Below, piece by piece: positions 1 to 64,000 of a stretch of DNA of 64,000 nt (its first letter is position 1; the number at the start of each line of letters is the position of its first letter). The stretch covers positions 3,286,001 through 3,350,000 of the forward strand of contig OY725503.1 in the NCBI GenBank assembly GCA_963281255.1, written 5' to 3'. The position numbers were made by a program, and so were the translations under genes. The stretch is from Aphrocallistes beatrix (taxonomy: Eukaryota > Porifera > Hexactinellida > Sceptrulophora > Aphrocallistidae). The notes under the pieces were generated by a model. It worked only from the letters and a program-made list of their open reading frames with translations. It did not search any database and had not been told where the DNA came from.

Positions 1-1115
1 GTGTCCCCTCATGTCCTCGATGTTCTCTACCTGCTCGACCATGCCCTCCTCCATCGCTAGCTCCTCGCGACTCATCCTATACAAACATAACTCTGCTTCA
101 AGAGACCACCAAGGCAAACTCTAACATAATCAAACAAATAGTTAAATATGATAGTCGATTTTCTTAGTAATTTTAATCGCCCTACCTACCTACAAGATCG
201 ACTCTTGATTGCCATCCATCTTCCATCAGGAATGGTAAATGGAAATGAACTAACAAACCATAATATTACTGTTAGTCTGCAAATTCAGTGCGGAATGTGT
301 TTCTTTGTAAAATAACTAGAGCATAGAATATTTACGTATACTATTTTGATATATTTCAGTGATTGGTACGGGGTACATGCTCTCTTAGTTATAATTCTGA
401 ATACACATGATCGCAGTATAATTATAAGTCTGCCTGTTAATACCATGTTTCTCTGGCGTTTCAGGCGAATTCCTCCAAAGATTCAATAATAAATCCCTTT
501 TGAAAATCGAGCCGAACTAATGGCAATCCTAAATTCGAACTGATGCAGCGTCCCATCGAAACTCGATTATTTTAATTTGGTGGAGCTAAGCAGCGCGAGT
601 TTTGAGGACATGAAGTAGTAAGGAATTAGCAAAACAAATCTTACGAAATAGTCACAAGTAACAGACCTATCTGATTTCCGTCTCCGACTCCTCTCCCCTA
701 CCGCCACATCCTCGTCCTCATCCTCCGTGTCGTAGAGGAGACCGCGGGGCATGCCTCTCTGTCTCGTCCCCATCAGTCTGTCCCTCCGGCGCATCTCCGC
801 CTCTGCAGAGACGCGGGCTCCCGGGGACAAGTCGCCGAAGGAGCCGGTTTCATCCAGCATGCTACTCTCCGCGTACACGTCCAGCTGAGGAATGGGGCGG
901 TAGTCCCGCTCCATGTCGTCTCCGAACAGCTCCTCCCCATCGTCTGCCTCGGGCTCGGGCTCGGGTTCGTCCAGGAAGTCCTCCGTCTCGTCCTGGAAGA
1001 CGGGCAGGCTGGAGGGGTCCTCCGGGGCCGCGCTGGTGGTGGGAGGGGGACTGCCGGGTGAGCCTATGTTCAGCGTGTGGGGATCCTGCTCAGGCGAACT
1101 GAGGAAAGAACTCAT
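1..1115 (-). CDS. MCM2: MCM2 replication-licensing helicase subunit, N-terminal exons (partial)
   Basis: Exon 1 runs from the ATG at 1115 down to 667. An intron (GT at 666-665, AG at 78-77) joins it in phase to exon 2, 76 down to 1, which continues off the left edge. About 175 residues are visible. MCM2 is a subunit of the MCM2-7 helicase loaded at replication origins in the nucleus; its N-terminal tail binds histones H3-H4 and is phosphorylated by CDK and DDK. Seen here: a Ser/Pro-rich start with several SP sites, an acidic stretch, the MCM2-typical GEELFGDDMERDYRPIP block, an RGLLYDTEDED block and, after the splice, VENIEDMRGH. These match the order in animal MCM2. The helicase core (MCM box, Walker motifs) lies outside the window. 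The start codon is the first Met of the open frame; its position agrees with the family but is not proven. Confidence 0.9.
77..666 (-). other. Intron 1 of MCM2
   Basis: On the minus strand the donor is AG|GTCTGT at 667/666 and the acceptor is TTGTATAG|G at 77/76. Joining gives an intact Arg codon and keeps the MCM2 frame. No other gene or recognisable repeat is seen inside. Confidence 0.8.
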
Positions 1116-1410
1116 CAGATCTAGTCAGTGGTGGAGGTGCACGAGATTACTAGACAAGTACTTCACGCAAACGAACCAAACATATATCGGATTCAAGGGG
1201 GTGCTAATTTCCGAAATATCTCAGTACTTAGTTAATTAAATTGAGAATTAGGGGGGTACGGCTCCGGTATTCTGGATATCTAGCTAATTCAGGATAAAAT
1301 GCGGTTATTGGAAAATCGCCGTCTCACATATATTAAAAAGTCCATTGCATGATCAAATGCCACATTAGGGAGGAATACAATCCCAATGGTGAAGAATGGA
1401 GGCTTTTAGG

Positions 1411-2066
1411 CAGGGGCGAAACAGGGTTTAGACTCAGGGGGGGCCAAAAGCGAGCGAAGGTAATGGGGGGTCTGGGGGGAACCCACCAGAAAATTTTGTA
1501 ACTTTAGGTGGTCAAATATCAATGTACAGCAATTCTTATCAAATCTCATACGGGATTTGAATTTCCTTCCTGTAACCTGATTACCACTTTGTGCTTCGCG
1601 CCAATTCATCACAAGCGTTAAACCGGATTTCAATACTCATTTTAGTAGTGAAGAAAGCACTGAAATACAACTAGAAATATAAAAAGAACACGACTAAAAC
1701 AAAAATTCTAACCTTCTTGGACTACTATGGGCAAACTTTGAGATGACGTTTTCAATGTTTACACGGATGTCCTTATTACAAAAAATGAGAGCAAGACTAG
1801 AAAGTCGCTCTTCAACCATAGTAGACCTCAAGTACGTTTAAACAAGCCTGAGTTCACTGAGGATCGCTCTGAAGTACATGATGAAACATTAAGGGTTAAT
1901 CCTATCTTCAGTATCTTAGTAGATATCATTGGAATTGAGAAAATAAACTCATATAATTGAGGGCTAAAGTTCACAAATCTGGGGGGCTAGGCCCAAATAA
2001 CTCCCACGTAGATCAATTCGTAAAATTTTCAGGGGGGGGCCATGGCCCCCCCTGTATCCGCCCCTG
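1411..2066. mobile_element. Non-autonomous hAT-type element with 8-bp target duplication
   Basis: The left end is caggggcg and the right end cgcccctg, an imperfect terminal inverted repeat of the CAGNG class typical of hAT transposons. It is flanked by the identical 8-mer cttttagg at 1403-1410 and 2067-2074, a diagnostic hAT target-site duplication. The interior has G-rich tracts and no transposase frame. A related interior, with the same run of G around 'gcgagcgaa', occurs near 33690 and, truncated and inverted, at 38167-38440. Confidence 0.85.
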
Positions 2067-2334
2067 CTTTTAGGTCCGATTGATAGGATTCTCTGCTCGA
2101 TCCGAGGCGTTTTAGTTGGAGCGAAATGAGGCTTTTTTGCACTAAAAATTCAATGCAATGTGGAGGTTTTAGCGACATTAATTTTTTGAATAGTTTTGCA
2201 TATATAGAAATATTTTAAGTGTTTTTTGCATATTATGTGCAAAGTGATGATAGATCATGCGCAATTGGTCAATTGATCATTGTGACGATTGCGCATGCGC
2301 AATGGACTTAGTCCAACCAATCGTGCGCAATGTG

Positions 2335-2488
2335 CAAATTGATCATGCGTAATGTGTCAATTGATCATGCGCAATGTGTCAATTGATCATGCGCAATGTG
2401 TCAATTGATCATGCGCAATGTGTCAATTGATCATGCGTAATGTGTCAATTGATCATGCGTAATGTGTCGATTGATCATGCGAAGTGTG
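2335..2488. repeat. 22-bp minisatellite, seven head-to-tail copies
   Basis: Seven contiguous units of exactly 22 bp (consensus tcaattgatcatgcgcaatg plus tg) start at 2335, 2357, 2379, 2401, 2423, 2445 and 2467. Each unit is a chain of short palindromes (caattg, tgatca, and tgcgca in some units). The array is bracketed by near-identical direct repeats of about 25 bp beginning gacgattgcgcatgcg at about 2284 and 2488. There are no spacers, so this is not a CRISPR array. Confidence 0.9.
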
Positions 2489-2691
2489 ACGATTGCGCAT
2501 GCGGAATGGACTTTTTAATACCTCCGTCTCATACTCCCAGGTCAATAGAGTAGACGGCCCTGCGCTTTCTAGTGCCCAAACTTCTCTTGTTGTGTTGGGA
2601 TGGAAATACCCAATTTACGGAACTTGACAGAACTGATTCGGAAATTCTAATTTCATAATTTAATATTACAACATTCCGCATATTATAAATA

Positions 2692-2864
2692 CAGTGGAAT
2701 TCGCTTATTAGCAACTCCCTTATTAGCAAAATTGCTCTATTAGCAACCAATCCTCAGGTCCCAGGTGAAGATTTTGTATTAATTCTGTTCCCTTATTAGC
2801 AACTTCGCGTATTAGCAACCATTTTATGAGAAAAACTCGAGTTGCTAATAAGCGAATTCCACTG
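2692..2864. mobile_element. TA-flanked MITE, pogo/Tc1-like
   Basis: About 26-bp perfect inverted ends (cagtggaattcgcttattag and its complement) are flanked by TA at 2690-2691 and 2865-2866. The motif cttattagcaac is repeated several times inside. CAGT ends, TA target and this motif style fit pogo/Tigger-type non-autonomous elements. Confidence 0.8.
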
Positions 2865-2939
2865 TATCAAACTTACGGACACATTCCATTCCGGAAATTA
2901 TAAATGCATAATTTACGGAAGATTCCATTCCAGATTATC

Positions 2940-3160
2940 TCAGTCAGGGCTGTATCAACTCAGTTGGCAAAAACAACTCATTTTTTATGGAAATTCCTTT
3001 ACCAACTCACTCAACTCATTCAAAAAATGAGTTGTCTACAACCCACTCATTTTCGGAACGAGTCATTTGTACCAAATGAATTGGTTTCAACAACTCATTT
3101 TCATATGACGGCTATAAACAACTCATTTAGTTGATTTTGCCTCAAAATGAGTGATACAGC
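2940..3160. repeat. Low-complexity region of repeated 'actcattt' motifs
   Basis: The words caactcattt and aaatgagtt recur in both orientations across this stretch, so the region can fold on itself. Short frames through it look like repeat artefacts. No gene is seen. Confidence 0.6.
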
Positions 3161-3239
3161 ACAGATCTCAGTAATTAAATTTGGCGGAACAGATCGGGAA
3201 AATGGTTTGGTTTGGACCCCCATCGGCTTCCAATTAGAG

Positions 3240-3490
3240 ATACACGACTCATCATGGAATTATGACGTCATTATCACCGTTTTTATAATTATAATTTTCA
3301 GTTTTTCGACTATAACTCAGCCAATTTAGGTCAAGAAGGCTGAAATTTTAATAGAATGTGTAAATGAATATTCTTCAAAAATGATACAACTATCGTGATG
3401 ACTCATCACTCTGTTGTAACGTCATCATTAATCATCAAAAGTTGGAAAATTGACAATTTTAGTGATTTTGATCGTAGAGTACGATTGGAT
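3240..3490 (+). repeat. R1 repeat, diverged partial copy
   Basis: Shares the R1 core seen in full at 22681, 29927 and 55168: gactcatcatggaattatga, a TGACGTCA site, an ataactcagcca segment, then gatgactcatcactctg. It lacks the GC-rich tail and both ends. It lies upstream of the papain-like gene at 4020. Confidence 0.75.
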
Positions 3491-3977
3491 GTCTTAACCT
3501 GTATGAGCTGGATGGTATAATCCGGAGCAAGGGAATGGATGTCTTTGTAAGTTATGAAGAGGATGCGATGTTAAAAATTTCAAAATTGTGTTACTACTCC
3601 AGAGGCGGATCTTGAATTTGTGAGGGGATGGCTAAAGCGAGCGTAGCGACCGACAAATAGGGGGGTCAAAAAATTATAAAAAACCTCAATTTTCTTCCGG
3701 CAAAAACTGGAGGTGGTACTAGGCGGTACTATCAGAGAATGTTTGGGTGGGGTTGGTCAAATTGAGGTCCTATCTTGAAAATCGTAATGTGGAGGGGGGA
3801 AAGAACGAATTCGGTTTTTAATTAATTAATCAAAGAGTATCTTTGTTTAGTGGGTTACAGGTTGAGGCCTGGGATTGTATATATTACCACTTGCTACGTA
3901 TATATTACAAGGGTTTGGTTCTAATTCATGGTAGTTTACATGGATGAACTCATGTAAGATATTCATATAACTACTAG
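3491..3977. other. Intergenic stretch with a degraded hAT-like piece
   Basis: No gene seen. A left-end-like word (cagaggcggatcttgaa) at about 3600 followed by a G-rich tract resembles the hAT element at 1411, but no matching right end was found. The part from about 3905 on is shared with the upstream region of the paralogue at 11388 (tcatggtagttta and onward). Confidence 0.5.
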
Positions 3978-3984
3978 TATATAA
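3978..3984 (+). promoter_or_regulatory. Likely TATA box of papain-like gene A
   Basis: TATATAA lies 36 bp before the ATG at 4020, within sequence conserved upstream of paralogue B (TATATATA at 11342-11349, 39 bp before its ATG). The spacing implies a very short 5' leader. Confidence 0.5.
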
Positions 3985-4019
3985 TCAAATATAATACTAA
4001 TTAGGTATAATGAGTAAAG

Positions 4020-7000
4020 ATGTCATTAATAAAAATATTCATTTACCTCTCCTTTGGTTTAGTTTTTGGGGCCAATCCAGATTGGAGTAGAAAGTCCTAT
4101 ATTGTTACAGGAATCCTCTACCTTAATTATGGAAAGATAGCGGAGCCGTTCCAAGCATGGATTGACAATTCAACAGAAGGAATTGAGAGAAGTAGGATCG
4201 ATTATTATTTCGGATACAATACTATTATTTACGATAATGGGCTCGGGTACAAGATAATACCAGACAAGATTCAGGTAATTATAACTTATTTTCCATGAAA
4301 CGCGTATAAAGAGACCCATCAATAAATGTAATTATATACAGTCGACTCCGCTTAATAGGGCCACTGTTTAATCGGGTCAGCCGCTTAATCGGGCCACTTT
4401 TGGCAGGACCGGAATAGCACTCACACAAGCTAATACAAAATATTTTCGGTTAATAGGGTCCTCCGCTTAATCGGGGCAAAATGTCCTCTGACCGATGTGG
4501 CCCTATTAAGCGGAGTCGACTGTATTTGAATATAAAAATGATAGAAATAATCGGCTACTATAGCTCTTAAATTTTAGTAAACATTTGTTGTACCGTACGG
4601 TTTGCGAACCTTTCGTATCTACCTCAATTTTTTAAAATTCTATATTTTTAGGATGGAGGACTTCAATGTTTCAACATAACAGGTCGTGTAGGATTCAAAC
4701 ATATTTTGCCCAATATAACTAGTTATCAAATGATGGATGATAAATCATCATGCGAACATAAAGGGACATTTGTTAATTGTACTCACTACAGAAGTTCAAT
4801 CAAGTACTTTGGCAGATTGAATACTTATGATATGTACGTTGGAGATAACGACATTCCATTTCACTACAATTTCACTGGTTATAATTTTATGATGGGTGCT
4901 CATTATGACCATTACATATTCGAATACACGGATTATGAAGAAGGATATATCCCGCAGAGCATTTTTGAAATCTCGCCAACAAAGGAGTGTCCTGACTTCC
5001 CAGATCCTGGGATATCACACTTCGAGATGGATCCAATGAGAGAGTTCAGTATGGGAAATGAGGATTATGAAGAACAAGATAAGGAAACTAGTTTAGAGTT
5101 TGAGAAGTTCAAGATGGTATGTAAACTATAACCGTTAATTTCTCAAGAAATATCATGTAAATGTAGCAATTTGTGTCACGATAACTGGTTATATTATAAA
5201 ATACATCAATATTTAGGCGAAAAATATGTCCATTGGAGGAGGATCGAGAATGAATACTTTTTTGATTAAAATTTAAGCAATAGAATTATTAATTTCACAA
5301 CCCTAGATGAGAACACTTATTCTAATAAAATTTAATAAATAGCATTAATGTATATCTAATACGTACAGTAAATCGATGATTCAGGCCTCTGTCAAATGGA
5401 AGTTGACTATATTTGTCATAATCAAGTTTTAATGAATTAATTTGGAGAATTCAAAATAACTTAGTCCATTTCTAATGATATTTCTAATTCAATTATAATT
5501 TGATATCTTTAGAAATATTCGAAGAAATACAATACAGACGTTGAACATGAAACGAGAAAATCAATTTTCAGACAAGCACGAAGGTACATTCATTCTAAAA
5601 ATCGACAAAATTTGAGCTACAAACTTGAGATCAACCATTTGTCAGATCAAAATGAAAAGGAACTGAAATGGAAGAACGGGTATAGGTATACAGGTATCGG
5701 CGAGAGTCATCGAGTCAAATCGAGTGAACTCATCGGTCTTTCGAATATACCTGAATCCGTAAATTGGACAGCCAACGGAGCTGTGAATCTCCCCAAAGAT
5801 CAAGGTACCTGTGGTGGTGGTTGGAGTTTTGCTACCACGGGGACATTGGAAGGAAGCTACTTCTTGAAAAATAGTGAGTTTACAAGTAATAAAGCTGACT
5901 ATTAAACCTGAATAGGATCAGAATAGAACTTTCACAAAAATTTTGGTCCGCGAAAAAATTGGTCCTCCCCTGAAAATTTTGGTCCTGCAATGGACCATTT
6001 TTCCATGGAATATTGGTCCGGGGGACCACTTTTTCAGGGAATGTTGGTCCGAGCGGACCAAAATTCCATGGATAATTGGTTCTCCCGGACCAAAATTCCA
6101 TAGTGGAAATAACAGTATGAGAAATCTCATCGAGTTCGTATACTCGTGTACTATACAATAAACCGAATATGATTCTAGTAATGTCCAGACTAACTAAGTG
6201 ATTATTATATTTTCGTCTGAGCTCAGAACTTACTGGAGCCATAGCCAAAAAACTCCCACATTCCAAAAATCAGCTTCCTGGGCTTGCCAGTTTCTTCAAT
6301 CAATTAATTACATACATATATATATATACAGTCGACTCCGCTTAATAGGACCACATCTGTCAGAGGACATTTTGCCCCGATTAAGCGGAGAACCCTATTA
6401 ACCGAAAATATTATGTATTAGCTTCTATGTGTGAGAGCTATTCCGGTCCTGCCAAAAGTGGCCCGATTAAGCGGCTGATCCGATTAAACAGTGGCCCTAT
6501 TAAGCGGAGTCGACTGTATATATATTAGGGTGCTCCAAGAAATTCCAAAGTTTGAATCTTATGATGCACACTCTTCAAATAGTTTACCTTGATCACCAAG
6601 TATTCACCATAAAATTTTCATGCAATTTGGAGATGGTTTAGTGGTCGCGCGCAAGGTAGCCTCCTACTCGTGCTAATTTATAATAGGATATGTCTGGGTT
6701 GAGGCCAGAAGTTGTAAAAAGCGTACTTCTAACATTTAAATAAACTAGTAGTTTGATTTTTTGTAATATTTGAGGGTAGTTTTATATCAGCTAATAATAC
6801 ATTTTAATAACCTAAAATCTACCGGTTCCGAGATATTGGTGAAAACAGCTGGGACCATTAATAATTTCAAGTATGAAGGCTGGTCCCAACTGTTTTCACC
6901 AATATCTCGGAACCGGTAGATTTTAGGTTATTAAAATGTATTATTAGCTGATATAAAACCACCCTCAAATATTACAAAAATCGTTTATTTACATGTCAGA

Positions 7001-8255
7001 AGTACGCTTTTTACAACTTCTGGCCTCAACCAGGACATATCCTATTATAAATTAGCACGAGGAAGAAGCTACCTTGCGCGACCACTAAACCATCTCCAAA
7101 TTGCATGAAAATTTTATGGTGAATACTTGGTAATCAAGGTAAACCATTTGAAGAGTGTGCATTATAAGATTCAAACTTTGGAATTTTTTGGAGCACCCTA
7201 ATATACATATATATATATATATATACGAAAAAACATTAATCGAGTTTTAATAGTTAGCAGGGTTTCATTTAAACATTGACTCAAGGGATGGCAAAATTTG
7301 GGTTTTGAGGAATAAGGGGTGGCGAGGCCGTAACTGCGTGAGATAGAGTTGTCTGGGAGCATCCTCCCCCTGGAAATGTCAAGGGATGGCGAATGAGATC
7401 CAAGGGATGGCGGGAGCCATCCCTCGCCATCCCCTAAATGAAACCCTGGTTAGTATTATCAGGCGTGTACTCGTTTATTAATTTTATTACTATAACTGTG
7501 ATTGTTATAATTAAAATAGTATGTATTGTCTTGCAATTAGTGGCCAAAATAACGAAATTCGGTTTCGGTATTTCGGTAAAATCCTGGTTTCGGTCGTTCA
7601 CTAATCTGGACCAATACAATAGTTGAGAAGGATCCTATCCAATCTTAAAGAGACGTATAGGTAGACCAATCACTGTCTCCCATCTCTAGACAAACTGTTG
7701 CTACTGAGTGAACAATGCATAATGGATTGCACCTGGGATCAAGGGAATCGAGCCTGCGAGGGTGGAGAAGGAGAACGAGCTGGTGAATGGTTGATGCTGC
7801 CTGGAATATGTGAAGTTTTATTTGTCAGCTATTCGATTAGAGATAGCCGTAACATGGGATATTACAATGCAGACAGTTTTTGTCAATGGCCTGGAACTGA
7901 TCAACAAGATTGTGTAAAAATAAGAAACTATACGGTATTGCCATTAGGTGATTTAGACACACTACGACAAATGAGTGCCAATGTGGGTCCAATACAAGTT
8001 TCGATCGACGCAGGTCAACCTTCATTTCAATTTTATTCAACTGGAATTTATTATGAAGACAATTGTGCTAACACACCTCAAAAACTGGATCATTCAGTGC
8101 TTTTAGTTGGTTACGGGACAGAAAATGGAGAAGATTATTGGTTGATTAGGAATTCATGGTCTGTATTTTGGGGTGATTATGGTTCCATGAAAATATCTAC
8201 TAGAAATAACAATTGTGGAGTTGCAACTAATGCTATGTTCTTTACTCTCGCCTAA
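4020..8255 (+). CDS. Papain-like (C1A) protein of the 26/29-kDa type, catalytic Cys replaced by Gly (gene A)
   Basis: Four exons: 4020-4274, 4652-5116, 5513-5873 and 7690-8255. All introns are GT-AG and in phase (0, 0, 1), giving 548 aa, the usual length of the insect 26/29-kDa proteinase type. Order: signal peptide 1-17; an N-terminal domain (about 18-238) with the family hallmarks IAEPFQAWID, SRIDYY and GAHYDHYIFEY; an I29-like inhibitor region (about 241-305); then the C1A domain. The papain active-site motif CGSCW reads CGGGW: Cys340 (structural) is kept, but residue 343, the nucleophile, is Gly (codon 5819-5821). His495 (LDHSVLLVGYG) and Asn515 (RNSWS) are kept. It is probably secreted and cannot use the classical cysteine mechanism, so a binding, inhibitory or scaffold role is possible but unproven. 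Introns 2 and 3 hold repeats and MITEs. Confidence 0.85.
4339..4522. mobile_element. TA-flanked pogo-like MITE in intron 1 of gene A
   Basis: Inverted ends cagtcgactccgcttaatag and complement, flanked by TA at 4337-4338 and 4523-4524. Subterminal repeats of cgcttaatcggg are present inside. Same family as 6329-6516 and the broken copies at 21070-21154, 22192-22211 and 54360-54419. Confidence 0.85.
5929..6108. repeat. GGTCC/GGACC modular palindrome repeat in intron 3 of gene A
   Basis: Repeated modules of about 30-37 bp built from ttggtccgggggacca-type palindromes alternate with tttccatgga palindromes. The first unit begins ttcacaaaaattttggtccg, similar to the start of the copies at 18912 and, inverted, at 22190. 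No coding potential is credible; frames through it only mirror the repeat. Confidence 0.8.
6206..6312 (-). repeat. R1 terminal fragment (inverted)
   Basis: Matches the end segment of R1: tctgagctcagaacttactg, then a 'ggagccatagccaaaa' stretch and cttcaatcaatt. The rest of the element is absent. Confidence 0.75.
6329..6516. mobile_element. TA-flanked pogo-like MITE, inverted sibling of the 4339 copy
   Basis: Same ends as the 4339-4522 element (cagtcgactccgcttaatag), interior in reverse orientation, with TA at 6327-6328 and 6517-6518. It sits 11 bp from the next element. Confidence 0.85.
6528..7198. mobile_element. Near-perfect fold-back element of 671 bp in intron 3 of gene A
   Basis: Two arms of about 325 bp, almost exact reverse complements, are separated by a spacer of about 20 bp centred near 6863. 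The ends are gggtgctccaa and ttggagcaccc, flanked by TA. The arm includes an 'aatctaccggttccgagata' segment. Transcribed with gene A it would form a very long RNA hairpin. Confidence 0.9.
7258..7448. mobile_element. Small inverted-repeat element ('cagggtttcattta')
   Basis: The ends cagggtttcattta and taaatgaaaccctg are perfect inverses. The 5-mer gttag abuts both ends (7253-7257, 7449-7453), consistent with a short target duplication. The interior repeats aagggatggc. It is inserted in a remnant of the R1 end (cattaatcgagttttaatag). Confidence 0.65.
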
Positions 8256-8997
8256 TTAGACATATGTATAGTCATCTATATGATTTTGAGGTATGTATGT
8301 ATATATATATATGGATAGTATATGTAACATATTTATTAGCATGATTAGTATTTTTGTTGCGTTAGGCTAACCTATGTATGGCGGCTACGCTAGGGTGTAG
8401 AGTGTCTGGGATCGGGAAGTTTGATGAACCCCGCCAACTCTCCATCTAGTTGAGATGTGTAAATTGCCGATAGAAACGGCAGAATTTGATGCAGGTATTA
8501 GGTCAACAGTTTCCCCTCGTGTGCACGTATTACTCATTGCAGAGTTCTCTAGTCAAGCCTGGCGGTGAAATGCATGTATCCACGTCCTTATTATTTGTCT
8601 TGAAGCTTAGTGTTTGATTATTAATATCTCAACGATTTCTGCACTCAGCAGATCAAAATATTCTCAAATGAGAGAGCTCTTTCTCCACACGCTCGGAGAA
8701 CGGGACACACATTAGGAAAGTTCAGCCGTTATTTTATTTCATTAAATTTTCTTCTTACTTCAAAGTTAATGATCATAATGATAATACGTAATAATATACA
8801 ACTATTCCATTCTGACATGATTCCATGCTGATATGTTCAAGTGCGCTGTACAATGAATTAAGGACTGCATATGTGCAGCATGTATGCTATATGGCCCAAT
8901 GAAATTGAGACAAATTTTGAAATATCATATTTTTGATAAGAAGTGTAGTTTCTAGTTTTAAATCACAAACTAGTTAATTAAGTATTAACCATTAATT
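8256..8997. other. Downstream region of gene A, no gene seen
   Basis: Contains gene A 3' flank shared with gene B (ttagacatatgtatagtcat and onward), then unrelated sequence. No coding frame or element ends could be supported. Confidence 0.5.
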
Positions 8998-9245
8998 CTA
9001 TTCAAAATGTCCCCCTTTGAATTCCTCACATCGTCGCAATCGTGGTTTAAATTGATCAATACACCGAAATACTTTGGATATATCCAATCTGGTCCAAGGA
9101 CGGGTAATTTTTCTCTCCAGATCCTCCAAACTTTTTGGTGATTTATGATACACTTCTTGCTCCAGCATGCTCCAAATCCCGTAGTTGAGGGGATTGAGAT
9201 CCGGAGAGTTAGGGGGCAATCTTGTTTGTCCAAAAATCGACATTT
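8998..9245 (-). pseudogene. Tc1/mariner-type transposase C-terminal remnant
   Basis: The minus-strand frame reads PPNSPDLNPLNYGIWSMLEQ followed by a basic tail. PNSPDLNPLDY-W is the typical third-acid region of Tc1/mariner-like transposases; here the second Asp is Asn. Nothing N-terminal remains, because sequence upstream of about 9245 is LINE-derived. It is dead. Confidence 0.75.
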
Positions 9246-9560
9246 TCAGATTTCAAGAAATCTACGATTTGGTGGCGGTATGACAGGTAGCAGAGAAGCG
9301 TGAAGGAATCACGACAGAGAAGTGCAGTTCCTCCACCCTGATGATGTGCAGACCTAGCACGATCAAGGAGTTGGTAGCCGGATGGAGTGCATTCAGCTCT
9401 CACGGCCGCATCCCTTGACGTGAACCAGGTCTCAGTAACGGCAACAACGTCAGGATGGTGGTCAGATACATAGTCAAGAAAACGAGAGGATTCCGTCCTA
9501 AGATTCCGAGCGTTGATAAGATGGATATAAGATGAGGATGACCACGCGGGGAAGATTTAA
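9246..9560 (-). pseudogene. LINE (non-LTR retrotransposon) endonuclease-domain remnant
   Basis: The minus-strand translation gives VVAVTETWFTSRDAAV, then CTPSGYQLLDRARS, then QGGGTALLCRDS. This is the TETW...GY...R...GGG pattern of the APE-type endonuclease of CR1/jockey-like LINEs. Only part of the domain remains, and it abuts the transposase scrap at 8998. The LINE reverse transcriptase at 40071-41990 lacks this domain but need not be the same family. Confidence 0.7.
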
Positions 9561-10001
9561 TCGGCTTGATAGTAATAAGATTGGATGGATTTCGACCCGA
9601 AGAAATACGCATGGTCTTCACGCAAGAGGGAAGGAGAAAGATGAGAATAAGAATGAGGAGGAAGTAGAGGAGGAAAAACAGAATTACTCAACAGATTAGG
9701 AAGGGGAAAATGACCCCGGTGCAGAGCACCTGTCTCCCCGGTCAAAAAAATGGCTGAGGTTACATTGTCCCCTATCAGAAAATCCTGGTTACACCAGACT
9801 AATGCAGAAATGCTTCCGGTGCACTGACTTGTAGCTGTAGTTTAAGCTCCATTCCATATTAAGGTTTTAATAAAATATTTATAAATAAATCGAACCAGCG
9901 AGTAAAGTTTGATATCACTATGAGATCGTCACATTCGTCCAAAAATGTGGGGGACAGAAAATTGAATGACAATATATAGAGGTGCTAGCGTCAGTGAGTA
10001 T
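9561..10001. other. Unassigned stretch
   Basis: Probably includes more degraded LINE sequence up to about 9745. No further gene or element could be supported. Confidence 0.4.
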
Positions 10002-10598
10002 CAGGGTTGCCGTGGGAACGGAATTTCAATACCCATTCCCACAGGATTTCTGTGGGAATAGGGCACAATACCAACAGAAACCAACATATAGCTATATAAT
10101 TATAGACTACAAGATTATGTTTTCAATGATATTATATAAATAAGACTTCACACTGAATCCCGACAGATGCCCACATCTCCACAGATTTCCACATGTGGGA
10201 ATACCCATAGGCTTAAAGTAATTCCCATCCCATATGGGAATACCCAGATTCCCGTTCCCACGGCAATAGGGTTGCCATGGGAATAGAATTTCAATACCCA
10301 TTCCCACAGAATTTCTTTGGGAATACCCACATAAATCCACATAACCCACAAGAAAACCCACAGAAACCCACATGTGTGATTACCCAAGGCTTAAAGTCAT
10401 TCATATTATCATCCTATATGGGAATACACACATAAAACCCCATAGAAATCCACATAAAACCCACAGAAACCCACTGGAAAACCCACAGAAACCCATATGT
10501 GAGAATATCCATAGGCTTAAAGTCATTCCCAATCCCATCGCATATGGGAATATGTGGGTTTCCCATGGGAATTCCCACAGATTCCCACGGCAACCCTG
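10002..10598. mobile_element. hAT-like repeat with 'cagggttgccgtgggaa' ends
   Basis: Left end cagggttgccgtgggaa, right end ttcccacggcaaccctg. An internal second copy of the left end (agggttgccatgggaatag) at about 10266 indicates a tandemly rearranged element. The interior repeats cccacagaaa and atgggaatac motifs. No exact 8-bp duplication was found. Same end family as 21767-21941. Confidence 0.7.
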
Positions 10599-10599
10599 C

Positions 10600-10655
10600 C
10601 CAGTGCTATAGCACTAGCACCAGTGCAATAGCGCTAGCACCAGTGCTATAGTTGC
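10600..10655. repeat. 20-bp tandem repeat, about 2.5 copies
   Basis: The unit cagtgctatagcactagcac is repeated with small changes; each unit is itself partly palindromic. Confidence 0.7.
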
Positions 10656-10671
10656 TAACTCCTGGTCATTT

Positions 10672-11250
10672 TTAGTGCAGCTCCTATAGGGAGATGCCCT
10701 TATGGCATGGACGGAGTATCTCGTCCGTCCGTATGTATGTATGTCCGTACGCGCGCTACTGCGAAATCTAACAGTCCCAATTTTACCAAATTTCGAATGT
10801 AGGATCTCTTTATGGTGTAGATGTGCACCGTCAACATTTTTTCGCAAAATCTAATCACTTCCGGTTTTTATGAGTATTTCTAACTTATGTATATATGCAT
10901 ATTTTCACACCTTTTTAAAAAAACTTATTTTGAGCTAAAAGCGAGTTTTCAACGGCTAATATGGGATATTTTAATATGTAGATTCCGATTTTAACACTTT
11001 GAAAGTGGTAATCTAAGTATTTTATGAGTTTCTAGCATATGTATATATATATATATATATATATACATATTTTCACACCTTTGAAAAAAAACTTATTTTG
11101 AGCTAAAAGCTAGCTCTCAATGGCAAATATAGGGTATTTAATATGTAGATTCCAAATTTCACACTTAGAATGCCGTAAGATTAGTAATTCACGATGTAAT
11201 CCGATATTTATATTACATGTTCCTTCGAGTCACTTCCTGGAGCTGCACTA
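10672..11250. mobile_element. R2 element with 'tagtgcagctcc' inverted ends
   Basis: Starts tagtgcagctcc and ends ggagctgcacta. It includes the segment gagtatctcgtccgtccgta. A partial copy lies at 25777-25990. It lies directly upstream of gene B's promoter region. Confidence 0.65.
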
Positions 11251-11341
11251 TCGGTCTGTCGACCGACATTGTTATTATATGTATTCATGGTAGTTTATCA
11301 TGAATGGAACTCATGTAGGCATTCATATAACTACTAGTGTC

Positions 11342-11349
11342 TATATATA
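11342..11349 (+). promoter_or_regulatory. Likely TATA box of papain-like gene B
   Basis: TATATATA, 39 bp before the ATG at 11388, in sequence shared with the gene A upstream region. Confidence 0.45.
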
Positions 11350-11387
11350 GGATAAAATGTAATACTAATTAGGTATAATGAGCAAAG

Positions 11388-14300
11388 ATGCCATTAATAA
11401 AAATATTCATTTGCCTTTCCTTTGGTTTAGTTTTTGGGGCCAATCCAGATTGGAGTAGAAAGTCCTATATTGTTACAGGAATCCTCTACCTTGATTATGG
11501 ACAGATAGCGGAGCCATTCCAAGCATGGATTGACAATTCAACAGAAGGAATTGAAAAAAGTAGGATCGATTATTATTCCGGATACAATACAATTATTTAC
11601 GATAATGGGCTTGGGTACAAGATAATACCAGACAAGACTCCGGTAAGTGATCTTATTTTCCATGAAATGTGTATAAAGAGACCCTTAATTCAATTATTTG
11701 AACATAACAATAAATTCAATTATTTGAACATAACAATAAATAGAAATAATCGGTTACTATAGTTCTTAAATATTAGTCAACTTCATTTGATTGCACCACA
11801 CTACTTGCGGGCATTTCTGCCTATATTTTTTTAAATATATATTTTTAGGATGGAGAACTTCAATGTTTCAATGTAACTGGTCGTGTAGGATTCAAACATA
11901 TTTTGCCCAATATAACTAGTTATCAAATGATGGATGATAAATCATCATGCGAACATAAAGGGACATTTGTTAATTGTACTCACTACAGAAGTTCAATCAA
12001 GTACTTTGGCAGATTGAATACTTATGATATGTACGTTGGAGATAACGACATTCCATTTCACTACAATTTCACTGGTTATAATTTTATGATGGGTGCTCAT
12101 TATGACCATTACATATTCGAATACACGGATTATGAAGAAGGATATATCCCGCAGAGCATTTTTGAAATCTCGCCAACAAAGGAGTGTCCTGACTTCCCAG
12201 ATCCTGGGATATCACACTTCGAGATGGATCCAATGAGAGAGTTCAGTATGGGAAATGAGGATTATGAAGAACAAGATAAAGAAACTAGTTTAGAGTTTGA
12301 GAAGTTCAAGATGGTATGTTAAACTAAAATTCTCTTTTTAGTGTCAAAATGTGTCATTTTGTTTCTTGATGCTAAGGTTGCTAATACATAACCATGGCGC
12401 TCTTCATATGATGTTGTTTGCATACATTTTTCTGTTATTGGCTTCACAGTCCGTTCCACTGATTGGGTATTACAAGCTACCTTTGGTATCAAAAGTTTTC
12501 CATCAATGACATCCTTTTCCAGGATACTTATCGGGATCTGAAATTAGTGGTGGAACTGTACTAACATCAGTTGATTCCTAATCAATTAAATTCCAGTATG
12601 TGTCAGCTTGAAAATTAATTGGGAGAAGTTTAATCGTTCTGATTATTTCATGAGATGCTGATGAATGTCCTTAGCTTCAATAACCTTTTGCAGAGTTTCC
12701 AAACAGACAAATCATCGTCCACTAGAGCACTTAAAAGAATATTTTCAGGATGTTCCTATGTTGCATAACTCCTTTGGTAATTTTGATGCGAATGAATTCG
12801 CATCAAAAAAGATATTTCTGGTCACAGCTAAGTTCGGTTAATATATCTTGTGGCAAATGCTCGACATTCCCATCAATTTGTTTTTAATTAACAATGTTGA
12901 GTTTTGTAAGATCATCTGTATTTTCTTACCTAGCTCACTTGAGAAGATGCTGGTCCTGTAGTTTTCGAATAGATATTTGAATGGAAGTTTGTTGAAGTGA
13001 AGACAACGAATCATTCGTTGTAAGGGTCGACCTAAAGATAATTCTAGGATGACATTAACATTGTTGCCATCACAGCATACAGCTTTAGAGATTCTTTAGA
13101 ATCAGTATTGGAAATGATAACCATTAGTTCTCGAGAAATAGTTGTAGCTTTACCATTCTCGACTGTACAGTGATCTATATAGAATGATCCAGGTTCTTCT
13201 AATACTCAGATATTTCTTTAACAGTGTGGAGAGATTTTTTGCCACCATGTTTTTCAATTGATACTTTCGTATTATCCTTTCGTGCATCGAATGCGATTGC
13301 TATAATCCCTTCTTTAGTTTGTTATTCTCTCATAGATGCTCAGTCATCATTCGTTTCTCTCGTAATACTTTGTATCGGTCCAATTTGTTTGTATCATCCA
13401 AAAAAGTTTTGGACCCTAGCATTGCAAATTCCTGACTAACGAGTTTCATCTGAAATAGAATCGACATTAGACAAATCACTGTACAATGTTACTGCCTTTG
13501 AGTTGACCTGAGGGCTAGTGACCATTATGGAAGGTAAATAACTAAGTTTTCCGTGTCTTGGATTCTTGAACTTTTTCAGGGAAGCTTGTTTGTTAGAGTT
13601 CATTGGCTTTCCTAGTTTGAAGTATCAATTTGATCATAATATTTTGGTTGTTGTGTTTTTTTGTCTTTTGAGAACTTTAAGGCTCAATGGATTGAATGCA
13701 AATTCGAATGCCTTTATTCTACCAGCAATACCTTCCCTTAATTTGCGAATGAAATCTCCCGGTCTTAGTTTGCATTGTTTCAATTGTCATCTATACAATT
13801 CTCATCCAGTTTTCTGCAATTGTATTCGTGGATGTCACGTGATATTAACCTGGGTGCAAGGATGGGCCTAGTATAAGACCTGACCAGAGGGGACAAATTG
13901 GCATATGATGAGTTACAAGAAATGATGGTAAATCTGGAAAGTAGTAGTTGTTTTTAGGAGTGCTTTCATTCTGTTCTTCCATTTTAAATATACCAACAAG
14001 CAACTTGCAGTTCATTAATTCATTCTGAATCCATCCTGAACTTAGAACTTAGTTTATAGCTAAACCGATTCATTATTTGTGCCGAGCATATTTGTATTAT
14101 TACTTATTGAATTACCCAGAAATAAATCAGGGCTGCCAGAAGTGGAGTGGCAGGTGCGTTCCAGACGCACCATATTTTAAAAGAAATATAATTTAAAACT
14201 AGTACATGCCAACTTGAACCATGCGGAACGCAGCATTGAATTTTTCGGGACATGGCGAGAAGGAACAAAAGAGCAATAAAAATTTGGAAATTATGGAGAT

Positions 14301-17300
14301 ATTTTATGTAACGGCACCCTCTTAAAAATTAGCTCTATAGAAGATTGAGAAAAAGCGAAAGTCCCCGGACGGTTAGCATGTATGCTATCTGACGGAGATG
14401 GCATTATTCACTCCGTTTTCTACTATCTGATTGAACTAGTTACCCTACTTCTCGCCAATTTATTCACAAGCCACCCAACCTTTTCGGAGTTTCATATTAT
14501 TCTAGGATTTCAAGCACAAACAATGTCAAACAATGAGAATATTCTTCTCTACTTTAAGAATGTCATTTAGCATAAGAACTATGAAATGCATTTAGTTATA
14601 GCCTACTCTAATAATGTCTCACAGTAAAATAACCAAGGATGCGGTAATAGCCGAATGGATTAATACACGATTAGCCTAAAATCGTAACCATGGATAGGCA
14701 TTAAGAATGTAGGATAGGCATTAAGAATGTATTACCAGCATATATAAACATGGCATCAAAGTACATATATCCGTTGTCAAAATTTCGATTAGTCATCATA
14801 TCATTGCGCAACAGGTCATTTAAAGCACGATTTTGGCAATTTTCTAAGCTGTTTTAAGCCTACTTCTAAATGTTATTAAGGTAGAATTTTTGTGTAGAAC
14901 TAAGATTAGTACAAGTTGATTTGAGAAATTTAGAATTTTCAATGGAATGTTGTTACATTCCTACGTTGCTATGGTAAAGCATTTTGATCAGTTTGAGCCA
15001 TATCCTGCAAACTGTAAGAACCAGCTCTTCAAATTTGGTCGTATTTGATAGGCAATTGGCTACTTCCTATTAGGTAATAATACAATTTAAACTTCTTAAT
15101 TCACAGACTACAGAGTTATGCGACAATTTGGTGTTTTGGTCACATTCTTAAAATCAACCCATAACTCAAAATCTGTTGAATTTAGAAGTTCAGGTTGTAT
15201 TATCACCTAATAGGAAGTAGTCTATTGCCTATCAAACACGATCGAATTTTAAGATCTAGTTACTACAGTTTGCACGAAATGCCCCAAACTGACCAAAATG
15301 CTCTACCTTAATACCATTTAGAAATAGGGTTAAAACAACTTAGAAAATCGTTAAAATTGTCCTTAGAATGACCTGTTGCGCAATGATATGATGACGAATC
15401 GAAATTTTCCTACGGATATATGTACTTTGATACCATGTTTATATATGCTGGTAATACATTATTAATGCCTATTCTGCATGGTTAACGATTTTAGGCTAAT
15501 CATATATTAATCCATTCGGCTACTCCATTCGGCTACTTCATCCCTAGTCCATAATTTTCAGTCTACTGTGAGGCATTATTAGAGTAGGCTATGATTTAGT
15601 TTATTGTAATCGTATTAGACTCACATGCTGCATAATGCTTTGATAACAATAATTGTAATCTTTGGTGAAAAAACGAAAACAATATGATGATTTGAAGACT
15701 AATATTATGATTTCCCAAGTATTATTTTTAGGCCGGACGGTTTTTGCGAAGGAGTATGATATTTCGAAAAATCTGTTCGGCCGGACAATTTTTTCGCCCG
15801 GACAGAATTTTGGAAAACATATTAATATACACATTCTATTAAAATTTCAGCTTTCTATCACTTAACCCGCGGCTGGCTAGGAATGTTGAAAGTGAAAATG
15901 AAAGTACATTGAAAGTGAACTGAAAGTGAAAATGAAAGTGGGGTTTTCTCTATTTATACTTTTGAGACGTAGCCAGGCGAGGGTTAAAATGGCAGTTATG
16001 GTCCAAAAACTAAAAAATCCTAGCATTTTAATATATACAAGCGCGCTTCGCTTGCTTGCGCTGCGCGGCTTGCGGACACTGCGTGTCCGCAGATTTACCC
16101 AGGGGAGCTTGGGGATATTAGAGAAACAATACGTCGCTTTCTTGTTTTATACTAAGTACGCTGGATTGTCATTTGTCTACGGTTACATTAATGAAATCAG
16201 AACTGTAGCAGAAATTTTGTTTCGTGATTAATATAATTTACTTCGTATTAAGTCAACTAATCCTGAATTGTAAGCTCAAATTGAATACACAAAGTTCACA
16301 TTGCTAAAGATTATTATACTTAAATAATCAATTCCAGTCCATGTCGTTAAAAGTTATTTTTTGATCGAATTGATTGATCGTAGCATATAACACACTTTAA
16401 TTGTTGTTAACAATCAAATTATAGGCTCAAAATAGCAGTATTCAATCATTTATATGAAATAGAATCGTGTGAATGGCATTATAAAAGGCTGATAATTGAT
16501 TGGTTCCATAGGCGTCGTAAACTTTATTTCCTACCCTTGGACTGCCCGGCCACAATAATCCAGGGCCGTTCAGTCAGTTAATCGGGCCGTATCTTCAGCT
16601 GATCCAGCGTTACCGTCAGCCAAATGGGCCGTGAACCCTTGATCTACGTGAGGAATTAGTAACAGCCAATTACCAGTACATAATAGCACTAAGCTTTTTA
16701 CCAGGTAGTACCCGGCATTCACTCTGGGCCGCCCGGCAATTACCGGGTAACCGGGTGGGTTACGACGCCTATGATTATTGGTTCACATAAACCAATGAAT
16801 TTCAATCACAAATAGTTATTTTGATTGTATGCATAAGTCAATACTATTTTATTCCAATGTATTTGCATTATAAAATAATCGAATTTGATTGGTCAGCACA
16901 TTTTGTCACCTATCTCGGCGAGGTGTGAACATTTCGCTTAGATCTTCGAACTTAATCCTAGATTCACCATTTGACACCTACATGCCAATTTTCGTATCTC
17001 TACGACTTGCCAATTCTTCAATCAATTCGGACACAAACAAAAAAAAAAAAAAAAAATCCTAGTGTTTTAATATATAAGATATATGTTGCAGTGTAAATGC
17101 GAAACTGGTGGATTCGCGAATACACTGAATAGTTAGTGGATTCGCGAATACACTGAATAGTTGGTGAACTCGCGAAAACACCGGTGCAAATGCGAAACCT
17201 TTTTATCTTAAATCTAATGGTTGGTTAATTATATAACTCAAAGGAAATACGTAGTATTTACACTATTATTAGTAATACTCAGCTGTGCGATCTTCGCCAA

Positions 17301-20211
17301 GGTACTACGCATACAGGCAGCCCTCGCCGTTCGCGAGTTTGCCATTCGCGACAATTCTCAGGAACGTAGCCCCCGCGAACGGCGAGGGATACCTGTATTG
17401 CTATGTTGATTATTTCGGATTTGTTTAGCTCCTTCGGCACCGTTGATCACGAGATGCAAATAAAACGTCACCAACAATGTTTGGTTTTAGAGGAAACGTC
17501 CTTATCAAATTAGTTAAAGTCTTTTTTTAATCTTAAGGCAGGGGGCCCCCTCCCCCCCAGGAAAATCTTACTAAAAATAGCTTGGGCCCGAGATTATTGC
17601 TTGCAGTCCCAGTCAAAAGTCCTATCCCGCGAAAATTAGGGGGATCACTGGTCTGGTTGCGTTCCGTATGCGATAAATTCAATCATAACCTATCAAAATA
17701 CGATAGTTAGGGGATGTCACTAAAAACATGGTCCGGGGGACCAATTTTTGCAGGCCAAAGCTGGTCCCCCTTGCAAAATTGGTCCGGGCTAAATTGTGTG
17801 TCATTTAATTATGTACACTGAAATACTCCTCTCATAGGATGTGATTACATTATGATCACTCTAGCAGGTCTCTATTAATAGGGAGTCTATTCAATACTTG
17901 CCAACTGCCCGTTTTTGACGGGACGTCTCGATTTTTGCATTCTTCTGTTGAACTAATTTTCATGAATGTCCCGCTTTTATATGAAGTTTTATTCTGTCCA
18001 CTTTTTGATTCTACAAGTATGTAGAAGTTTAAAAAATGTCTGTCGGTAGATAGTGCAGCTAACTTGGCACGTGAGATTGAATATTGTAATACATCGAGAC
18101 TACTAAATTGTTGAAAACTCAAATTTCGCAGCGTGGTCCTGTGAGTGTCCCGTAGCTTTAATTGTATTTTTATCTGAATTACAAATTTACACTTGGGAAA
18201 CCTTAACGGAAATCTAATAATTGTTCATTAATATAATAAATTAAGCATTAATAATATCCGGAATGGAGTATTCCGTAAAATAGGCATTTAAAATTCCTGA
18301 ACCGTTCCGTTCCATTCCGTAAATTAGGTGTCCTAAATCGATTATTCAAGACTCTGATAAAATGGAAGTTGACTATATTTTTGCCTATATTTGTCATATT
18401 CAAGTTTGAATGACGTAATTTGGAGAATTCAAAGAATTTAGTCCATTCCTAATGATATTTCTAATTCAATTATAACTTGATATCTCTAGAAATATTCGAA
18501 GAAATACAATACGGATGTTGAACATGAAACGAGAAAATCAATATTCAGACAAGCACGAAGGTACATTCATTCAAAAAATCGACAAAATTTGAACTACAAA
18601 CTTGAGATCAACCATTTGTCAGATCAAAATGAAAAGGAACTGAAATGGAAGAACGGGTATAGGTATACAGGTATCGGCGAGAGTCATCGAGTCAAATCGA
18701 GTGAATTCATCGGTCTTTCGAATATACCTGAATCCGTAAATTGGACAGCCAACGGAGCTGTGAATCTCCCCAAAGATCAAAGTACCTGTGGTGGTGGTTG
18801 GAGTTTTGCTACCACTGGAACTTTGAAAGGAAGCTACTTCTTGAAACATAGTGAGTTCACAATTAATAAAGCTGTACTATTATTAATCAAACATGATTCA
18901 GTGCGCTTACTGGTTCTTTCACGAAAATTTTGGTCCTGGGGGCCAATTTTTTCATTGAAAATTGGCTCTATGCTTACAATTCTCAAATTAAAACGCCACT
19001 AACTATTCAAACTGGGGGTCTGTTTGCTGATTGTTCACCTCAAATCTCCTTGCATTATAATATTTTACGTTCTTGTTTTTTTGACACACTTATTATATTA
19101 TATAGGCATCTACCATGGCTATTTTATTACTGTGATATGTTAACACTCTAAGTGAATCTAATATTGTATCGACTCATCATGGAATTATGACGTCATCGTC
19201 ACCTTTTTATAATTAGAAATTTCAGTTTTTCTACCATAACTCAGCCATTTTAAGTGATAGAAAGCTGAAGTTTTAATAGAATATGTACATTAATAATTCT
19301 CACATATGATACAACCATCATCAAAAATGATGACTCATCACTGTGTTATGACGTTATCATTACGCATCAAAATTTAAAAAATTGACAAATTTGGTGATTT
19401 TTCGTGCGATTATAACAGTGGGACAGACCTATTTAGAGATGTTATCTCCCTTATAATTAATCAAGTGACCCCAGGCGACCGAAGGGAGGCTCCGGCAAAC
19501 ACATTGTGTCTGCCAGCCGCGCTGCGCAAGCAAGCCAAGCGCGCTTGTATAATATAATAAGCGTGTCAATATATCATGAAAAAGTCCTAACAAATCCTAA
19601 AGATGAACTCACGTAGTTAGACCAATCACTGTCTCCCATTTCTAGACAAGCTGTTGCGACTGAGTGAGCAATGCCTAATGGATTGCACCTGGGATCAAGG
19701 GAATCGAGCATGTGATGGTGGAGAAGGGGAAGGAGCTGGTGAATGGTTGATGTTGCCTGAAAAATGTGTGGTTAAATTTGTCAGCTATTCGAAGGTAGAT
19801 GTCCTTAACATGGGATATTACAATGCAGACAGTATTTGTCAATTTCAAGATCCTAGTCAACCAGATTGTGTAAAAATAAGAAACTATACGGTATTGCCAT
19901 TAGGTGATTTAGACACACTACGACAAATGAGTGCCAATGTGGGTCCAATACAAGTTTCGATCGACGCAGGTCAACCTTCATTTCAATTTTATTCAAGTGG
20001 AATTTATTATGAAGACAATTGTGCTAACACACCTCAAAAACTGGATCATTCAGTGCTTTTAGTTGGTTACGGGGCAGAAAATGGAGAAGATTATTGGTTG
20101 ATTAGGAATTCATGGTCTGCATTTTGGGGTGATTATGGTTCCATGAAAATATCTACTAGAAATAACAATTGTGGAGTTGCAACTAATGCTATGTTCTTTA
20201 CTCTCGCCTAA
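11388..20211 (+). CDS. Papain-like (C1A) 26/29-kDa-type protein, catalytic Cys replaced by Gly (gene B)
   Basis: Paralogue of gene A with the same four-exon structure and exon lengths: 11388-11642, 11849-12313, 18490-18850 and 19646-20211 (255, 465, 361, 566 nt), 548 aa. Intron 2 has expanded to about 6.2 kb through inserted elements. The visible part of exon 2 encodes the same protein as gene A over about 139 residues. The active-site motif is again CGGGW: Gly at 343 (codon 18796-18798) with His495 and Asn515 retained. The differences in exon 4 cluster at residues 398-434 (about 19757-19867); the rest is nearly identical. Signal peptide 1-17. The long intron could affect expression, but all splice sites look sound. 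Confidence 0.82.
12355..13870 (-). pseudogene. Decayed, unclassified mobile-element protein inside intron 2 of gene B
   Basis: Minus-strand translation in several frames, with stops, gives blocks in consistent order: CKLRPGDFIRKLREGIAG (from about 13810), GIIAIAFDARKDNTKVSIEK (about 13300), CCDGNNVNVILELSLGRPLQ (about 13070), then CLHFNKLPFKYLFEN and, near the end, ACNTQSVERTVKPITEKC. This series resembles a family of multi-copy uncharacterised proteins in invertebrate genomes that I take to be transposon-borne; I cannot name the superfamily. It is clearly dead. Confidence 0.55.
13990..14597. other. Intron 2 of gene B, unassigned part
   Basis: No coding frame is credible. 'cagggctgccagaagtgg' at about 14128 resembles a hAT end, but no partner end was found. 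Confidence 0.4.
14598..15593. mobile_element. Long fold-back element of about 1 kb in intron 2 of gene B
   Basis: Arms of about 450 bp in inverted orientation. The ends are tagcctactctaataatg and its complement. Inner matches include catatcattgcgcaacaggt and its complement, and 'attaatccattcggcta' and its complement. Arms are about 85-90% similar by eye. A single-arm relative lies at 26200-26443. Confidence 0.75.
15594..16506. other. Intron 2 of gene B: repeat fragments
   Basis: Holds an R1 scrap (cacattctattaaaatttca at about 15829), a GGCCGGAC-rich scrap at 15730-15800 and the GC-rich R1 tail at 16040-16110 (caagcgcgcttcgcttgctt). No gene is seen. Confidence 0.55.
16507..16773. mobile_element. 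Small element with perfect 14-bp inverted ends
   Basis: cataggcgtcgtaa and ttacgacgcctatg form the ends. The 8-mer attggttc precedes the left end (16499-16506) and recurs 3 bp beyond the right end. A hAT-like target duplication is therefore likely, with the exact right end uncertain. The interior is GC-rich (ccgggtaaccgggtgg). Confidence 0.65.
17107..17190. repeat. Short tandem repeat, about 28-bp unit, three copies
   Basis: The unit ggtggattcgcgaatacact, followed by gaatagtt, is repeated, the last copy diverged. Confidence 0.7.
17308..17400. mobile_element. Very small palindromic MITE
   Basis: Inverted ends tacaggcagccctcgccgtt and complement (aacggcgagggatacctgta), about 90 bp in all. It resembles the other CAGNN-NCCTCG ended TA-flanked elements. 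A short frame through it is an artefact. Confidence 0.6.
17401..18489. other. Intron 2 of gene B, 3' part
   Basis: Contains a GGTCC palindrome scrap (17729-17792), a G/C-homopolymer tract at about 17540, and 'attccgtaaa' type repeats at 18250-18340. The last 130 bp match the 3' end of gene A intron 2. No gene is seen. Confidence 0.5.
18912..18968. repeat. GGTCC repeat scrap in intron 3 of gene B
   Basis: tttcacgaaaattttggtcc followed by one module; same start as the GGTCC arrays at 5929 and 22190. Confidence 0.65.
19168..19552 (+). repeat. R1 repeat copy in intron 3 of gene B
   Basis: Core with gactcatcatggaattatga, TGACGTCA, gatgactcatcac, a second site decayed to TGACGTTA, and the GC-rich tail ending caagcgcgcttg. 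It lacks the other end segment. Confidence 0.8.
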
Positions 20212-21069
20212 TTAGACATATGTATAGTCATCTATATGATTTTGAGGTATGTATATATGTAACATTAATTAACATGATTAGTATTTTTGTTGCTTTATTA
20301 TTAAAAACACACAACTCTACCGAGATTCCTTAATGGCATATACGGCGCTCTACGTCTGGTCTGTCCGTATGTTATATGTATGCATAAACGTAAACTCAGG
20401 AATGGGGGGGGGCGTGCGGGCCCCGCTCCCAACTTTCCCAAGTTTACACCAAAATGACCTTACGAGACTCCTGTTCATTCATGATACTCTATCTCCGAGT
20501 TGAGTAAAATTTTTATCTGAATCGTGTTGATCATGTTTCAAAAGTTTGGACAATTAAGGAAGTAATATTGTACTATAATAGTTACAAAATAACTACCTTG
20601 AAAGTGTAGCTATCCAAAATAATTTATTGTGGAATATGGAGGGACTATGGAGGGACGTTCGCAGGTGGCCCATCCCTCGTGCAACTCTGTTACTAACAGT
20701 GGATTCAAGTCACGGAACGGCGTATCGTTCAGGGTTCGAGATTAATCACTCTAAAACATATGAATAGGAATTCGGAAGGCAGTGAGGGCTCAAATCCTAC
20801 CTTAGTTTATAGTTGTAGGGGCTACGTAGTATTATTGCACTGCAGAAAAAGTGTTTTATTTACCTTAGTACTGCATGGGACCCCAATTTCATTTTCACAT
20901 CCTCTAACTTTCAATTCAGACGCCTTTTTAGTTAATCAGGAAAACCTCTTAAGTTAATTGGGAAAAATATCCAGGACGAAATTGTTCCTTACAAAGAAAT
21001 AATGCAAAATTACATCGATTAATTGATACCTCCACTTAATCAAGACAAAATATTGAGTATATATATATA
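20212..21069. other. Downstream region of gene B, no gene seen
   Basis: Starts with gene 3' flank shared with gene A, then a fragment like R2 (about 20320-20390) and a homopolymer G tract at 20404. No supported coding frame. Confidence 0.5.
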
Positions 21070-22211
21070 CAGTCGACTCCGCTTAATAGGGTCACATCGG
21101 TCAGGTCATATTTTGACACGATTAAGCGGCTGACCCGATTAAACAGTGACCCTGTCACTGGAAAATTGGTCCGCGAAAATCTTGGTCCGGGGGACCAATT
21201 TCCATGGAATTTTGGTCCGGGAGACCAATTTTTTCATGGAAAATTGGTCCTCCCCTGAAAACTTTGGTCCTACTATGGACCAATTTTCCATGGAATTTTG
21301 GTCCGGGGGACCATTTTTTTCAGGGAATATTGGTCCGAGGACCATTTTTTCAGGGAATATTGGTCCGGGAACCATTTTTTTCAGGAAAAATTGTCCGGGA
21401 GACTAATTTTTTCATGGAAAATTAGATTCTATCAATCATTTGACATCCTCGATTTTTTGATACTTTTCAATTGTCGAACAACCAAGTTGTTTGACCCGGA
21501 ACTGACAATTCATATTTAGTATTCAATACATTAGATGGACAATACTCAGGCGTTCAAAATTCCTGAATATAACTATCCCCAATTACATACTAATACTGTA
21601 TTGTTATGGATTTGTTATATCACAGTATGATACTAAGAAGTAACTCATTCTAGTCATACCAACACTTAAACAATGGTTGTTACTAATATCCGGGACAGGA
21701 CGGGACAGTTGCAGCTTGCAGGATATCCACAATTTTAACTAAAATACTGGACATGTCCCAATAGACCAGGGTTGCCGTGGGAATGGGAATCCCCATACAC
21801 ATATGATGGGAATGGGAATGATTTTTTCCCCGTGGGGATCCCCATAGGATTCCTATGGGGATTCCCTCAGGATTCCTATCGGGATTCTCACAGGAATTCT
21901 ATGGGAATGGGAATTGAAATTTCATTCCCACGGCAACCCTGATACATACTATTTAGCTAATCTCTAATCTAAGAAGTGTATTTTATTTCTGCTCTCTAAA
22001 ATCTGAACTCTCTTCCTATTGAGTGCCTACCTATTCCAACAATAATAACTAGACCTAATAACAGCTACCGCAGCGCCACTGGGGCTTGACATCCTTTCCA
22101 AATGGTGATGCATTTTTCATTGAAATATTGGTTAGGGCGGACCAAAATTCGTTATGGAAAATTGGTCCCCCGGACCAAAATTTTCGTGACAACCCTTTTA
22201 AGCGGAATCGA
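21070..22211. mobile_element. pogo-like MITE split by a GGTCC-repeat element
   Basis: The left part of the cagtcgactccgcttaatag MITE is at 21070-21154 and its other end, ttttaagcggaatcgactg, at about 22197-22211. Between them, 21155-22190 begins tcactggaaaattggtccgc and ends ggaccaaaattttcgtgac, i.e. inverted ends of the GGTCC modular element. 'ccct' occurs at both junctions. The inserted element contains a palindrome array (21155-21425) and a further insertion (21767-21941). Confidence 0.65.
21767..21941. mobile_element. Short hAT-like element with 'cagggttgccgtgggaa' ends
   Basis: Perfect inverted ends cagggttgccgtgggaatg and complement, interior of gattcctatggg repeats. Same family as 10002-10598. 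No clear 8-bp duplication. Confidence 0.7.
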
Positions 22212-22233
22212 CTGTATATAGTGTATATATATA

Positions 22234-22669
22234 CAGTCGAACCTGCTATAACGGCCACTCTATATAACGGTCACCCGTCTATAGCGGTCACCAATGAACA
22301 GTCCCGTCCGAAATTCCATAATATTGAACCTGTGTATAGCGGTCACCTGCTCAACGCGGCCAGCGGCCACCCATTTGTAGTCCCTTACAGACCCTAAAAA
22401 TGTGTATAACGGCCTTCACTTGTCTATAACGGCAACTACCTGTCTATAACGGCCATCACCTTTTTATGTGTTTAATACAGGACCTGTTACGAACGATAAA
22501 CAAGTTTCATGTAATTACTTCAAAAAATGGATTTCTAAAAAGTGATATTTATTGCACTACGCTGATACCTTTGGGGGATTAAGACAATCACCTGTATATA
22601 ACGGTCACCTGTGTATAACGGCCAATTTTGCCCAGTCCCTTGAGTGGCCGTTATATACAGGTTCCACTA
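22234..22669. mobile_element. TA-flanked pogo-like MITE (cagtcgaacctgctataacg family)
   Basis: The left end cagtcgaacctgctataacg follows TA; the right end reads gttatatacaggttccact. It has many subterminal repeats of tataacggtcacc. An interrupted sibling is at 28725-29903. Confidence 0.8.
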
Positions 22670-22680
22670 TATATATTATA

Positions 22681-23140
22681 TCTGTAACGAATTGATTGAA
22701 GAAGGCACAGAAAGTTGATTTTGGCATGTAGGAGTCTTTTGGCTATGGCTCCAGTAAGTTCTCCAAAATGTCGACTCATCATGGAATTATGACGTCATTG
22801 TCACCTTTTTATAATTAAATTTCGTTTTTCGACTATTACTCAGCCATTTTAGGCGATAGAAGGCTGACATTTTAATAGAATGTGTATATTAATATATCTC
22901 AGATACGATACAGCTATTATCAAAAAATGATGACTCATCACTCTGTTATGACGTCATCATTACGCATCAAAATTTTAAAAATTGACAAATTTGGTGATTT
23001 TTCGTTCGATATCGATTCTAACAGTAGAACAGACGAATTTAGAGATGTTATCTCCCATATAATTAATCAATGGTGATCACAGGCGCCCAAAGGGCACCTC
23101 CGGCGGATACAAAGTGTCCACCAGCCCCGCAGCGCGCTTG
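22681..23140 (+). repeat. R1 repeat, nearly full copy
   Basis: Begins ctgtaacgaattgattgaag, then the core with two TGACGTCA sites (about 22790 and 22951) and GATGACTCATCACTC (about 22929), then a GC-rich tail (ggcgcccaaagggcacc-like) to caagcgcgct variants. Confidence 0.85.
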
Positions 23141-23335
23141 TAACAATTATAAGCTACAGTTGTGAACTAAAATTAGTGAATTCGTCGTGAAATGAATTTA
23201 AGGTTTTATACTTCTATTTATCCAGTGTATGGTATATTTCTAATTAAGAAATGAAAGGGAATTCAAGAAATTCACTCTAGTAAAGATCACACAAATAAAC
23301 GAATAAATAAAAAATAAATAAACAAGAAATGGACT

Positions 23336-24119
23336 CTAAAAGAAGTCTATCTTATCATTAAAATAATCTGCACAAATAATGGTATAGTCTTGAGTTACTA
23401 CTATTCCTCTTGGAAAGTAATCACACTCAATACTATGTACTAACTGACCTCCTGACGTGTATATTTGTATTACCTTGCCTTGCCTGACCTATCACTAATT
23501 AGGATATTATTGAAATGATCAAAACAAATGAATATGTCATCAGTTCCATCTATTAAGCTTATAATACTATTCAGTAGATCTCCTGACTTAGAAAATAAAT
23601 GCACATTATGAGGTTTACTATTATCAGCAGCAAAAACTGTATTATTATTTACTTTAACATCTCTTGGATATATTAACTTTTGATTTCCTAATTTTCTAAT
23701 AAAAACAAGATTTAAGCTTAACACTGCAATTCTATTATTTTTACAATCTGCTACAAACACCTCGTCATCATCTACTGCTATACCAAATGGCCAATTTAGT
23801 TCTAATTCACTCTTACTCGTACGTTCTAATTTATAATTTTTGTTTTATATTTTAGGATTTTATTAAGAGTATAATCAGTCACGTAAAAAGAATCATTGTA
23901 TAGAGCTATGGAATGAGGCCTGTCTAACTCGCCCTTACCAAACTCGCTAATGAATTGACCTTCCAAGCTAACTAACTGAATTCTATTATTATACGTGTCA
24001 GCTATTAATATATTCTCTTTCCCACTTAACGCTAGACCAAATGGAAGATTCCACCATTTTATAGACACAGAGTTAGTTAGCTTGCCCTGGCGCAATCTTA
24101 AGTACGTTTTGTTTACATG
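23336..24119 (-). pseudogene. NHL-repeat protein, truncated and frameshifted
   Basis: Minus strand. NHL beta-propeller repeats are readable in three linked frames: WNLPFGLALSGKENILIADT and RPHSIALYNDSFYVTDYTL (24095-23826), WPFGIAVDDDEVFVADCKNN onward (23820-23475), and FPRGIVVTQDYTIICADYF to a stop at 23336-23338. Single-base frameshifts lie near 23845 and 23475. The 5' end is cut at about 24119 by a hAT transposase fragment. Such NHL propellers bind protein or RNA in TRIM-NHL-type proteins; no RING or B-box is visible. It is a pseudogene unless the breaks are assembly errors. Related gene: 38639-39516. Confidence 0.75.
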
Positions 24120-24420
24120 ATGGGTGTTTTATTTATTTCGCATCCTTGATGATCTTGGTAATATTTGCAACGCGAATATCAGCGACTGCATACAAGCCAA
24201 TGACATCTTTATCCAAATCGCTGTTTCCAATCCAGCTAATGCAGATGACTAGCTGCTCCTTATTGGAGGCATCCGTGCACTCATCGCACATGATGGAGTA
24301 GGGAGTAGACTCATGAATCGAACGTGATATGTCCTGCAGACTGACAATGCCATAACTTTCAGAAGCTCGTTCTGGATATCATGCGAAAAGTACTTGCTTC
24401 AGCGCCTTTTCCAAAAACCA
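24120..24420 (-). pseudogene. hAT transposase fragment (DUF4371/ZMYM-like region)
   Basis: The minus-strand frame reads YSIMCDECTDASNKEQLVIC, then a 'DVIGLYAVADI' segment, ending in a stop at about 24135. 'DE-TD-SNKEQL' is the start of the catalytic region in DUF4371-type hAT transposases. Only about 90 residues remain, and the upstream frame is broken. Confidence 0.7.
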
Positions 24421-25034
24421 GCTGATCATGAAACCGAATAAATTTGAGAAATATGACGATTATAATTTCCATTCCATATTAACTTCATAGCCGCTGCTTC
24501 AAATCTACGCGCCAAAATTATCCTATCGAATCAGCTGATAGCTCAAAATCACTGGTCACATTGTACCAGCTATCGCGATAACTATTGCTGCCATTTCTGG
24601 TTTAGCGGTGCTCGAGCTTATAAAATAGTCAAAAAGTGCAAACTCGAAGAGTTTCGAAACTGTTTTATCACACTCGCTGTTCCTACCATTTTATTATCAG
24701 AGCCAGGCCCTGGCACTAAAACATGACCAGTGTCCAGTGTCTGGAGTGTCAACACTCTAACACTCTTAACGCTCTGGGACAAATGGGAGGTGAAAGGTAA
24801 AAAATCCCTTTGGTTGAGCATCCCTAAAATCCCACTTTGAGTGCCACATTCGGACACATTTTGAAGGTATTAAAATGCTTATATAACTTCTACCGTTTTA
24901 AATTCTAATTTGTATGGCGATATTCGCAGTCAGCGTAATTGACTATATTTGGAAATGTTTTGCACCTGATGATATCCAGGAGGGATTCATGAGCTGGTGG
25001 TAGATCAGTTATTATAGAAGCAACTTCCCATCAG
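24421..25034. other. Unassigned stretch
   Basis: No gene seen. May include more hAT sequence (about 24440-24600), but no readable frame. Confidence 0.4.
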
Positions 25035-25114
25035 TTAGATTCCAACCCCAGTCCACAGGCCGCAGTTCCTGGTCCCCCTTCCACTCTTTAACTTGGTAAT
25101 AAACACTAGACCTT

Positions 25115-25240
25115 GGTATTCATCTGCTGCTGACGTAGGTGGGAGGTTCTCTGGCTGCCAACAGCTCCTGAGACTGTGGTATTCGGCTGCTGCTGATATG
25201 GAGGAAGTCTTTCCAGCTGCCACCAGCTCATGAATCCCGC
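25115..25240. repeat. Two-copy direct repeat, about 62-bp unit
   Basis: tggtattcatctgctgctga and tggtattcggctgctgctga start two similar units that continue with 'ggctgcca-cagctc-tga'. Short minus-strand frames across it are not recognisable proteins. Confidence 0.55.
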
Positions 25241-25776
25241 AGGACGCAGAGGTGCACCAATAGGAAGCACATTCTTGAATGTTCTCCTGCGTGTGTGTAA
25301 AGAACAAAGATGCATGAATTCGTCAGTCCTGAATTGATCACTGAGATGACTAGTAATTTGCGTTCTTTAGAAATGTTCTACCAAATGGATTTGAAGGTTT
25401 ACTTTGCTGCTTAGATAGCTTCTCTCGTATAAGTTTTCGAATAAATTATGTTGCAATTTGTGCCAACTTAAACCACAGAATTTACTTCTCAATTTGTCAT
25501 TGTCAATATTTGTGAGTGGCAATTAAAACTATATAATAATACGATATGCTTCTTCTTTTCACAAACACTCTTGGCCTGAAGATACTTTTGGATACTCGTA
25601 TTCAAAGGTCTCAAGTGACCCGCCTCAAGCGGGTCAGACCCACATTTGAAGGTCGAAACCCGCTGACCCGCATTCGACTATGTATTTATCGCAAATACGT
25701 AAATCTGATAGTCATAAGCTGATAGATTTCATTTTAATCAGCTCGAATTACTTAATAATGTTTCATTGGGAGTATT

Positions 25777-25990
25777 TTTTAGTGCAGCTCCTGCAGGGAG
25801 ATACTGTTATGGCATAGACAGAGTATCTCGTCCTTCCATATGTCCGTACACGCGCTACTGCGATATCTAACAGTCCAATTATTACCAAATTTCACATGTA
25901 GGATCCCTTTATGGTGTAGGTGTGTATCGTCAATATTTTTCCACAGAATCTCATCGCTTCCGATTTCTATAAATATATATTCATATTTTA
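25777..25990 (+). repeat. R2 element, partial copy
   Basis: Matches 10672-10870: tagtgcagctcctgcaggga, gagtatctcgtcc, acgcgctactgcga, ttatggtgtaggtgtg. The right end is missing. Confidence 0.75.
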
Positions 25991-26443
25991 ACACTTCCAC
26001 TGCAAAGCTTTGTTTAAAGCATAGACTCCTTTAAGTAAGGACTGTAGGCATTCAATCTCGGGTCCTGGAACTTGGGTCCATTGTGTATTATTGATATCTC
26101 GTAATCCGCTCAAGTTACTAGTAGATATGGGAAACGTATTATTGTTAGATAGGAAGTCATATTTTTAGTCCATTGGTCATGTTGGCTTACCTCAACTATG
26201 TGTGGAATGTGAGTTATGCGGTTTTTCACACTTATTTTTCACAGATTTAAGATACATTTTGGCAATATTCTGACCCGTTTTAAGCACATTTAAAGCGTAT
26301 GATTTTCGAAAATAATCAAGGTAGTAATGGGTTTTAATTAAAAATTTGAAATTTTCTAATGGTATGTTGTTGCATTCCAGCGTTACTATGGAAACGTATT
26401 CACACCATTTGAGCCTATATCTTGAAAACCGTTACAGTTAGAC
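25991..26443. other. Single-arm relative of the 14598 fold-back element
   Basis: From about 26200 on the sequence parallels one arm of the 14598-15593 element (attttggcaat, gttttaagc, aatggtatgttgttgcattc, atatcttgaaaaccgt). No gene is seen. Confidence 0.5.
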
Positions 26444-27700
26444 CAGGGGTTCTCAACCTTTTATGAACTGCGTACCCCCTGAGGCGAAAGGAAAAGTCCA
26501 GGTACCCTCGATTCAAATCTAGCAAGATTCCATTATTATCTGTGTTAATATAATTTGTAATGATGAACACAACATAATTTACGTATTTAGAAAAAGTTAA
26601 ATAATTAGGACAAGGTTTAATGAGATGGATGGGCCTGCTTTTCTTTTACAAGTTCATAAATTCTTGGTTCGGTTTTAGATAAAACTACACGGAGGTCAAG
26701 CTCTACGCATAAACGAGCAGGATATCTCTTTTCTCAAAGAGTGCACTCTAGACAACATGTTTCTGCGAGAAAGTCAACGAACCTCGGTGTGAAAGAGCAG
26801 CTATTTTGTTCATCATCAAATTCTTGGCATAATAATCGGAAGAGACGAGTATTGAGAGTGCTTGACCTGATGAAATTAATCATATTTATTACATCGTCAA
26901 GGGTTGCTTTTAGCTCAGATGGTAGCGTCTTAGATGCCAGAGCATATCTGTGTATCATGCAGTGGGTATGCTTAGTATCAGGATTGACTGCTTTCACTCG
27001 TGCCCGAACTCCTGAACGATTGCCAAGCATGGCCCATCAGTGGTGCACGCACTTACATTGTTCCATGAAAGTCTTCTCCTCTCAAAATATTCAGAAACTT
27101 CCGTGAAAACATCCTCTCCCCTTTGTAGTGGATTTCAGACAATGACGTCTCCATCCTTAACGTACCGTGCGAAAACAAGAAGCTGAACGCAACTAGATAC
27201 ATCAGTCGAACGTCTTGCTGGATTGCAAATTGTTCAGAGGTGCACCACGTATTTCTGTTACTACCTGCTGCTCAATATCTTCTACAATATCACATATTCG
27301 CCGTTGAACTGTATCGTTGGAGAGAGGCACATAACTGATCTTCTTTTCTCCATCATCTCCAATTAGACAGCGAACGATGTCCTTGCAACATGGTTGTATG
27401 AGCTTCTCAGCGATTGTATGTAGAGCTTTCTCTTGAGCGATTCTCAGAGCAACCATGTATGAGGCAGGCAGGCTTGCTTAATTTATTTGATTTACCTGAC
27501 CACTCTTATCTAAACGCAGTCTTTTCACTCCGATTTCCATTCGTTTGAAGAATGCAGGATCTTTATCTCCTAACTCTGGATGACATCCGCTAAGATGCCT
27601 CTTGAGTAAGCTTGGCTTCATTGATTGATCAGAAAGGATCTTAAAGCACACTACGCACTGTGGTAGTGCGCGTCCATTTTTCAGTATAAGTATGAAACCG
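26444..27700 (-). pseudogene. ZBED5-like hAT transposase remnant with one CAGGGGTTCTCAACC end
   Basis: The minus strand carries, from high to low coordinates: a BED zinc finger (CVVCFKILSDQS then LLKRHLSGCHPEL, about 27660-27560); MVALRIAQEKALHTIAEKL and IPLSN-like SNDTVQRRICDIVEDIEQQ (27456-27202); WNNVSACTTDG; and HTHCMIHRYALASKTLPSEL then FIRSSTLNTRLFRLLC (27030-26734). This is the layout of ZBED5-type hAT proteins. Frameshifts and stops break it. On the plus strand a hAT terminus, caggggttctcaacc, starts at 26444; the opposite terminus was not found. Confidence 0.75.
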
Positions 27701-27835
27701 TGTTGAATATAATTATCAGTATATTTTCATTTTTTCTCCGACTCCTAAAGTAATGAATTTGCCATTTGAGTAACGGTTTAAATTTTAAATTGATCTGAAA
27801 TTATGTGAAATAACAATTTATTTTTAGAATTTATA

Positions 27836-28160
27836 TCTATCGAATAAGCGTCGGACGCCGGGGCATTTTAGTTCTCTGAACATCATATCAAACTAGTATT
27901 CTCAGTAGTGGCATAGATACAAGTTCTTTTTGAAACATTACATTATCCTTTTTTAATAGAACTAACATTCTCAGTTGTGGCAAAAATAAAAGTGCCAGTC
28001 AATGTAGTAAACAAAAAAAAGAGTGCCGGGTCAAAATAGCGAATGAAAAAAATAAGCGCCGGGGCTTGAATAAGCACCGGTTTGAATAAGCGCCGGGTCT
28101 AAAGGGTGCAAGAAATAAATAAGCGCCCGGGCGCTTATTCGAAGCAATACGGTACTCTTT
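27836..28160. mobile_element. MITE-like repeat of 'aataagcgccgg' motifs
   Basis: Left cgaataagcgtcggacgccg, right gcgcccgggcgcttattcg, with several direct copies of gaataagcgccggg near the right end. Boundaries are approximate. Confidence 0.6.
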
Positions 28161-28724
28161 TTTAGTCACTCTTGTTTCTAATATTGATTATGTGTTCGTA
28201 TAAGACTATAAGTTATTAGTGTAGTCACATCCTATTATCCTACATCTGATTGAACCTGAACCTTAGTAGTTAGGTTCAACTGGACCACTTCAAATGAGGT
28301 GGCGCCGGCCCTGCTGGTAGGGTCTTTTCGGGAAATTTGTATTATGAGTAATAGAAGATAATACTTTTCGCCTAATTATTAGAAAAACCACCTAGTTTTC
28401 ATATGAAATGTAGTATCATTACTATTCCATCACTGTGATGTAGATTAGGTTAGTTTGGATCAAAGTTGTGTGAGATATTACTAAGGCTACTGTTAATTGA
28501 AAAATTATGTCAACTCCGAGCTCTGAGAAGACTTCAGTAGAGATGCGGGGGTGTTTCATTATCATTATCTCATTATTTGATAACAAAATCAAAGCTTATT
28601 ATGTGATATATAATTAGCGACGAACATTTAATTAACGCATTAAAGTATCAAAAACCGTAAAAATTTACTGAAATGCTAGCTACAAGTACATCCTTACTAT
28701 TAAAACTCGATTAATGTCTATATA
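28161..28724. other. Unassigned stretch
   Basis: No gene seen. An R1 end scrap (tccttactattaaaactcga) lies at 28691, immediately before the next element. Confidence 0.45.
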
Positions 28725-29021
28725 CAGTCGAACCTGCTATTACGGCCACTCTGTATAACGGTCACCTGTCTATAGCTGTCACCATTGAACAGTCCCGTCC
28801 GAAATTCCATAATATTGACCCTGTGTATAGCGATCACCTGCTCAACGCGGCCAGCGGCCAGCGATTTGCAGTCCCTTACTGACCCTAAAACTGAGTATAA
28901 CGGCCATCATCTGTCTATAATGGTCACTACCTGTCTATAACGACCATCAACTTTTTCACCTTTTTATGTGTTTATGACAGGACCTGCTACGAACGATAAA
29001 CAAGTTTCATTATATTACTTA

Positions 29022-29761
29022 GGGCGGTCAGAAAGTTCTAATCAGTGTTATCATACACTCTTATTGTACCTTATTAGATTGATATTGAAGCTTGAATTTA
29101 CTTCTTAACACATTCACAAGTGATACCAATTTACAAAATCAAAATCTAGAGAAAACTCTTTGTATACCACTTCCTATATATTGTGTCGCTTGAGCCACCG
29201 TGTAAAATTATGGCCACAAACCACCCGACCTTCCCTCAAGAGTAACGACATTACAAGGGCATTACTAAGCGATACAAATGCTCAAATACAAATCAATCTT
29301 AGGAAGTTGATGGGAATGATACTCTCTCAGATTCAAATATCTGATAATGGAGCCTACTTTTTAGGGAAGGACGAGTGGTGAACGGGTGATTTATGGCCAT
29401 AATTTTACACGGTGGCTCAAGCGACACAATATATAGGACGTGGTATACAAAGAGTTTTCTCTAGATTTTGATTCTGTAAATTGGTATCACTTGTGAATGT
29501 GTTAAGAAGTAAATTCAAGCTTCAATATCGATCCAATAACAGGGCCGGCGGAACTGGTCCGGCTGGTCCGGCTTTGGCCGGACCAATTTTATGCAATTAT
29601 GGCTTATTTTCATATGCAAATTTGCTTTTGGCCGGACCAACTTCCACTTTGGCCGGACCAACTTCCGCTTTGGCCGGACCAATAAAAAGTTGCTTCCGCC
29701 GGGCCTGAATAAGGTGCAATAAGAGTATATGATAGCACTGATTAGAACTTTCTGACCGCCC
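29022..29761. mobile_element. Fold-back element inserted at TA, itself carrying an insertion
   Basis: Ends gggcggtcagaaagttctaa and complement, flanked by TA (29020-29021, 29762-29763). The arms extend to about 29228 and back to about 29370 and include gtgtcgcttgagccaccgtg and its complement. The right arm is split by 29540-29707. Confidence 0.85.
29540..29707. mobile_element. Innermost nested element with GGCCGGACC repeats
   Basis: Inverted ends cagggccggcgga and its near-complement, with aataa on both sides (29535-29539, 29708-29712). The interior has tandem ctttggccggaccaactt units, related in style to the GGTCC arrays. It interrupts the right arm of the fold-back, as comparison with the left arm shows. 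Confidence 0.8.
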
Positions 29762-29926
29762 TAAGTACTTCAAGTAATAGATTTCTAAAAACTTGATAAT
29801 CATTTCACTACGTTGATACCTTTTGAGGATTAAGACAATCACCTGTATATAACGGCCAATTTTGTCCAGTCCCTTGGGTGGCCGTTATATACAGAATCCA
29901 CTGTAGTATATATAAATATATATCTG

Positions 29927-30422
29927 TAACGAATTGATTGAAGAAACTGTCAGGCCCAGAAAGCTGATTTTTGGCATATGGGAGTTTTTTGGCTATGGCT
30001 CCAGGAATATCTGAGCTCAGAAGAAAATGTCGACTTATCATGAAATTATGACGTCATTGTCACCTTTTTTATAATTAGAAATTTCAGTTTTTCGACCATA
30101 ACTCAACCATTTTAAGTGATAGATGGCAGAAATTTTAATAAAATGTGTATATAAATATACTTCACATATGATGCAACAATCATCCAAAAATGATGACTCA
30201 TCACTCTGTTATGACGTCATCATTACGCATCAAAATTTTAAAAAATGACAAATTTAGTGATTTTTCGTGTGATATCGGTTATAACATTAGAACATATGTA
30301 TTTAGTGATGTTATGCCCGTTATAATTAATTAATGTGATCTCAGGCGCCCTAAGGGCGCCTCTAGCGGACACAAAGTGTCCGCCAACCGCACAGCGCAAG
30401 CAAGCGAAGCGCGCTTGTTGAT
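29927..30422 (+). repeat. R1 repeat, full copy
   Basis: ctgtaacgaattgattgaag through the core with two TGACGTCA sites and gatgactcatcactc, to the GC-rich tail caagcgaagcgcgcttg. Confidence 0.88.
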
Positions 30423-30870
30423 TATATAACTCAATCAATAAGTAATAAATTCCCTGCACCTGAAATAAATGGGATTATGATTTCAATAACGATAATAATG
30501 GCATTAATTGCGTTAGCCAAATATTGATGCAGGCGGAAGAACTGAAGAAGTTTCCAACTAACTATGGCCTAACCTGAGTAATGTATTAAACAAATTGATG
30601 TTTCGAGTTTATTGACTTGTTTACTCTAACATTGTTTGCTTTAGATAATAAATTACTCTGTCTTGATGGTTATTTTTATCTTCTGTCTGGATTATTCACA
30701 GTCAGTGCTTAGGAAATTATTGTCTTGTAATCAATTAAAATATCAACAATACGTTACTAAGATGGCAGAATCTTGGTTTAAGTATTTATTTCATTGTTTA
30801 CCAAACACTATAGCTACTTTAGAGGAAATCTTTTAAAATTTCAGGTGTGAATTAAGCCTATTTATTTACA
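30423..30870. other. Spacer between two inverted R1 copies
   Basis: About 450 bp of AT-rich sequence between convergent GC-rich R1 tails. No gene is seen. Confidence 0.5.
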
Positions 30871-31432
30871 TACAAGCGCGCTTCGCTTGCTTGCGCTGCG
30901 CGGCTGGCGGACACTTTGTGTCCGCCGGAGGCGCCCTGCGGGTGCCTGGGGTCATGATTAATAAAGATTAATTATAAAGGAGAAAACATCTCTAAATATG
31001 TCTGTCCTACTGTTATAATCGATATCGCACGAAAAATCACCAAATTTGTCAATTTTTAAAATTTTGATGCGTAATGATGACATCATAACAGAGTGATGAA
31101 TCATCATATTTGGGTGAGAGTTGTATCATATGTGAGATATATGAATATACACATTCTATTAAAACTTCAGCCTTTTATCACCTAAAATGGCTGAGTTATG
31201 GTCGAAAAACTGAAATTTCTAATTATAAAAAAGGTGACAATGACGTCATAATTCCATGATGAGTCGACATTTTCGTCTGAGCTCAGAACTTACTGGAACC
31301 ATAGTCAAAAGACTCCCACATGCAAAAAATCAGCTCTCTGGGCCTGGCAGTTTCTTCAATCAATTCGTTGCAGATAGATAGATATATACAAACAAACATT
31401 AATCGAGTTTTAATAGTAAGGATAGCTGCTAT
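30871..31432 (-). repeat. R1 repeat, most complete copy (inverted)
   Basis: Read on the minus strand it starts tccttactattaaaactcga at 31432 and ends in the tail caagcgaagcgcgcttgta. The tail contains the hairpin CAAGCG-AAGCG-CGCTTG. The TC start and 3' hairpin recall Helitron/Helentron ends, but no CTRR terminus is seen. Confidence 0.8.
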
Positions 31433-31818
31433 TGTTCCCATAGGTTGCTCTTAGTATATGAACTAATAGTTTTTATATTTTTTTGAAGCAAATCTAGCTG
31501 TATATTAAATATGCTTTATGCCGCAGATATGAATTTCGTTCCTTTACTTTGCATATCTTGACTAGGTCGATTAGGAATGGGATTATGAAATTATTGGATT
31601 ATTCAACTTTCATACCAGGTTTAGAACGTTATTCCTTGTATCTTTTCTAGTATATTGTTAATACTTAAAGCACTGAAACGATGTAATAAAATGAAACACC
31701 CTCAGATCAGGAAGCTGCACTGCCTTTCCTACACAAATTGATATTATCTGTATTTTTCCCTAGAAAAGATAATTTGACTCGATAAGCTAAATTACTATAG
31801 TAGTTCATCTGTTTCACA

Positions 31819-31826
31819 TATAAATA
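31819..31826 (+). promoter_or_regulatory. TATA box of LRR-EGF gene D
   Basis: TATAAATA within ctgtttcacatataaataag, 81 bp before the ATG. The same block is found at matching spacing before E, F and G. Confidence 0.6.
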
Positions 31827-31899
31827 AGCTATATATACAAGTAACTAACACTTTTACTCTTGTCTTAATCTCTATTCGAATTATTTATCTGGATTGGAA

Positions 31900-33276
31900 A
31901 TGGTAAGATTATGTATATATCTTCTCTTTTTCGCAGTTTCTGTCGCTGAAGTTGTTGAATACTATGATTGTGAAAATGAAGCAGTTGGATGCTGGACAGA
32001 CTCAAACTATTTGAGTTGCGATATATTCAGTAACGATACTCAACTCATTAAGAGTCAATTAAAGCTTTGTAGTGCAGCTTCAGGGAATTACAGTAGACTT
32101 TACTTGTACAAACGATACCATTCTAAAGAAATTGGTAATCTAATCATTGACATTGATTTACCCCCAAACATTCGAGCATTATATATATACCACAAACATA
32201 ATCCAGACAATGAGCATATCAGGTTGACAACATCCACATATAATAATGCACTCACCAAAATGAAATTTCAAGAGAGAGTGAAAATAGAAAGTTCAAATTT
32301 CTTCAATTATTTTGTTCAATTGGAACGTTTAGTCGCATTTCCTTATATGATAAATTCGGAACAAACACCATCATTTACTAATTTAGGAAGAATGATAGTA
32401 CTCAATGCGAGATTCCATATATCAAAACCGGATGCAACGTTAGATGCTAATATGATGACTGGGCTAGAAAATCTTGTCTTTTTGGGTTTACCACTATCAA
32501 ATTTTAAAAGGATAGAAAAAAATGCATTTCAAAACCTTCAACAGTTAACTGGATTGAATTTAAATGGAAATAAAATAACTCGCATTGAAGATGGAACATT
32601 CAAATTTCTGAAGAAACTCAAATCGCTCCATCTTGACGCAAACGGGATTGAATTTGTAAATAATAGCATATTTGTAGGATTGGATGAACTAACAACCTTA
32701 AGCATAAATCTTAATCCAAACATTCCATTAGAATCAATTTTACAAACAAAAAAGTTGAGAAATTTGCACATTGGTATTAATAACTATACCCACCTTGATC
32801 CATTCATATTCCAGCAATTAAAGGATTAAAGATATTTAGACGCTCACAAAAACCCTTTGAAATGTGACTGCAGCTTACAGTGGGCTCTCAAAATGTTTCA
32901 GAGTAGAGTTAATGTTAAAGCAATTTGTTTAGAACCATGGAATGCATTAGGAGTTAGTATAAATTCCCCATTACTATATACTAATTGTACACAGACACAG
33001 TCATACAAGTGCTTCGACAAATCTGCTTCCTGCTCAAATAATCAATTATGTCGTAATACTGAGGATAGTTACACTTGTGGCTGTGCGAAGGGATATGCGC
33101 TGCTTAACTCAGGAGTATGCCATGACGTCGACGAATGTGCTGATCTCCTAAAGTGTGAACACGGGTGTGAGAATACTCAAGGTTCTAACATCTGTACTTG
33201 CCAGGATGGATTCAAGTTATCATATGATGGATATGCCTGTGTGGATGTGAATGAGTGTCAAGGTTTGCTTGTATGA
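31900..33276 (+). pseudogene. LRR-EGF receptor paralogue D, broken by a nonsense codon and a 3' deletion
   Basis: ATG at 31900 and a signal peptide (about 19 aa), then an N-terminal Cys-rich region and LRRs. The frame stops at TAA 32827-32829, in the middle of the block QQLKELTYV of its paralogues. The same frame continues open after the stop: an LRRCT-type domain (NPLKCDCSLQW), an EGF domain and a calcium-type EGF (DVDECADLLKCEHGCENTQG). A deletion relative to E/G then joins the start of the next EGF (NECQ) out of frame to the last codons of the tail, with a stop at 33276. EGF3, membrane helix and cytoplasmic tail are lost. It could at most make a secreted LRR fragment of 309 aa. Confidence 0.8.
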
Positions 33277-33469
33277 TAAAACGTCTTAAACTTAATCTCT
33301 CTAACTAAATTAGGCCCTGTACATGTCTTTAACTTTTTACAGTTCCCCTTCTTGATTAGTTTCAACATTTCTTTATCAACCTAGAAGCTTTATTTTTGTT
33401 CTCCTCTCTTTGAAACTGTGTGTGCTCTCTAATTACTTGATAGGCCTTATTGATGTGTGTTATTATTCA

Positions 33470-33475
33470 ATTAAA
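33470..33475 (+). terminator. ATTAAA polyadenylation signal of gene D
   Basis: ATTAAA in a 3' flank that aligns with those of E, F and G at the same relative place. Confidence 0.5.
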
Positions 33476-33559
33476 CCTGTGAATTTGTGTAGTAAATTGA
33501 TTAAATATTTTCGATATATCCGTTTCGAAATAACTTTATTTTAAATTTTAATGTATAAC

Positions 33560-34740
33560 CAGGGGTGTAGTCCTAGAAAAAATAGTGGGCGGATGCTCAC
33601 TTAGCCAACTACCCATTGAAATTAAAAATACAATTCGTGTATCATAATAGGCGCCAAGTTATGGAAAATAGAATAAAACCTGGGGGGGGGTCCAAGAGCG
33701 AGCGAACCGAGCGACGGTAAGGGGGGGTCTGGGGGCTTGTCCCCCAGAAATTTTTTAAATCTTAGATGCTTAAATATCGATATACAGCAATTGTTGTTAC
33801 CTAGAGAAAAGAAAATCTCGGACTATAGTGGAAGAAAAATGTAATAGGGATATATATTTAGACTCAATTAACATAATTTTGGGGTTTAGTTGTAACCTAT
33901 AACTTTGTGTAGAGTCCTGCCATACCACAGCTTCCTCTCCTGTTCCACTGCCCAGCACCACGACCAGTGGCGTAGCTAGATATTTTAAATTATTAAGCAC
34001 TCCTCGAAATTGGCGCCCCACTTCCACCTGAAAATAAAATTTTGATAGCTATTTTTTCTGAATGTACTAATCAATTGTTCAATTATAATTGATTAATCAA
34101 ATGCGAGGAGAATTCATTAATTCTACTGAAAAAGACAGGTTCAAAAAATAGAGTTTTGCTGCCATGATTCATATTCTGCGCCCCTAGCTTCGTAATTTTA
34201 GTACGCACGTGCGTACTGTGCGTAATGCTAGCTACGCCACTGACCACGACCCCACAGGCTCCAAACCTGGGGGGGAGCGCCCCCCCAGGGTCCAGACCTG
34301 GGAGGGCCGCCCCCCAGGTACCCACACTTGGCGCCTATGCCAGTGTAGCAATATCGTTCCACAACGCAACTCCAATTGCTAACAATCAATATAAAACTCA
34401 ACGTTATCGTTACAGGCAAGGTTGAGTTAAATCATTTCGATCTGAAAAAACTTCATTTATTGATTTTACTTGATTGATTTGGTTAATAAGAAATGATTGA
34501 GTTGATTGATCTGCATTGTTGCCGTCGAATGAAATATAACGATCTGAAAGATCTTAAATTTCAATCGAATTGAATTGAATTGAAATGAACTGAAGTGAGT
34601 TATTTGAATGATCTGAATTGAGTGAAACCTAGGTATGAAACTTTGAAAACTTTTTTCCAAAAAAAATTTGGCTGGCAGAATTAGTGGGGGGACGGGGGAA
34701 CGCAGGGGGACCCCTGCGTCCCTCCTCCACTACACCCCTG
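33560..34740. mobile_element. hAT-type element with perfect 8-bp duplication, host of a nested hAT
   Basis: Left caggggtgtag, right ctacacccctg, flanked by tgtataac at 33552-33559 and 34741-34748. The interior (G-rich tract, 'gcgagcgaaccgagcg') is related to the 1411 element. It lies in the 3' flank of receptor copy D. Confidence 0.9.
33965..34242. mobile_element. Nested hAT-type MITE with perfect 8-bp duplication
   Basis: Ends cagtggcgtagctaga and tagctacgccactg, flanked by accacgac at 33957-33964 and 34243-34250, inside the 33560 element. An end of the same kind is at 42303-42316. Confidence 0.92.
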
Positions 34741-35685
34741 TGTATAACCCATCATTTTTGGAAGCAATATTTTCGAAAAATACTTTTAAATGAGCGCTTA
34801 ATGTTCTGGTTAAATCTGGATTTTTCGAGGGAGTAGATTCAAATTTTTGCCTATCCAAATGATAAATATTTGTCTGATTTTATTGCCAACATATCAATAG
34901 AGTAGATAATTTCGAGAAAAAATTCCTGAATCAATACTCAACTCAAGCAAAAATAATTTTATACAATGCAGTAACAGACCTCTAAAAATCAAAGTACGAA
35001 GTAAATCTCATTCCTCAATTTCTAATCTAATTGTGAAGATGCGTTTAAATAAGATGACTATTGTTAAATATACCTTTAAGTGGAATTTTTGCTTAATTTC
35101 ATAGGATTTGAAACTAGAAGTTATACAAAAAATATCCTTCCTAGTTATTGAACCAAGCAGGCATTGTAAGAAAAATACATTCCTCAAAGGAGGCTTTAGA
35201 GCTTTTTTGGTAGAGAATTAGTATTTTTCTCAAAAATAGTGTTTCAATTTAATTGTCAGATTTTGAACCCTTCAGCATAATTAACCTTAAAGCAAACCAA
35301 AATGGTAAAAGAATGTTACAATGCTTTATAGAAACTTGATATCGCATCTTATGCAATTAATACTAGTAGACTTCCTATTAGTTCATCAATGATGATAGCA
35401 TTCCTGAATACGTTGCTAAGGATACTAAATTCATTGAAACAATATAACTCGTGCTCTTGTGTAATCCACAACAACAAAGTTTTCACGGGAAGGGATTATA
35501 GCATTTTTAGAAACGTGATAGTACAATAACAAGATAGTATATCGAATTCATAATCTTATCAATGAACTAATTTCTGATTTCAATGAAATTATAGAGTTTA
35601 ATTAGTTTTATTGACAATAAGATGTATTTCGAATCTTCGATATATTTTTAATAATCTATTCAATCTAATATGATAAACTCGAATA
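34741..35685. other. AT-rich intergenic stretch
   Basis: No gene, element ends or repeats could be supported. Confidence 0.5.
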
Positions 35686-36208
35686 CAGTAGAACCTCTAT
35701 AAGTGGGGGAGGTTGGGCCGGCTAGCATGATGATACTCCCCCATTCCCCACTTATGATTCCAATTGTAATATTCCCATAAAACAAGCTTGCCTTAGTATT
35801 ACTATGAGAATTCTCTATTCTACTTTCCCTAAAATTTATTATTACTTTCTTACGATTTTTTAATGGTTTATTAAGGGTGTAATGATATGAGAAAGGGTTG
35901 ATTTGTGAGGCACGAAATTTCCAGCAAATGGTATAGCACAATCCCAAGTTCCGATTCATCTGTGAACGGTTGTTTTGATTAATATCCAATTTCGCATAGA
36001 AAAACTCCTATCATATTCCCCACATATAGAGGTTAATCTTAGTGTCGTGAGGTATTATTAGCCTAAAAGTCACCCCCATTCCCCGCATAATGGCACTTCC
36101 CCACTTATGGAGGTTTATCTGTATGGAAATGAGCAAAGATGTCAAAAAATTGCCCCACTTATAGAGGTCCCCCCACATATAGAGACCCCACTTATAGAGG
36201 TTCTACTG
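35686..36208. mobile_element. TA-flanked pogo-like MITE (cagtagaacctctataagtg family)
   Basis: Inverted ends cagtagaacctctataagtg and complement, TA at 35684-35685 and 36209-36210. Repeats of cacttatagaggt are clustered at the right end. Confidence 0.85.
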
Positions 36209-36796
36209 TACATAGTTGTTATGTGTGTGTACATTGTACACGTCACCCATTATTTTATGTGAGTACTCGTACACATTAGTGAAATGTTGTGTGTACGGGT
36301 ACAAGTTCTTTAATACACTGCAACAGAATACCCGAAGAGATACAATACAGATGTTGAATATGAAACGAGAAATCTATTTTTAGACAAGCACGAAGGTACA
36401 TCCATTCTAAAAATCTACAAAATTTGAGCTACAAACTGTCATATCAAAATGAAAAGGAACTGAAATGGAAAAACGGGTATAGGTATACAGGTGTCGGTGA
36501 GAGTCATCGAGTCAAATCGAGTGAACTCATCGGTCTTTCGAATATACCTGAATCCGTAAATTGGACAGCCGACGGAGCTGTGAATCTCCCCAAAGATCAA
36601 AGTACCTGTGGTGGTGGTTGGAGTTTTGCTACCACGGGGACATTGGAAGGAAGCTACTTCTTGAAACATAGTGAGTCTAGAAAGAATATATAGATACGTA
36701 ACCCCATCTAAATCTACTACAGATTATATGGCAGACCTTTTCAATTATAAATGAAGTAATTACTCCGCTGGCCAGGTGATACAAAGTGAACATTTA

Positions 36797-37800
36797 CACT
36801 GTTGGCCAAAAGTATTGGAACACCATATTGCTTTGCATCATAAGTAATGATCAAATGGTTCTGTCTATGGAGCCAATCAATTAAAACCTCGAGTTAATGA
36901 AATATAGAATCAATTTCGAAATCTACACACTCAAATGAATCAATTTAGCTTACTATAGATTAATATTTTCCAAAGCGTAATAAATAGTACCTGTGTCATC
37001 TTGAGCCACTTGCCACTTGTTATGACCATTATATATTTTTAGAACTAGTAGATCAAGGTGGCACAAGCGATATTAATTACTACAAGCGCGCTTCGCTTGC
37101 TTGCGCTGCGCGGCTGGCGGACACTGTGTCCGCCGGAGGCGCCCTTTGCGCGCCTGTGGTCACATTGATTAATTATATGGGAGGTAACATCTATAAATAC
37201 GTCTGTCCTACTATTATAATCGATATCGCACGAAAAATTTGTCAATTTTAAAAATTTTTGATGTGTAATGATGACGTCATCACAGAGTGATGAGCCATCA
37301 CTTTTTGATGATAGTTATATCGCATGTGAGGAATATTAATATACACATTCTATTAAAATTTAAGTCATCAATTAAAACGGCTGAGTTATGGTTGAAAAAC
37401 TGAAATTTCCAATTATAACAAAGGTGACAATGACGTCATAATTCCATGATGAGTCGACATTTTCGTCTGAGCTCAGAAATTAGTGGAGCCATAGCCAAAA
37501 GACACTCACATGCCAAAAATCAGCTTTCTGGGCCTGGCAGTTTCTTCAATCAATTCGTTGAAGATATATATATAACACAAACAACAAACATTAATCGAGT
37601 TTTAATAGTAAGGATTTAGGCATCATTGATATATAGAATACTTCTAAACTGAGTAATTAAAGTGTGTAGATTTCGAATTTGATGTCAGATTTTCAGTAGC
37701 CGTCGTGGATATAATGAATTGGCTTCAATGGAGAGAACCATTTTAGTATTATTCATGATGCAAAGCAATATGATGTTCCAAAACCCTTGGCCAGTCAGTG
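36797..37800. mobile_element. Tc1-like MITE carrying an R1 insertion
   Basis: Left end cactgttggccaaaagtatt, right end 'cccttggccagtcagtg', with inverted matches such as ttgctttgcatcat extending about 75 bp. TA flanks (36795-36796, 37801-37802). R1 (37081-37614) interrupts it. The end sequence is of the Tc1 'ggccaaaagt' class. Confidence 0.8.
37081..37614 (-). repeat. R1 repeat, full inverted copy
   Basis: GC-rich tail first (tacaagcgcgcttcgcttgc), core with TGACGTCA sites near 37274 and 37434, then the far end tccttactattaaaactcga read on the minus strand. Confidence 0.87.
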
Positions 37801-38166
37801 TAGAAAAACGGACATGCCAATTCTTGCGCGCCCGCAGTCCGTTTTACCAAATGTTCATTCGTAGATGTACATAGATTTTTTTCCTAAATTTTATATTTTC
37901 CGTTTTTTAAATACAAGCGGATTTCGGGGGTTTTAAGTATATGCAACATGCTTGTTAAATAAGATTGATTTTCTCTCATGTGCTGCGCTCCCTGGGAAAT
38001 ACTTCGTGTCCGCGTTACTAGATGCTCCGCTGGCGTTCAGTGAATTCAAGATAACTTATATGATAACAGGCACCGTGTACAGCATATTTCTATAATTCAC
38101 TGTTGTATACAGCAGAGAAGCTGTTGTTGCTGAGTGAACAGTGTTTGATGGATTGCACCTGGCATC

Positions 38167-38440
38167 ATAGGCGTCAATTGTGAGTAACGGGGGGGGGCGG
38201 CCTCCCAGTTTGGAGCCTGTGGGGGACCGTGGTGCCGGGCAGTGGAGCAGTGGAGGAAGCTGTGGTATGGCAGGACTTCACACAAACTTATTGGTTTGCA
38301 ACTAAACCCCAAAATTATGTTAATTGAGTCTAGATATCCAATTACATTTTTATTCCACTATACTCCGAGATTTTCTTTTCCCTAGGAAACAACAATAGCT
38401 GTATATCAATATTTGAGCGTCTGAGATTTTTTTAATAAAA
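38167..38440 (-). mobile_element. Truncated hAT-like fragment disrupting gene C
   Basis: Inverted partial copy of 33780-34000 (accccaaaattatgttaatt, tcttttccctaggaaacaac). No target duplication was found, so this could be a rearrangement rather than a simple insertion. Confidence 0.65.
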
Positions 38441-38575
38441 TCTGATTAGTCATTAGAATTTATAATTTCTGACTAATCACAGGATTTCCTTTCTATGGAT
38501 TGTCGCCAGACAAGATGACGTGACCATATTTTCCAGAAGAATCAGATATTATGCATTACTGGCACATATCTCGTC

Positions 38576-38583
38576 TATAAATA
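38576..38583 (+). promoter_or_regulatory. TATA box of the NHL gene
   Basis: TATAAATA, 63 bp before the ATG at 38639. Confidence 0.5.
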
Positions 38584-38638
38584 GAAGTGGACGATATTAT
38601 ATTTAATTATCAACGATTTCCACAATTTTATAAGATAG

Positions 38639-39516
38639 ATGGCAGTTCGATTTCCAGAAGAACCACTACTCACAGATTCTGCAGAATCACAAATAGAACA
38701 CATGTACAGCCACTTGATAAATGTAGCAGAGTGGCGCACTGGACAGCTGCATGGGATTACTAGAGGCATCGCTATTGATCCTATCACAAACCATATTTAT
38801 GCCGTACAAGGCGGGTCCATACATAAGTTTTCAATATTCTCGGAGAGGGGTGAGTTCATAAACGGTTTCTCAAATGATCAGATATGGGAGCCATGGGGTA
38901 TTGCGATCCCACAAGGACAATGTCTATGTAACAAATTTGTATGATTGCTCAATATCTTGGTTTAAGTTGGCAAGGTTGAAATTCTATTTCGTCGCAAATG
39001 TAAGGGAAAAAGGTCTCTAAAGTTTAAAAATCCTTCACAAATGGCTGTGTCTACCAACGGGGAAGTCTTTGTCACTGATTACTCGAATGATCGAGTCCAA
39101 ATACTAACTATCGACCTTCAATACAAACGACGCATCTCGCACCACTCTATGACACGACCCAGTGACGTTAAGCTGACAGCAGACGAAGTATACGTACTCA
39201 GTCATTTAGACTCTCCATGCATTCATGTATTCTCTAACACTGGAAAGAAACTGCGTTCTCTGATCACAAGTAATGGATTGCAGGTCTTGAGCCCTTCATT
39301 CTTTTGTCTTGATAGTCACGAAAATATATTTGTCAATGATGAGGAGCTCACAACTTCCAGATATTCTCTAAAAAAGGAAAACTCCTCCACACGATCGGAG
39401 GACGAGGAGAGAAACTGGGAATGTTTAAGTACCCACAAGGAATAACTCTAATTCACGATTTCAAATTAGTTGTTGTATCTTCCAATAAGAAGAATAGTTT
39501 GCAAATATTCTCTTAA
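38639..39516 (+). pseudogene. Intronless NHL-repeat protein, frameshifted
   Basis: The frame opens MAVRFPEEPLL with LHGITRGIAIDPITNHIYAV and EPWGIAI, shifts near 38915 to HKDNVYVTNLYDCSISWFKL, shifts back before SQMAVSTNGEVFVTDYSNDR (39041 on), and shifts again near 39350 to QIFSKKGKLLHTIGGRGEKL then FKYPQGITLI, with a stop at 39514-39516. About six NHL repeats form what was one intact propeller of about 290 aa. It has a TATA box, a short leader and no introns. No RING, B-box or coiled coil is visible. Dead unless the frameshifts are assembly errors. Relative of 23336-24119. Confidence 0.78.
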
Positions 39517-40070
39517 CAACGGTTGCATTTTGTTTTGTTGTATTGTTTGTTAATGATCATTAAACTAATTCCTCATTTCTAGTTTTAATGGAAAAGTTAT
39601 TGTCATGTACGGTTTGCACAGTACAATTTTCTTTAACCAAATATACTCCGAAATTGTACTGGAGATGTAAATTCATTTTTCCCAGTGCCTCAGTAAGCTC
39701 ATGAGGTTAAAACCAAAAAGTATCAGAGGAGACTATTAATGGAAATATTTCACTAGATGAATTCGAGTAAGCTTGAGCAACTGTATGTCTATCTACAGCC
39801 GATCACATCCAGATACTGCTGAAGTGTCTACATTATCAGCGATACATCTTATAATTATAATAATTAGTGCCAACAGAATAGAAAAAGTACATACATAATT
39901 ACAATGCTGCCCGGGGATTGGGTGCACATCAAAACAAAAATATATATCTACAAGTCAAAACACAGTAAAATTAAAATGAAGTGAATAATAAAAAAATATT
40001 TTGAAATAAAAAGAAAAGACTCTGAAAAATAAGATAAAATAAGTTAAAATAAGGCTGTAGAACAAAAGAA
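39517..40070. other. 3' flank of the NHL gene and A-rich LINE tail region
   Basis: No gene seen. 39960-40070 is A-rich on the plus strand and directly follows (on the minus strand) the end of the LINE frame. Confidence 0.5.
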
Positions 40071-41990
40071 TTAAGATAAGGGAATACAAAAACCATTCGG
40101 TTTGTCACAGTGACAGGGAGGCAAATTATGTTCACTACTCCAGAAACTATCCAATCTCCCTTTAAAAGTTGACAAGGATGGAGCTGATACAGTACTTTCT
40201 GGTAAACCATTCCACAATCTTATTATTCTTTCTGTGAAGAAGTTGGTTCTCAACTTACTCTTAGGAGGGCGATCGGAGGGGTGTATAAGAGTAAACGAGT
40301 GGCCTCGGCATTTACTTCCTACCGGTCTCAAAATAGGGGGGTGTTTAAACTTAATATAGACATCACCATTAATAAACTTCCACATTAAAATTAAGTCAGC
40401 CCTCTTTCTCCGATTTTCTAAACATATCAAACCCAAAGCCCGCATTCTTTCCCTATATGGTAATTTAGCAAGAGACTTTACACATTTCGTAGCCCTCCTC
40501 TGTACCTTCTCCAATTTTAACACATCTTTAACCAAATAGGGAGACCAAATATGGCAAGCGTACTCTAACTTTGGTCTGATGAATACTTTATAGAAAATCT
40601 TAAAAATATCTGCAGTTATATGTACATAAGTTCTTCTAAACAATCCGACTAGTCTATTAGCTAACGCTAAAACATACTTTAGCAATGTGTCCACTAAACG
40701 AAACCCTACTATCCATCCATACTCCCAAGTCCTTGATTGTGTCTGTTTCTTCAATAACTTCTGACTTCATTGTGTATTGTAATCTTGGGTTATGCTTCCC
40801 TAGGTGAATAACCTGAGACTTATTAAGATTAATTGGCATATAATTTAATTGCGACCAATCTACCATATCAGCTAAACTATCGGATAGGGCTGTATTATAA
40901 CTCTGTGAGTATTGTTCACCGTATAATTTGGTGTCATCAACAAAAGATGGTACACCAGTAAGCCTGTTCATTTTATATAGACTATAAACTGAGTTTGAAG
41001 GAGAATCGAGTGTATATATTAAGAATAATATTGGACCTAAAACTGATCCTTGCGGAATACCACTATTTACAACCTGCCAATCAGAGTAGGTATTCCCCAT
41101 CTTGACACGCTGTCTCCTTTCTAATAAATAATACTCCAGCCAATTTAATATCTGCCCTCTTATGCCAATTGCTTCTAATTTGTCCAGTATATACTATGTT
41201 GCACTTTATCAAACGCTTTTGCAAAGTCAATATACAATATATCTACAGGAGACCCTTTGTCTAGGAGTAAACTCCACTCATCCAACGCTTCAAGCAAATT
41301 AGTAATACACGACCTCATTGGCAAGAATCCATGCTGGTTTGAATGAATTATATTGTTACACATAAGATGATTGAGGATGATTGGTTTGATAATAGACTCT
41401 AATATTTTAACTACAATTGAAGTTAGTGAAATAGGTCTATAATTCTTAGCTAGTAGTTTAGAGTCTTTCTTATGAATTGGTACTACTATATTCGCGGATT
41501 TCCAATCACTTGGTAATATACCGGATTCGAGGCTTTTATTAAAAATGTAGAAAAGTATATTAGCAAAATCTTTGGAGAATCTTTTAAGCAAATTTGGATG
41601 TATGCCATCAGGCCCTGGAGATTTTGATCCATCAAGAAACTCCAACTGCTGTAAAATTATATCTTCTGTTATCACTGTCTTACTAATATAATTAACTACA
41701 TTCACTAGTGGAGCTTTATATGATCCTCTCTCCAAAGGGATATTATATACACTTGAGAAATGATCTGCAAAAATACTAGCTGTTTGTTCTTCAGATGTTA
41801 GGTTTCCGTTTGAGTCGATAAGGGAAACAGCCCTATCAACATCCACCATTTGATGTTTAGCATATTGGAAAAACTGTTTAATGTTTTTGGGGGTATTTAA
41901 CTGCTTTGTTAGATCCTTTTCATAGTTACGACGTACGCTGGATGATAATTTAGAAACAATATTTCTCCCATAATGTGTACTTAACCGCAT
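40071..41990 (-). pseudogene. Non-LTR retrotransposon (CR1/jockey-like) reverse transcriptase
   Basis: Minus strand, three frames joined by frameshifts near 41190 and 40725. RT motifs in order: GSKSPGPDGIHPNLLKRF, NYRPISLTSIVVKILESI, ILYIDFAKAFDKVQH, GIPQGSVLGPILFLIY, FVDDTKLYG (catalytic Y/F-x-DD present, with Val for the usual Ala), then the thumb region with LEYACHIWSPYL and the C-terminal RTNFFTERIIRLWNGLP block. The sequence between FLIY and FVDD is irregular. The upstream endonuclease domain is missing, as in a 5'-truncated copy. Dead. Confidence 0.88.
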
Positions 41991-42224
41991 GAAGTTGTTT
42001 TGACTACAAATTTTAAATTAATTGTTGTTTCTCAAAATATTAACTATTGAATACAAATATATTTAGTTATTAACACCACTACTTATATTACTGGGGTTAT
42101 ATCTGTATAGACAAACTTAAAATGACTGTGCGATTTCTGAAGAAATTCTCTAGAAAATTCTGTATTATTTTGCCATTTGCAGGCTAACTTGAAGTATCTG
42201 TGCGTATTATGATGTAAATGTATT

Positions 42225-42316
42225 CTGCTTCCAGGGCCCCATTGGGGGTTTACAGTGCCCCCAGACCCCCAGCTGGGTGTTGTTCTCCCATCATAAAATC
42301 CTGGCTACGCCACTGC
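42225..42316. mobile_element. hAT-type element end fragment
   Basis: Right end ctggctacgccactg at 42302-42316, like the nested 33965 element, preceded by a G/C-rich tract. The left end was not found. Confidence 0.5.
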
Positions 42317-42817
42317 ATATATATACCACCTTTTCTGTCACTTAATAGCTGTAGAAAAGGAAATTTAAGGATCTACGTATTGATTCTTGAATTCATTATA
42401 CTGTTGCAATCGATCCTAACAACAACCGGAGTTTTTACGAGCGACCTTATATTTAAATATTTTAACCTTTTTATGTTTTAATGTTTCAAAATTAAATGAT
42501 TAGAGTGCGTAGAATTCTAAAATAAGATTAATTTACAGAGTTTTATGATGCTTCTTACAGTATATGCATTACTTACACACACTCAAGCACTAGGTGTATT
42601 TGTGGGGGCTCATTACTTTTATCAGGTTGCGCAGCTGTCCTATAAGATAATGTTACTTTTAAACGTATATAAAAATTTAAATTTATGAAACATCTGTTGC
42701 GAACAATTTTCTGACTGTATGTTTACATACTTCATAAATTGATATTGTACTTGTATGTAGTTTTCCCAAGAAAAAAAGCTTGATTTGATAATATGCTAAA
42801 TTATGCTCTGTTTCACA
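42317..42817. other. Upstream region of gene E, no gene seen
   Basis: AT-rich. The part from about 42680 aligns loosely with regions upstream of D, F and G. Confidence 0.5.
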
Positions 42818-42824
42818 TATAAAT
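42818..42824 (+). promoter_or_regulatory. TATA box of LRR-EGF gene E
   Basis: TATAAAT within ctgtttcacatataaatgta, 78 bp before the ATG; conserved block in all copies. Confidence 0.6.
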
Positions 42825-42895
42825 GTATAGGTTACTTAATTCACACCTTAACTTTTTCCCTTAACCTCTATTTGAAATTATCTATCTGAATTGAA

Positions 42896-44785
42896 ATGGT
42901 AAGATTGTGTGCATATATTCTCTTTTTCGCAGTTTCTGTCGCTGTAGTTATTGGATATGATTGTGAAAATGGAGCAGTTGGATGCCGAACATATTCAAAC
43001 TATTTGAGATGCTATATAAACAGTAGCAATACTCAACTTATTAAGAGTCAAATAAAGCTTTGTAGTGCAGCTTCAGGGAATTACAGTAGACTTTACTTGT
43101 ACAAACGATACAATTCTGAAGACATTGGTAATCTAATCGTTGAAATCGATTTACCATCAAACATTAAAGAATTATATCTATTTTCTTACTATTATTCAGC
43201 CCACGATTATATCAGACTTACGACATCGAAATATAATTATGCACTTACCTACATGTATATTGAGGAGAAGGTGAAAATAGAATCTCCAAATTTTTTCAAT
43301 TATTTTAGTGAATTGAAAAAGATACGAGCATGCACATATTATTATTATTACTATTATCATTCGAATTCTACATGTGATAATATAATAAATTCCGAACAAA
43401 CACCATCATTTACAAATTTACAAAAATTGACGTCTCTAACTGGGAGATTCTATATATCAAATACAGCAACATTAGATGCTACTATGTTGAGTGGACTAGG
43501 GAACCTTGTCTATTTGAGTTTAGCAGATTCGAATTTTGAAAGAATAGAACAAAATGCCTTTCAAAACCTTAAGCAGCTGACCTTCTTGAATTTAAAAGGT
43601 AATAAAATAACCTCCATTGAAGATGGTACATTCAACTCTCTCAAGAAACTCAAAGAACTCCATCTAGACGGAAACGGAATCGAAACTGCCAATAGTAACA
43701 TATTTGAAGGATTGGATGAGCTAAAAACCTTAAGCATAAGTCAAAATCCAAACTTTCCATTAGATACAATTTCAAAAATCAAAAATTTGACGATTTTGTA
43801 CATAAATTATAATGATTATACCAACCTTGATCCATTCGTATTCCAGCAATTAAAGAAATTGGAATATTTAGAAGCTGACAACAACCCTTTCACATGTGAC
43901 TGCAGGTTACAATGGGCAAATATAATATCTCGGAATGGTATTTATATTTCCGGGAACTGTCTAGAACCATGGAATGCCAGAGATATTAGTATAACTACTT
44001 CATTACTCTATGCTAATTGTACACAAATGCAATCTTACAAGTGCTTCAACAAATCTATTTCGTGTCCGAATAATAAGGTATGTTATAATACGAAGGATAG
44101 TTACACTTGTGGATGTCCAAAGGGATATTCTTTATATAACTCAGGAGAATGCAATGACATCGACGAATGTTCTGTTTCTCAAAAGTGTGAACACGGATGT
44201 GAGAATACTGAAGGTTCCTACATCTGTACTTGTCAAGATGGATTCAAGTTATCATCTGATGGATACACCTGTGAGGATGTTAATGAGGGTCAAGATTCAA
44301 ATTCCTTTGTAATATCAATCTCAAACATTTTGCCAACTAGTATAATCATAAATGTGATACAAACAATTATTATAATAATACTCATTATTAGTACTTGTTT
44401 CCTTGCGAAAAACAAGTTTATTAAGGCTACAAAGCAGGATAAAAGCATCCATGTAAGTAATCCAACGGATTTTGAAAGATATGATATTAATTATGTGAGT
44501 TCACATAAGGAAGTCAGCACGAGTCCTCCGATTAAAGATGCAGAAAAGGTTGGTAAATTTCAAATATTATCACAGCCCGTTCCTCGAACTGAAAACTCGA
44601 GGAACGGATCACCAAATAGCATTGACAGTACAAGACAATATTCCTCACGTAAAGATGGACAGCAGGAATATTACTATTTGGATGAAATTTCTAAAATGAA
44701 GAATCTTGAAAAAGGAAAATATCGGAATTTACCATCGCCTCCATCTTCTCCTGAAAAGCTTGGGTTGTATGAAATCATGTCTTAA
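42896..44785 (+). CDS. LRR-EGF single-pass membrane receptor E (intact, two EGF domains)
   Basis: Single exon, 629 aa. Signal peptide (about 1-19), an N-terminal Cys-containing region, LRRs (about 190-325, e.g. LTFLNLKGNKITSIEDGTF), an LRRCT-type cap (NPFTCDCRLQW), an EGF domain (YKCFNKSISCPNNKVCYNT) and a calcium-type EGF (DIDECSVSQKCEHGCENTEG). A membrane helix (ILPTSIIINVIQTIIIIILI) and a cytoplasmic tail of about 115 aa follow. Compared with G it lacks EGF3 and the coiled segment, its NECQ has become NEGQ, and it has about 35 extra tail residues. The tail has YYYLDEI and ends LYEIMS, a YxxM motif of the kind bound by SH2 domains when phosphorylated. It is probably a cell-surface recognition or signalling receptor; the ligand is unknown. 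Confidence 0.88.
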   Translation: MVRLCAYILFFAVSVAVVIGYDCENGAVGCRTYSNYLRCYINSSNTQLIKSQIKLCSAASGNYSRLYLYKRYNSEDIGNLIVEIDLPSNIKELYLFSYYYSAHDYIRLTTSKYNYALTYMYIEEKVKIESPNFFNYFSELKKIRACTYYYYYYYHSNSTCDNIINSEQTPSFTNLQKLTSLTGRFYISNTATLDATMLSGLGNLVYLSLADSNFERIEQNAFQNLKQLTFLNLKGNKITSIEDGTFNSLKKLKELHLDGNGIETANSNIFEGLDELKTLSISQNPNFPLDTISKIKNLTILYINYNDYTNLDPFVFQQLKKLEYLEADNNPFTCDCRLQWANIISRNGIYISGNCLEPWNARDISITTSLLYANCTQMQSYKCFNKSISCPNNKVCYNTKDSYTCGCPKGYSLYNSGECNDIDECSVSQKCEHGCENTEGSYICTCQDGFKLSSDGYTCEDVNEGQDSNSFVISISNILPTSIIINVIQTIIIIILIISTCFLAKNKFIKATKQDKSIHVSNPTDFERYDINYVSSHKEVSTSPPIKDAEKVGKFQILSQPVPRTENSRNGSPNSIDSTRQYSSRKDGQQEYYYLDEISKMKNLEKGKYRNLPSPPSSPEKLGLYEIMS

Positions 44786-44985
44786 ACTTCCCAACCTTTC
44801 TAACTAAATTACGTCCTAAGTCATTACTTCTATTGCTCTATTTTTAGCTCCCCTGATTTGTATATACGTATACATATTTCTTTATCAATATTCTAGCTTA
44901 ACTTTCGTTCTCCCCTTCTTGAAATTTAAATGTGCTCTCTCATTACTTGATAGACCTTTTCCTTATTGATGTGTGATATTATTCT

Positions 44986-44991
44986 ATTAAA
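44986..44991 (+). terminator. ATTAAA polyadenylation signal of gene E
   Basis: ATTAAA about 200 bp after the stop, in the conserved 3' flank of the family. Confidence 0.5.
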
Positions 44992-46051
44992 CTTGGGAAT
45001 TAGTGTACTAAAATATTATTGAGTAAGACTTGCGTACTTCCTTGCACTTCACATTCCTTGTTTGAGTTGGAAGTTATTTCGTTAAAACTGCGTTTCGCTT
45101 CGCTATAACCATGTCTGTATATTGTTGCCTTGGTCACTAAATTATAGCAGCCAAGGCCGGCAAGAGGCAGAGGGTAAAATACCCAGGGCCCGGCAAAGCT
45201 GCGTCGCTCGTCGCGATGTTAGTGACTGGTAAATCAGTGCCGATTATTGAAATGTGAGGGCATGTGCATTCGTCACACATAAGAGTGCACCCAATTTTGT
45301 CAGTTAGTCTTATTTATATTATTTTATGTAAGCAGTACTGTTTACTTGTTAGGACATGACAGTATCAAAATGATAAGTGATGCTTATATAATAGTCGTGT
45401 AATCAGAATTCGAATGAAGATACCGATATAATATTGGCAAGTCAAGATAAAAATTTAAGAACTAACGAGTAGTATTGAGTACACATCTTTTATGACTTCT
45501 CCATTTTCTAAGTTGATTAGTGTTGATTAATTAAATCGAGTTTCCATGTTGCAGCTAGATAACTCATCTGATAAGTTTGTAGTCAAAACTAGCATGACTA
45601 GCGAGGAAACAAAAAATGAGTGTCATATTGTGTGAAGTGAACCTAAATGAGAATTTCTACATGCCATGATCAAGGGCGTAGGAAGGGAGGACAAAATGAA
45701 AAATCGCTCACCCTTGTCTAGGTTATTTAAAATTATTTACAGAATGAATTAGCCAATACCATTTGGCTATGTATTGTTGGGTTAACTGGTTGACCGACCA
45801 GTCAAGATGGGTCACGAAATGATTCCCTGTTCCAATTCTGGTGACTAAATTACATGCAGTATATCCACATAAATCTTTGTCGTAGTCATTTAATGTAATT
45901 CATAGCATCAGCGGAACCTTCGTCCCCGGAATTTTCGTCCCCAGAATGTCTTCCTTAGGAAATGACTTAATTAAATATTGTTTAATTAATAATTGAGTAT
46001 ACATACTATAATGAGTAGACACAGTAACACAAGGTTAACTTGGTAAATACA
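44992..46051. other. E-F intergenic region with duplicated flank sequence
   Basis: No gene seen. 45630-45770 (cattgtgtgaagtgaacct-like, ggaagggagg, aaatcgctcacccttg) matches 57395-58140, and 45838-45902 (acatgcagtatatccacata) matches 48530-48597 and 58280-58345. Confidence 0.6.
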
Positions 46052-46053
46052 TA

Positions 46054-46733
46054 GGGCATTCCAAAAGTTCTCGTCCCAAATCTGTATCAAAATAGGATAT
46101 TTTCGATTTGTCCATTGTATTCCTTAAGGGATCAGCTTCCAATTTGTATATTGGTTTATTGTAAAGAGGACAATTATTGTGGTTCCTATATTAGATTTTT
46201 GTGCATCGGTTTAGGGCACTGCCTTTGAACGTGATTTTTGGGGTTCCCTTTGATATATTTCAGTTCTGAGCAGATTTAGATTAAAACTGATCCCGCCATC
46301 CAATTCTACGCATCAACTAACATATAGATTGAATTCTCTGAAGTATTATAGTTTGAGGCTGAGGGAATAATTGTGTTTTGAAGTGGTTTACTACCATTTT
46401 TGTCCCACTTTTTGAGTGGCGAAAATTGACAAAAAATCCACTAAAAGTGGCAATTATTTTACCTTTTAATGACCTTATTCTACGATTTTCACAACTTTTA
46501 TTCTCCAAATTTAGTTTTAAGTCATTTTCAATGGGAAGATTCCAACTTTTCGACACTACTCTAAACCGATGCATAAAAATCTAATATAGGGACCACAATA
46601 ATTGTCCTTTTAAAATAAACCAATATATAAATTGGAAGCTGATCCCCTAAGGAATACAATGGACAAATTGAAAATATCCTATTTTCACTCTCATTTGAAA
46701 TACAGATTTGGGACGAGAACTTTTGGAATGCCC
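46054..46733. mobile_element. Fold-back mariner-type element with long inverted ends
   Basis: Ends gggcattccaaaagttctcg and complement, TA at 46052-46053 and 46734-46735. The arms are about 170 bp (up to tgcatcggttta and complement). The interior has no transposase. 'Ccaaaagttct' is a mariner-style end. Confidence 0.85.
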
Positions 46734-46799
46734 TATGTATATTGTGAACGAAAATATGTAATTAAAAGCTGAAGTTGTAGGCAATACCCCTAAGGTAAG

Positions 46800-47660
46800 T
46801 TATAGTATATCGATTTTCATGATCGGATACGAGTGTTTGAATGTGCTCATTGCGTTCAATTTCCTTATTTGTGTGAACCTTTGTCTCACTAATTTTGTTA
46901 ATATTGCTTCCTGAAGCGACTGTTCACGCTGTAATACTTTAAGGAATTTACAGATTGTAGGGTGAGAGCAGGCAAGAGTGGTCTGAAATGCATTGTGCCA
47001 TCCTTCAACAATATTTGTAGTATGAGCTAGATAGTCTTTGACCCTTTGATACATGCTCCAAATTCTAATGGGAAATTGGGGGATTCGTCTACTTTGATCA
47101 TGGAGCCGTTTTCCAATATACGTTTCTTCAAAATATTTTGCAACAGTGATCGCTTGTTCCAGAAATTCTACCATCAGGCTAATAAAGCAATCAGGAACAT
47201 CTTGCTCAGGAACGAAAGGAAGACCCATGAGCATTCTCAATTCAATTTGAAATTCGCCATCGGCTTGATATTGAACAGTCAATTTCTCACTTTTAATTTT
47301 CTCCCATATATTTTGGGAAAGGTGGAAAAACATCCAGAAATGACTGCATTAAAATTGTTTTCCAACGAGTTGATCGCTGCCTTCTCAAAATCAACCATGA
47401 TGATCTTAGGGTTCAAGTCTGGTTTAATTTCAAGTAATTTGCGAAGCAGTGTGTTGTAAGTAGATTCCTTTTTATTCGGCAGTCGAAAAAAAAAACGTAC
47501 AAGGAAAAACGAACCCATCCTTTTCAGCGTGTATAGTATATAATTGTAAGAAGTATTCCGGAACTTTAGATGTCCCATCAGCAAAACAGGTATTTGATTC
47601 TTCGAGAATCGAAAATAATTTAGGAGCAGAAAAATATCATACGATTATTATCACCATAGC
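46800..47660 (-). pseudogene. MULE-type transposase (FLYWCH/MULE family) relic
   Basis: Minus strand: FADGTSKVPEYFLQLYTIHA (about 47560), a frameshift in the ten-A run at 47486-47495, then RLPNKKESTYNTLLRKLLEI, PKIIMVDFEKAAINSLENNF, VISGCFSTFPKIYGRK, another frameshift near 47300, then NIWEKIKSEKLTVQYQADGE and NIVEGWHNAFQTTLACSHPT to 46803. This is the DDE region of MULE transposases as found in FLYWCH-type proteins. Frameshifts make it non-functional. Confidence 0.78.
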
Positions 47661-47683
47661 CTAAAGTAAAATGGCTCATCTTT

Positions 47684-47906
47684 GTGTTACTTTGCATTTT
47701 TGTGGGATTTGTATTTCGGACACAAAGTGTCCGCAAATTCGTGGACCGGCTACTATTTGAGTACAAGTATATTCGGTTTCTGGATGCCGCTCTTGTATAT
47801 CTGGAAATATACAGGAACTTCTTGGATGGTTGGATAGACTTGTACGTAATTCTAACAGAGTATAGTAAACGTTTGTGAATGTAGTAATTGAGCACTTTGT
47901 AAAAGG
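47684..47906. repeat. Duplicated flank block upstream of gene F (matches 57027-57170)
   Basis: ggccggctactatttga-like, gtatattcggt, atatacaggaacttc and gtaaacgtttgtgaatgtag match the block at 57027-57170, indicating that F and G were duplicated with upstream sequence. Confidence 0.7.
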
Positions 47907-47914
47907 GTCACGAA

Positions 47915-48507
47915 TAGGGTTTTTAATCCCGGTCTAAAATTCCAATCCCGGGATTTCGGGATTGACAAATTCTGAATCCCGGGATCCCGGGATCCCGGGA
48001 TTAGTAATTTTCTAGAATTGGTATGCTAGTAATTGTATATATAACGTGCATATAACGAGACTATTTTTGAATTACGGAAATTGTTTACTACATGAATTCA
48101 CTGAGCTAATTTCCCACATAGAGAACGCTTGAAATATTTCCAAATGGGTGCACCTACAAAATTTTGCAAACGATTTTCTCAGCCATCATATAGATATTGT
48201 AAATTTGAAGTGTAAGAGTCACATACAAACACTTTTATAATACATCAGAAAGGTCCTTGCAAGTTCAATTTGACCATATTATTAGTATCACAACTTTGTA
48301 TAGTATATTAATCAAAGTGTGTTATATATATTGAATCACTATTTCATCCAATTATGGGAAACCCTGTATTTACAAACCAATAGACATTACAACAAATGTG
48401 TGATATACGTATAAACTGCATTAATCATCAGTCCCGGGATTGAAAAATGAATCCCGGGATTCAATCCCGGGCTAAAACAAGCCGGGATCCCGGGATTAAA
48501 AACCCTA
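47915..48507. mobile_element. hAT-type element 'tagggtttttaatcccgg' with perfect 8-bp duplication
   Basis: Ends tagggtttttaatcccgg and complement; gtcacgaa at 47907-47914 and 48508-48515. The interior has palindromic cccgggatcccggga runs. A second copy, inverted, is at 57447-58046. Confidence 0.92.
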
Positions 48508-48649
48508 GTCACGAAATGATTCCCTGTTCTAACTCTGGTGACTATACTACATGCAGTATATCCACACATGAATCTTAGTCATTTAATGTAATTCATAGTC
48601 TTTAGATAGGAAATTTGATCTGATAAGCTAAATTATCCTGTTTTTCACA

Positions 48650-48656
48650 TATTAAT
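48650..48656 (+). promoter_or_regulatory. TATA-like element of gene F
   Basis: TATTAAT in ctgtttttcacatattaat, 79 bp before the ATG; equivalent to the TATAAAT of E. Confidence 0.45.
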
Positions 48657-49391
48657 TTGTATAGAACATTTAACTCACACTTTAAACATTGTATTGATCT
48701 CTATTTTAAATTATCTCTGTGAATTGAAATGGTAAGATTGTGTGCATATTTTAACTTTTTCGCATTTTCTATTGCAGTAGCTGTTGGATATGATTGTAGT
48801 AATGAAGCAGTTGGATGTACAAGTAATACATACTCATCTTACCTCTTGAGTTGCTATATAAATAGTAACGATACTCAACTCATTAAGAGTGGATTGAAAT
48901 ATTGTAGTCAATCCAATAGACTTACCAGTCTTCAAGTAGCCAAACAATATGTTTCTGAAGAATTAGGAAACCTCATTATTGACATTGATTTACCCTCAAA
49001 TATAAGACAATTATATTTCTATCAATATTCTAGTCAATACCATGATTATATCAGGTTAACGACCTCTACATTTAATTATGCACTAACTTACATGTATAGT
49101 TCGGAGATAACGAAAATAGAATCCTCAAACTTCTTCAATTATTTTGTTGAATTAAAGACACTTGACTTTAATAGAAATTTAAATTCAGAACAAATACCAT
49201 CATTTACAGATTTACACAAATTAACATTGATTCGTGCAAGAATTCACGTATCAATTATGCCAATATTAAACCCAAGTATGGTTAGTGGACTAGAAAATCT
49301 TGTTTATTTAGATCTAGGATATTCAAATTTTGAAAGAATAGAGAAAAATTCCTTTCAAAACACTAGTTTGACCTACTTGAGTTTATATATA

Positions 49392-49699
49392 TGTCATGGG
49401 GAAACTTCAAATCTGGGGGAATTTGAAGTTCCCCCAGGGGGAATTCAAATTGGAGTTTCCACTGGGGGGAATTTCAATTGGAGTTTCCCCTAGTGGAATT
49501 TTAAATTCCCCTAGTGGGAACTCCAATTTGAATTTGCCCTGGGGGAATTTAAAATTCTAAAGACTAGATTTTGTCGTACAAAAAATTGGAGTTTCCACTA
49601 GGGGAAACTCCAATTGAAATTCCCCCCAGTGGAAACTCCAATTTGAATTTCCCCTGGGGGAACTTCAAATCCCCCCAGATTTGAAGTTCCCCCATGACA
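49392..49699. mobile_element. MITE with 'tgtcatggggaaacttcaaa' ends, inside gene F
   Basis: Long imperfect inverted repeat, tgtcatggggaaacttcaaa to tttgaagttcccccatgaca, almost the whole element; interior of ccccagtggaaactccaa palindromes. It sits in a tata target. Confidence 0.85.
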
Positions 49700-49703
49700 T
49701 ATA

Positions 49704-50047
49704 CACTCGAACCTCTCTTATCCGGGCAGTGCCGGACCGGAGGGTGCCCGGATAACAGAGGGTGCCCGGATAACAGAATTTGCCCGGATAATTCGAAAAC
49801 ATGTCTATGCACATGAGGTTATTTTATAATATTTACGTACCAAGACAATATATGAGTACGCAAAACCCACAGTTTTACTAATTACATAATAATGTAAAAA
49901 AATAATATTACATGATAATGATTGCTGGAATTGTGGTTAATAATTGACTTGAAAATAGGACAATGCATATTGACTAAATGTCGAAAGGGCTGCCCGGTTG
50001 AGAGAGGTGCCCGGATATCGGAGGTCCGGATAAGAGAGGTTCGAGTG
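49704..50047. mobile_element. TA-flanked MITE 'cactcgaacctctcttatcc', inside gene F
   Basis: Ends cactcgaacctctcttatcc and complement, with TA at 49702-49703 and 50048-50049. Internal repeats of gtgcccggataa. It abuts the previous element. Confidence 0.85.
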
Positions 50048-51546
50048 TATAACAATAAAATAACTCAAATTGGAGATGGTGCATTCAATTCTCAGCTCAG
50101 ATATCTACATCTAGAAGGAAATGACATCAAAACTATCACCAATGACATATTTAAAGGATTAAACGATTTAACACGATTAATTCTAAACAAAAATCCAAAT
50201 TTCCCTCTCGATGCTCTTTTACAAGCAAGAAAGTTAAGATATTTGCACATAAACTATAATGACTATACCTACCTTGATCCGTACGTGTTCCAGCAATTAA
50301 AGGAATTGACATATGTATACGCTCAAAACAACCCTTTCATATGTGACTGCAGGTTACAATGGGCTCCCATAATATATCAGAATGGGGTTTATATTTCCGG
50401 GGACTGTTTAGAACCATGGAATGCCAGAGATATTAGTATAACTACTTCATCACTCTATGCTAATTGTACACAGACACAGTCATACAAATGCTTCAACAAA
50501 TCTATTTCGTGTCCGAATAACGAGGTATGTCATGATACAAAGGATAGTTACACTTGTGGATGTCCAAAGGGATATTCTTTATATAACTCAGGAGAGTGCA
50601 ATGACATCGACGAATGTTCTGTTCCTCAGAAGTGTGAACACGGATGTGAGAATACTCAAGGTTCCTACATCTGTACTTGCCAAGATGGATTCAAGTTATC
50701 ATCTGATGGATACACCTGTGAAGATGTTAATGAGTGTCAAGATTCAAATGGTGGATGTGAGATAGGATGTGGAAACACAATTGGATCGTATCAGTGCTAT
50801 TGCGAGTTCGGACACCAAATTTTCAACATAACCCACTGTACAGTAAACAGTATATATGATGAATATTACAACAAAAATAACTGCTCTCAAAGTAGTATAT
50901 ATCATAGATGTCAAGAAAATTTAACCATGTCAATTTCCATGAATGAAAAACTCAGAATGGATGTTCAAAAAGAAAGAGAAGCAACAAGTATTAACTCCTT
51001 GGCCATTCAAACTTCACCATCACTTGTAATATCAATCTCAACTATTTTACCAATTAGCATAATGATAATTGTGATACAAACGATAATAATAATAATAATT
51101 CTTTGTTTCCTTGCAAAGACCAAATCCATTAAGATTAACAAGCAGGATAAAAGCAAACATAATGAACACTCAAAAAACAAATCACCAAATAGCATTGGCA
51201 GTCCAGGACAAGATTCTTCGCCTAAGGACGGACAGCAGGGATACTACGATTTGGATGAACTTTCTCAAGTGAAGTATGCTGAAAAGGGAAAATACCGGAA
51301 TTCTCCATTGAATCAATTCTCTACGCCCGAAGACAAGCTTGTGTTGTATGACAATATGTCTTAAGTTTTTTCTCTCTCAATAAGTCCCCTAAGTACATTA
51401 CTTTCATAATTTATTTACACTCACATTTATTGAATTTTAGTACATTTCTTCATCAACCCCTCCTAGTTTATCTCCTATTTTCTTTCTTGTAACTATGTGT
51501 TCTTTCTAACTGCTTGATAGGTCTTATGAATATGCGTTATTATGCT

Positions 51547-51552
51547 ATTAAA
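51547..51552 (+). terminator. ATTAAA polyadenylation signal of gene F
   Basis: ATTAAA in the conserved 3' flank, about 185 bp after the stop. Confidence 0.5.
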
Positions 51553-52175
51553 CGTGTGAATTTGTGTATAAATTATTATTGAATCGAACTTGTTGGCACT
51601 TCACTCTTTTGTTTGAATTGGAAATTGTTTAAATTTGAATGTAGAAATGTGGTCTCTCTATGTATAGTTCATATGATGGTAACGAAGTGTAAACGATGCA
51701 ATAAATTAAACTTTAGAGAGAAGACCAAACTGAGGAGCATATACGGCTTAACTAAACACGGAAGAATAACCGACATGTAGAACATCTACGAAATGGACAA
51801 CCACAAAAGAAATAAAAGAATATGCGCGTTTTATTCCTTTTGTGGCTGATTGTTCCGTAGATTAGTGTACAGGGTGATCCAAAAGTTCTGCAACAAATTT
51901 TGCTGGAGTATTATACTTACACAAGTGGATCTAACATCCGACATTTCGTTTTACTTGAAAATTATAAGGTTTATTTTAATTATTTTGCAATCCAATTGCC
52001 TGTATTTCTGAATATATTTGATAAGGTGGATCATAAATGTTTGTGTATTTAGAAAAAAACGGAAACTTTACGGCTTTTCTTCATTGCAAAATCTTTAATA
52101 ACGTAATTAGTGTCCAAATTTAGAAGCAGATCACTCTCGACAGAAGAAACTACAGTCGGTCTTCCATAGTTGACC
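51553..52175. other. Downstream flank of F, then one mariner-style end
   Basis: 51600-51860 aligns with 61030-61260 downstream of G (aactttagagagaaga). At 51870 cagggtgatccaaaagttct, preceded by TA, looks like a mariner inverted end; its partner was not found. No gene is seen. Confidence 0.55.
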
Positions 52176-52510
52176 TTAAGCATTGTCACCTCGAAAACCT
52201 AAGTCTCTCTCAGGAAGGAATTTTACAACAGCTACAATTCTTTTTAGAACCTCAAACCAGTATGAAAATGCCCTTTGTCTGACAATCTCCAGCTCTTCAT
52301 CAATTCTAGTATCTTTCTGATGTTGCATCTTGTTAGTTACTGCACATAAGTGATCCTTTGAATGTTCATGCGAGGATATTCTGGCAGTGGCGTTCTTCCA
52401 GTCGTCAAATCCAGTTATAAATTGAGTAGGTTGCCGGTCATTCGAAAATAGCTTGCACACATAACAAAACACCTTTCCAGTTGAAGGAGAATAGATCAAC
52501 CAGTCACGTT
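52176..52510 (-). pseudogene. hAT transposase N-terminal fragment (TTF-type zinc finger)
   Basis: The minus-strand frame reads LIYSPSTGKVFCYVCKLFSN, then GFDDWKNATARISSHEHSKD and FRGDN. This is the TTF-type zinc finger start of ZMYM1/DUF4371-type hAT proteins. The frame stops right after FRGDN. It may be the other half of the family seen at 24120. Confidence 0.78.
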
Positions 52511-52758
52511 TTATAACTCACCATTTTTCACACCTTTTCTATACAATATATATGGCTTCACTCACGATAAAAATCATTGTACGACACCACAATAGACTGT
52601 CATTGTTATTAATAATTTAAATCAATAACTTATTAAATATGTAAATTATTATACTATATACGTAGCAATAAACAAGATTATATGAGTATATTTTTTTACA
52701 CCTACATTTTTTCACTGCTATGCATATGTGCCCGACTGCTTTTATGTTTAGTCTAGTG

Positions 52759-53067
52759 CAGTGGCGGGCAACCTTAATCCTTAAGTGGCCCACAATTGGG
52801 GCTCGCGGGCCCCAAATCTGTCAGTTCTTGTTGTTTTTCCAGCGACATAACAACTAAATTAACATAGTAAAAGCAAAAATAACTAAAGTACATACATTGA
52901 ATCATTATATAATGATTATAGAAAATATATTGATATTCAGCATCAATTTCACACCAAAATTAGGCTTTGTATTATAATCACTAACACGCGGGCCCCGTAA
53001 TAGAGTGTTTGGAAATAGTCGCGGGCCATCAAATTTAGTCTTGCTGGCCCCAGGTTGCCTACCGCTG
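52759..53067. mobile_element. hAT-type MITE 'cagtggcgggcaacct' with perfect 8-bp duplication
   Basis: Left cagtggcgggcaacct, right aggttgcctaccgctg; gtctagtg at 52751-52758 and 53068-53075. A second copy is at 62673-63872. Confidence 0.93.
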
Positions 53068-53075
53068 GTCTAGTG

Positions 53076-53770
53076 ATAGTTTAGGGACATTAGCATCCAT
53101 AACCCGGTGGACTCGGGGGCGCTGCTCCTGGGAGGTGGCTGCCGGCACCCCCCAGGTCCCCAACATCGACACCTCTGAATTTAAGTAATAGTATTGCCCA
53201 TATCCTACTTAATGGTCTGACAATAAATGTACCATGAATGAATTACAAAAGGGAAATTATATTTTCTAAAGTCCAGTGAATTGAGCTATTAAGTTAACTA
53301 TGCATCTCTAGGACTCCCAAACATTACTACCCTGTTACCCTGTGGTTAAAATGATCATGTATAGTGATAATGGTGATTGGATATCATAATTTAATATTAA
53401 TAGTACATACAAACTGTACATCAAACTGTACATTTGTGTTTGTCCGAATTGATTGAAGAATCGGCAAGTCGTAGATATATAAAAATTGGCATGTAGGTGT
53501 CAAATGATATTCCTACGATTAAGTTCTAAGATCTAAGCGAAATTTCAACACCTCTGCAAAAAAAATAGAAAACAATTTTTCACACCTTTTCTATACAAAT
53601 ATATGACTACACTATCACAATGGAAATCATTGTACGGCACTACAATAGATTGTCATTGTTATAAAGCCACAACTTATGTTTGATATTTTAAATGTATCAT
53701 AATGTATAGCAATGAAAAAGATTATGTGCATATTTTCACACCTTTATATACATATTTTCACACCATTTGA
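53076..53770. other. Unassigned stretch with repeat scraps
   Basis: G/C-rich hAT-like scrap at 53100-53175; an 'aattgattgaagaatcggca' repeat at 53450-53560 that recurs inverted at 16960-17040. No gene is seen. Confidence 0.45.
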
Positions 53771-54210
53771 CGAATTTTGAAAATTATGCTAGAAACTTGC
53801 TTCCAACGGATGATATGGGGTTTTTAGGGGTGTAGATATCGAGTATCATATTTTCAAATCTATATAATAAATTATTTGTTTATTTTGTTTACATTAGATA
53901 CATAAAGTAAACAAATCTCAAAAATATGCTAGAAACCTGCTTTCAACGGTTGACATGGGGTTTTCAGGGGTGCAGATTTCGAATAACATATTTTCAAGTA
54001 ATTTTGATAATTAATTTGTTTACTTCTGTTTACAATAGATATATAAAGTAAACAAATTACAAAATTAGGCTAGAGACTAGCTCCCAAACGGTTGACATGG
54101 GGTTTTGACGGGTGTAGATTTCGAATATCATATTTTCAGATCGATATGATACATTATTTGTTAATTTTTGTCTACAATATTTAGATAAAGTAAACAAATT
54201 CCCAAAATAG
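53771..54210. repeat. Three-copy tandem repeat, unit about 137-150 bp
   Basis: Each unit has a variant of gctagaaacttgcttccaac, 'atggggtttt', 'gtgtagat-tcga' and 'cataaagtaaacaaat' (units near 53780, 53915 and 54065). A looser relative is at 10900-11200. Confidence 0.75.
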
Positions 54211-54214
54211 ATTG

Positions 54215-54740
54215 AGTAAATTCAGGAGCCCGCAGGGCGACTCTGTGGACACGAAGTGTCCGCAAGCCCCGGAGCGCAAGCAAGCGAAGCGCGCTTGTTC
54301 TATTATATAATTAGTAGAAATACAACACACAACAGTTTTTCGGGTAATATAATGGGTTGTCCGCTTAATCGGGCCAAAATATCCTCTGACCGATGTGACC
54401 CTATTAAGCGGAGTCGACTGTATATATATATACACCAACCGGACAAAAGTATTTCAACACTTGATTCTTTCCCATACAAATAATACTAAAATGGGTCTAT
54501 TCATGAAGAGGGTTACTTCTAGACAGTATGGGATACAGCTAATCGGATTCCAGATTCGAATAATACGCATTCAAATTAGTCACAGGTTAATTTTTCTAAT
54601 TAATCATTCATTCCTAACTTTTTGTAATAATCAATCAGTGCCACCATATGCCGCATACACCCATTTTGACCACTATACATGATGGCAATGAATTACATAC
54701 CTATGGTGGCTCAGGCTGATAAGATTGTTCATCGAGTTGA
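54215..54740. repeat. Chain of element fragments (R1 tail, pogo-like end, Tc1-like end)
   Basis: 54230-54300 is an R1 GC-rich tail (gcaagcgaagcgcgcttg); 54360-54419 is the end of the cagtcgactccgcttaatag MITE; 54430 onward (ccggacaaaagtattt, actaaaatgggtctattcat) is a one-ended Tc1-like piece, also seen at 63019. Confidence 0.7.
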
Positions 54741-54741
54741 G

Positions 54742-55122
54742 TAACTCATCATGGAATTATGACGTAATTGTCACGTTTTTATAATTATAAATTTCAGTTT
54801 TTCCACTATAACTCAGCAATTTTAGACGATAGAAGGCTTAAATTTAATAGAATGTTATATTAATATTCTACACATGTGATACAACTATAATCAAAATGCT
54901 GATTCATCACTCTGTTATTACGTCATTATTACGCATCAAAAATTTAAAAATTGACAAATTTAATTATGTATCGAGTGATATCGATTTCAACAGTAAGACA
55001 GACATATTTAGAGATGTTATCTCCTTTATAATTAATCAATGTGAGCCCAGGCATGCCTCCGGGGGACACAAAGTGTCCGCCAGCCGCGCAGCGCAAGCAA
55101 GCGCGAAGCGCGCTTGTATATA
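54742..55122 (+). repeat. R1 repeat copy
   Basis: Core and tail present (ctcatcatggaattatgacg; gcgcgaagcgcgcttgtata). Several bZIP-like sites are mutated (tgacgtaa, gctgattcatcac). Confidence 0.82.
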
Positions 55123-55167
55123 TATATATATATACAATCATCGAGTTTTAATAGTAAGGATATATAT

Positions 55168-55672
55168 ATATCTGTAACGAATTGATTGAAGAAACTGCCA
55201 GGCGTAGAAGGTTGATTTTTGGCATGTGGGAGTCTTTTGGCTATGGCTCCAGTAAGTTCTGAGCTCAGAGCCAAATGTCGACTCATCATGAAATTATGAC
55301 GTCATTGTCACATTTTTAAAAGTTAAGCAATACAGTTATTCGAGCATAACTCAGCCATTATAGGGGATAGAAGGCTGAAATTTTAATAGAATATGTATAC
55401 TAACACGCCTCACATATGATGCAACTATCATCAAAGAATGATGACTCATCACTTTGTTATGACTTCATCATTACTCATCAAAATTTTAAAAATTGACAAA
55501 TTTGGTGATTTTTCGAGTGATTTCGATTTTAAAACTAAGATGGACATATTTAGAGATGATATCTCCCTTATAATTAACCAATTAACCCCCAGGCGACCGT
55601 AAGGAGCCTCCGGCGGACACAAAGTGTCCGCCAGCCCGCAGCGCAAGCAAGCGAAGCGGCGCTTGTTCAAAT
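55168..55672 (+). repeat. R1 repeat, full copy in tandem with the previous
   Basis: ctgtaacgaattgattgaag, TGACGTCA, gatgactcatcact, and the GC-rich tail. It lies 45 bp after the preceding copy, with the R1 start word (rc tccttactattaaaactcga) in between. Confidence 0.85.
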
Positions 55673-56127
55673 AATATTTATAATAAATATGGTTCATTAT
55701 TATAATATTTTCGATATTAAATATTGTGGTTTGATAAATATTAGAACGGCTTATTGACCCACCGGGAATTTTCCCTGTGTCCTGATGATCGAATCCGCCC
55801 CTGCGAGTTGATACAATCGAAGTAATCTTCATGAATTATAAAATTAGCATCGCCCCAACGAATACACACAGTCATCTGTTCTTATTTTCTTAAGTCGGTT
55901 GCTTCATCTGCTATAGTGCAAACCAACTGACTTGTTTGATATTCGAAAATTATTTTGGTAGAACATTTTGTCCAAAAAGATTAATTAACTAATTGACAAT
56001 TTGAGGCGATATATAATTATTTTGGTTTACTTCAGCTATGTAATACTGGAATGTCTTGACCTTTTTGGAATTAAATATTCCTTTTGGCCCCCAATAATGG
56101 ATTGCGTAAGATTGTGCATAGTGTAGT
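55673..56127. other. Unassigned stretch with one hAT-like end
   Basis: cgaatccgcccctg at about 55791-55804 resembles the right end of the 1411 element. No gene is seen. Confidence 0.45.
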
Positions 56128-56800
56128 CCTACGCGTCTTCAAGTTTACAAACAATTTATTTCTGAAGAATTAGGAAACCTCATTATTGACATTGATTTAC
56201 CCTCAAATATAAAACAGTTATATTTCTATCAAAGCTAGTCAATACCACGATTATATCAGGTTAACGACCTCTACATTCAATTATGTACTGACTTTCATGT
56301 CTAGTTTGGAAAAAATAGTATCCTCAAACTTCTTCATTTTTTGTTGAATTGAGCATACTTAACTTTATTAGCAATTTAAATTCGGAACAAACATCATTAT
56401 TTACAATTTACACAATTTAACATTGAATCGAACAAGAATTCACGTATCAAATATGCCAACATTAATCCCAAGTATGGTTAGTGGACTAGGAAATCTTGTA
56501 TATCTGAATCTAGGATATTCAAGTTTTGAAAGAATTGGAAAACATGCTTTTTGAAAACACTGCTTGATCTACTTTAATTTTTATAACAAAAAGATTCAAA
56601 TGAATATGGTTATTCAATTCTAGCCAGATGTCTACAGCATGAAGGAAATACTAGCGTGTTAAAACTATCACTAATAACATATTCGAAGGATTAGGTAATT
56701 TCACAAATTAGATTTAGAGAAAAATTCAAATTTCACTATCGCTGCTCTTTTTTCAAACAAAAAAATTGAAACATTTGTGCATAAACTATAGTTATTACAC
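56128..56800 (+). pseudogene. LRR-EGF receptor relic H
   Basis: Degenerate copy of the LRR half of G: tacgcgtcttcaag, ttatttctgaagaattagga, aggttaacgacctctacatt, aagaattcacgtatcaaata, atggttagtggactagga. It has several frameshifts and stops, and lacks the signal-peptide segment (deleted after gtaagattgtgcata) and everything after the LRRs. It shows an extra, older duplication. Confidence 0.85.
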
Positions 56801-57446
56801 AATATACTGAACTGAAACCCACTTAATTAAGACACAATACAATGATCGTATATCTTCGAATAGTAGCAGGGGCGATTGATAACTTTTACCCCCATTCACC
56901 ACCTGAAGAAAAATTATTATTGAGATTTTTCAATGAATATAACCGCACAGGTGAATCAAAATATGGTACAAGTAGAAGGAAGAATTTATTGTTATTATCT
57001 ATTCTAAAAGATAGCAGAAATAGTTCTAGGCCGGCTACTATTTGAATATATTCGGTATCTTGATGTCGCTCTTATATGTCTGGATATACAGGAACTTCCT
57101 GGATAGTTGGATAGTAGTTCTAACTTAATAATCGTAAACTTTTTGAATGTAGTATAAGTGAACACTTTAGAAATAATAGAAACAGACATTTCCTTCATCC
57201 AATCTTATGAAAGTTCGATATAATGATTGTAAAGTTTTATTATTGCATTCTGAACCCTTAATTCCTATAATCCAAAATGACTCTAGGGTCCCATTATGAG
57301 TTTCTGTTCCAGGACCCTCTATATTTTATATAGTTTATTGTCTTTATCTAAAATGATGTATTTCAGACCTGCCAGTAGATATCTGACTGGTGAAGTATCG
57401 ACATTGCGTGAAGTGAACCTGAATGAGAATTTTTATATGCTGTGAT
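56801..57446. other. H-G intergenic region with duplicated flank
   Basis: An open frame at 56842-57045 is not recognised as a protein. 57027-57170 matches 47700-47880, and 57395-57446 matches 45630-45670. Confidence 0.5.
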
Positions 57447-58046
57447 TAGGGTTTTTAATCCCGGGATTCCCGATCCCGGGATCCCGGGATCCCGGCTTGT
57501 TTTAGCCCGGGATTGAATCCCTGGATTCATTTTTCAATCCCGGGACTGATGATTAATGCAGTTTATACGTATATCACACATTTGTTGTAATGTCTATTGG
57601 TTTGCAAATACAGGGTTTCCCATAATTGGATGAAATAGTGATTCAATATATATAACACACTTTGATTAATATACTATACAAAGTTGTGATACTAATAATA
57701 TGGTCAAATTGAACTTGCAAGGACCTTTCTGATGTATTATAAAAGTGTTTGTATGTGACTCTTACGCTTCAAATTTACAATATCTATATGATGGCTGAGA
57801 AAATCGTTTGCAAAATTTTGTAGGTGCACCCATTTGGAAATATTTCAAGCGTTCTCTATGTGGGAAATTAGCTCAGTGAATTCATGTAGTAAACAATTTC
57901 CGTAATTCAAAAATAGTCTCGTTATATGCACGTTATATATACAATTACTAGCATACCAATTCTTGAAAATTACTAATCCCGGGATTCAGAATTTGTCAAT
58001 CCCGAAATCCCGGGATTGGAATTTTAGATCGGGATTAAAAACCCTA
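57447..58046. mobile_element. hAT-type element 'tagggtttttaatcccgg', second copy, perfect 8-bp duplication
   Basis: gctgtgat at 57439-57446 and 58047-58054. The interior is nearly the reverse complement of 47915-48507. The flank without it matches 45660-45680 downstream of gene E, which gives the empty site. Confidence 0.93.
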
Positions 58047-58394
58047 GCTGTGATCCAGGGCATAGGAAGGGAGGCCAAGATGGAAAATCGCTCACCCTTG
58101 CCTAGGTTATTTAAATGTTATTTACAATGAATTAGCCAATATAATTTGAAGTTATTCATATTATACATCTTTACTCCCTTAATTTTGTAGCTGGCTACGC
58201 CCTTGGCTGTGTATCGTTGTGGGTAATCGGTCGACTGGCCAGTCCAGAGGGGTCACAAAATAATTCCTGGTTCCAACGGTAACAATACTACATGCAGTAT
58301 ATTCACATGAATCTTTGTCGTAGTCTTTTAATGCAATTCATAGTCCTTAGATAGGAAATTCGATCTGATAAGTTAATTTTTCCTGTTTTTCACA

Positions 58395-58402
58395 TATTAA
58401 TA
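58395..58402 (+). promoter_or_regulatory. TATA-like element of gene G
   Basis: TATTAATA in ctgtttttcacatattaata, 79 bp before the ATG; conserved with F, E and D. Confidence 0.45.
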
Positions 58403-58473
58403 TGTATAGAACATTTAACTCACACTTTAAACATTGTATTGATCTCTATTTGAAATTATCTCTTTGAATTGAA

Positions 58474-60414
58474 ATGGTAAGATTGTGTGTATATTTTAAC
58501 TTTTTCGCACTTTCTATCGCAGTAGCTGTTGGATACGATTGTACTAATGAAGCAGTTGAATGTAATACATACTCATCTTACTTGAATTGCTACATAAATA
58601 GTAACGATACTCAACTCATTAAGAGTGGATTGAAAGATTGTAGCCAACGTTCCAATAGTCTTACGCGTCTTCAAGTGTACAAACAATATGTTTCTGAAGA
58701 AATAGGAAACCTCATTATTGACATTGATTTACCCTCAAATATAAGACAGTTAAATTTATATCAATCATCTAGTCAATACCACGATTATTTCAGGTTAACG
58801 ACCTCTACATTTAATTATGCACTGACTTACATGTATAGTTCGGAGATAACGAAAATAGAATCCTCAAACTTCTTCAATTATTTCGTTGAATTGAAGAGGC
58901 TTTACTTTGGTAGTAGAAATTTAAATTCAGAACAAACACCATCATTTACAAATTTGCATAAATTAACGTATATTCGAGCAAGAATTCACGTATCGAATAT
59001 GCCAATATTAAACCCAACTATGGTTTGTGGACTAGAAAATCTTGTTTATCTGAATCTAGGATATTCAAATTTTGAAAGAATAGACAAAAATGCCTTTCAA
59101 AACACTAGCTTGACCTACTTGAATTTATATAACAATAAAATAACTCAAACTGAAGATGGTACATTCAATTCTCAGCTCAGATATCTACATCTAGAAGGAA
59201 ATGGTATTAAAACCATCACCAATAACATATTTAAAGGATTAGACGATTTAACACGATTAGTTCTAAACAAAAATCCAAATTTCCCTCTCGATACTCTTTT
59301 ACAAACCAAAAATTTAAGATATTTGTACATAAACTATAATGACTATACCTACCTTGATCCGTACGTGTTCCAGCAATTAAAGGAATTGACATATGTATAC
59401 GCTCAAAACAACCCTTTCATATGTGACTGCAGGTTACAATGGGCTCCCATAATATATCAGAATGGAGTTAGAATTTCTGGGAACTGTTTAGAACCTTGGA
59501 ATGCCAGAGATGTTAGTATAACTTCTTCACCACTCTATGCTAATTGTACACAGACACAGTCATACAAATGCTTCAACAAATCTACTTCATGTCCAAATAA
59601 TAAGGTATGTTATAATACGAAGGATAGTTACACTTGTGGATGTTCAAAGGGATATTCTTTATATAACTCAGGAGAATGCAATGACATCGACGAATGTTCT
59701 GTTCCTCAGAAGTGTGACCACGGATGTGAGAATACTGAAGGTTCCTACATCTGTACTTGTCAAGATGGATTCAAGTTATCATCTGACGGATACACCTGTG
59801 AGGATGTTAATGAGTGTCAAGATTCAAACGGTGGATGTGAGATAGGATGTGGTAACACAATCGGATCGTATCAGTGCTATTGCGAGTTTGGAATCCAGAA
59901 TTACAACAAAACCCATTGTTCTGAAATTAATAAATATGATGAATGCCAAGAAAATTTAACCATGTTAATTGGTATGATTGAAAAACTCAAAATGGATTTC
60001 GAAAAAGAAAGAGAAGCGTTTCACAATAAGAGCTGTCAGGATAGTACTAACTCCACTCAAGGATCGTCATCATGCGTTATATCAATCTCAACCATTTTAC
60101 CTATTAGTATCATCATAAATGTGATACAAACAATTGTAATTATAGCAATCATTTGTTTCCTTGCAAAGAACAAGTTCATTAAGATTAACAAGCAGGATAA
60201 AGGCAACCATGTTAAATACTCAAGGAACAGATCACCAAATGACATTGACAATCCAGGACAAGATTCCTCACCTAAGGACGGACAGCAGGGATACTACGAT
60301 TTGAATGAACTTTCTCAAATGAAGTATGCTGAGAAGGGAAAATACCGGAATTTACCATCGAATCCATCCTCTCCGCCTGAAAACAAACTTGCGTTGTATG
60401 ATAACATGCCTTAA
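58474..60414 (+). CDS. LRR-EGF single-pass membrane receptor G (intact, three EGF domains)
   Basis: Single exon, 646 aa. Signal peptide 1-20; N-terminal Cys-containing region (C23, C30, C39, C56); LRRs about 185-310 (LTYLNLYNNKITQTEDGTF); LRRCT-type cap 313-358 (NPFICDCRLQW); EGF 366-402; calcium-type EGF 404-442 (DIDECSVPQKCDHGCENTEG); EGF 444-482 (DVNECQDSNGGCEIGCGNT); a short heptad-like acidic/basic segment 488-515; membrane helix about 536-563; cytoplasmic tail 564-646 with SP sites, YYDLNEL, KYAEKGKYRN and a C-terminal LYDNMP (YxxM, also YxN). No kinase or TIR domain. A surface receptor or adhesion role is inferred; SH2 docking is predicted from the motif only. Confidence 0.9.
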   Translation: MVRLCVYFNFFALSIAVAVGYDCTNEAVECNTYSSYLNCYINSNDTQLIKSGLKDCSQRSNSLTRLQVYKQYVSEEIGNLIIDIDLPSNIRQLNLYQSSSQYHDYFRLTTSTFNYALTYMYSSEITKIESSNFFNYFVELKRLYFGSRNLNSEQTPSFTNLHKLTYIRARIHVSNMPILNPTMVCGLENLVYLNLGYSNFERIDKNAFQNTSLTYLNLYNNKITQTEDGTFNSQLRYLHLEGNGIKTITNNIFKGLDDLTRLVLNKNPNFPLDTLLQTKNLRYLYINYNDYTYLDPYVFQQLKELTYVYAQNNPFICDCRLQWAPIIYQNGVRISGNCLEPWNARDVSITSSPLYANCTQTQSYKCFNKSTSCPNNKVCYNTKDSYTCGCSKGYSLYNSGECNDIDECSVPQKCDHGCENTEGSYICTCQDGFKLSSDGYTCEDVNECQDSNGGCEIGCGNTIGSYQCYCEFGIQNYNKTHCSEINKYDECQENLTMLIGMIEKLKMDFEKEREAFHNKSCQDSTNSTQGSSSCVISISTILPISIIINVIQTIVIIAIICFLAKNKFIKINKQDKGNHVKYSRNRSPNDIDNPGQDSSPKDGQQGYYDLNELSQMKYAEKGKYRNLPSNPSSPPENKLALYDNMP

Positions 60415-60603
60415 ACTTTTTCTTTTTAAATAGGTCCCCTAAGTACATTACTTTCATGCTCTATTTTTACGCTCCCATTTATTGAATTTTTGTTCATTTC
60501 TCTATCATAACCTACTAGTTTATCTCCTATTTTCCTTTTAAAAAAGTATGTGTGCTTTCTAACTGCTTGATAATTATGCCTCATGAATGTGTGTTTTTAT
60601 GCT

Positions 60604-60609
60604 ATTAAA
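60604..60609 (+). terminator. ATTAAA polyadenylation signal of gene G
   Basis: ATTAAA at the position equivalent to those of D, E and F; a MITE begins about 20 bp later. Confidence 0.5.
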
Positions 60610-60627
60610 TTTATGCTATTAATTCCC

Positions 60628-61027
60628 TGGACAAAAGTATTCGTACACCTCAATATTTTCCATCCAAATTGTTATAATACTAATTTGTGAAGTCAATAAC
60701 ATTTAATCAGTAACTGATATGGTAAATCTGGCTATTAATATCCTTCAAGATGATATATTTCGGCATTTGCTACTACTCTATGGCACATACTACGAATTAG
60801 CACCATTGTATATGATGGCATTAGTGGTACGAGGTGGTTTAGTTTGAAAATGTTTAACCTTATGGGAGAGTAATCGAGTGGAAAGATTATAAAGTGAGTA
60901 ATTCGACATTGGAGTTAAATTAGGCGTATCTCTCACAAATTAAATAGCCTTGACTCACTAAATAGCTTAGTATTATAACTATTTGTATAGTAAAATTTGG
61001 GGTGCATGAATGTTTTTGTCCAGGCAG
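60628..61027. mobile_element. Tc1-like MITE (cctggacaaaagtatt family)
   Basis: Left ccctggacaaaagtattcg, right tgtttttgtccaggcag. It interrupts the 3' flank of G compared with F (F reads straight through, attattattgaatc). Exact ends uncertain by a few bases. Confidence 0.7.
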
Positions 61028-61446
61028 TAATAATTATTGAATCAAACTTGTTGACTTGCACACTCTTTTTGTTTGGTTTGCAAATTGTTTCATTTAAATT
61101 CTTATAATGTAACGAAGCGTAAAACGATACAACAAAATTAAACTTTAGAGAGAAGATCAGATTGCGAAGTTATATAAGGCTTCACCAAAACACAGAACGG
61201 AGCAAACATGTACAGTATCTACGGAATAGACGACCACAAAGGTAATAAAACACGTACTAGATTCAAGATCTATTTGAAATTTTTGTGTTATCTAATTTCT
61301 ACTCTATAGTCTTCAAATCGCATCAGGTTACGATTTGGGTCGAGTTTTACAAATACCAAGGTGAACCTTTGTATAGAACACCTAGGTATTAACAAACTAC
61401 ATTCAGAGGGTTAGAAATATTATAATTGAATAATAACAAACAATAA

Positions 61447-62294
61447 TTGAGATACTTATTGGTAGTACTATTACTTGGGGAAGACCCTCATATTTCATTG
61501 GTGGAGATTGCTAATGCAGTTGGGGTCTCAACGGGAACCGCTCATACCATTGTGCGTGACAATTTGCAATTTAGGAAAATCTGTGCTCGGTGGGTTCCGC
61601 ATGCACTAACACAGGTCCAGAAAACTAAGAGGGTTCAATGTGCTCAAAAGTTGCTTTCTGACTTCGATAGAACCGACTCCAGGAGTCTATTCGAGATCGT
61701 GACTGGTGATGAGACTTGGGTGCGTTATAGCGAGCCTTTTTCAAAGGAAGCTAACAAAGTATGGGTAGCTAAAGGCCAGGACCCACCAATGATCCCTCGA
61801 CATGACTTCCGGAACCCCAAGGTTATGTACTGTATATATTTTTTTTAATGATCCAGTGTGCCAGATTTGTGTCCCCAATAATATCACTATCACTGGATCA
61901 TTTTACATGAGTGAGTGCCTATCTGAGGTTGAGAAATTCACCACAATCGACGGCCAAGGACTGGGACTCGAGGATTGAGATTATTGCATGATAATGCCCG
62001 ACCCCACAAGACCAAGCTGGTAACGGAAAAGTTGGAAAGTCTGAGAGTTGTAGAGCTAGATCATCCTCCCTAATCACCAGACCTCGCTCCATGCGACTTT
62101 TGGCTCTTCCCTAAGCTGAAGAAACACCTGTCAGGGAGGGAATTCGAAAGTCGGGCTCACCTCGGATCGGCGATTTTTCTGTATATGAAAGGTATACCAC
62201 GAGAAGACTTCAAAACATTTTTTTTGATTGGATTAAGAGGCTAAAACTAGTTATACAGCATCAAGAAGAGTATTTCGAGAAATTGCAGCATTGA
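61447..62294 (+). pseudogene. mariner (DD34D) transposase, inactivated
   Basis: The frame starts inside the N-terminal domain (DPHISLVEIANAVGVSTGTA, ICARWVPHALTQVQKTKR). First acid: IVTGDETWVRY. A frameshift near 61840 follows a T run. Then LLHDNARPHKTKLVTEKLES (second acid), in-frame TAA at 62071-62073, and SPDLAPCDFWLFPKLKKHL (third acid); D2 to D3 is 34 residues apart, the mariner signature. It ends at TGA 62292-62294. Inverted ends were not identified. Confidence 0.85.
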
Positions 62295-62672
62295 TATTAA
62301 TTATATTACTAGTTTGGGGAAAGTATACTATGATAACGATTACTTATTGAATGCCCGTAATATATCAGAGCAATTACAACGATGTATGAATCACAGATTT
62401 CAATATTCATTTACTAATATGTCATGAAATATCTGCATACACTTTCTACTAGACCTAGGATACATAGGCGCCGGAGCCGGTCTAGCGGGCACCGGGCCAA
62501 TGTTTACGCCAAGTTACTTCATAGTCACATTAAATACACTAATTTCGATGGATCTGGGCATATTATACAATATATGTTATCAGCTTCCTTGGTTACCCGG
62601 ATCACTGCGGAAGTGCTTCCGGCGCCCCTCTTACATAACTCCATTATGGAGGTTTCACTGTTCTAGTTATGG
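62295..62672. other. Unassigned stretch
   Basis: No supported gene. Two short overlapping frames at 62424-62691 are not recognised. Confidence 0.4.
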
Positions 62673-63018
62673 AAGTGGCGGGCAATCTTAATCCTTAAGT
62701 GGGCCACAAATCTGTCAGTTCTTGTTAAGAAAAATGCCAAAGTGGCGCAGTAGTGTATCATGGTGTTCGTTAAAAGTATACTTCAAGGTGCACACCCCAG
62801 AATCCGTGCCAGAATTTCATCAATTATCCTTATAGTTTTGTCAGGAGAGATATTAAGCGGAAAACCCTAATCATTTCAATATACGTACTGGTAATTTACC
62901 ATAGAAAGTTCATTAGAAAAATATATGGAAACAATGTAACTAAAATTATACGTACTTATAAAAGCAAAAATAACTAAGTAAAATAAATTGAATCATTATA
63001 TAATGATTATAGAAAATA

Positions 63019-63723
63019 CACTACCCGGACAAAAGTATTTGCACCCTTCATTATCTTACGTGCATTTAATACTAAAATGGGTCTATTCATGAAGATTAAA
63101 ACTCCGAAACGGTAAGTGATACAACTAATCGGGTTTCAAATTTTGAATCTTAAATCAGACTCTTAATAGCTCTTAGAGTTTGAATACTTTTCCCTTCATG
63201 AAAAGATCAATTTAGTACTATTTGTATGAGGAATAATATAGTGTACAAATACTTTTGTCCGGTTAGTGCAGTGTTTCCCATCCTTTCTCTTTGTAACGCC
63301 CCCCTAAAGTGCTTGAAACTTCCAGAAGGCCCCCCCATACTACGATGTATGCAAGCAGCATTATAGGTGGTCAAAGATAATTTTAACGTGTCTACTAGTA
63401 TCCTGGGTATTATTATTGAAATGACATTGTATAATCCATTTTTAGAATTCCTTGCTTAAGAAGCCATCTGTAACTGTTGATCCAAAACCGAGACATATAA
63501 CACTTTGGATATATTCTGATTGATGAATAATTTTTTGGGCAGCTTGTAATTGAGCAACACAACAATGTTACAATGATATTTACATATATAACAATAAATT
63601 CTCATTCAGTGCCCCCTTCTCAACGCTCCCCACAACGCCCCCTTCCTCTCCAGCGCCCCCCTGAGGCAAGCAAATGCCCCCTGGGGGGCGGTAGAGCCCC
63701 CGTTGGGAACCACTGGGTTAGTG
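63019..63723. mobile_element. Tc1-like MITE 'cactacccggacaaaag' inserted at TA, split by a hAT
   Basis: Left cactacccggacaaaagtat, right cttttgtccggttagtg followed by TA; the empty site is readable in the 52759 copy (aaaatatattg). Its right end is itself interrupted by 63269-63715. Confidence 0.82.
63269..63715. mobile_element. Innermost hAT-type MITE with perfect 8-bp duplication
   Basis: Left cagtgtttcccatcc, right gttgggaaccactg; ggttagtg at 63261-63268 and 63716-63723. Its target lies in the end of the Tc1-like MITE. The interior has cgcccccct repeats. Confidence 0.92.
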
Positions 63724-63880
63724 TATATTGATATTCAGCCTCAATTTCACACCAAAATTAGGCGGGGCCATTTTGTATTACAATCACTAACACGCGGGTC
63801 CCATAATAGAGTGTTTGAAAAGAGTCGCGACCCATCAATTTGGTCTCGCGGGCCCCAGGTTGCCCACCGCTGAGTTATGA

Positions 63881-64000
63881 TGTGGGGAATTACATTCCTA
63901 TAGATTGTCTTTGCTTTTTGCTCTTTGATTTCTAACTAGAGTAATTATTCTTGAAGATCTATTCCTCTATGTATTAAATCAGAATTAATTGATACTTAAT
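63881..64000. other. Right edge, no feature seen
   Basis: AT-rich; nothing recognised. Confidence 0.5.

What the first reader, a model, noticed from the sequence alone, without database searches (positions are those of the whole stretch)
42896..60414. Clustered, intronless LRR-EGF-TM receptor family with C-terminal YxxM tails
Copies E, F and G encode signal peptide, LRR, LRRCT, two or three EGF domains, one membrane helix and a Tyr-rich tail ending LYEIMS, LYDNMS or LYDNMP. The combination with a terminal YxxM motif is not one I can match to a named receptor. It suggests SH2-dependent signalling, for example PI3K p85 recruitment, and resembles expanding recognition-receptor families.
Basis: partly seen in the sequence, partly recalled or inferred. 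Interest (0 to 1): 0.85.

Follow-up and report, generated by a model that had tools for sequence, protein, structure and literature searches.

The report
Glass sponge tyrosine-tailed surface receptor family
A glass sponge carries a large family of cell-surface receptor genes whose inner tails hold tyrosine docking motifs; the particular tail ending reported here was found in one small gene cluster only, and one of the three reported copies is broken by inserted mobile DNA.

Summary
E (629 aa) and G (646 aa) are real single-frame genes: signal peptide, LRRs, LRRCT, two (E) or three (G) EGF domains, one TM helix, Tyr-containing tail. F is not intact: a 662-bp double MITE-like insert splits its LRR region; D and one more fragment are decayed. 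Mitochondrial traits mark the animal as a glass sponge. The cluster belongs to a dispersed family (68 matched places, fragments included; 48 read). Terminal YxxM occurs in 3 of 38 tails, all in this cluster; any YxxM in 8 of 38. The family-wide signal is Yxx[M/L/I/V], 2.9-fold over shuffles in tails and absent from ectodomains. The genome encodes p85-type PI3K subunits, Grb2 and Src-type SH2 proteins. Best reading: kinase-less surface receptors signalling through SH2 proteins, E and G suited to Grb2 and/or PI3K. Phosphorylation, expression and ligand are untested; endocytic Yxx-phi sorting remains a rival. New variant of a known kind (tyrosine-motif LRR receptors are known in amphioxus).

The parts
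42896..44785 (+). Copy E: intact single-frame LRR-LRRCT-EGF(2)-TM receptor, 629 aa, tail ends LYEIMS
44768..44779 (+). Copy E terminal YEIM
   Evidence: sequence
48729..49385 (+). Copy F, 5' part (signal peptide and first LRRs)
49386..50047 (.). Insert in F: two MITE-like elements (arms 49388-49507/49584-49703 and 49700-49725/50026-50051)
50048..51364 (+). Copy F, 3' part (LRR, LRRCT, three EGF, TM, tail ending LYDNMS)
58474..60414 (+). Copy G: intact single-frame LRR-LRRCT-EGF(3)-TM receptor, 646 aa, tail ends LYDNMP
58549..59418 (+). G LRR region (about aa 26-315)
   Evidence: Pfam; AlphaFold2 block pLDDT mostly 73-92 over aa 31-310
59563..59919 (+). G three EGF-like domains (about aa 364-482)
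   Evidence: third by alignment and cysteines
60115..60171 (+). G membrane helix core (aa 548-566)
   Evidence: hydropathy
60343..60354 (+). G tail YRNL (Grb2-type YxN; YRN shared by E, F, G)
60397..60408 (+). G terminal YDNM (fits YxxM and YxN)
31900..33276 (+). Copy D: pseudogene with in-frame TAA at 32827-32829; nothing matches G beyond residue 449
56125..56801 (+). Decayed LRR fragment of the same family

Best explanation
E and G are single-pass surface receptors of a glass sponge, from a large LRR-LRRCT-EGF-TM family of mostly single-exon genes that grows by local DNA duplication and loses copies by decay. The LRR-EGF ectodomain binds an unknown ligand (inferred). The tail has no catalytic domain. 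On clustering, a Src-type kinase phosphorylates tail tyrosines (inferred), and SH2 proteins dock there: in E and G the terminal YEIM/YDNM suits p85-PI3K, and YRN (both) and YDN (G) suit Grb2 (inferred from recalled consensus). Other subfamilies carry other Yxx-hydrophobic motifs and probably use other SH2 proteins (inferred). Shown here: the architecture, the family, motif enrichment confined to tails, and p85-, Grb2- and Src-type genes in the same genome.
For: Architecture. Family: 123 matches, grouped to 68 places on 14 contigs; of 38 members with a readable tail 37 match EGF_CA and 31 LRR_8, none a TIR or kinase model. Yxx[MLIV] in tails 89 against a shuffle mean of 31, 0 of 2000; with 21 hand-picked representatives 36 against 14, 0 of 5000; ectodomain ratio 0.99, and F/H/N/Q in place of Y flat. 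Partners: C12 440-aa ORF with SH2-iSH2-SH2, best PDB match p85 (E 6e-40); C2 gene with p85-like first SH2 (E 2e-29); two p110 p85-binding domains above cut-off; Grb2 (E 1.6e-70 to solved Grb2); Src-family SH2 (best Yes/Hck/Fyn, E about 1e-33 to 1e-31). Tail dN/dS 0.45-0.55.
Against: No evidence of expression, phosphorylation or ligand. Terminal YxxM is local (3 of 38). Both iSH2 matches are below Pfam's cut-off, and a methanogen control also gave a sub-cut-off match. Tail constraint is modest (E/G p=0.033, E/F p=0.017, F/G p=0.16). YxN and Y[ED] enrichment weaken with representatives (113 and 337 of 5000 shuffles reach them). ITAM spacing occurs in 0 of 38 tails, and an ITIM-like pattern is not significantly enriched (67 of 500). 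Tails with no tyrosine (1 of 38) and members with little or no tail exist.
Confidence: 0.55

Rival explanations
1. The Yxx-hydrophobic motifs are AP-2-type sorting signals: the receptors bind and internalise cargo such as food particles, bacteria or matrix, and need no tyrosine phosphorylation.
For: Yxx[MLIV] is the family-wide enriched motif, M, L, I and V are all accepted hydrophobic residues in Yxx-phi signals (recalled), and LRR-EGF ectodomains suit particle binding.
Against: Some tails carry far more motifs than sorting needs (L008 lists 21). YxN and YxxM are enriched as well, which sorting does not need. In G the terminal motif lies about 75 residues from the helix.
Confidence: 0.25
2. 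E and G are adhesion or matrix proteins whose tails matter little; the tyrosine motifs are incidental.
For: Best solved relatives of G include acid labile subunit, LRIG1, Nogo receptor, decorin and LRRTM2, several of which act in adhesion or matrix (recalled); EGF_CA is present in 37 of 38.
Against: Motif enrichment is confined to tails and holds with representatives; four tyrosines and the final M are kept in E, F and G.
Confidence: 0.12
3. The cluster is mainly decaying duplicates without function.
For: 3 of 5 local copies are broken or fragmentary.
Against: E and G are intact, with dN/dS of 0.28 in the LRR part and 0.14 in EGF1-2 between them.
Confidence: 0.08

Closest known systems
Amphioxus BbLcLRR, Lck-associated LRR receptor (PMC8211107; abstract, passages, section 24 seen)
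   Same: Single-pass LRR-LRRCT receptor without kinase; tail tyrosines phosphorylated by a Src-family kinase and bound by SH2 proteins in transfected cells.
   Different: Has a WSC domain and, in the section read, no EGF; ITIM-like motifs recruit phosphatases (inhibitory). The sponge proteins have EGF domains and YxxM/YxN motifs, and phosphorylation is not shown.
Amphioxus FrLRR (PMC10199209; abstract and passages seen)
   Same: LRR membrane protein working through Grb2, in phagocytosis.
   Different: Folate-receptor domain, predicted GPI site, no cytoplasmic tail; link to Grb2 is indirect or unknown.
YxxM co-receptors such as CD28 and ICOS (recalled)
   Same: Kinase-less tail with YxxM; CD28 YMNM also fits the Grb2 consensus.
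   Different: Ig ectodomains, vertebrate; no homology tested here.
Vasorin and Slit (recalled)
   Same: LRR and EGF in one chain; vasorin is single-pass.
   Different: Vasorin has FN3, Slit is secreted and has LamG; neither domain was reported for E, F or G.
Canonical Toll-like receptors
   Same: LRR ectodomain, single pass.
   Different: No TIR in the 38 members scanned.

Membership tests
Non-catalytic tyrosine-phosphorylated receptors | Single-pass receptor with no catalytic domain in the tail | tested here: met
   none of the 147 kinase matches lies at a family place (compared by eye)
Non-catalytic tyrosine-phosphorylated receptors | Tail carries SH2-type tyrosine motifs beyond chance | tested here: met
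Non-catalytic tyrosine-phosphorylated receptors | Tail is phosphorylated and binds SH2 proteins | not testable with these tools
   needs experiment
PI3K-recruiting YxxM receptors | YxxM in the tail | tested here: met
   E, F, G; 8 of 38 tails in all
PI3K-recruiting YxxM receptors | p85 and class IA p110 present in the animal | tested here: met
   iSH2 matches below Pfam cut-off
PI3K-recruiting YxxM receptors | Binding to p85 | not testable with these tools
   needs experiment
Canonical Toll-like receptor | Cytoplasmic TIR domain | tested here: not met
   0 of 38. Genome: PF01582 0 matches; PF13676 4 matches, 3 above cut-off
Receptor tyrosine kinase | Cytoplasmic kinase domain | tested here: not met
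ITAM receptor | YxxL/I-x6-8-YxxL/I | tested here: not met
   0 of 38 tails
Immune recognition receptor | Binds non-self or responds to microbes | not testable with these tools
   only clustering and duplication seen; domain-average dN/dS below 1 except in the 20-codon signal peptide

The most novel reading that the evidence does not exclude
In glass sponges, which lack (as sponges are reported to) LRR-TIR Toll receptors, LRR recognition was wired to tyrosine signalling instead: one LRR-EGF family whose subfamilies carry different SH2 docking codes in their tails (YxxM/YxN in the C17 cluster, YEEI and YEQV-YSSL arrays in the C10 cluster, YVYL and YxNL in C12/C13), an early-animal parallel of vertebrate activating and inhibitory receptor families.
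Probability: 0.25. Interest if true: 0.75.

Novelty: new variant of a known kind. Interest (0 to 1): 0.5.

Why it matters
Sponges are reported to lack canonical LRR-TIR Toll receptors (PMC6208332, PMC8242945; passages), so how a sponge LRR surface receptor would signal is open. This family offers concrete tail motifs, and candidate partners in the same genome, that can be tested with peptides. It would extend tyrosine-motif LRR receptors, known from amphioxus, to sponges. My ten literature searches (some searches were mainly about the species) listed no paper whose title or abstract start describes this architecture with a YxxM tail; that covers an open-licence library and the listed rows only.

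Tried and rejected
Canonical TLR, RTK and ITAM readings failed their tests. Terminal YxxM as a family hallmark failed. Retroposition of the local copies was set aside: F and G align over 216 bp upstream at 92% and 186 bp downstream at 84%, as DNA duplication would give. Diversifying selection on the LRR part was not seen (dN/dS 0.28-0.38). E and G differ much in the LRR part (pS 0.53) and little in EGF1-2 (pS 0.125), which suggests gene conversion of the EGF part; not tested further. AlphaFold2 of G from six window sequences gave a usable LRR part and a poor rest (mean pLDDT 55.9), and Foldseek hits were generic LRR proteins at low TM-score.

Rows dropped before the tail counts: of 47 ORFs, 9 (from 8 loci) were left out: L003 (copy D), L012 (F 5' part), L016 (truncated), L026 (6-aa tail), L042 (broken, two ORFs), L044 (9-aa tail), L046 and L047 (no C-terminal TM found). 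F's 3' part (L024) was kept although F is broken. Of the 68 places, 48 were read and 20 were not.
Full report
Observation. ORF listing gives E at 42896-44785 (629 aa) and G at 58474-60414 (646 aa) as single open frames, F as two frames. Pfam finds LRR_8 and EGF models in E, G and the 3' part of F, and LRR_8 in the 5' part of F. Hydropathy shows an N-terminal hydrophobic stretch and a membrane region before the tail. In the alignment E lacks the third EGF and stalk; Y607, Y608, Y624, Y642 and M645 of G are shared by E, F and G, while Y582 and Y618 are not shared by all three.

F is broken. Against G, F has 662 extra bases at 49386-50047, made of two adjoining elements with inverted arms of 120 nt (94%) and 26 nt (100%). 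The frame is open on both sides. Splicing of the insert is possible but unproved. D (31900-33276) has one in-frame TAA and no match to G beyond residue 449. A fragment with nine in-frame stops lies at about 56125-56801. So 2 of 5 local copies are intact.

The animal. The window is C17:3286001-3350000 of a 100.5-Mb, 28-contig genome. Contig C28, 17,996 bp, is mitochondrial. In COX1, TGA lies opposite Trp at 11 of 12 sites, and AGA opposite Ser 5, Gly 3, Ala 2, Asn 1 and Arg 0 of 11. An atp9 frame is present (by eye). cox3 is split at two UGG codons, each followed in the +1 frame by GGA (L032 9223-9226 and 9263-9266), and the three frames join consistently. AGR as serine, retained atp9 and UGG-GGA frameshift sites are traits of glass sponges in PMC2267718 (passages). 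The species is not identified.

Family. The search with G gave 123 matches; 68 of 305 candidates were scored, so counts are lower bounds. Grouped by hand they make 68 places on 14 contigs, with clusters on C8, C10, C13, C15 and C17. Fragments count as places (F gives three), and the C15 members end in the match before the EGF part. 48 places were read. From 47 ORFs, 38 tails were usable. Of these 38 members 37 match EGF_CA and 31 match LRR_8; the 20 Pfam families matched include no TIR and no kinase. In a tree of the LRRCT-EGF region E, F and G form one clade (support 0.99).

Tails. Terminal YxxM: 3 of 38, all E/F/G; any YxxM: 8 of 38; Yxx[MLIV]: 30 of 38; YxN: 14 of 38; no tyrosine: 1 of 38. 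A genome search with the G tail gave G, F and E, then one match at E=0.08. Occurrences against shuffle means: Yxx[MLIV] 89 against 31 (0 of 2000 shuffles reach it), YxxM 9 against 2.8 (4 of 2000), YxN 21 against 12.7 (28 of 2000), Y[ED] 53 against 28 (0 of 2000). Leaving out three array tails, Yxx[MLIV] is 49 against 22.5 (0 of 2000). In ectodomains the Yxx[MLIV] ratio is 0.99, and Fxx, Hxx, Nxx and Qxx[MLIV] in tails are flat. With 21 hand-picked representatives: Yxx[MLIV] 36 against 14 (0 of 5000), YxxM 5 against 1.1 (20 of 5000), YxN 13 against 7 (113 of 5000), Y[ED] 17 against 12 (337 of 5000, weak). Total tyrosine is not raised family-wide (4.9% in tails, 5.1% in ectodomains) but is 6.7-8.0% in E, F and G. 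ITAM spacing: 0 of 38; an ITIM-like pattern 11 against 7.2 (67 of 500, not significant); NPxY 3 against 0.8 (26 of 500).

Partners. 62 SH2 matches. On C12 a 440-aa frame holds SH2, an iSH2-like stretch and SH2, with p85 as best PDB match. On C2 a split gene has the same order; only its first SH2 was compared and best matches p85. Both iSH2 matches (28.2 and 25 bits) are under Pfam's 31.5-bit cut-off, and one control genome also gave a sub-cut-off match. Two p110 p85-binding domains pass the cut-off. Of the SH2 stretches, 20 regions were fetched and my pattern printed a frame for 14. C17 holds two Grb2-type genes in tandem: one piece has SH2-SH3 and matches solved Grb2 over its length (E 1.6e-70), the other has SH3-SH2 and is cut by the end of the stretch. 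A further SH2 on C10 looks alike. An SH2 on C16 best matches Src-family kinases, and a kinase exon lies 1.3 kb downstream, with one stop inside the match. TIR: PF01582 0 matches, PF13676 4 matches, 3 above cut-off, genes not examined.

Selection. Tail dN/dS is 0.45-0.55 (E/G p=0.033, E/F p=0.017, F/G p=0.16); LRR part 0.28-0.38; LRRCT 0.55-0.61; EGF1-2 0.13-0.19; signal peptide above 1 in E/G and E/F, on 20 codons and one or two synonymous changes.

Reading. A kinase-less, tyrosine-motif LRR-EGF receptor family that signals through SH2 proteins is the best-supported account; E and G suit Grb2 and/or PI3K. Endocytic Yxx-phi sorting is not excluded. An immune role is plausible from clustering but nothing tested here shows it.

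Known relatives. The nearest working parallel seen is amphioxus BbLcLRR, an LRR receptor phosphorylated by Lck (PMC8211107: abstract, passages, one section). Amphioxus FrLRR works through Grb2 in phagocytosis (PMC10199209: abstract and passages). Single-exon genes and tandem expansions are common in a glass sponge genome (PMC10282587: passages), and a second glass sponge genome paper has no mention of leucine, LRR or Toll in its main text (PMC10280926: word search). Being intronless and clustered is therefore not unusual in itself. The whole is a new variant of a known kind.

Noticed in passing
L032 9223-9226 and 9263-9266 (mitochondrial contig C28): Two UGG-GGA +1 frameshift-type sites within cox3; PMC2267718 (passages) reports one in cox3 and one in nad6 for A. 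vastus.
   Followed up: partly
window 7722-8255 and 19678-20211: Two papain-family (Peptidase_C1) ORFs of equal length, 12 kb apart, probably a duplicate pair.
   Followed up: no
window 567-1115 (-): ORF matching MCM2_N.
   Followed up: no
window 41175-42017 (-) and 61447-61848 (+): A reverse transcriptase ORF (RVT_1) and an ORF with a winged-helix match that looks like a mariner-type transposase by eye flank the cluster.
   Followed up: no
L008, L010, L011 tails: Tails built of repeated units with LYEQV...YSSL...YExI, up to 21 Yxx[MLIV] motifs in L008.
   Followed up: partly
L055 303-1613: p85-type PI3K subunit in one open frame of 440 aa; second p85-type gene on C2 is split by introns.
   Followed up: partly
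G000:C9 about 3204000 and C19 about 2166000: Very long open frames (6389 and 5186 aa) holding EGF matches to G.
   Followed up: no
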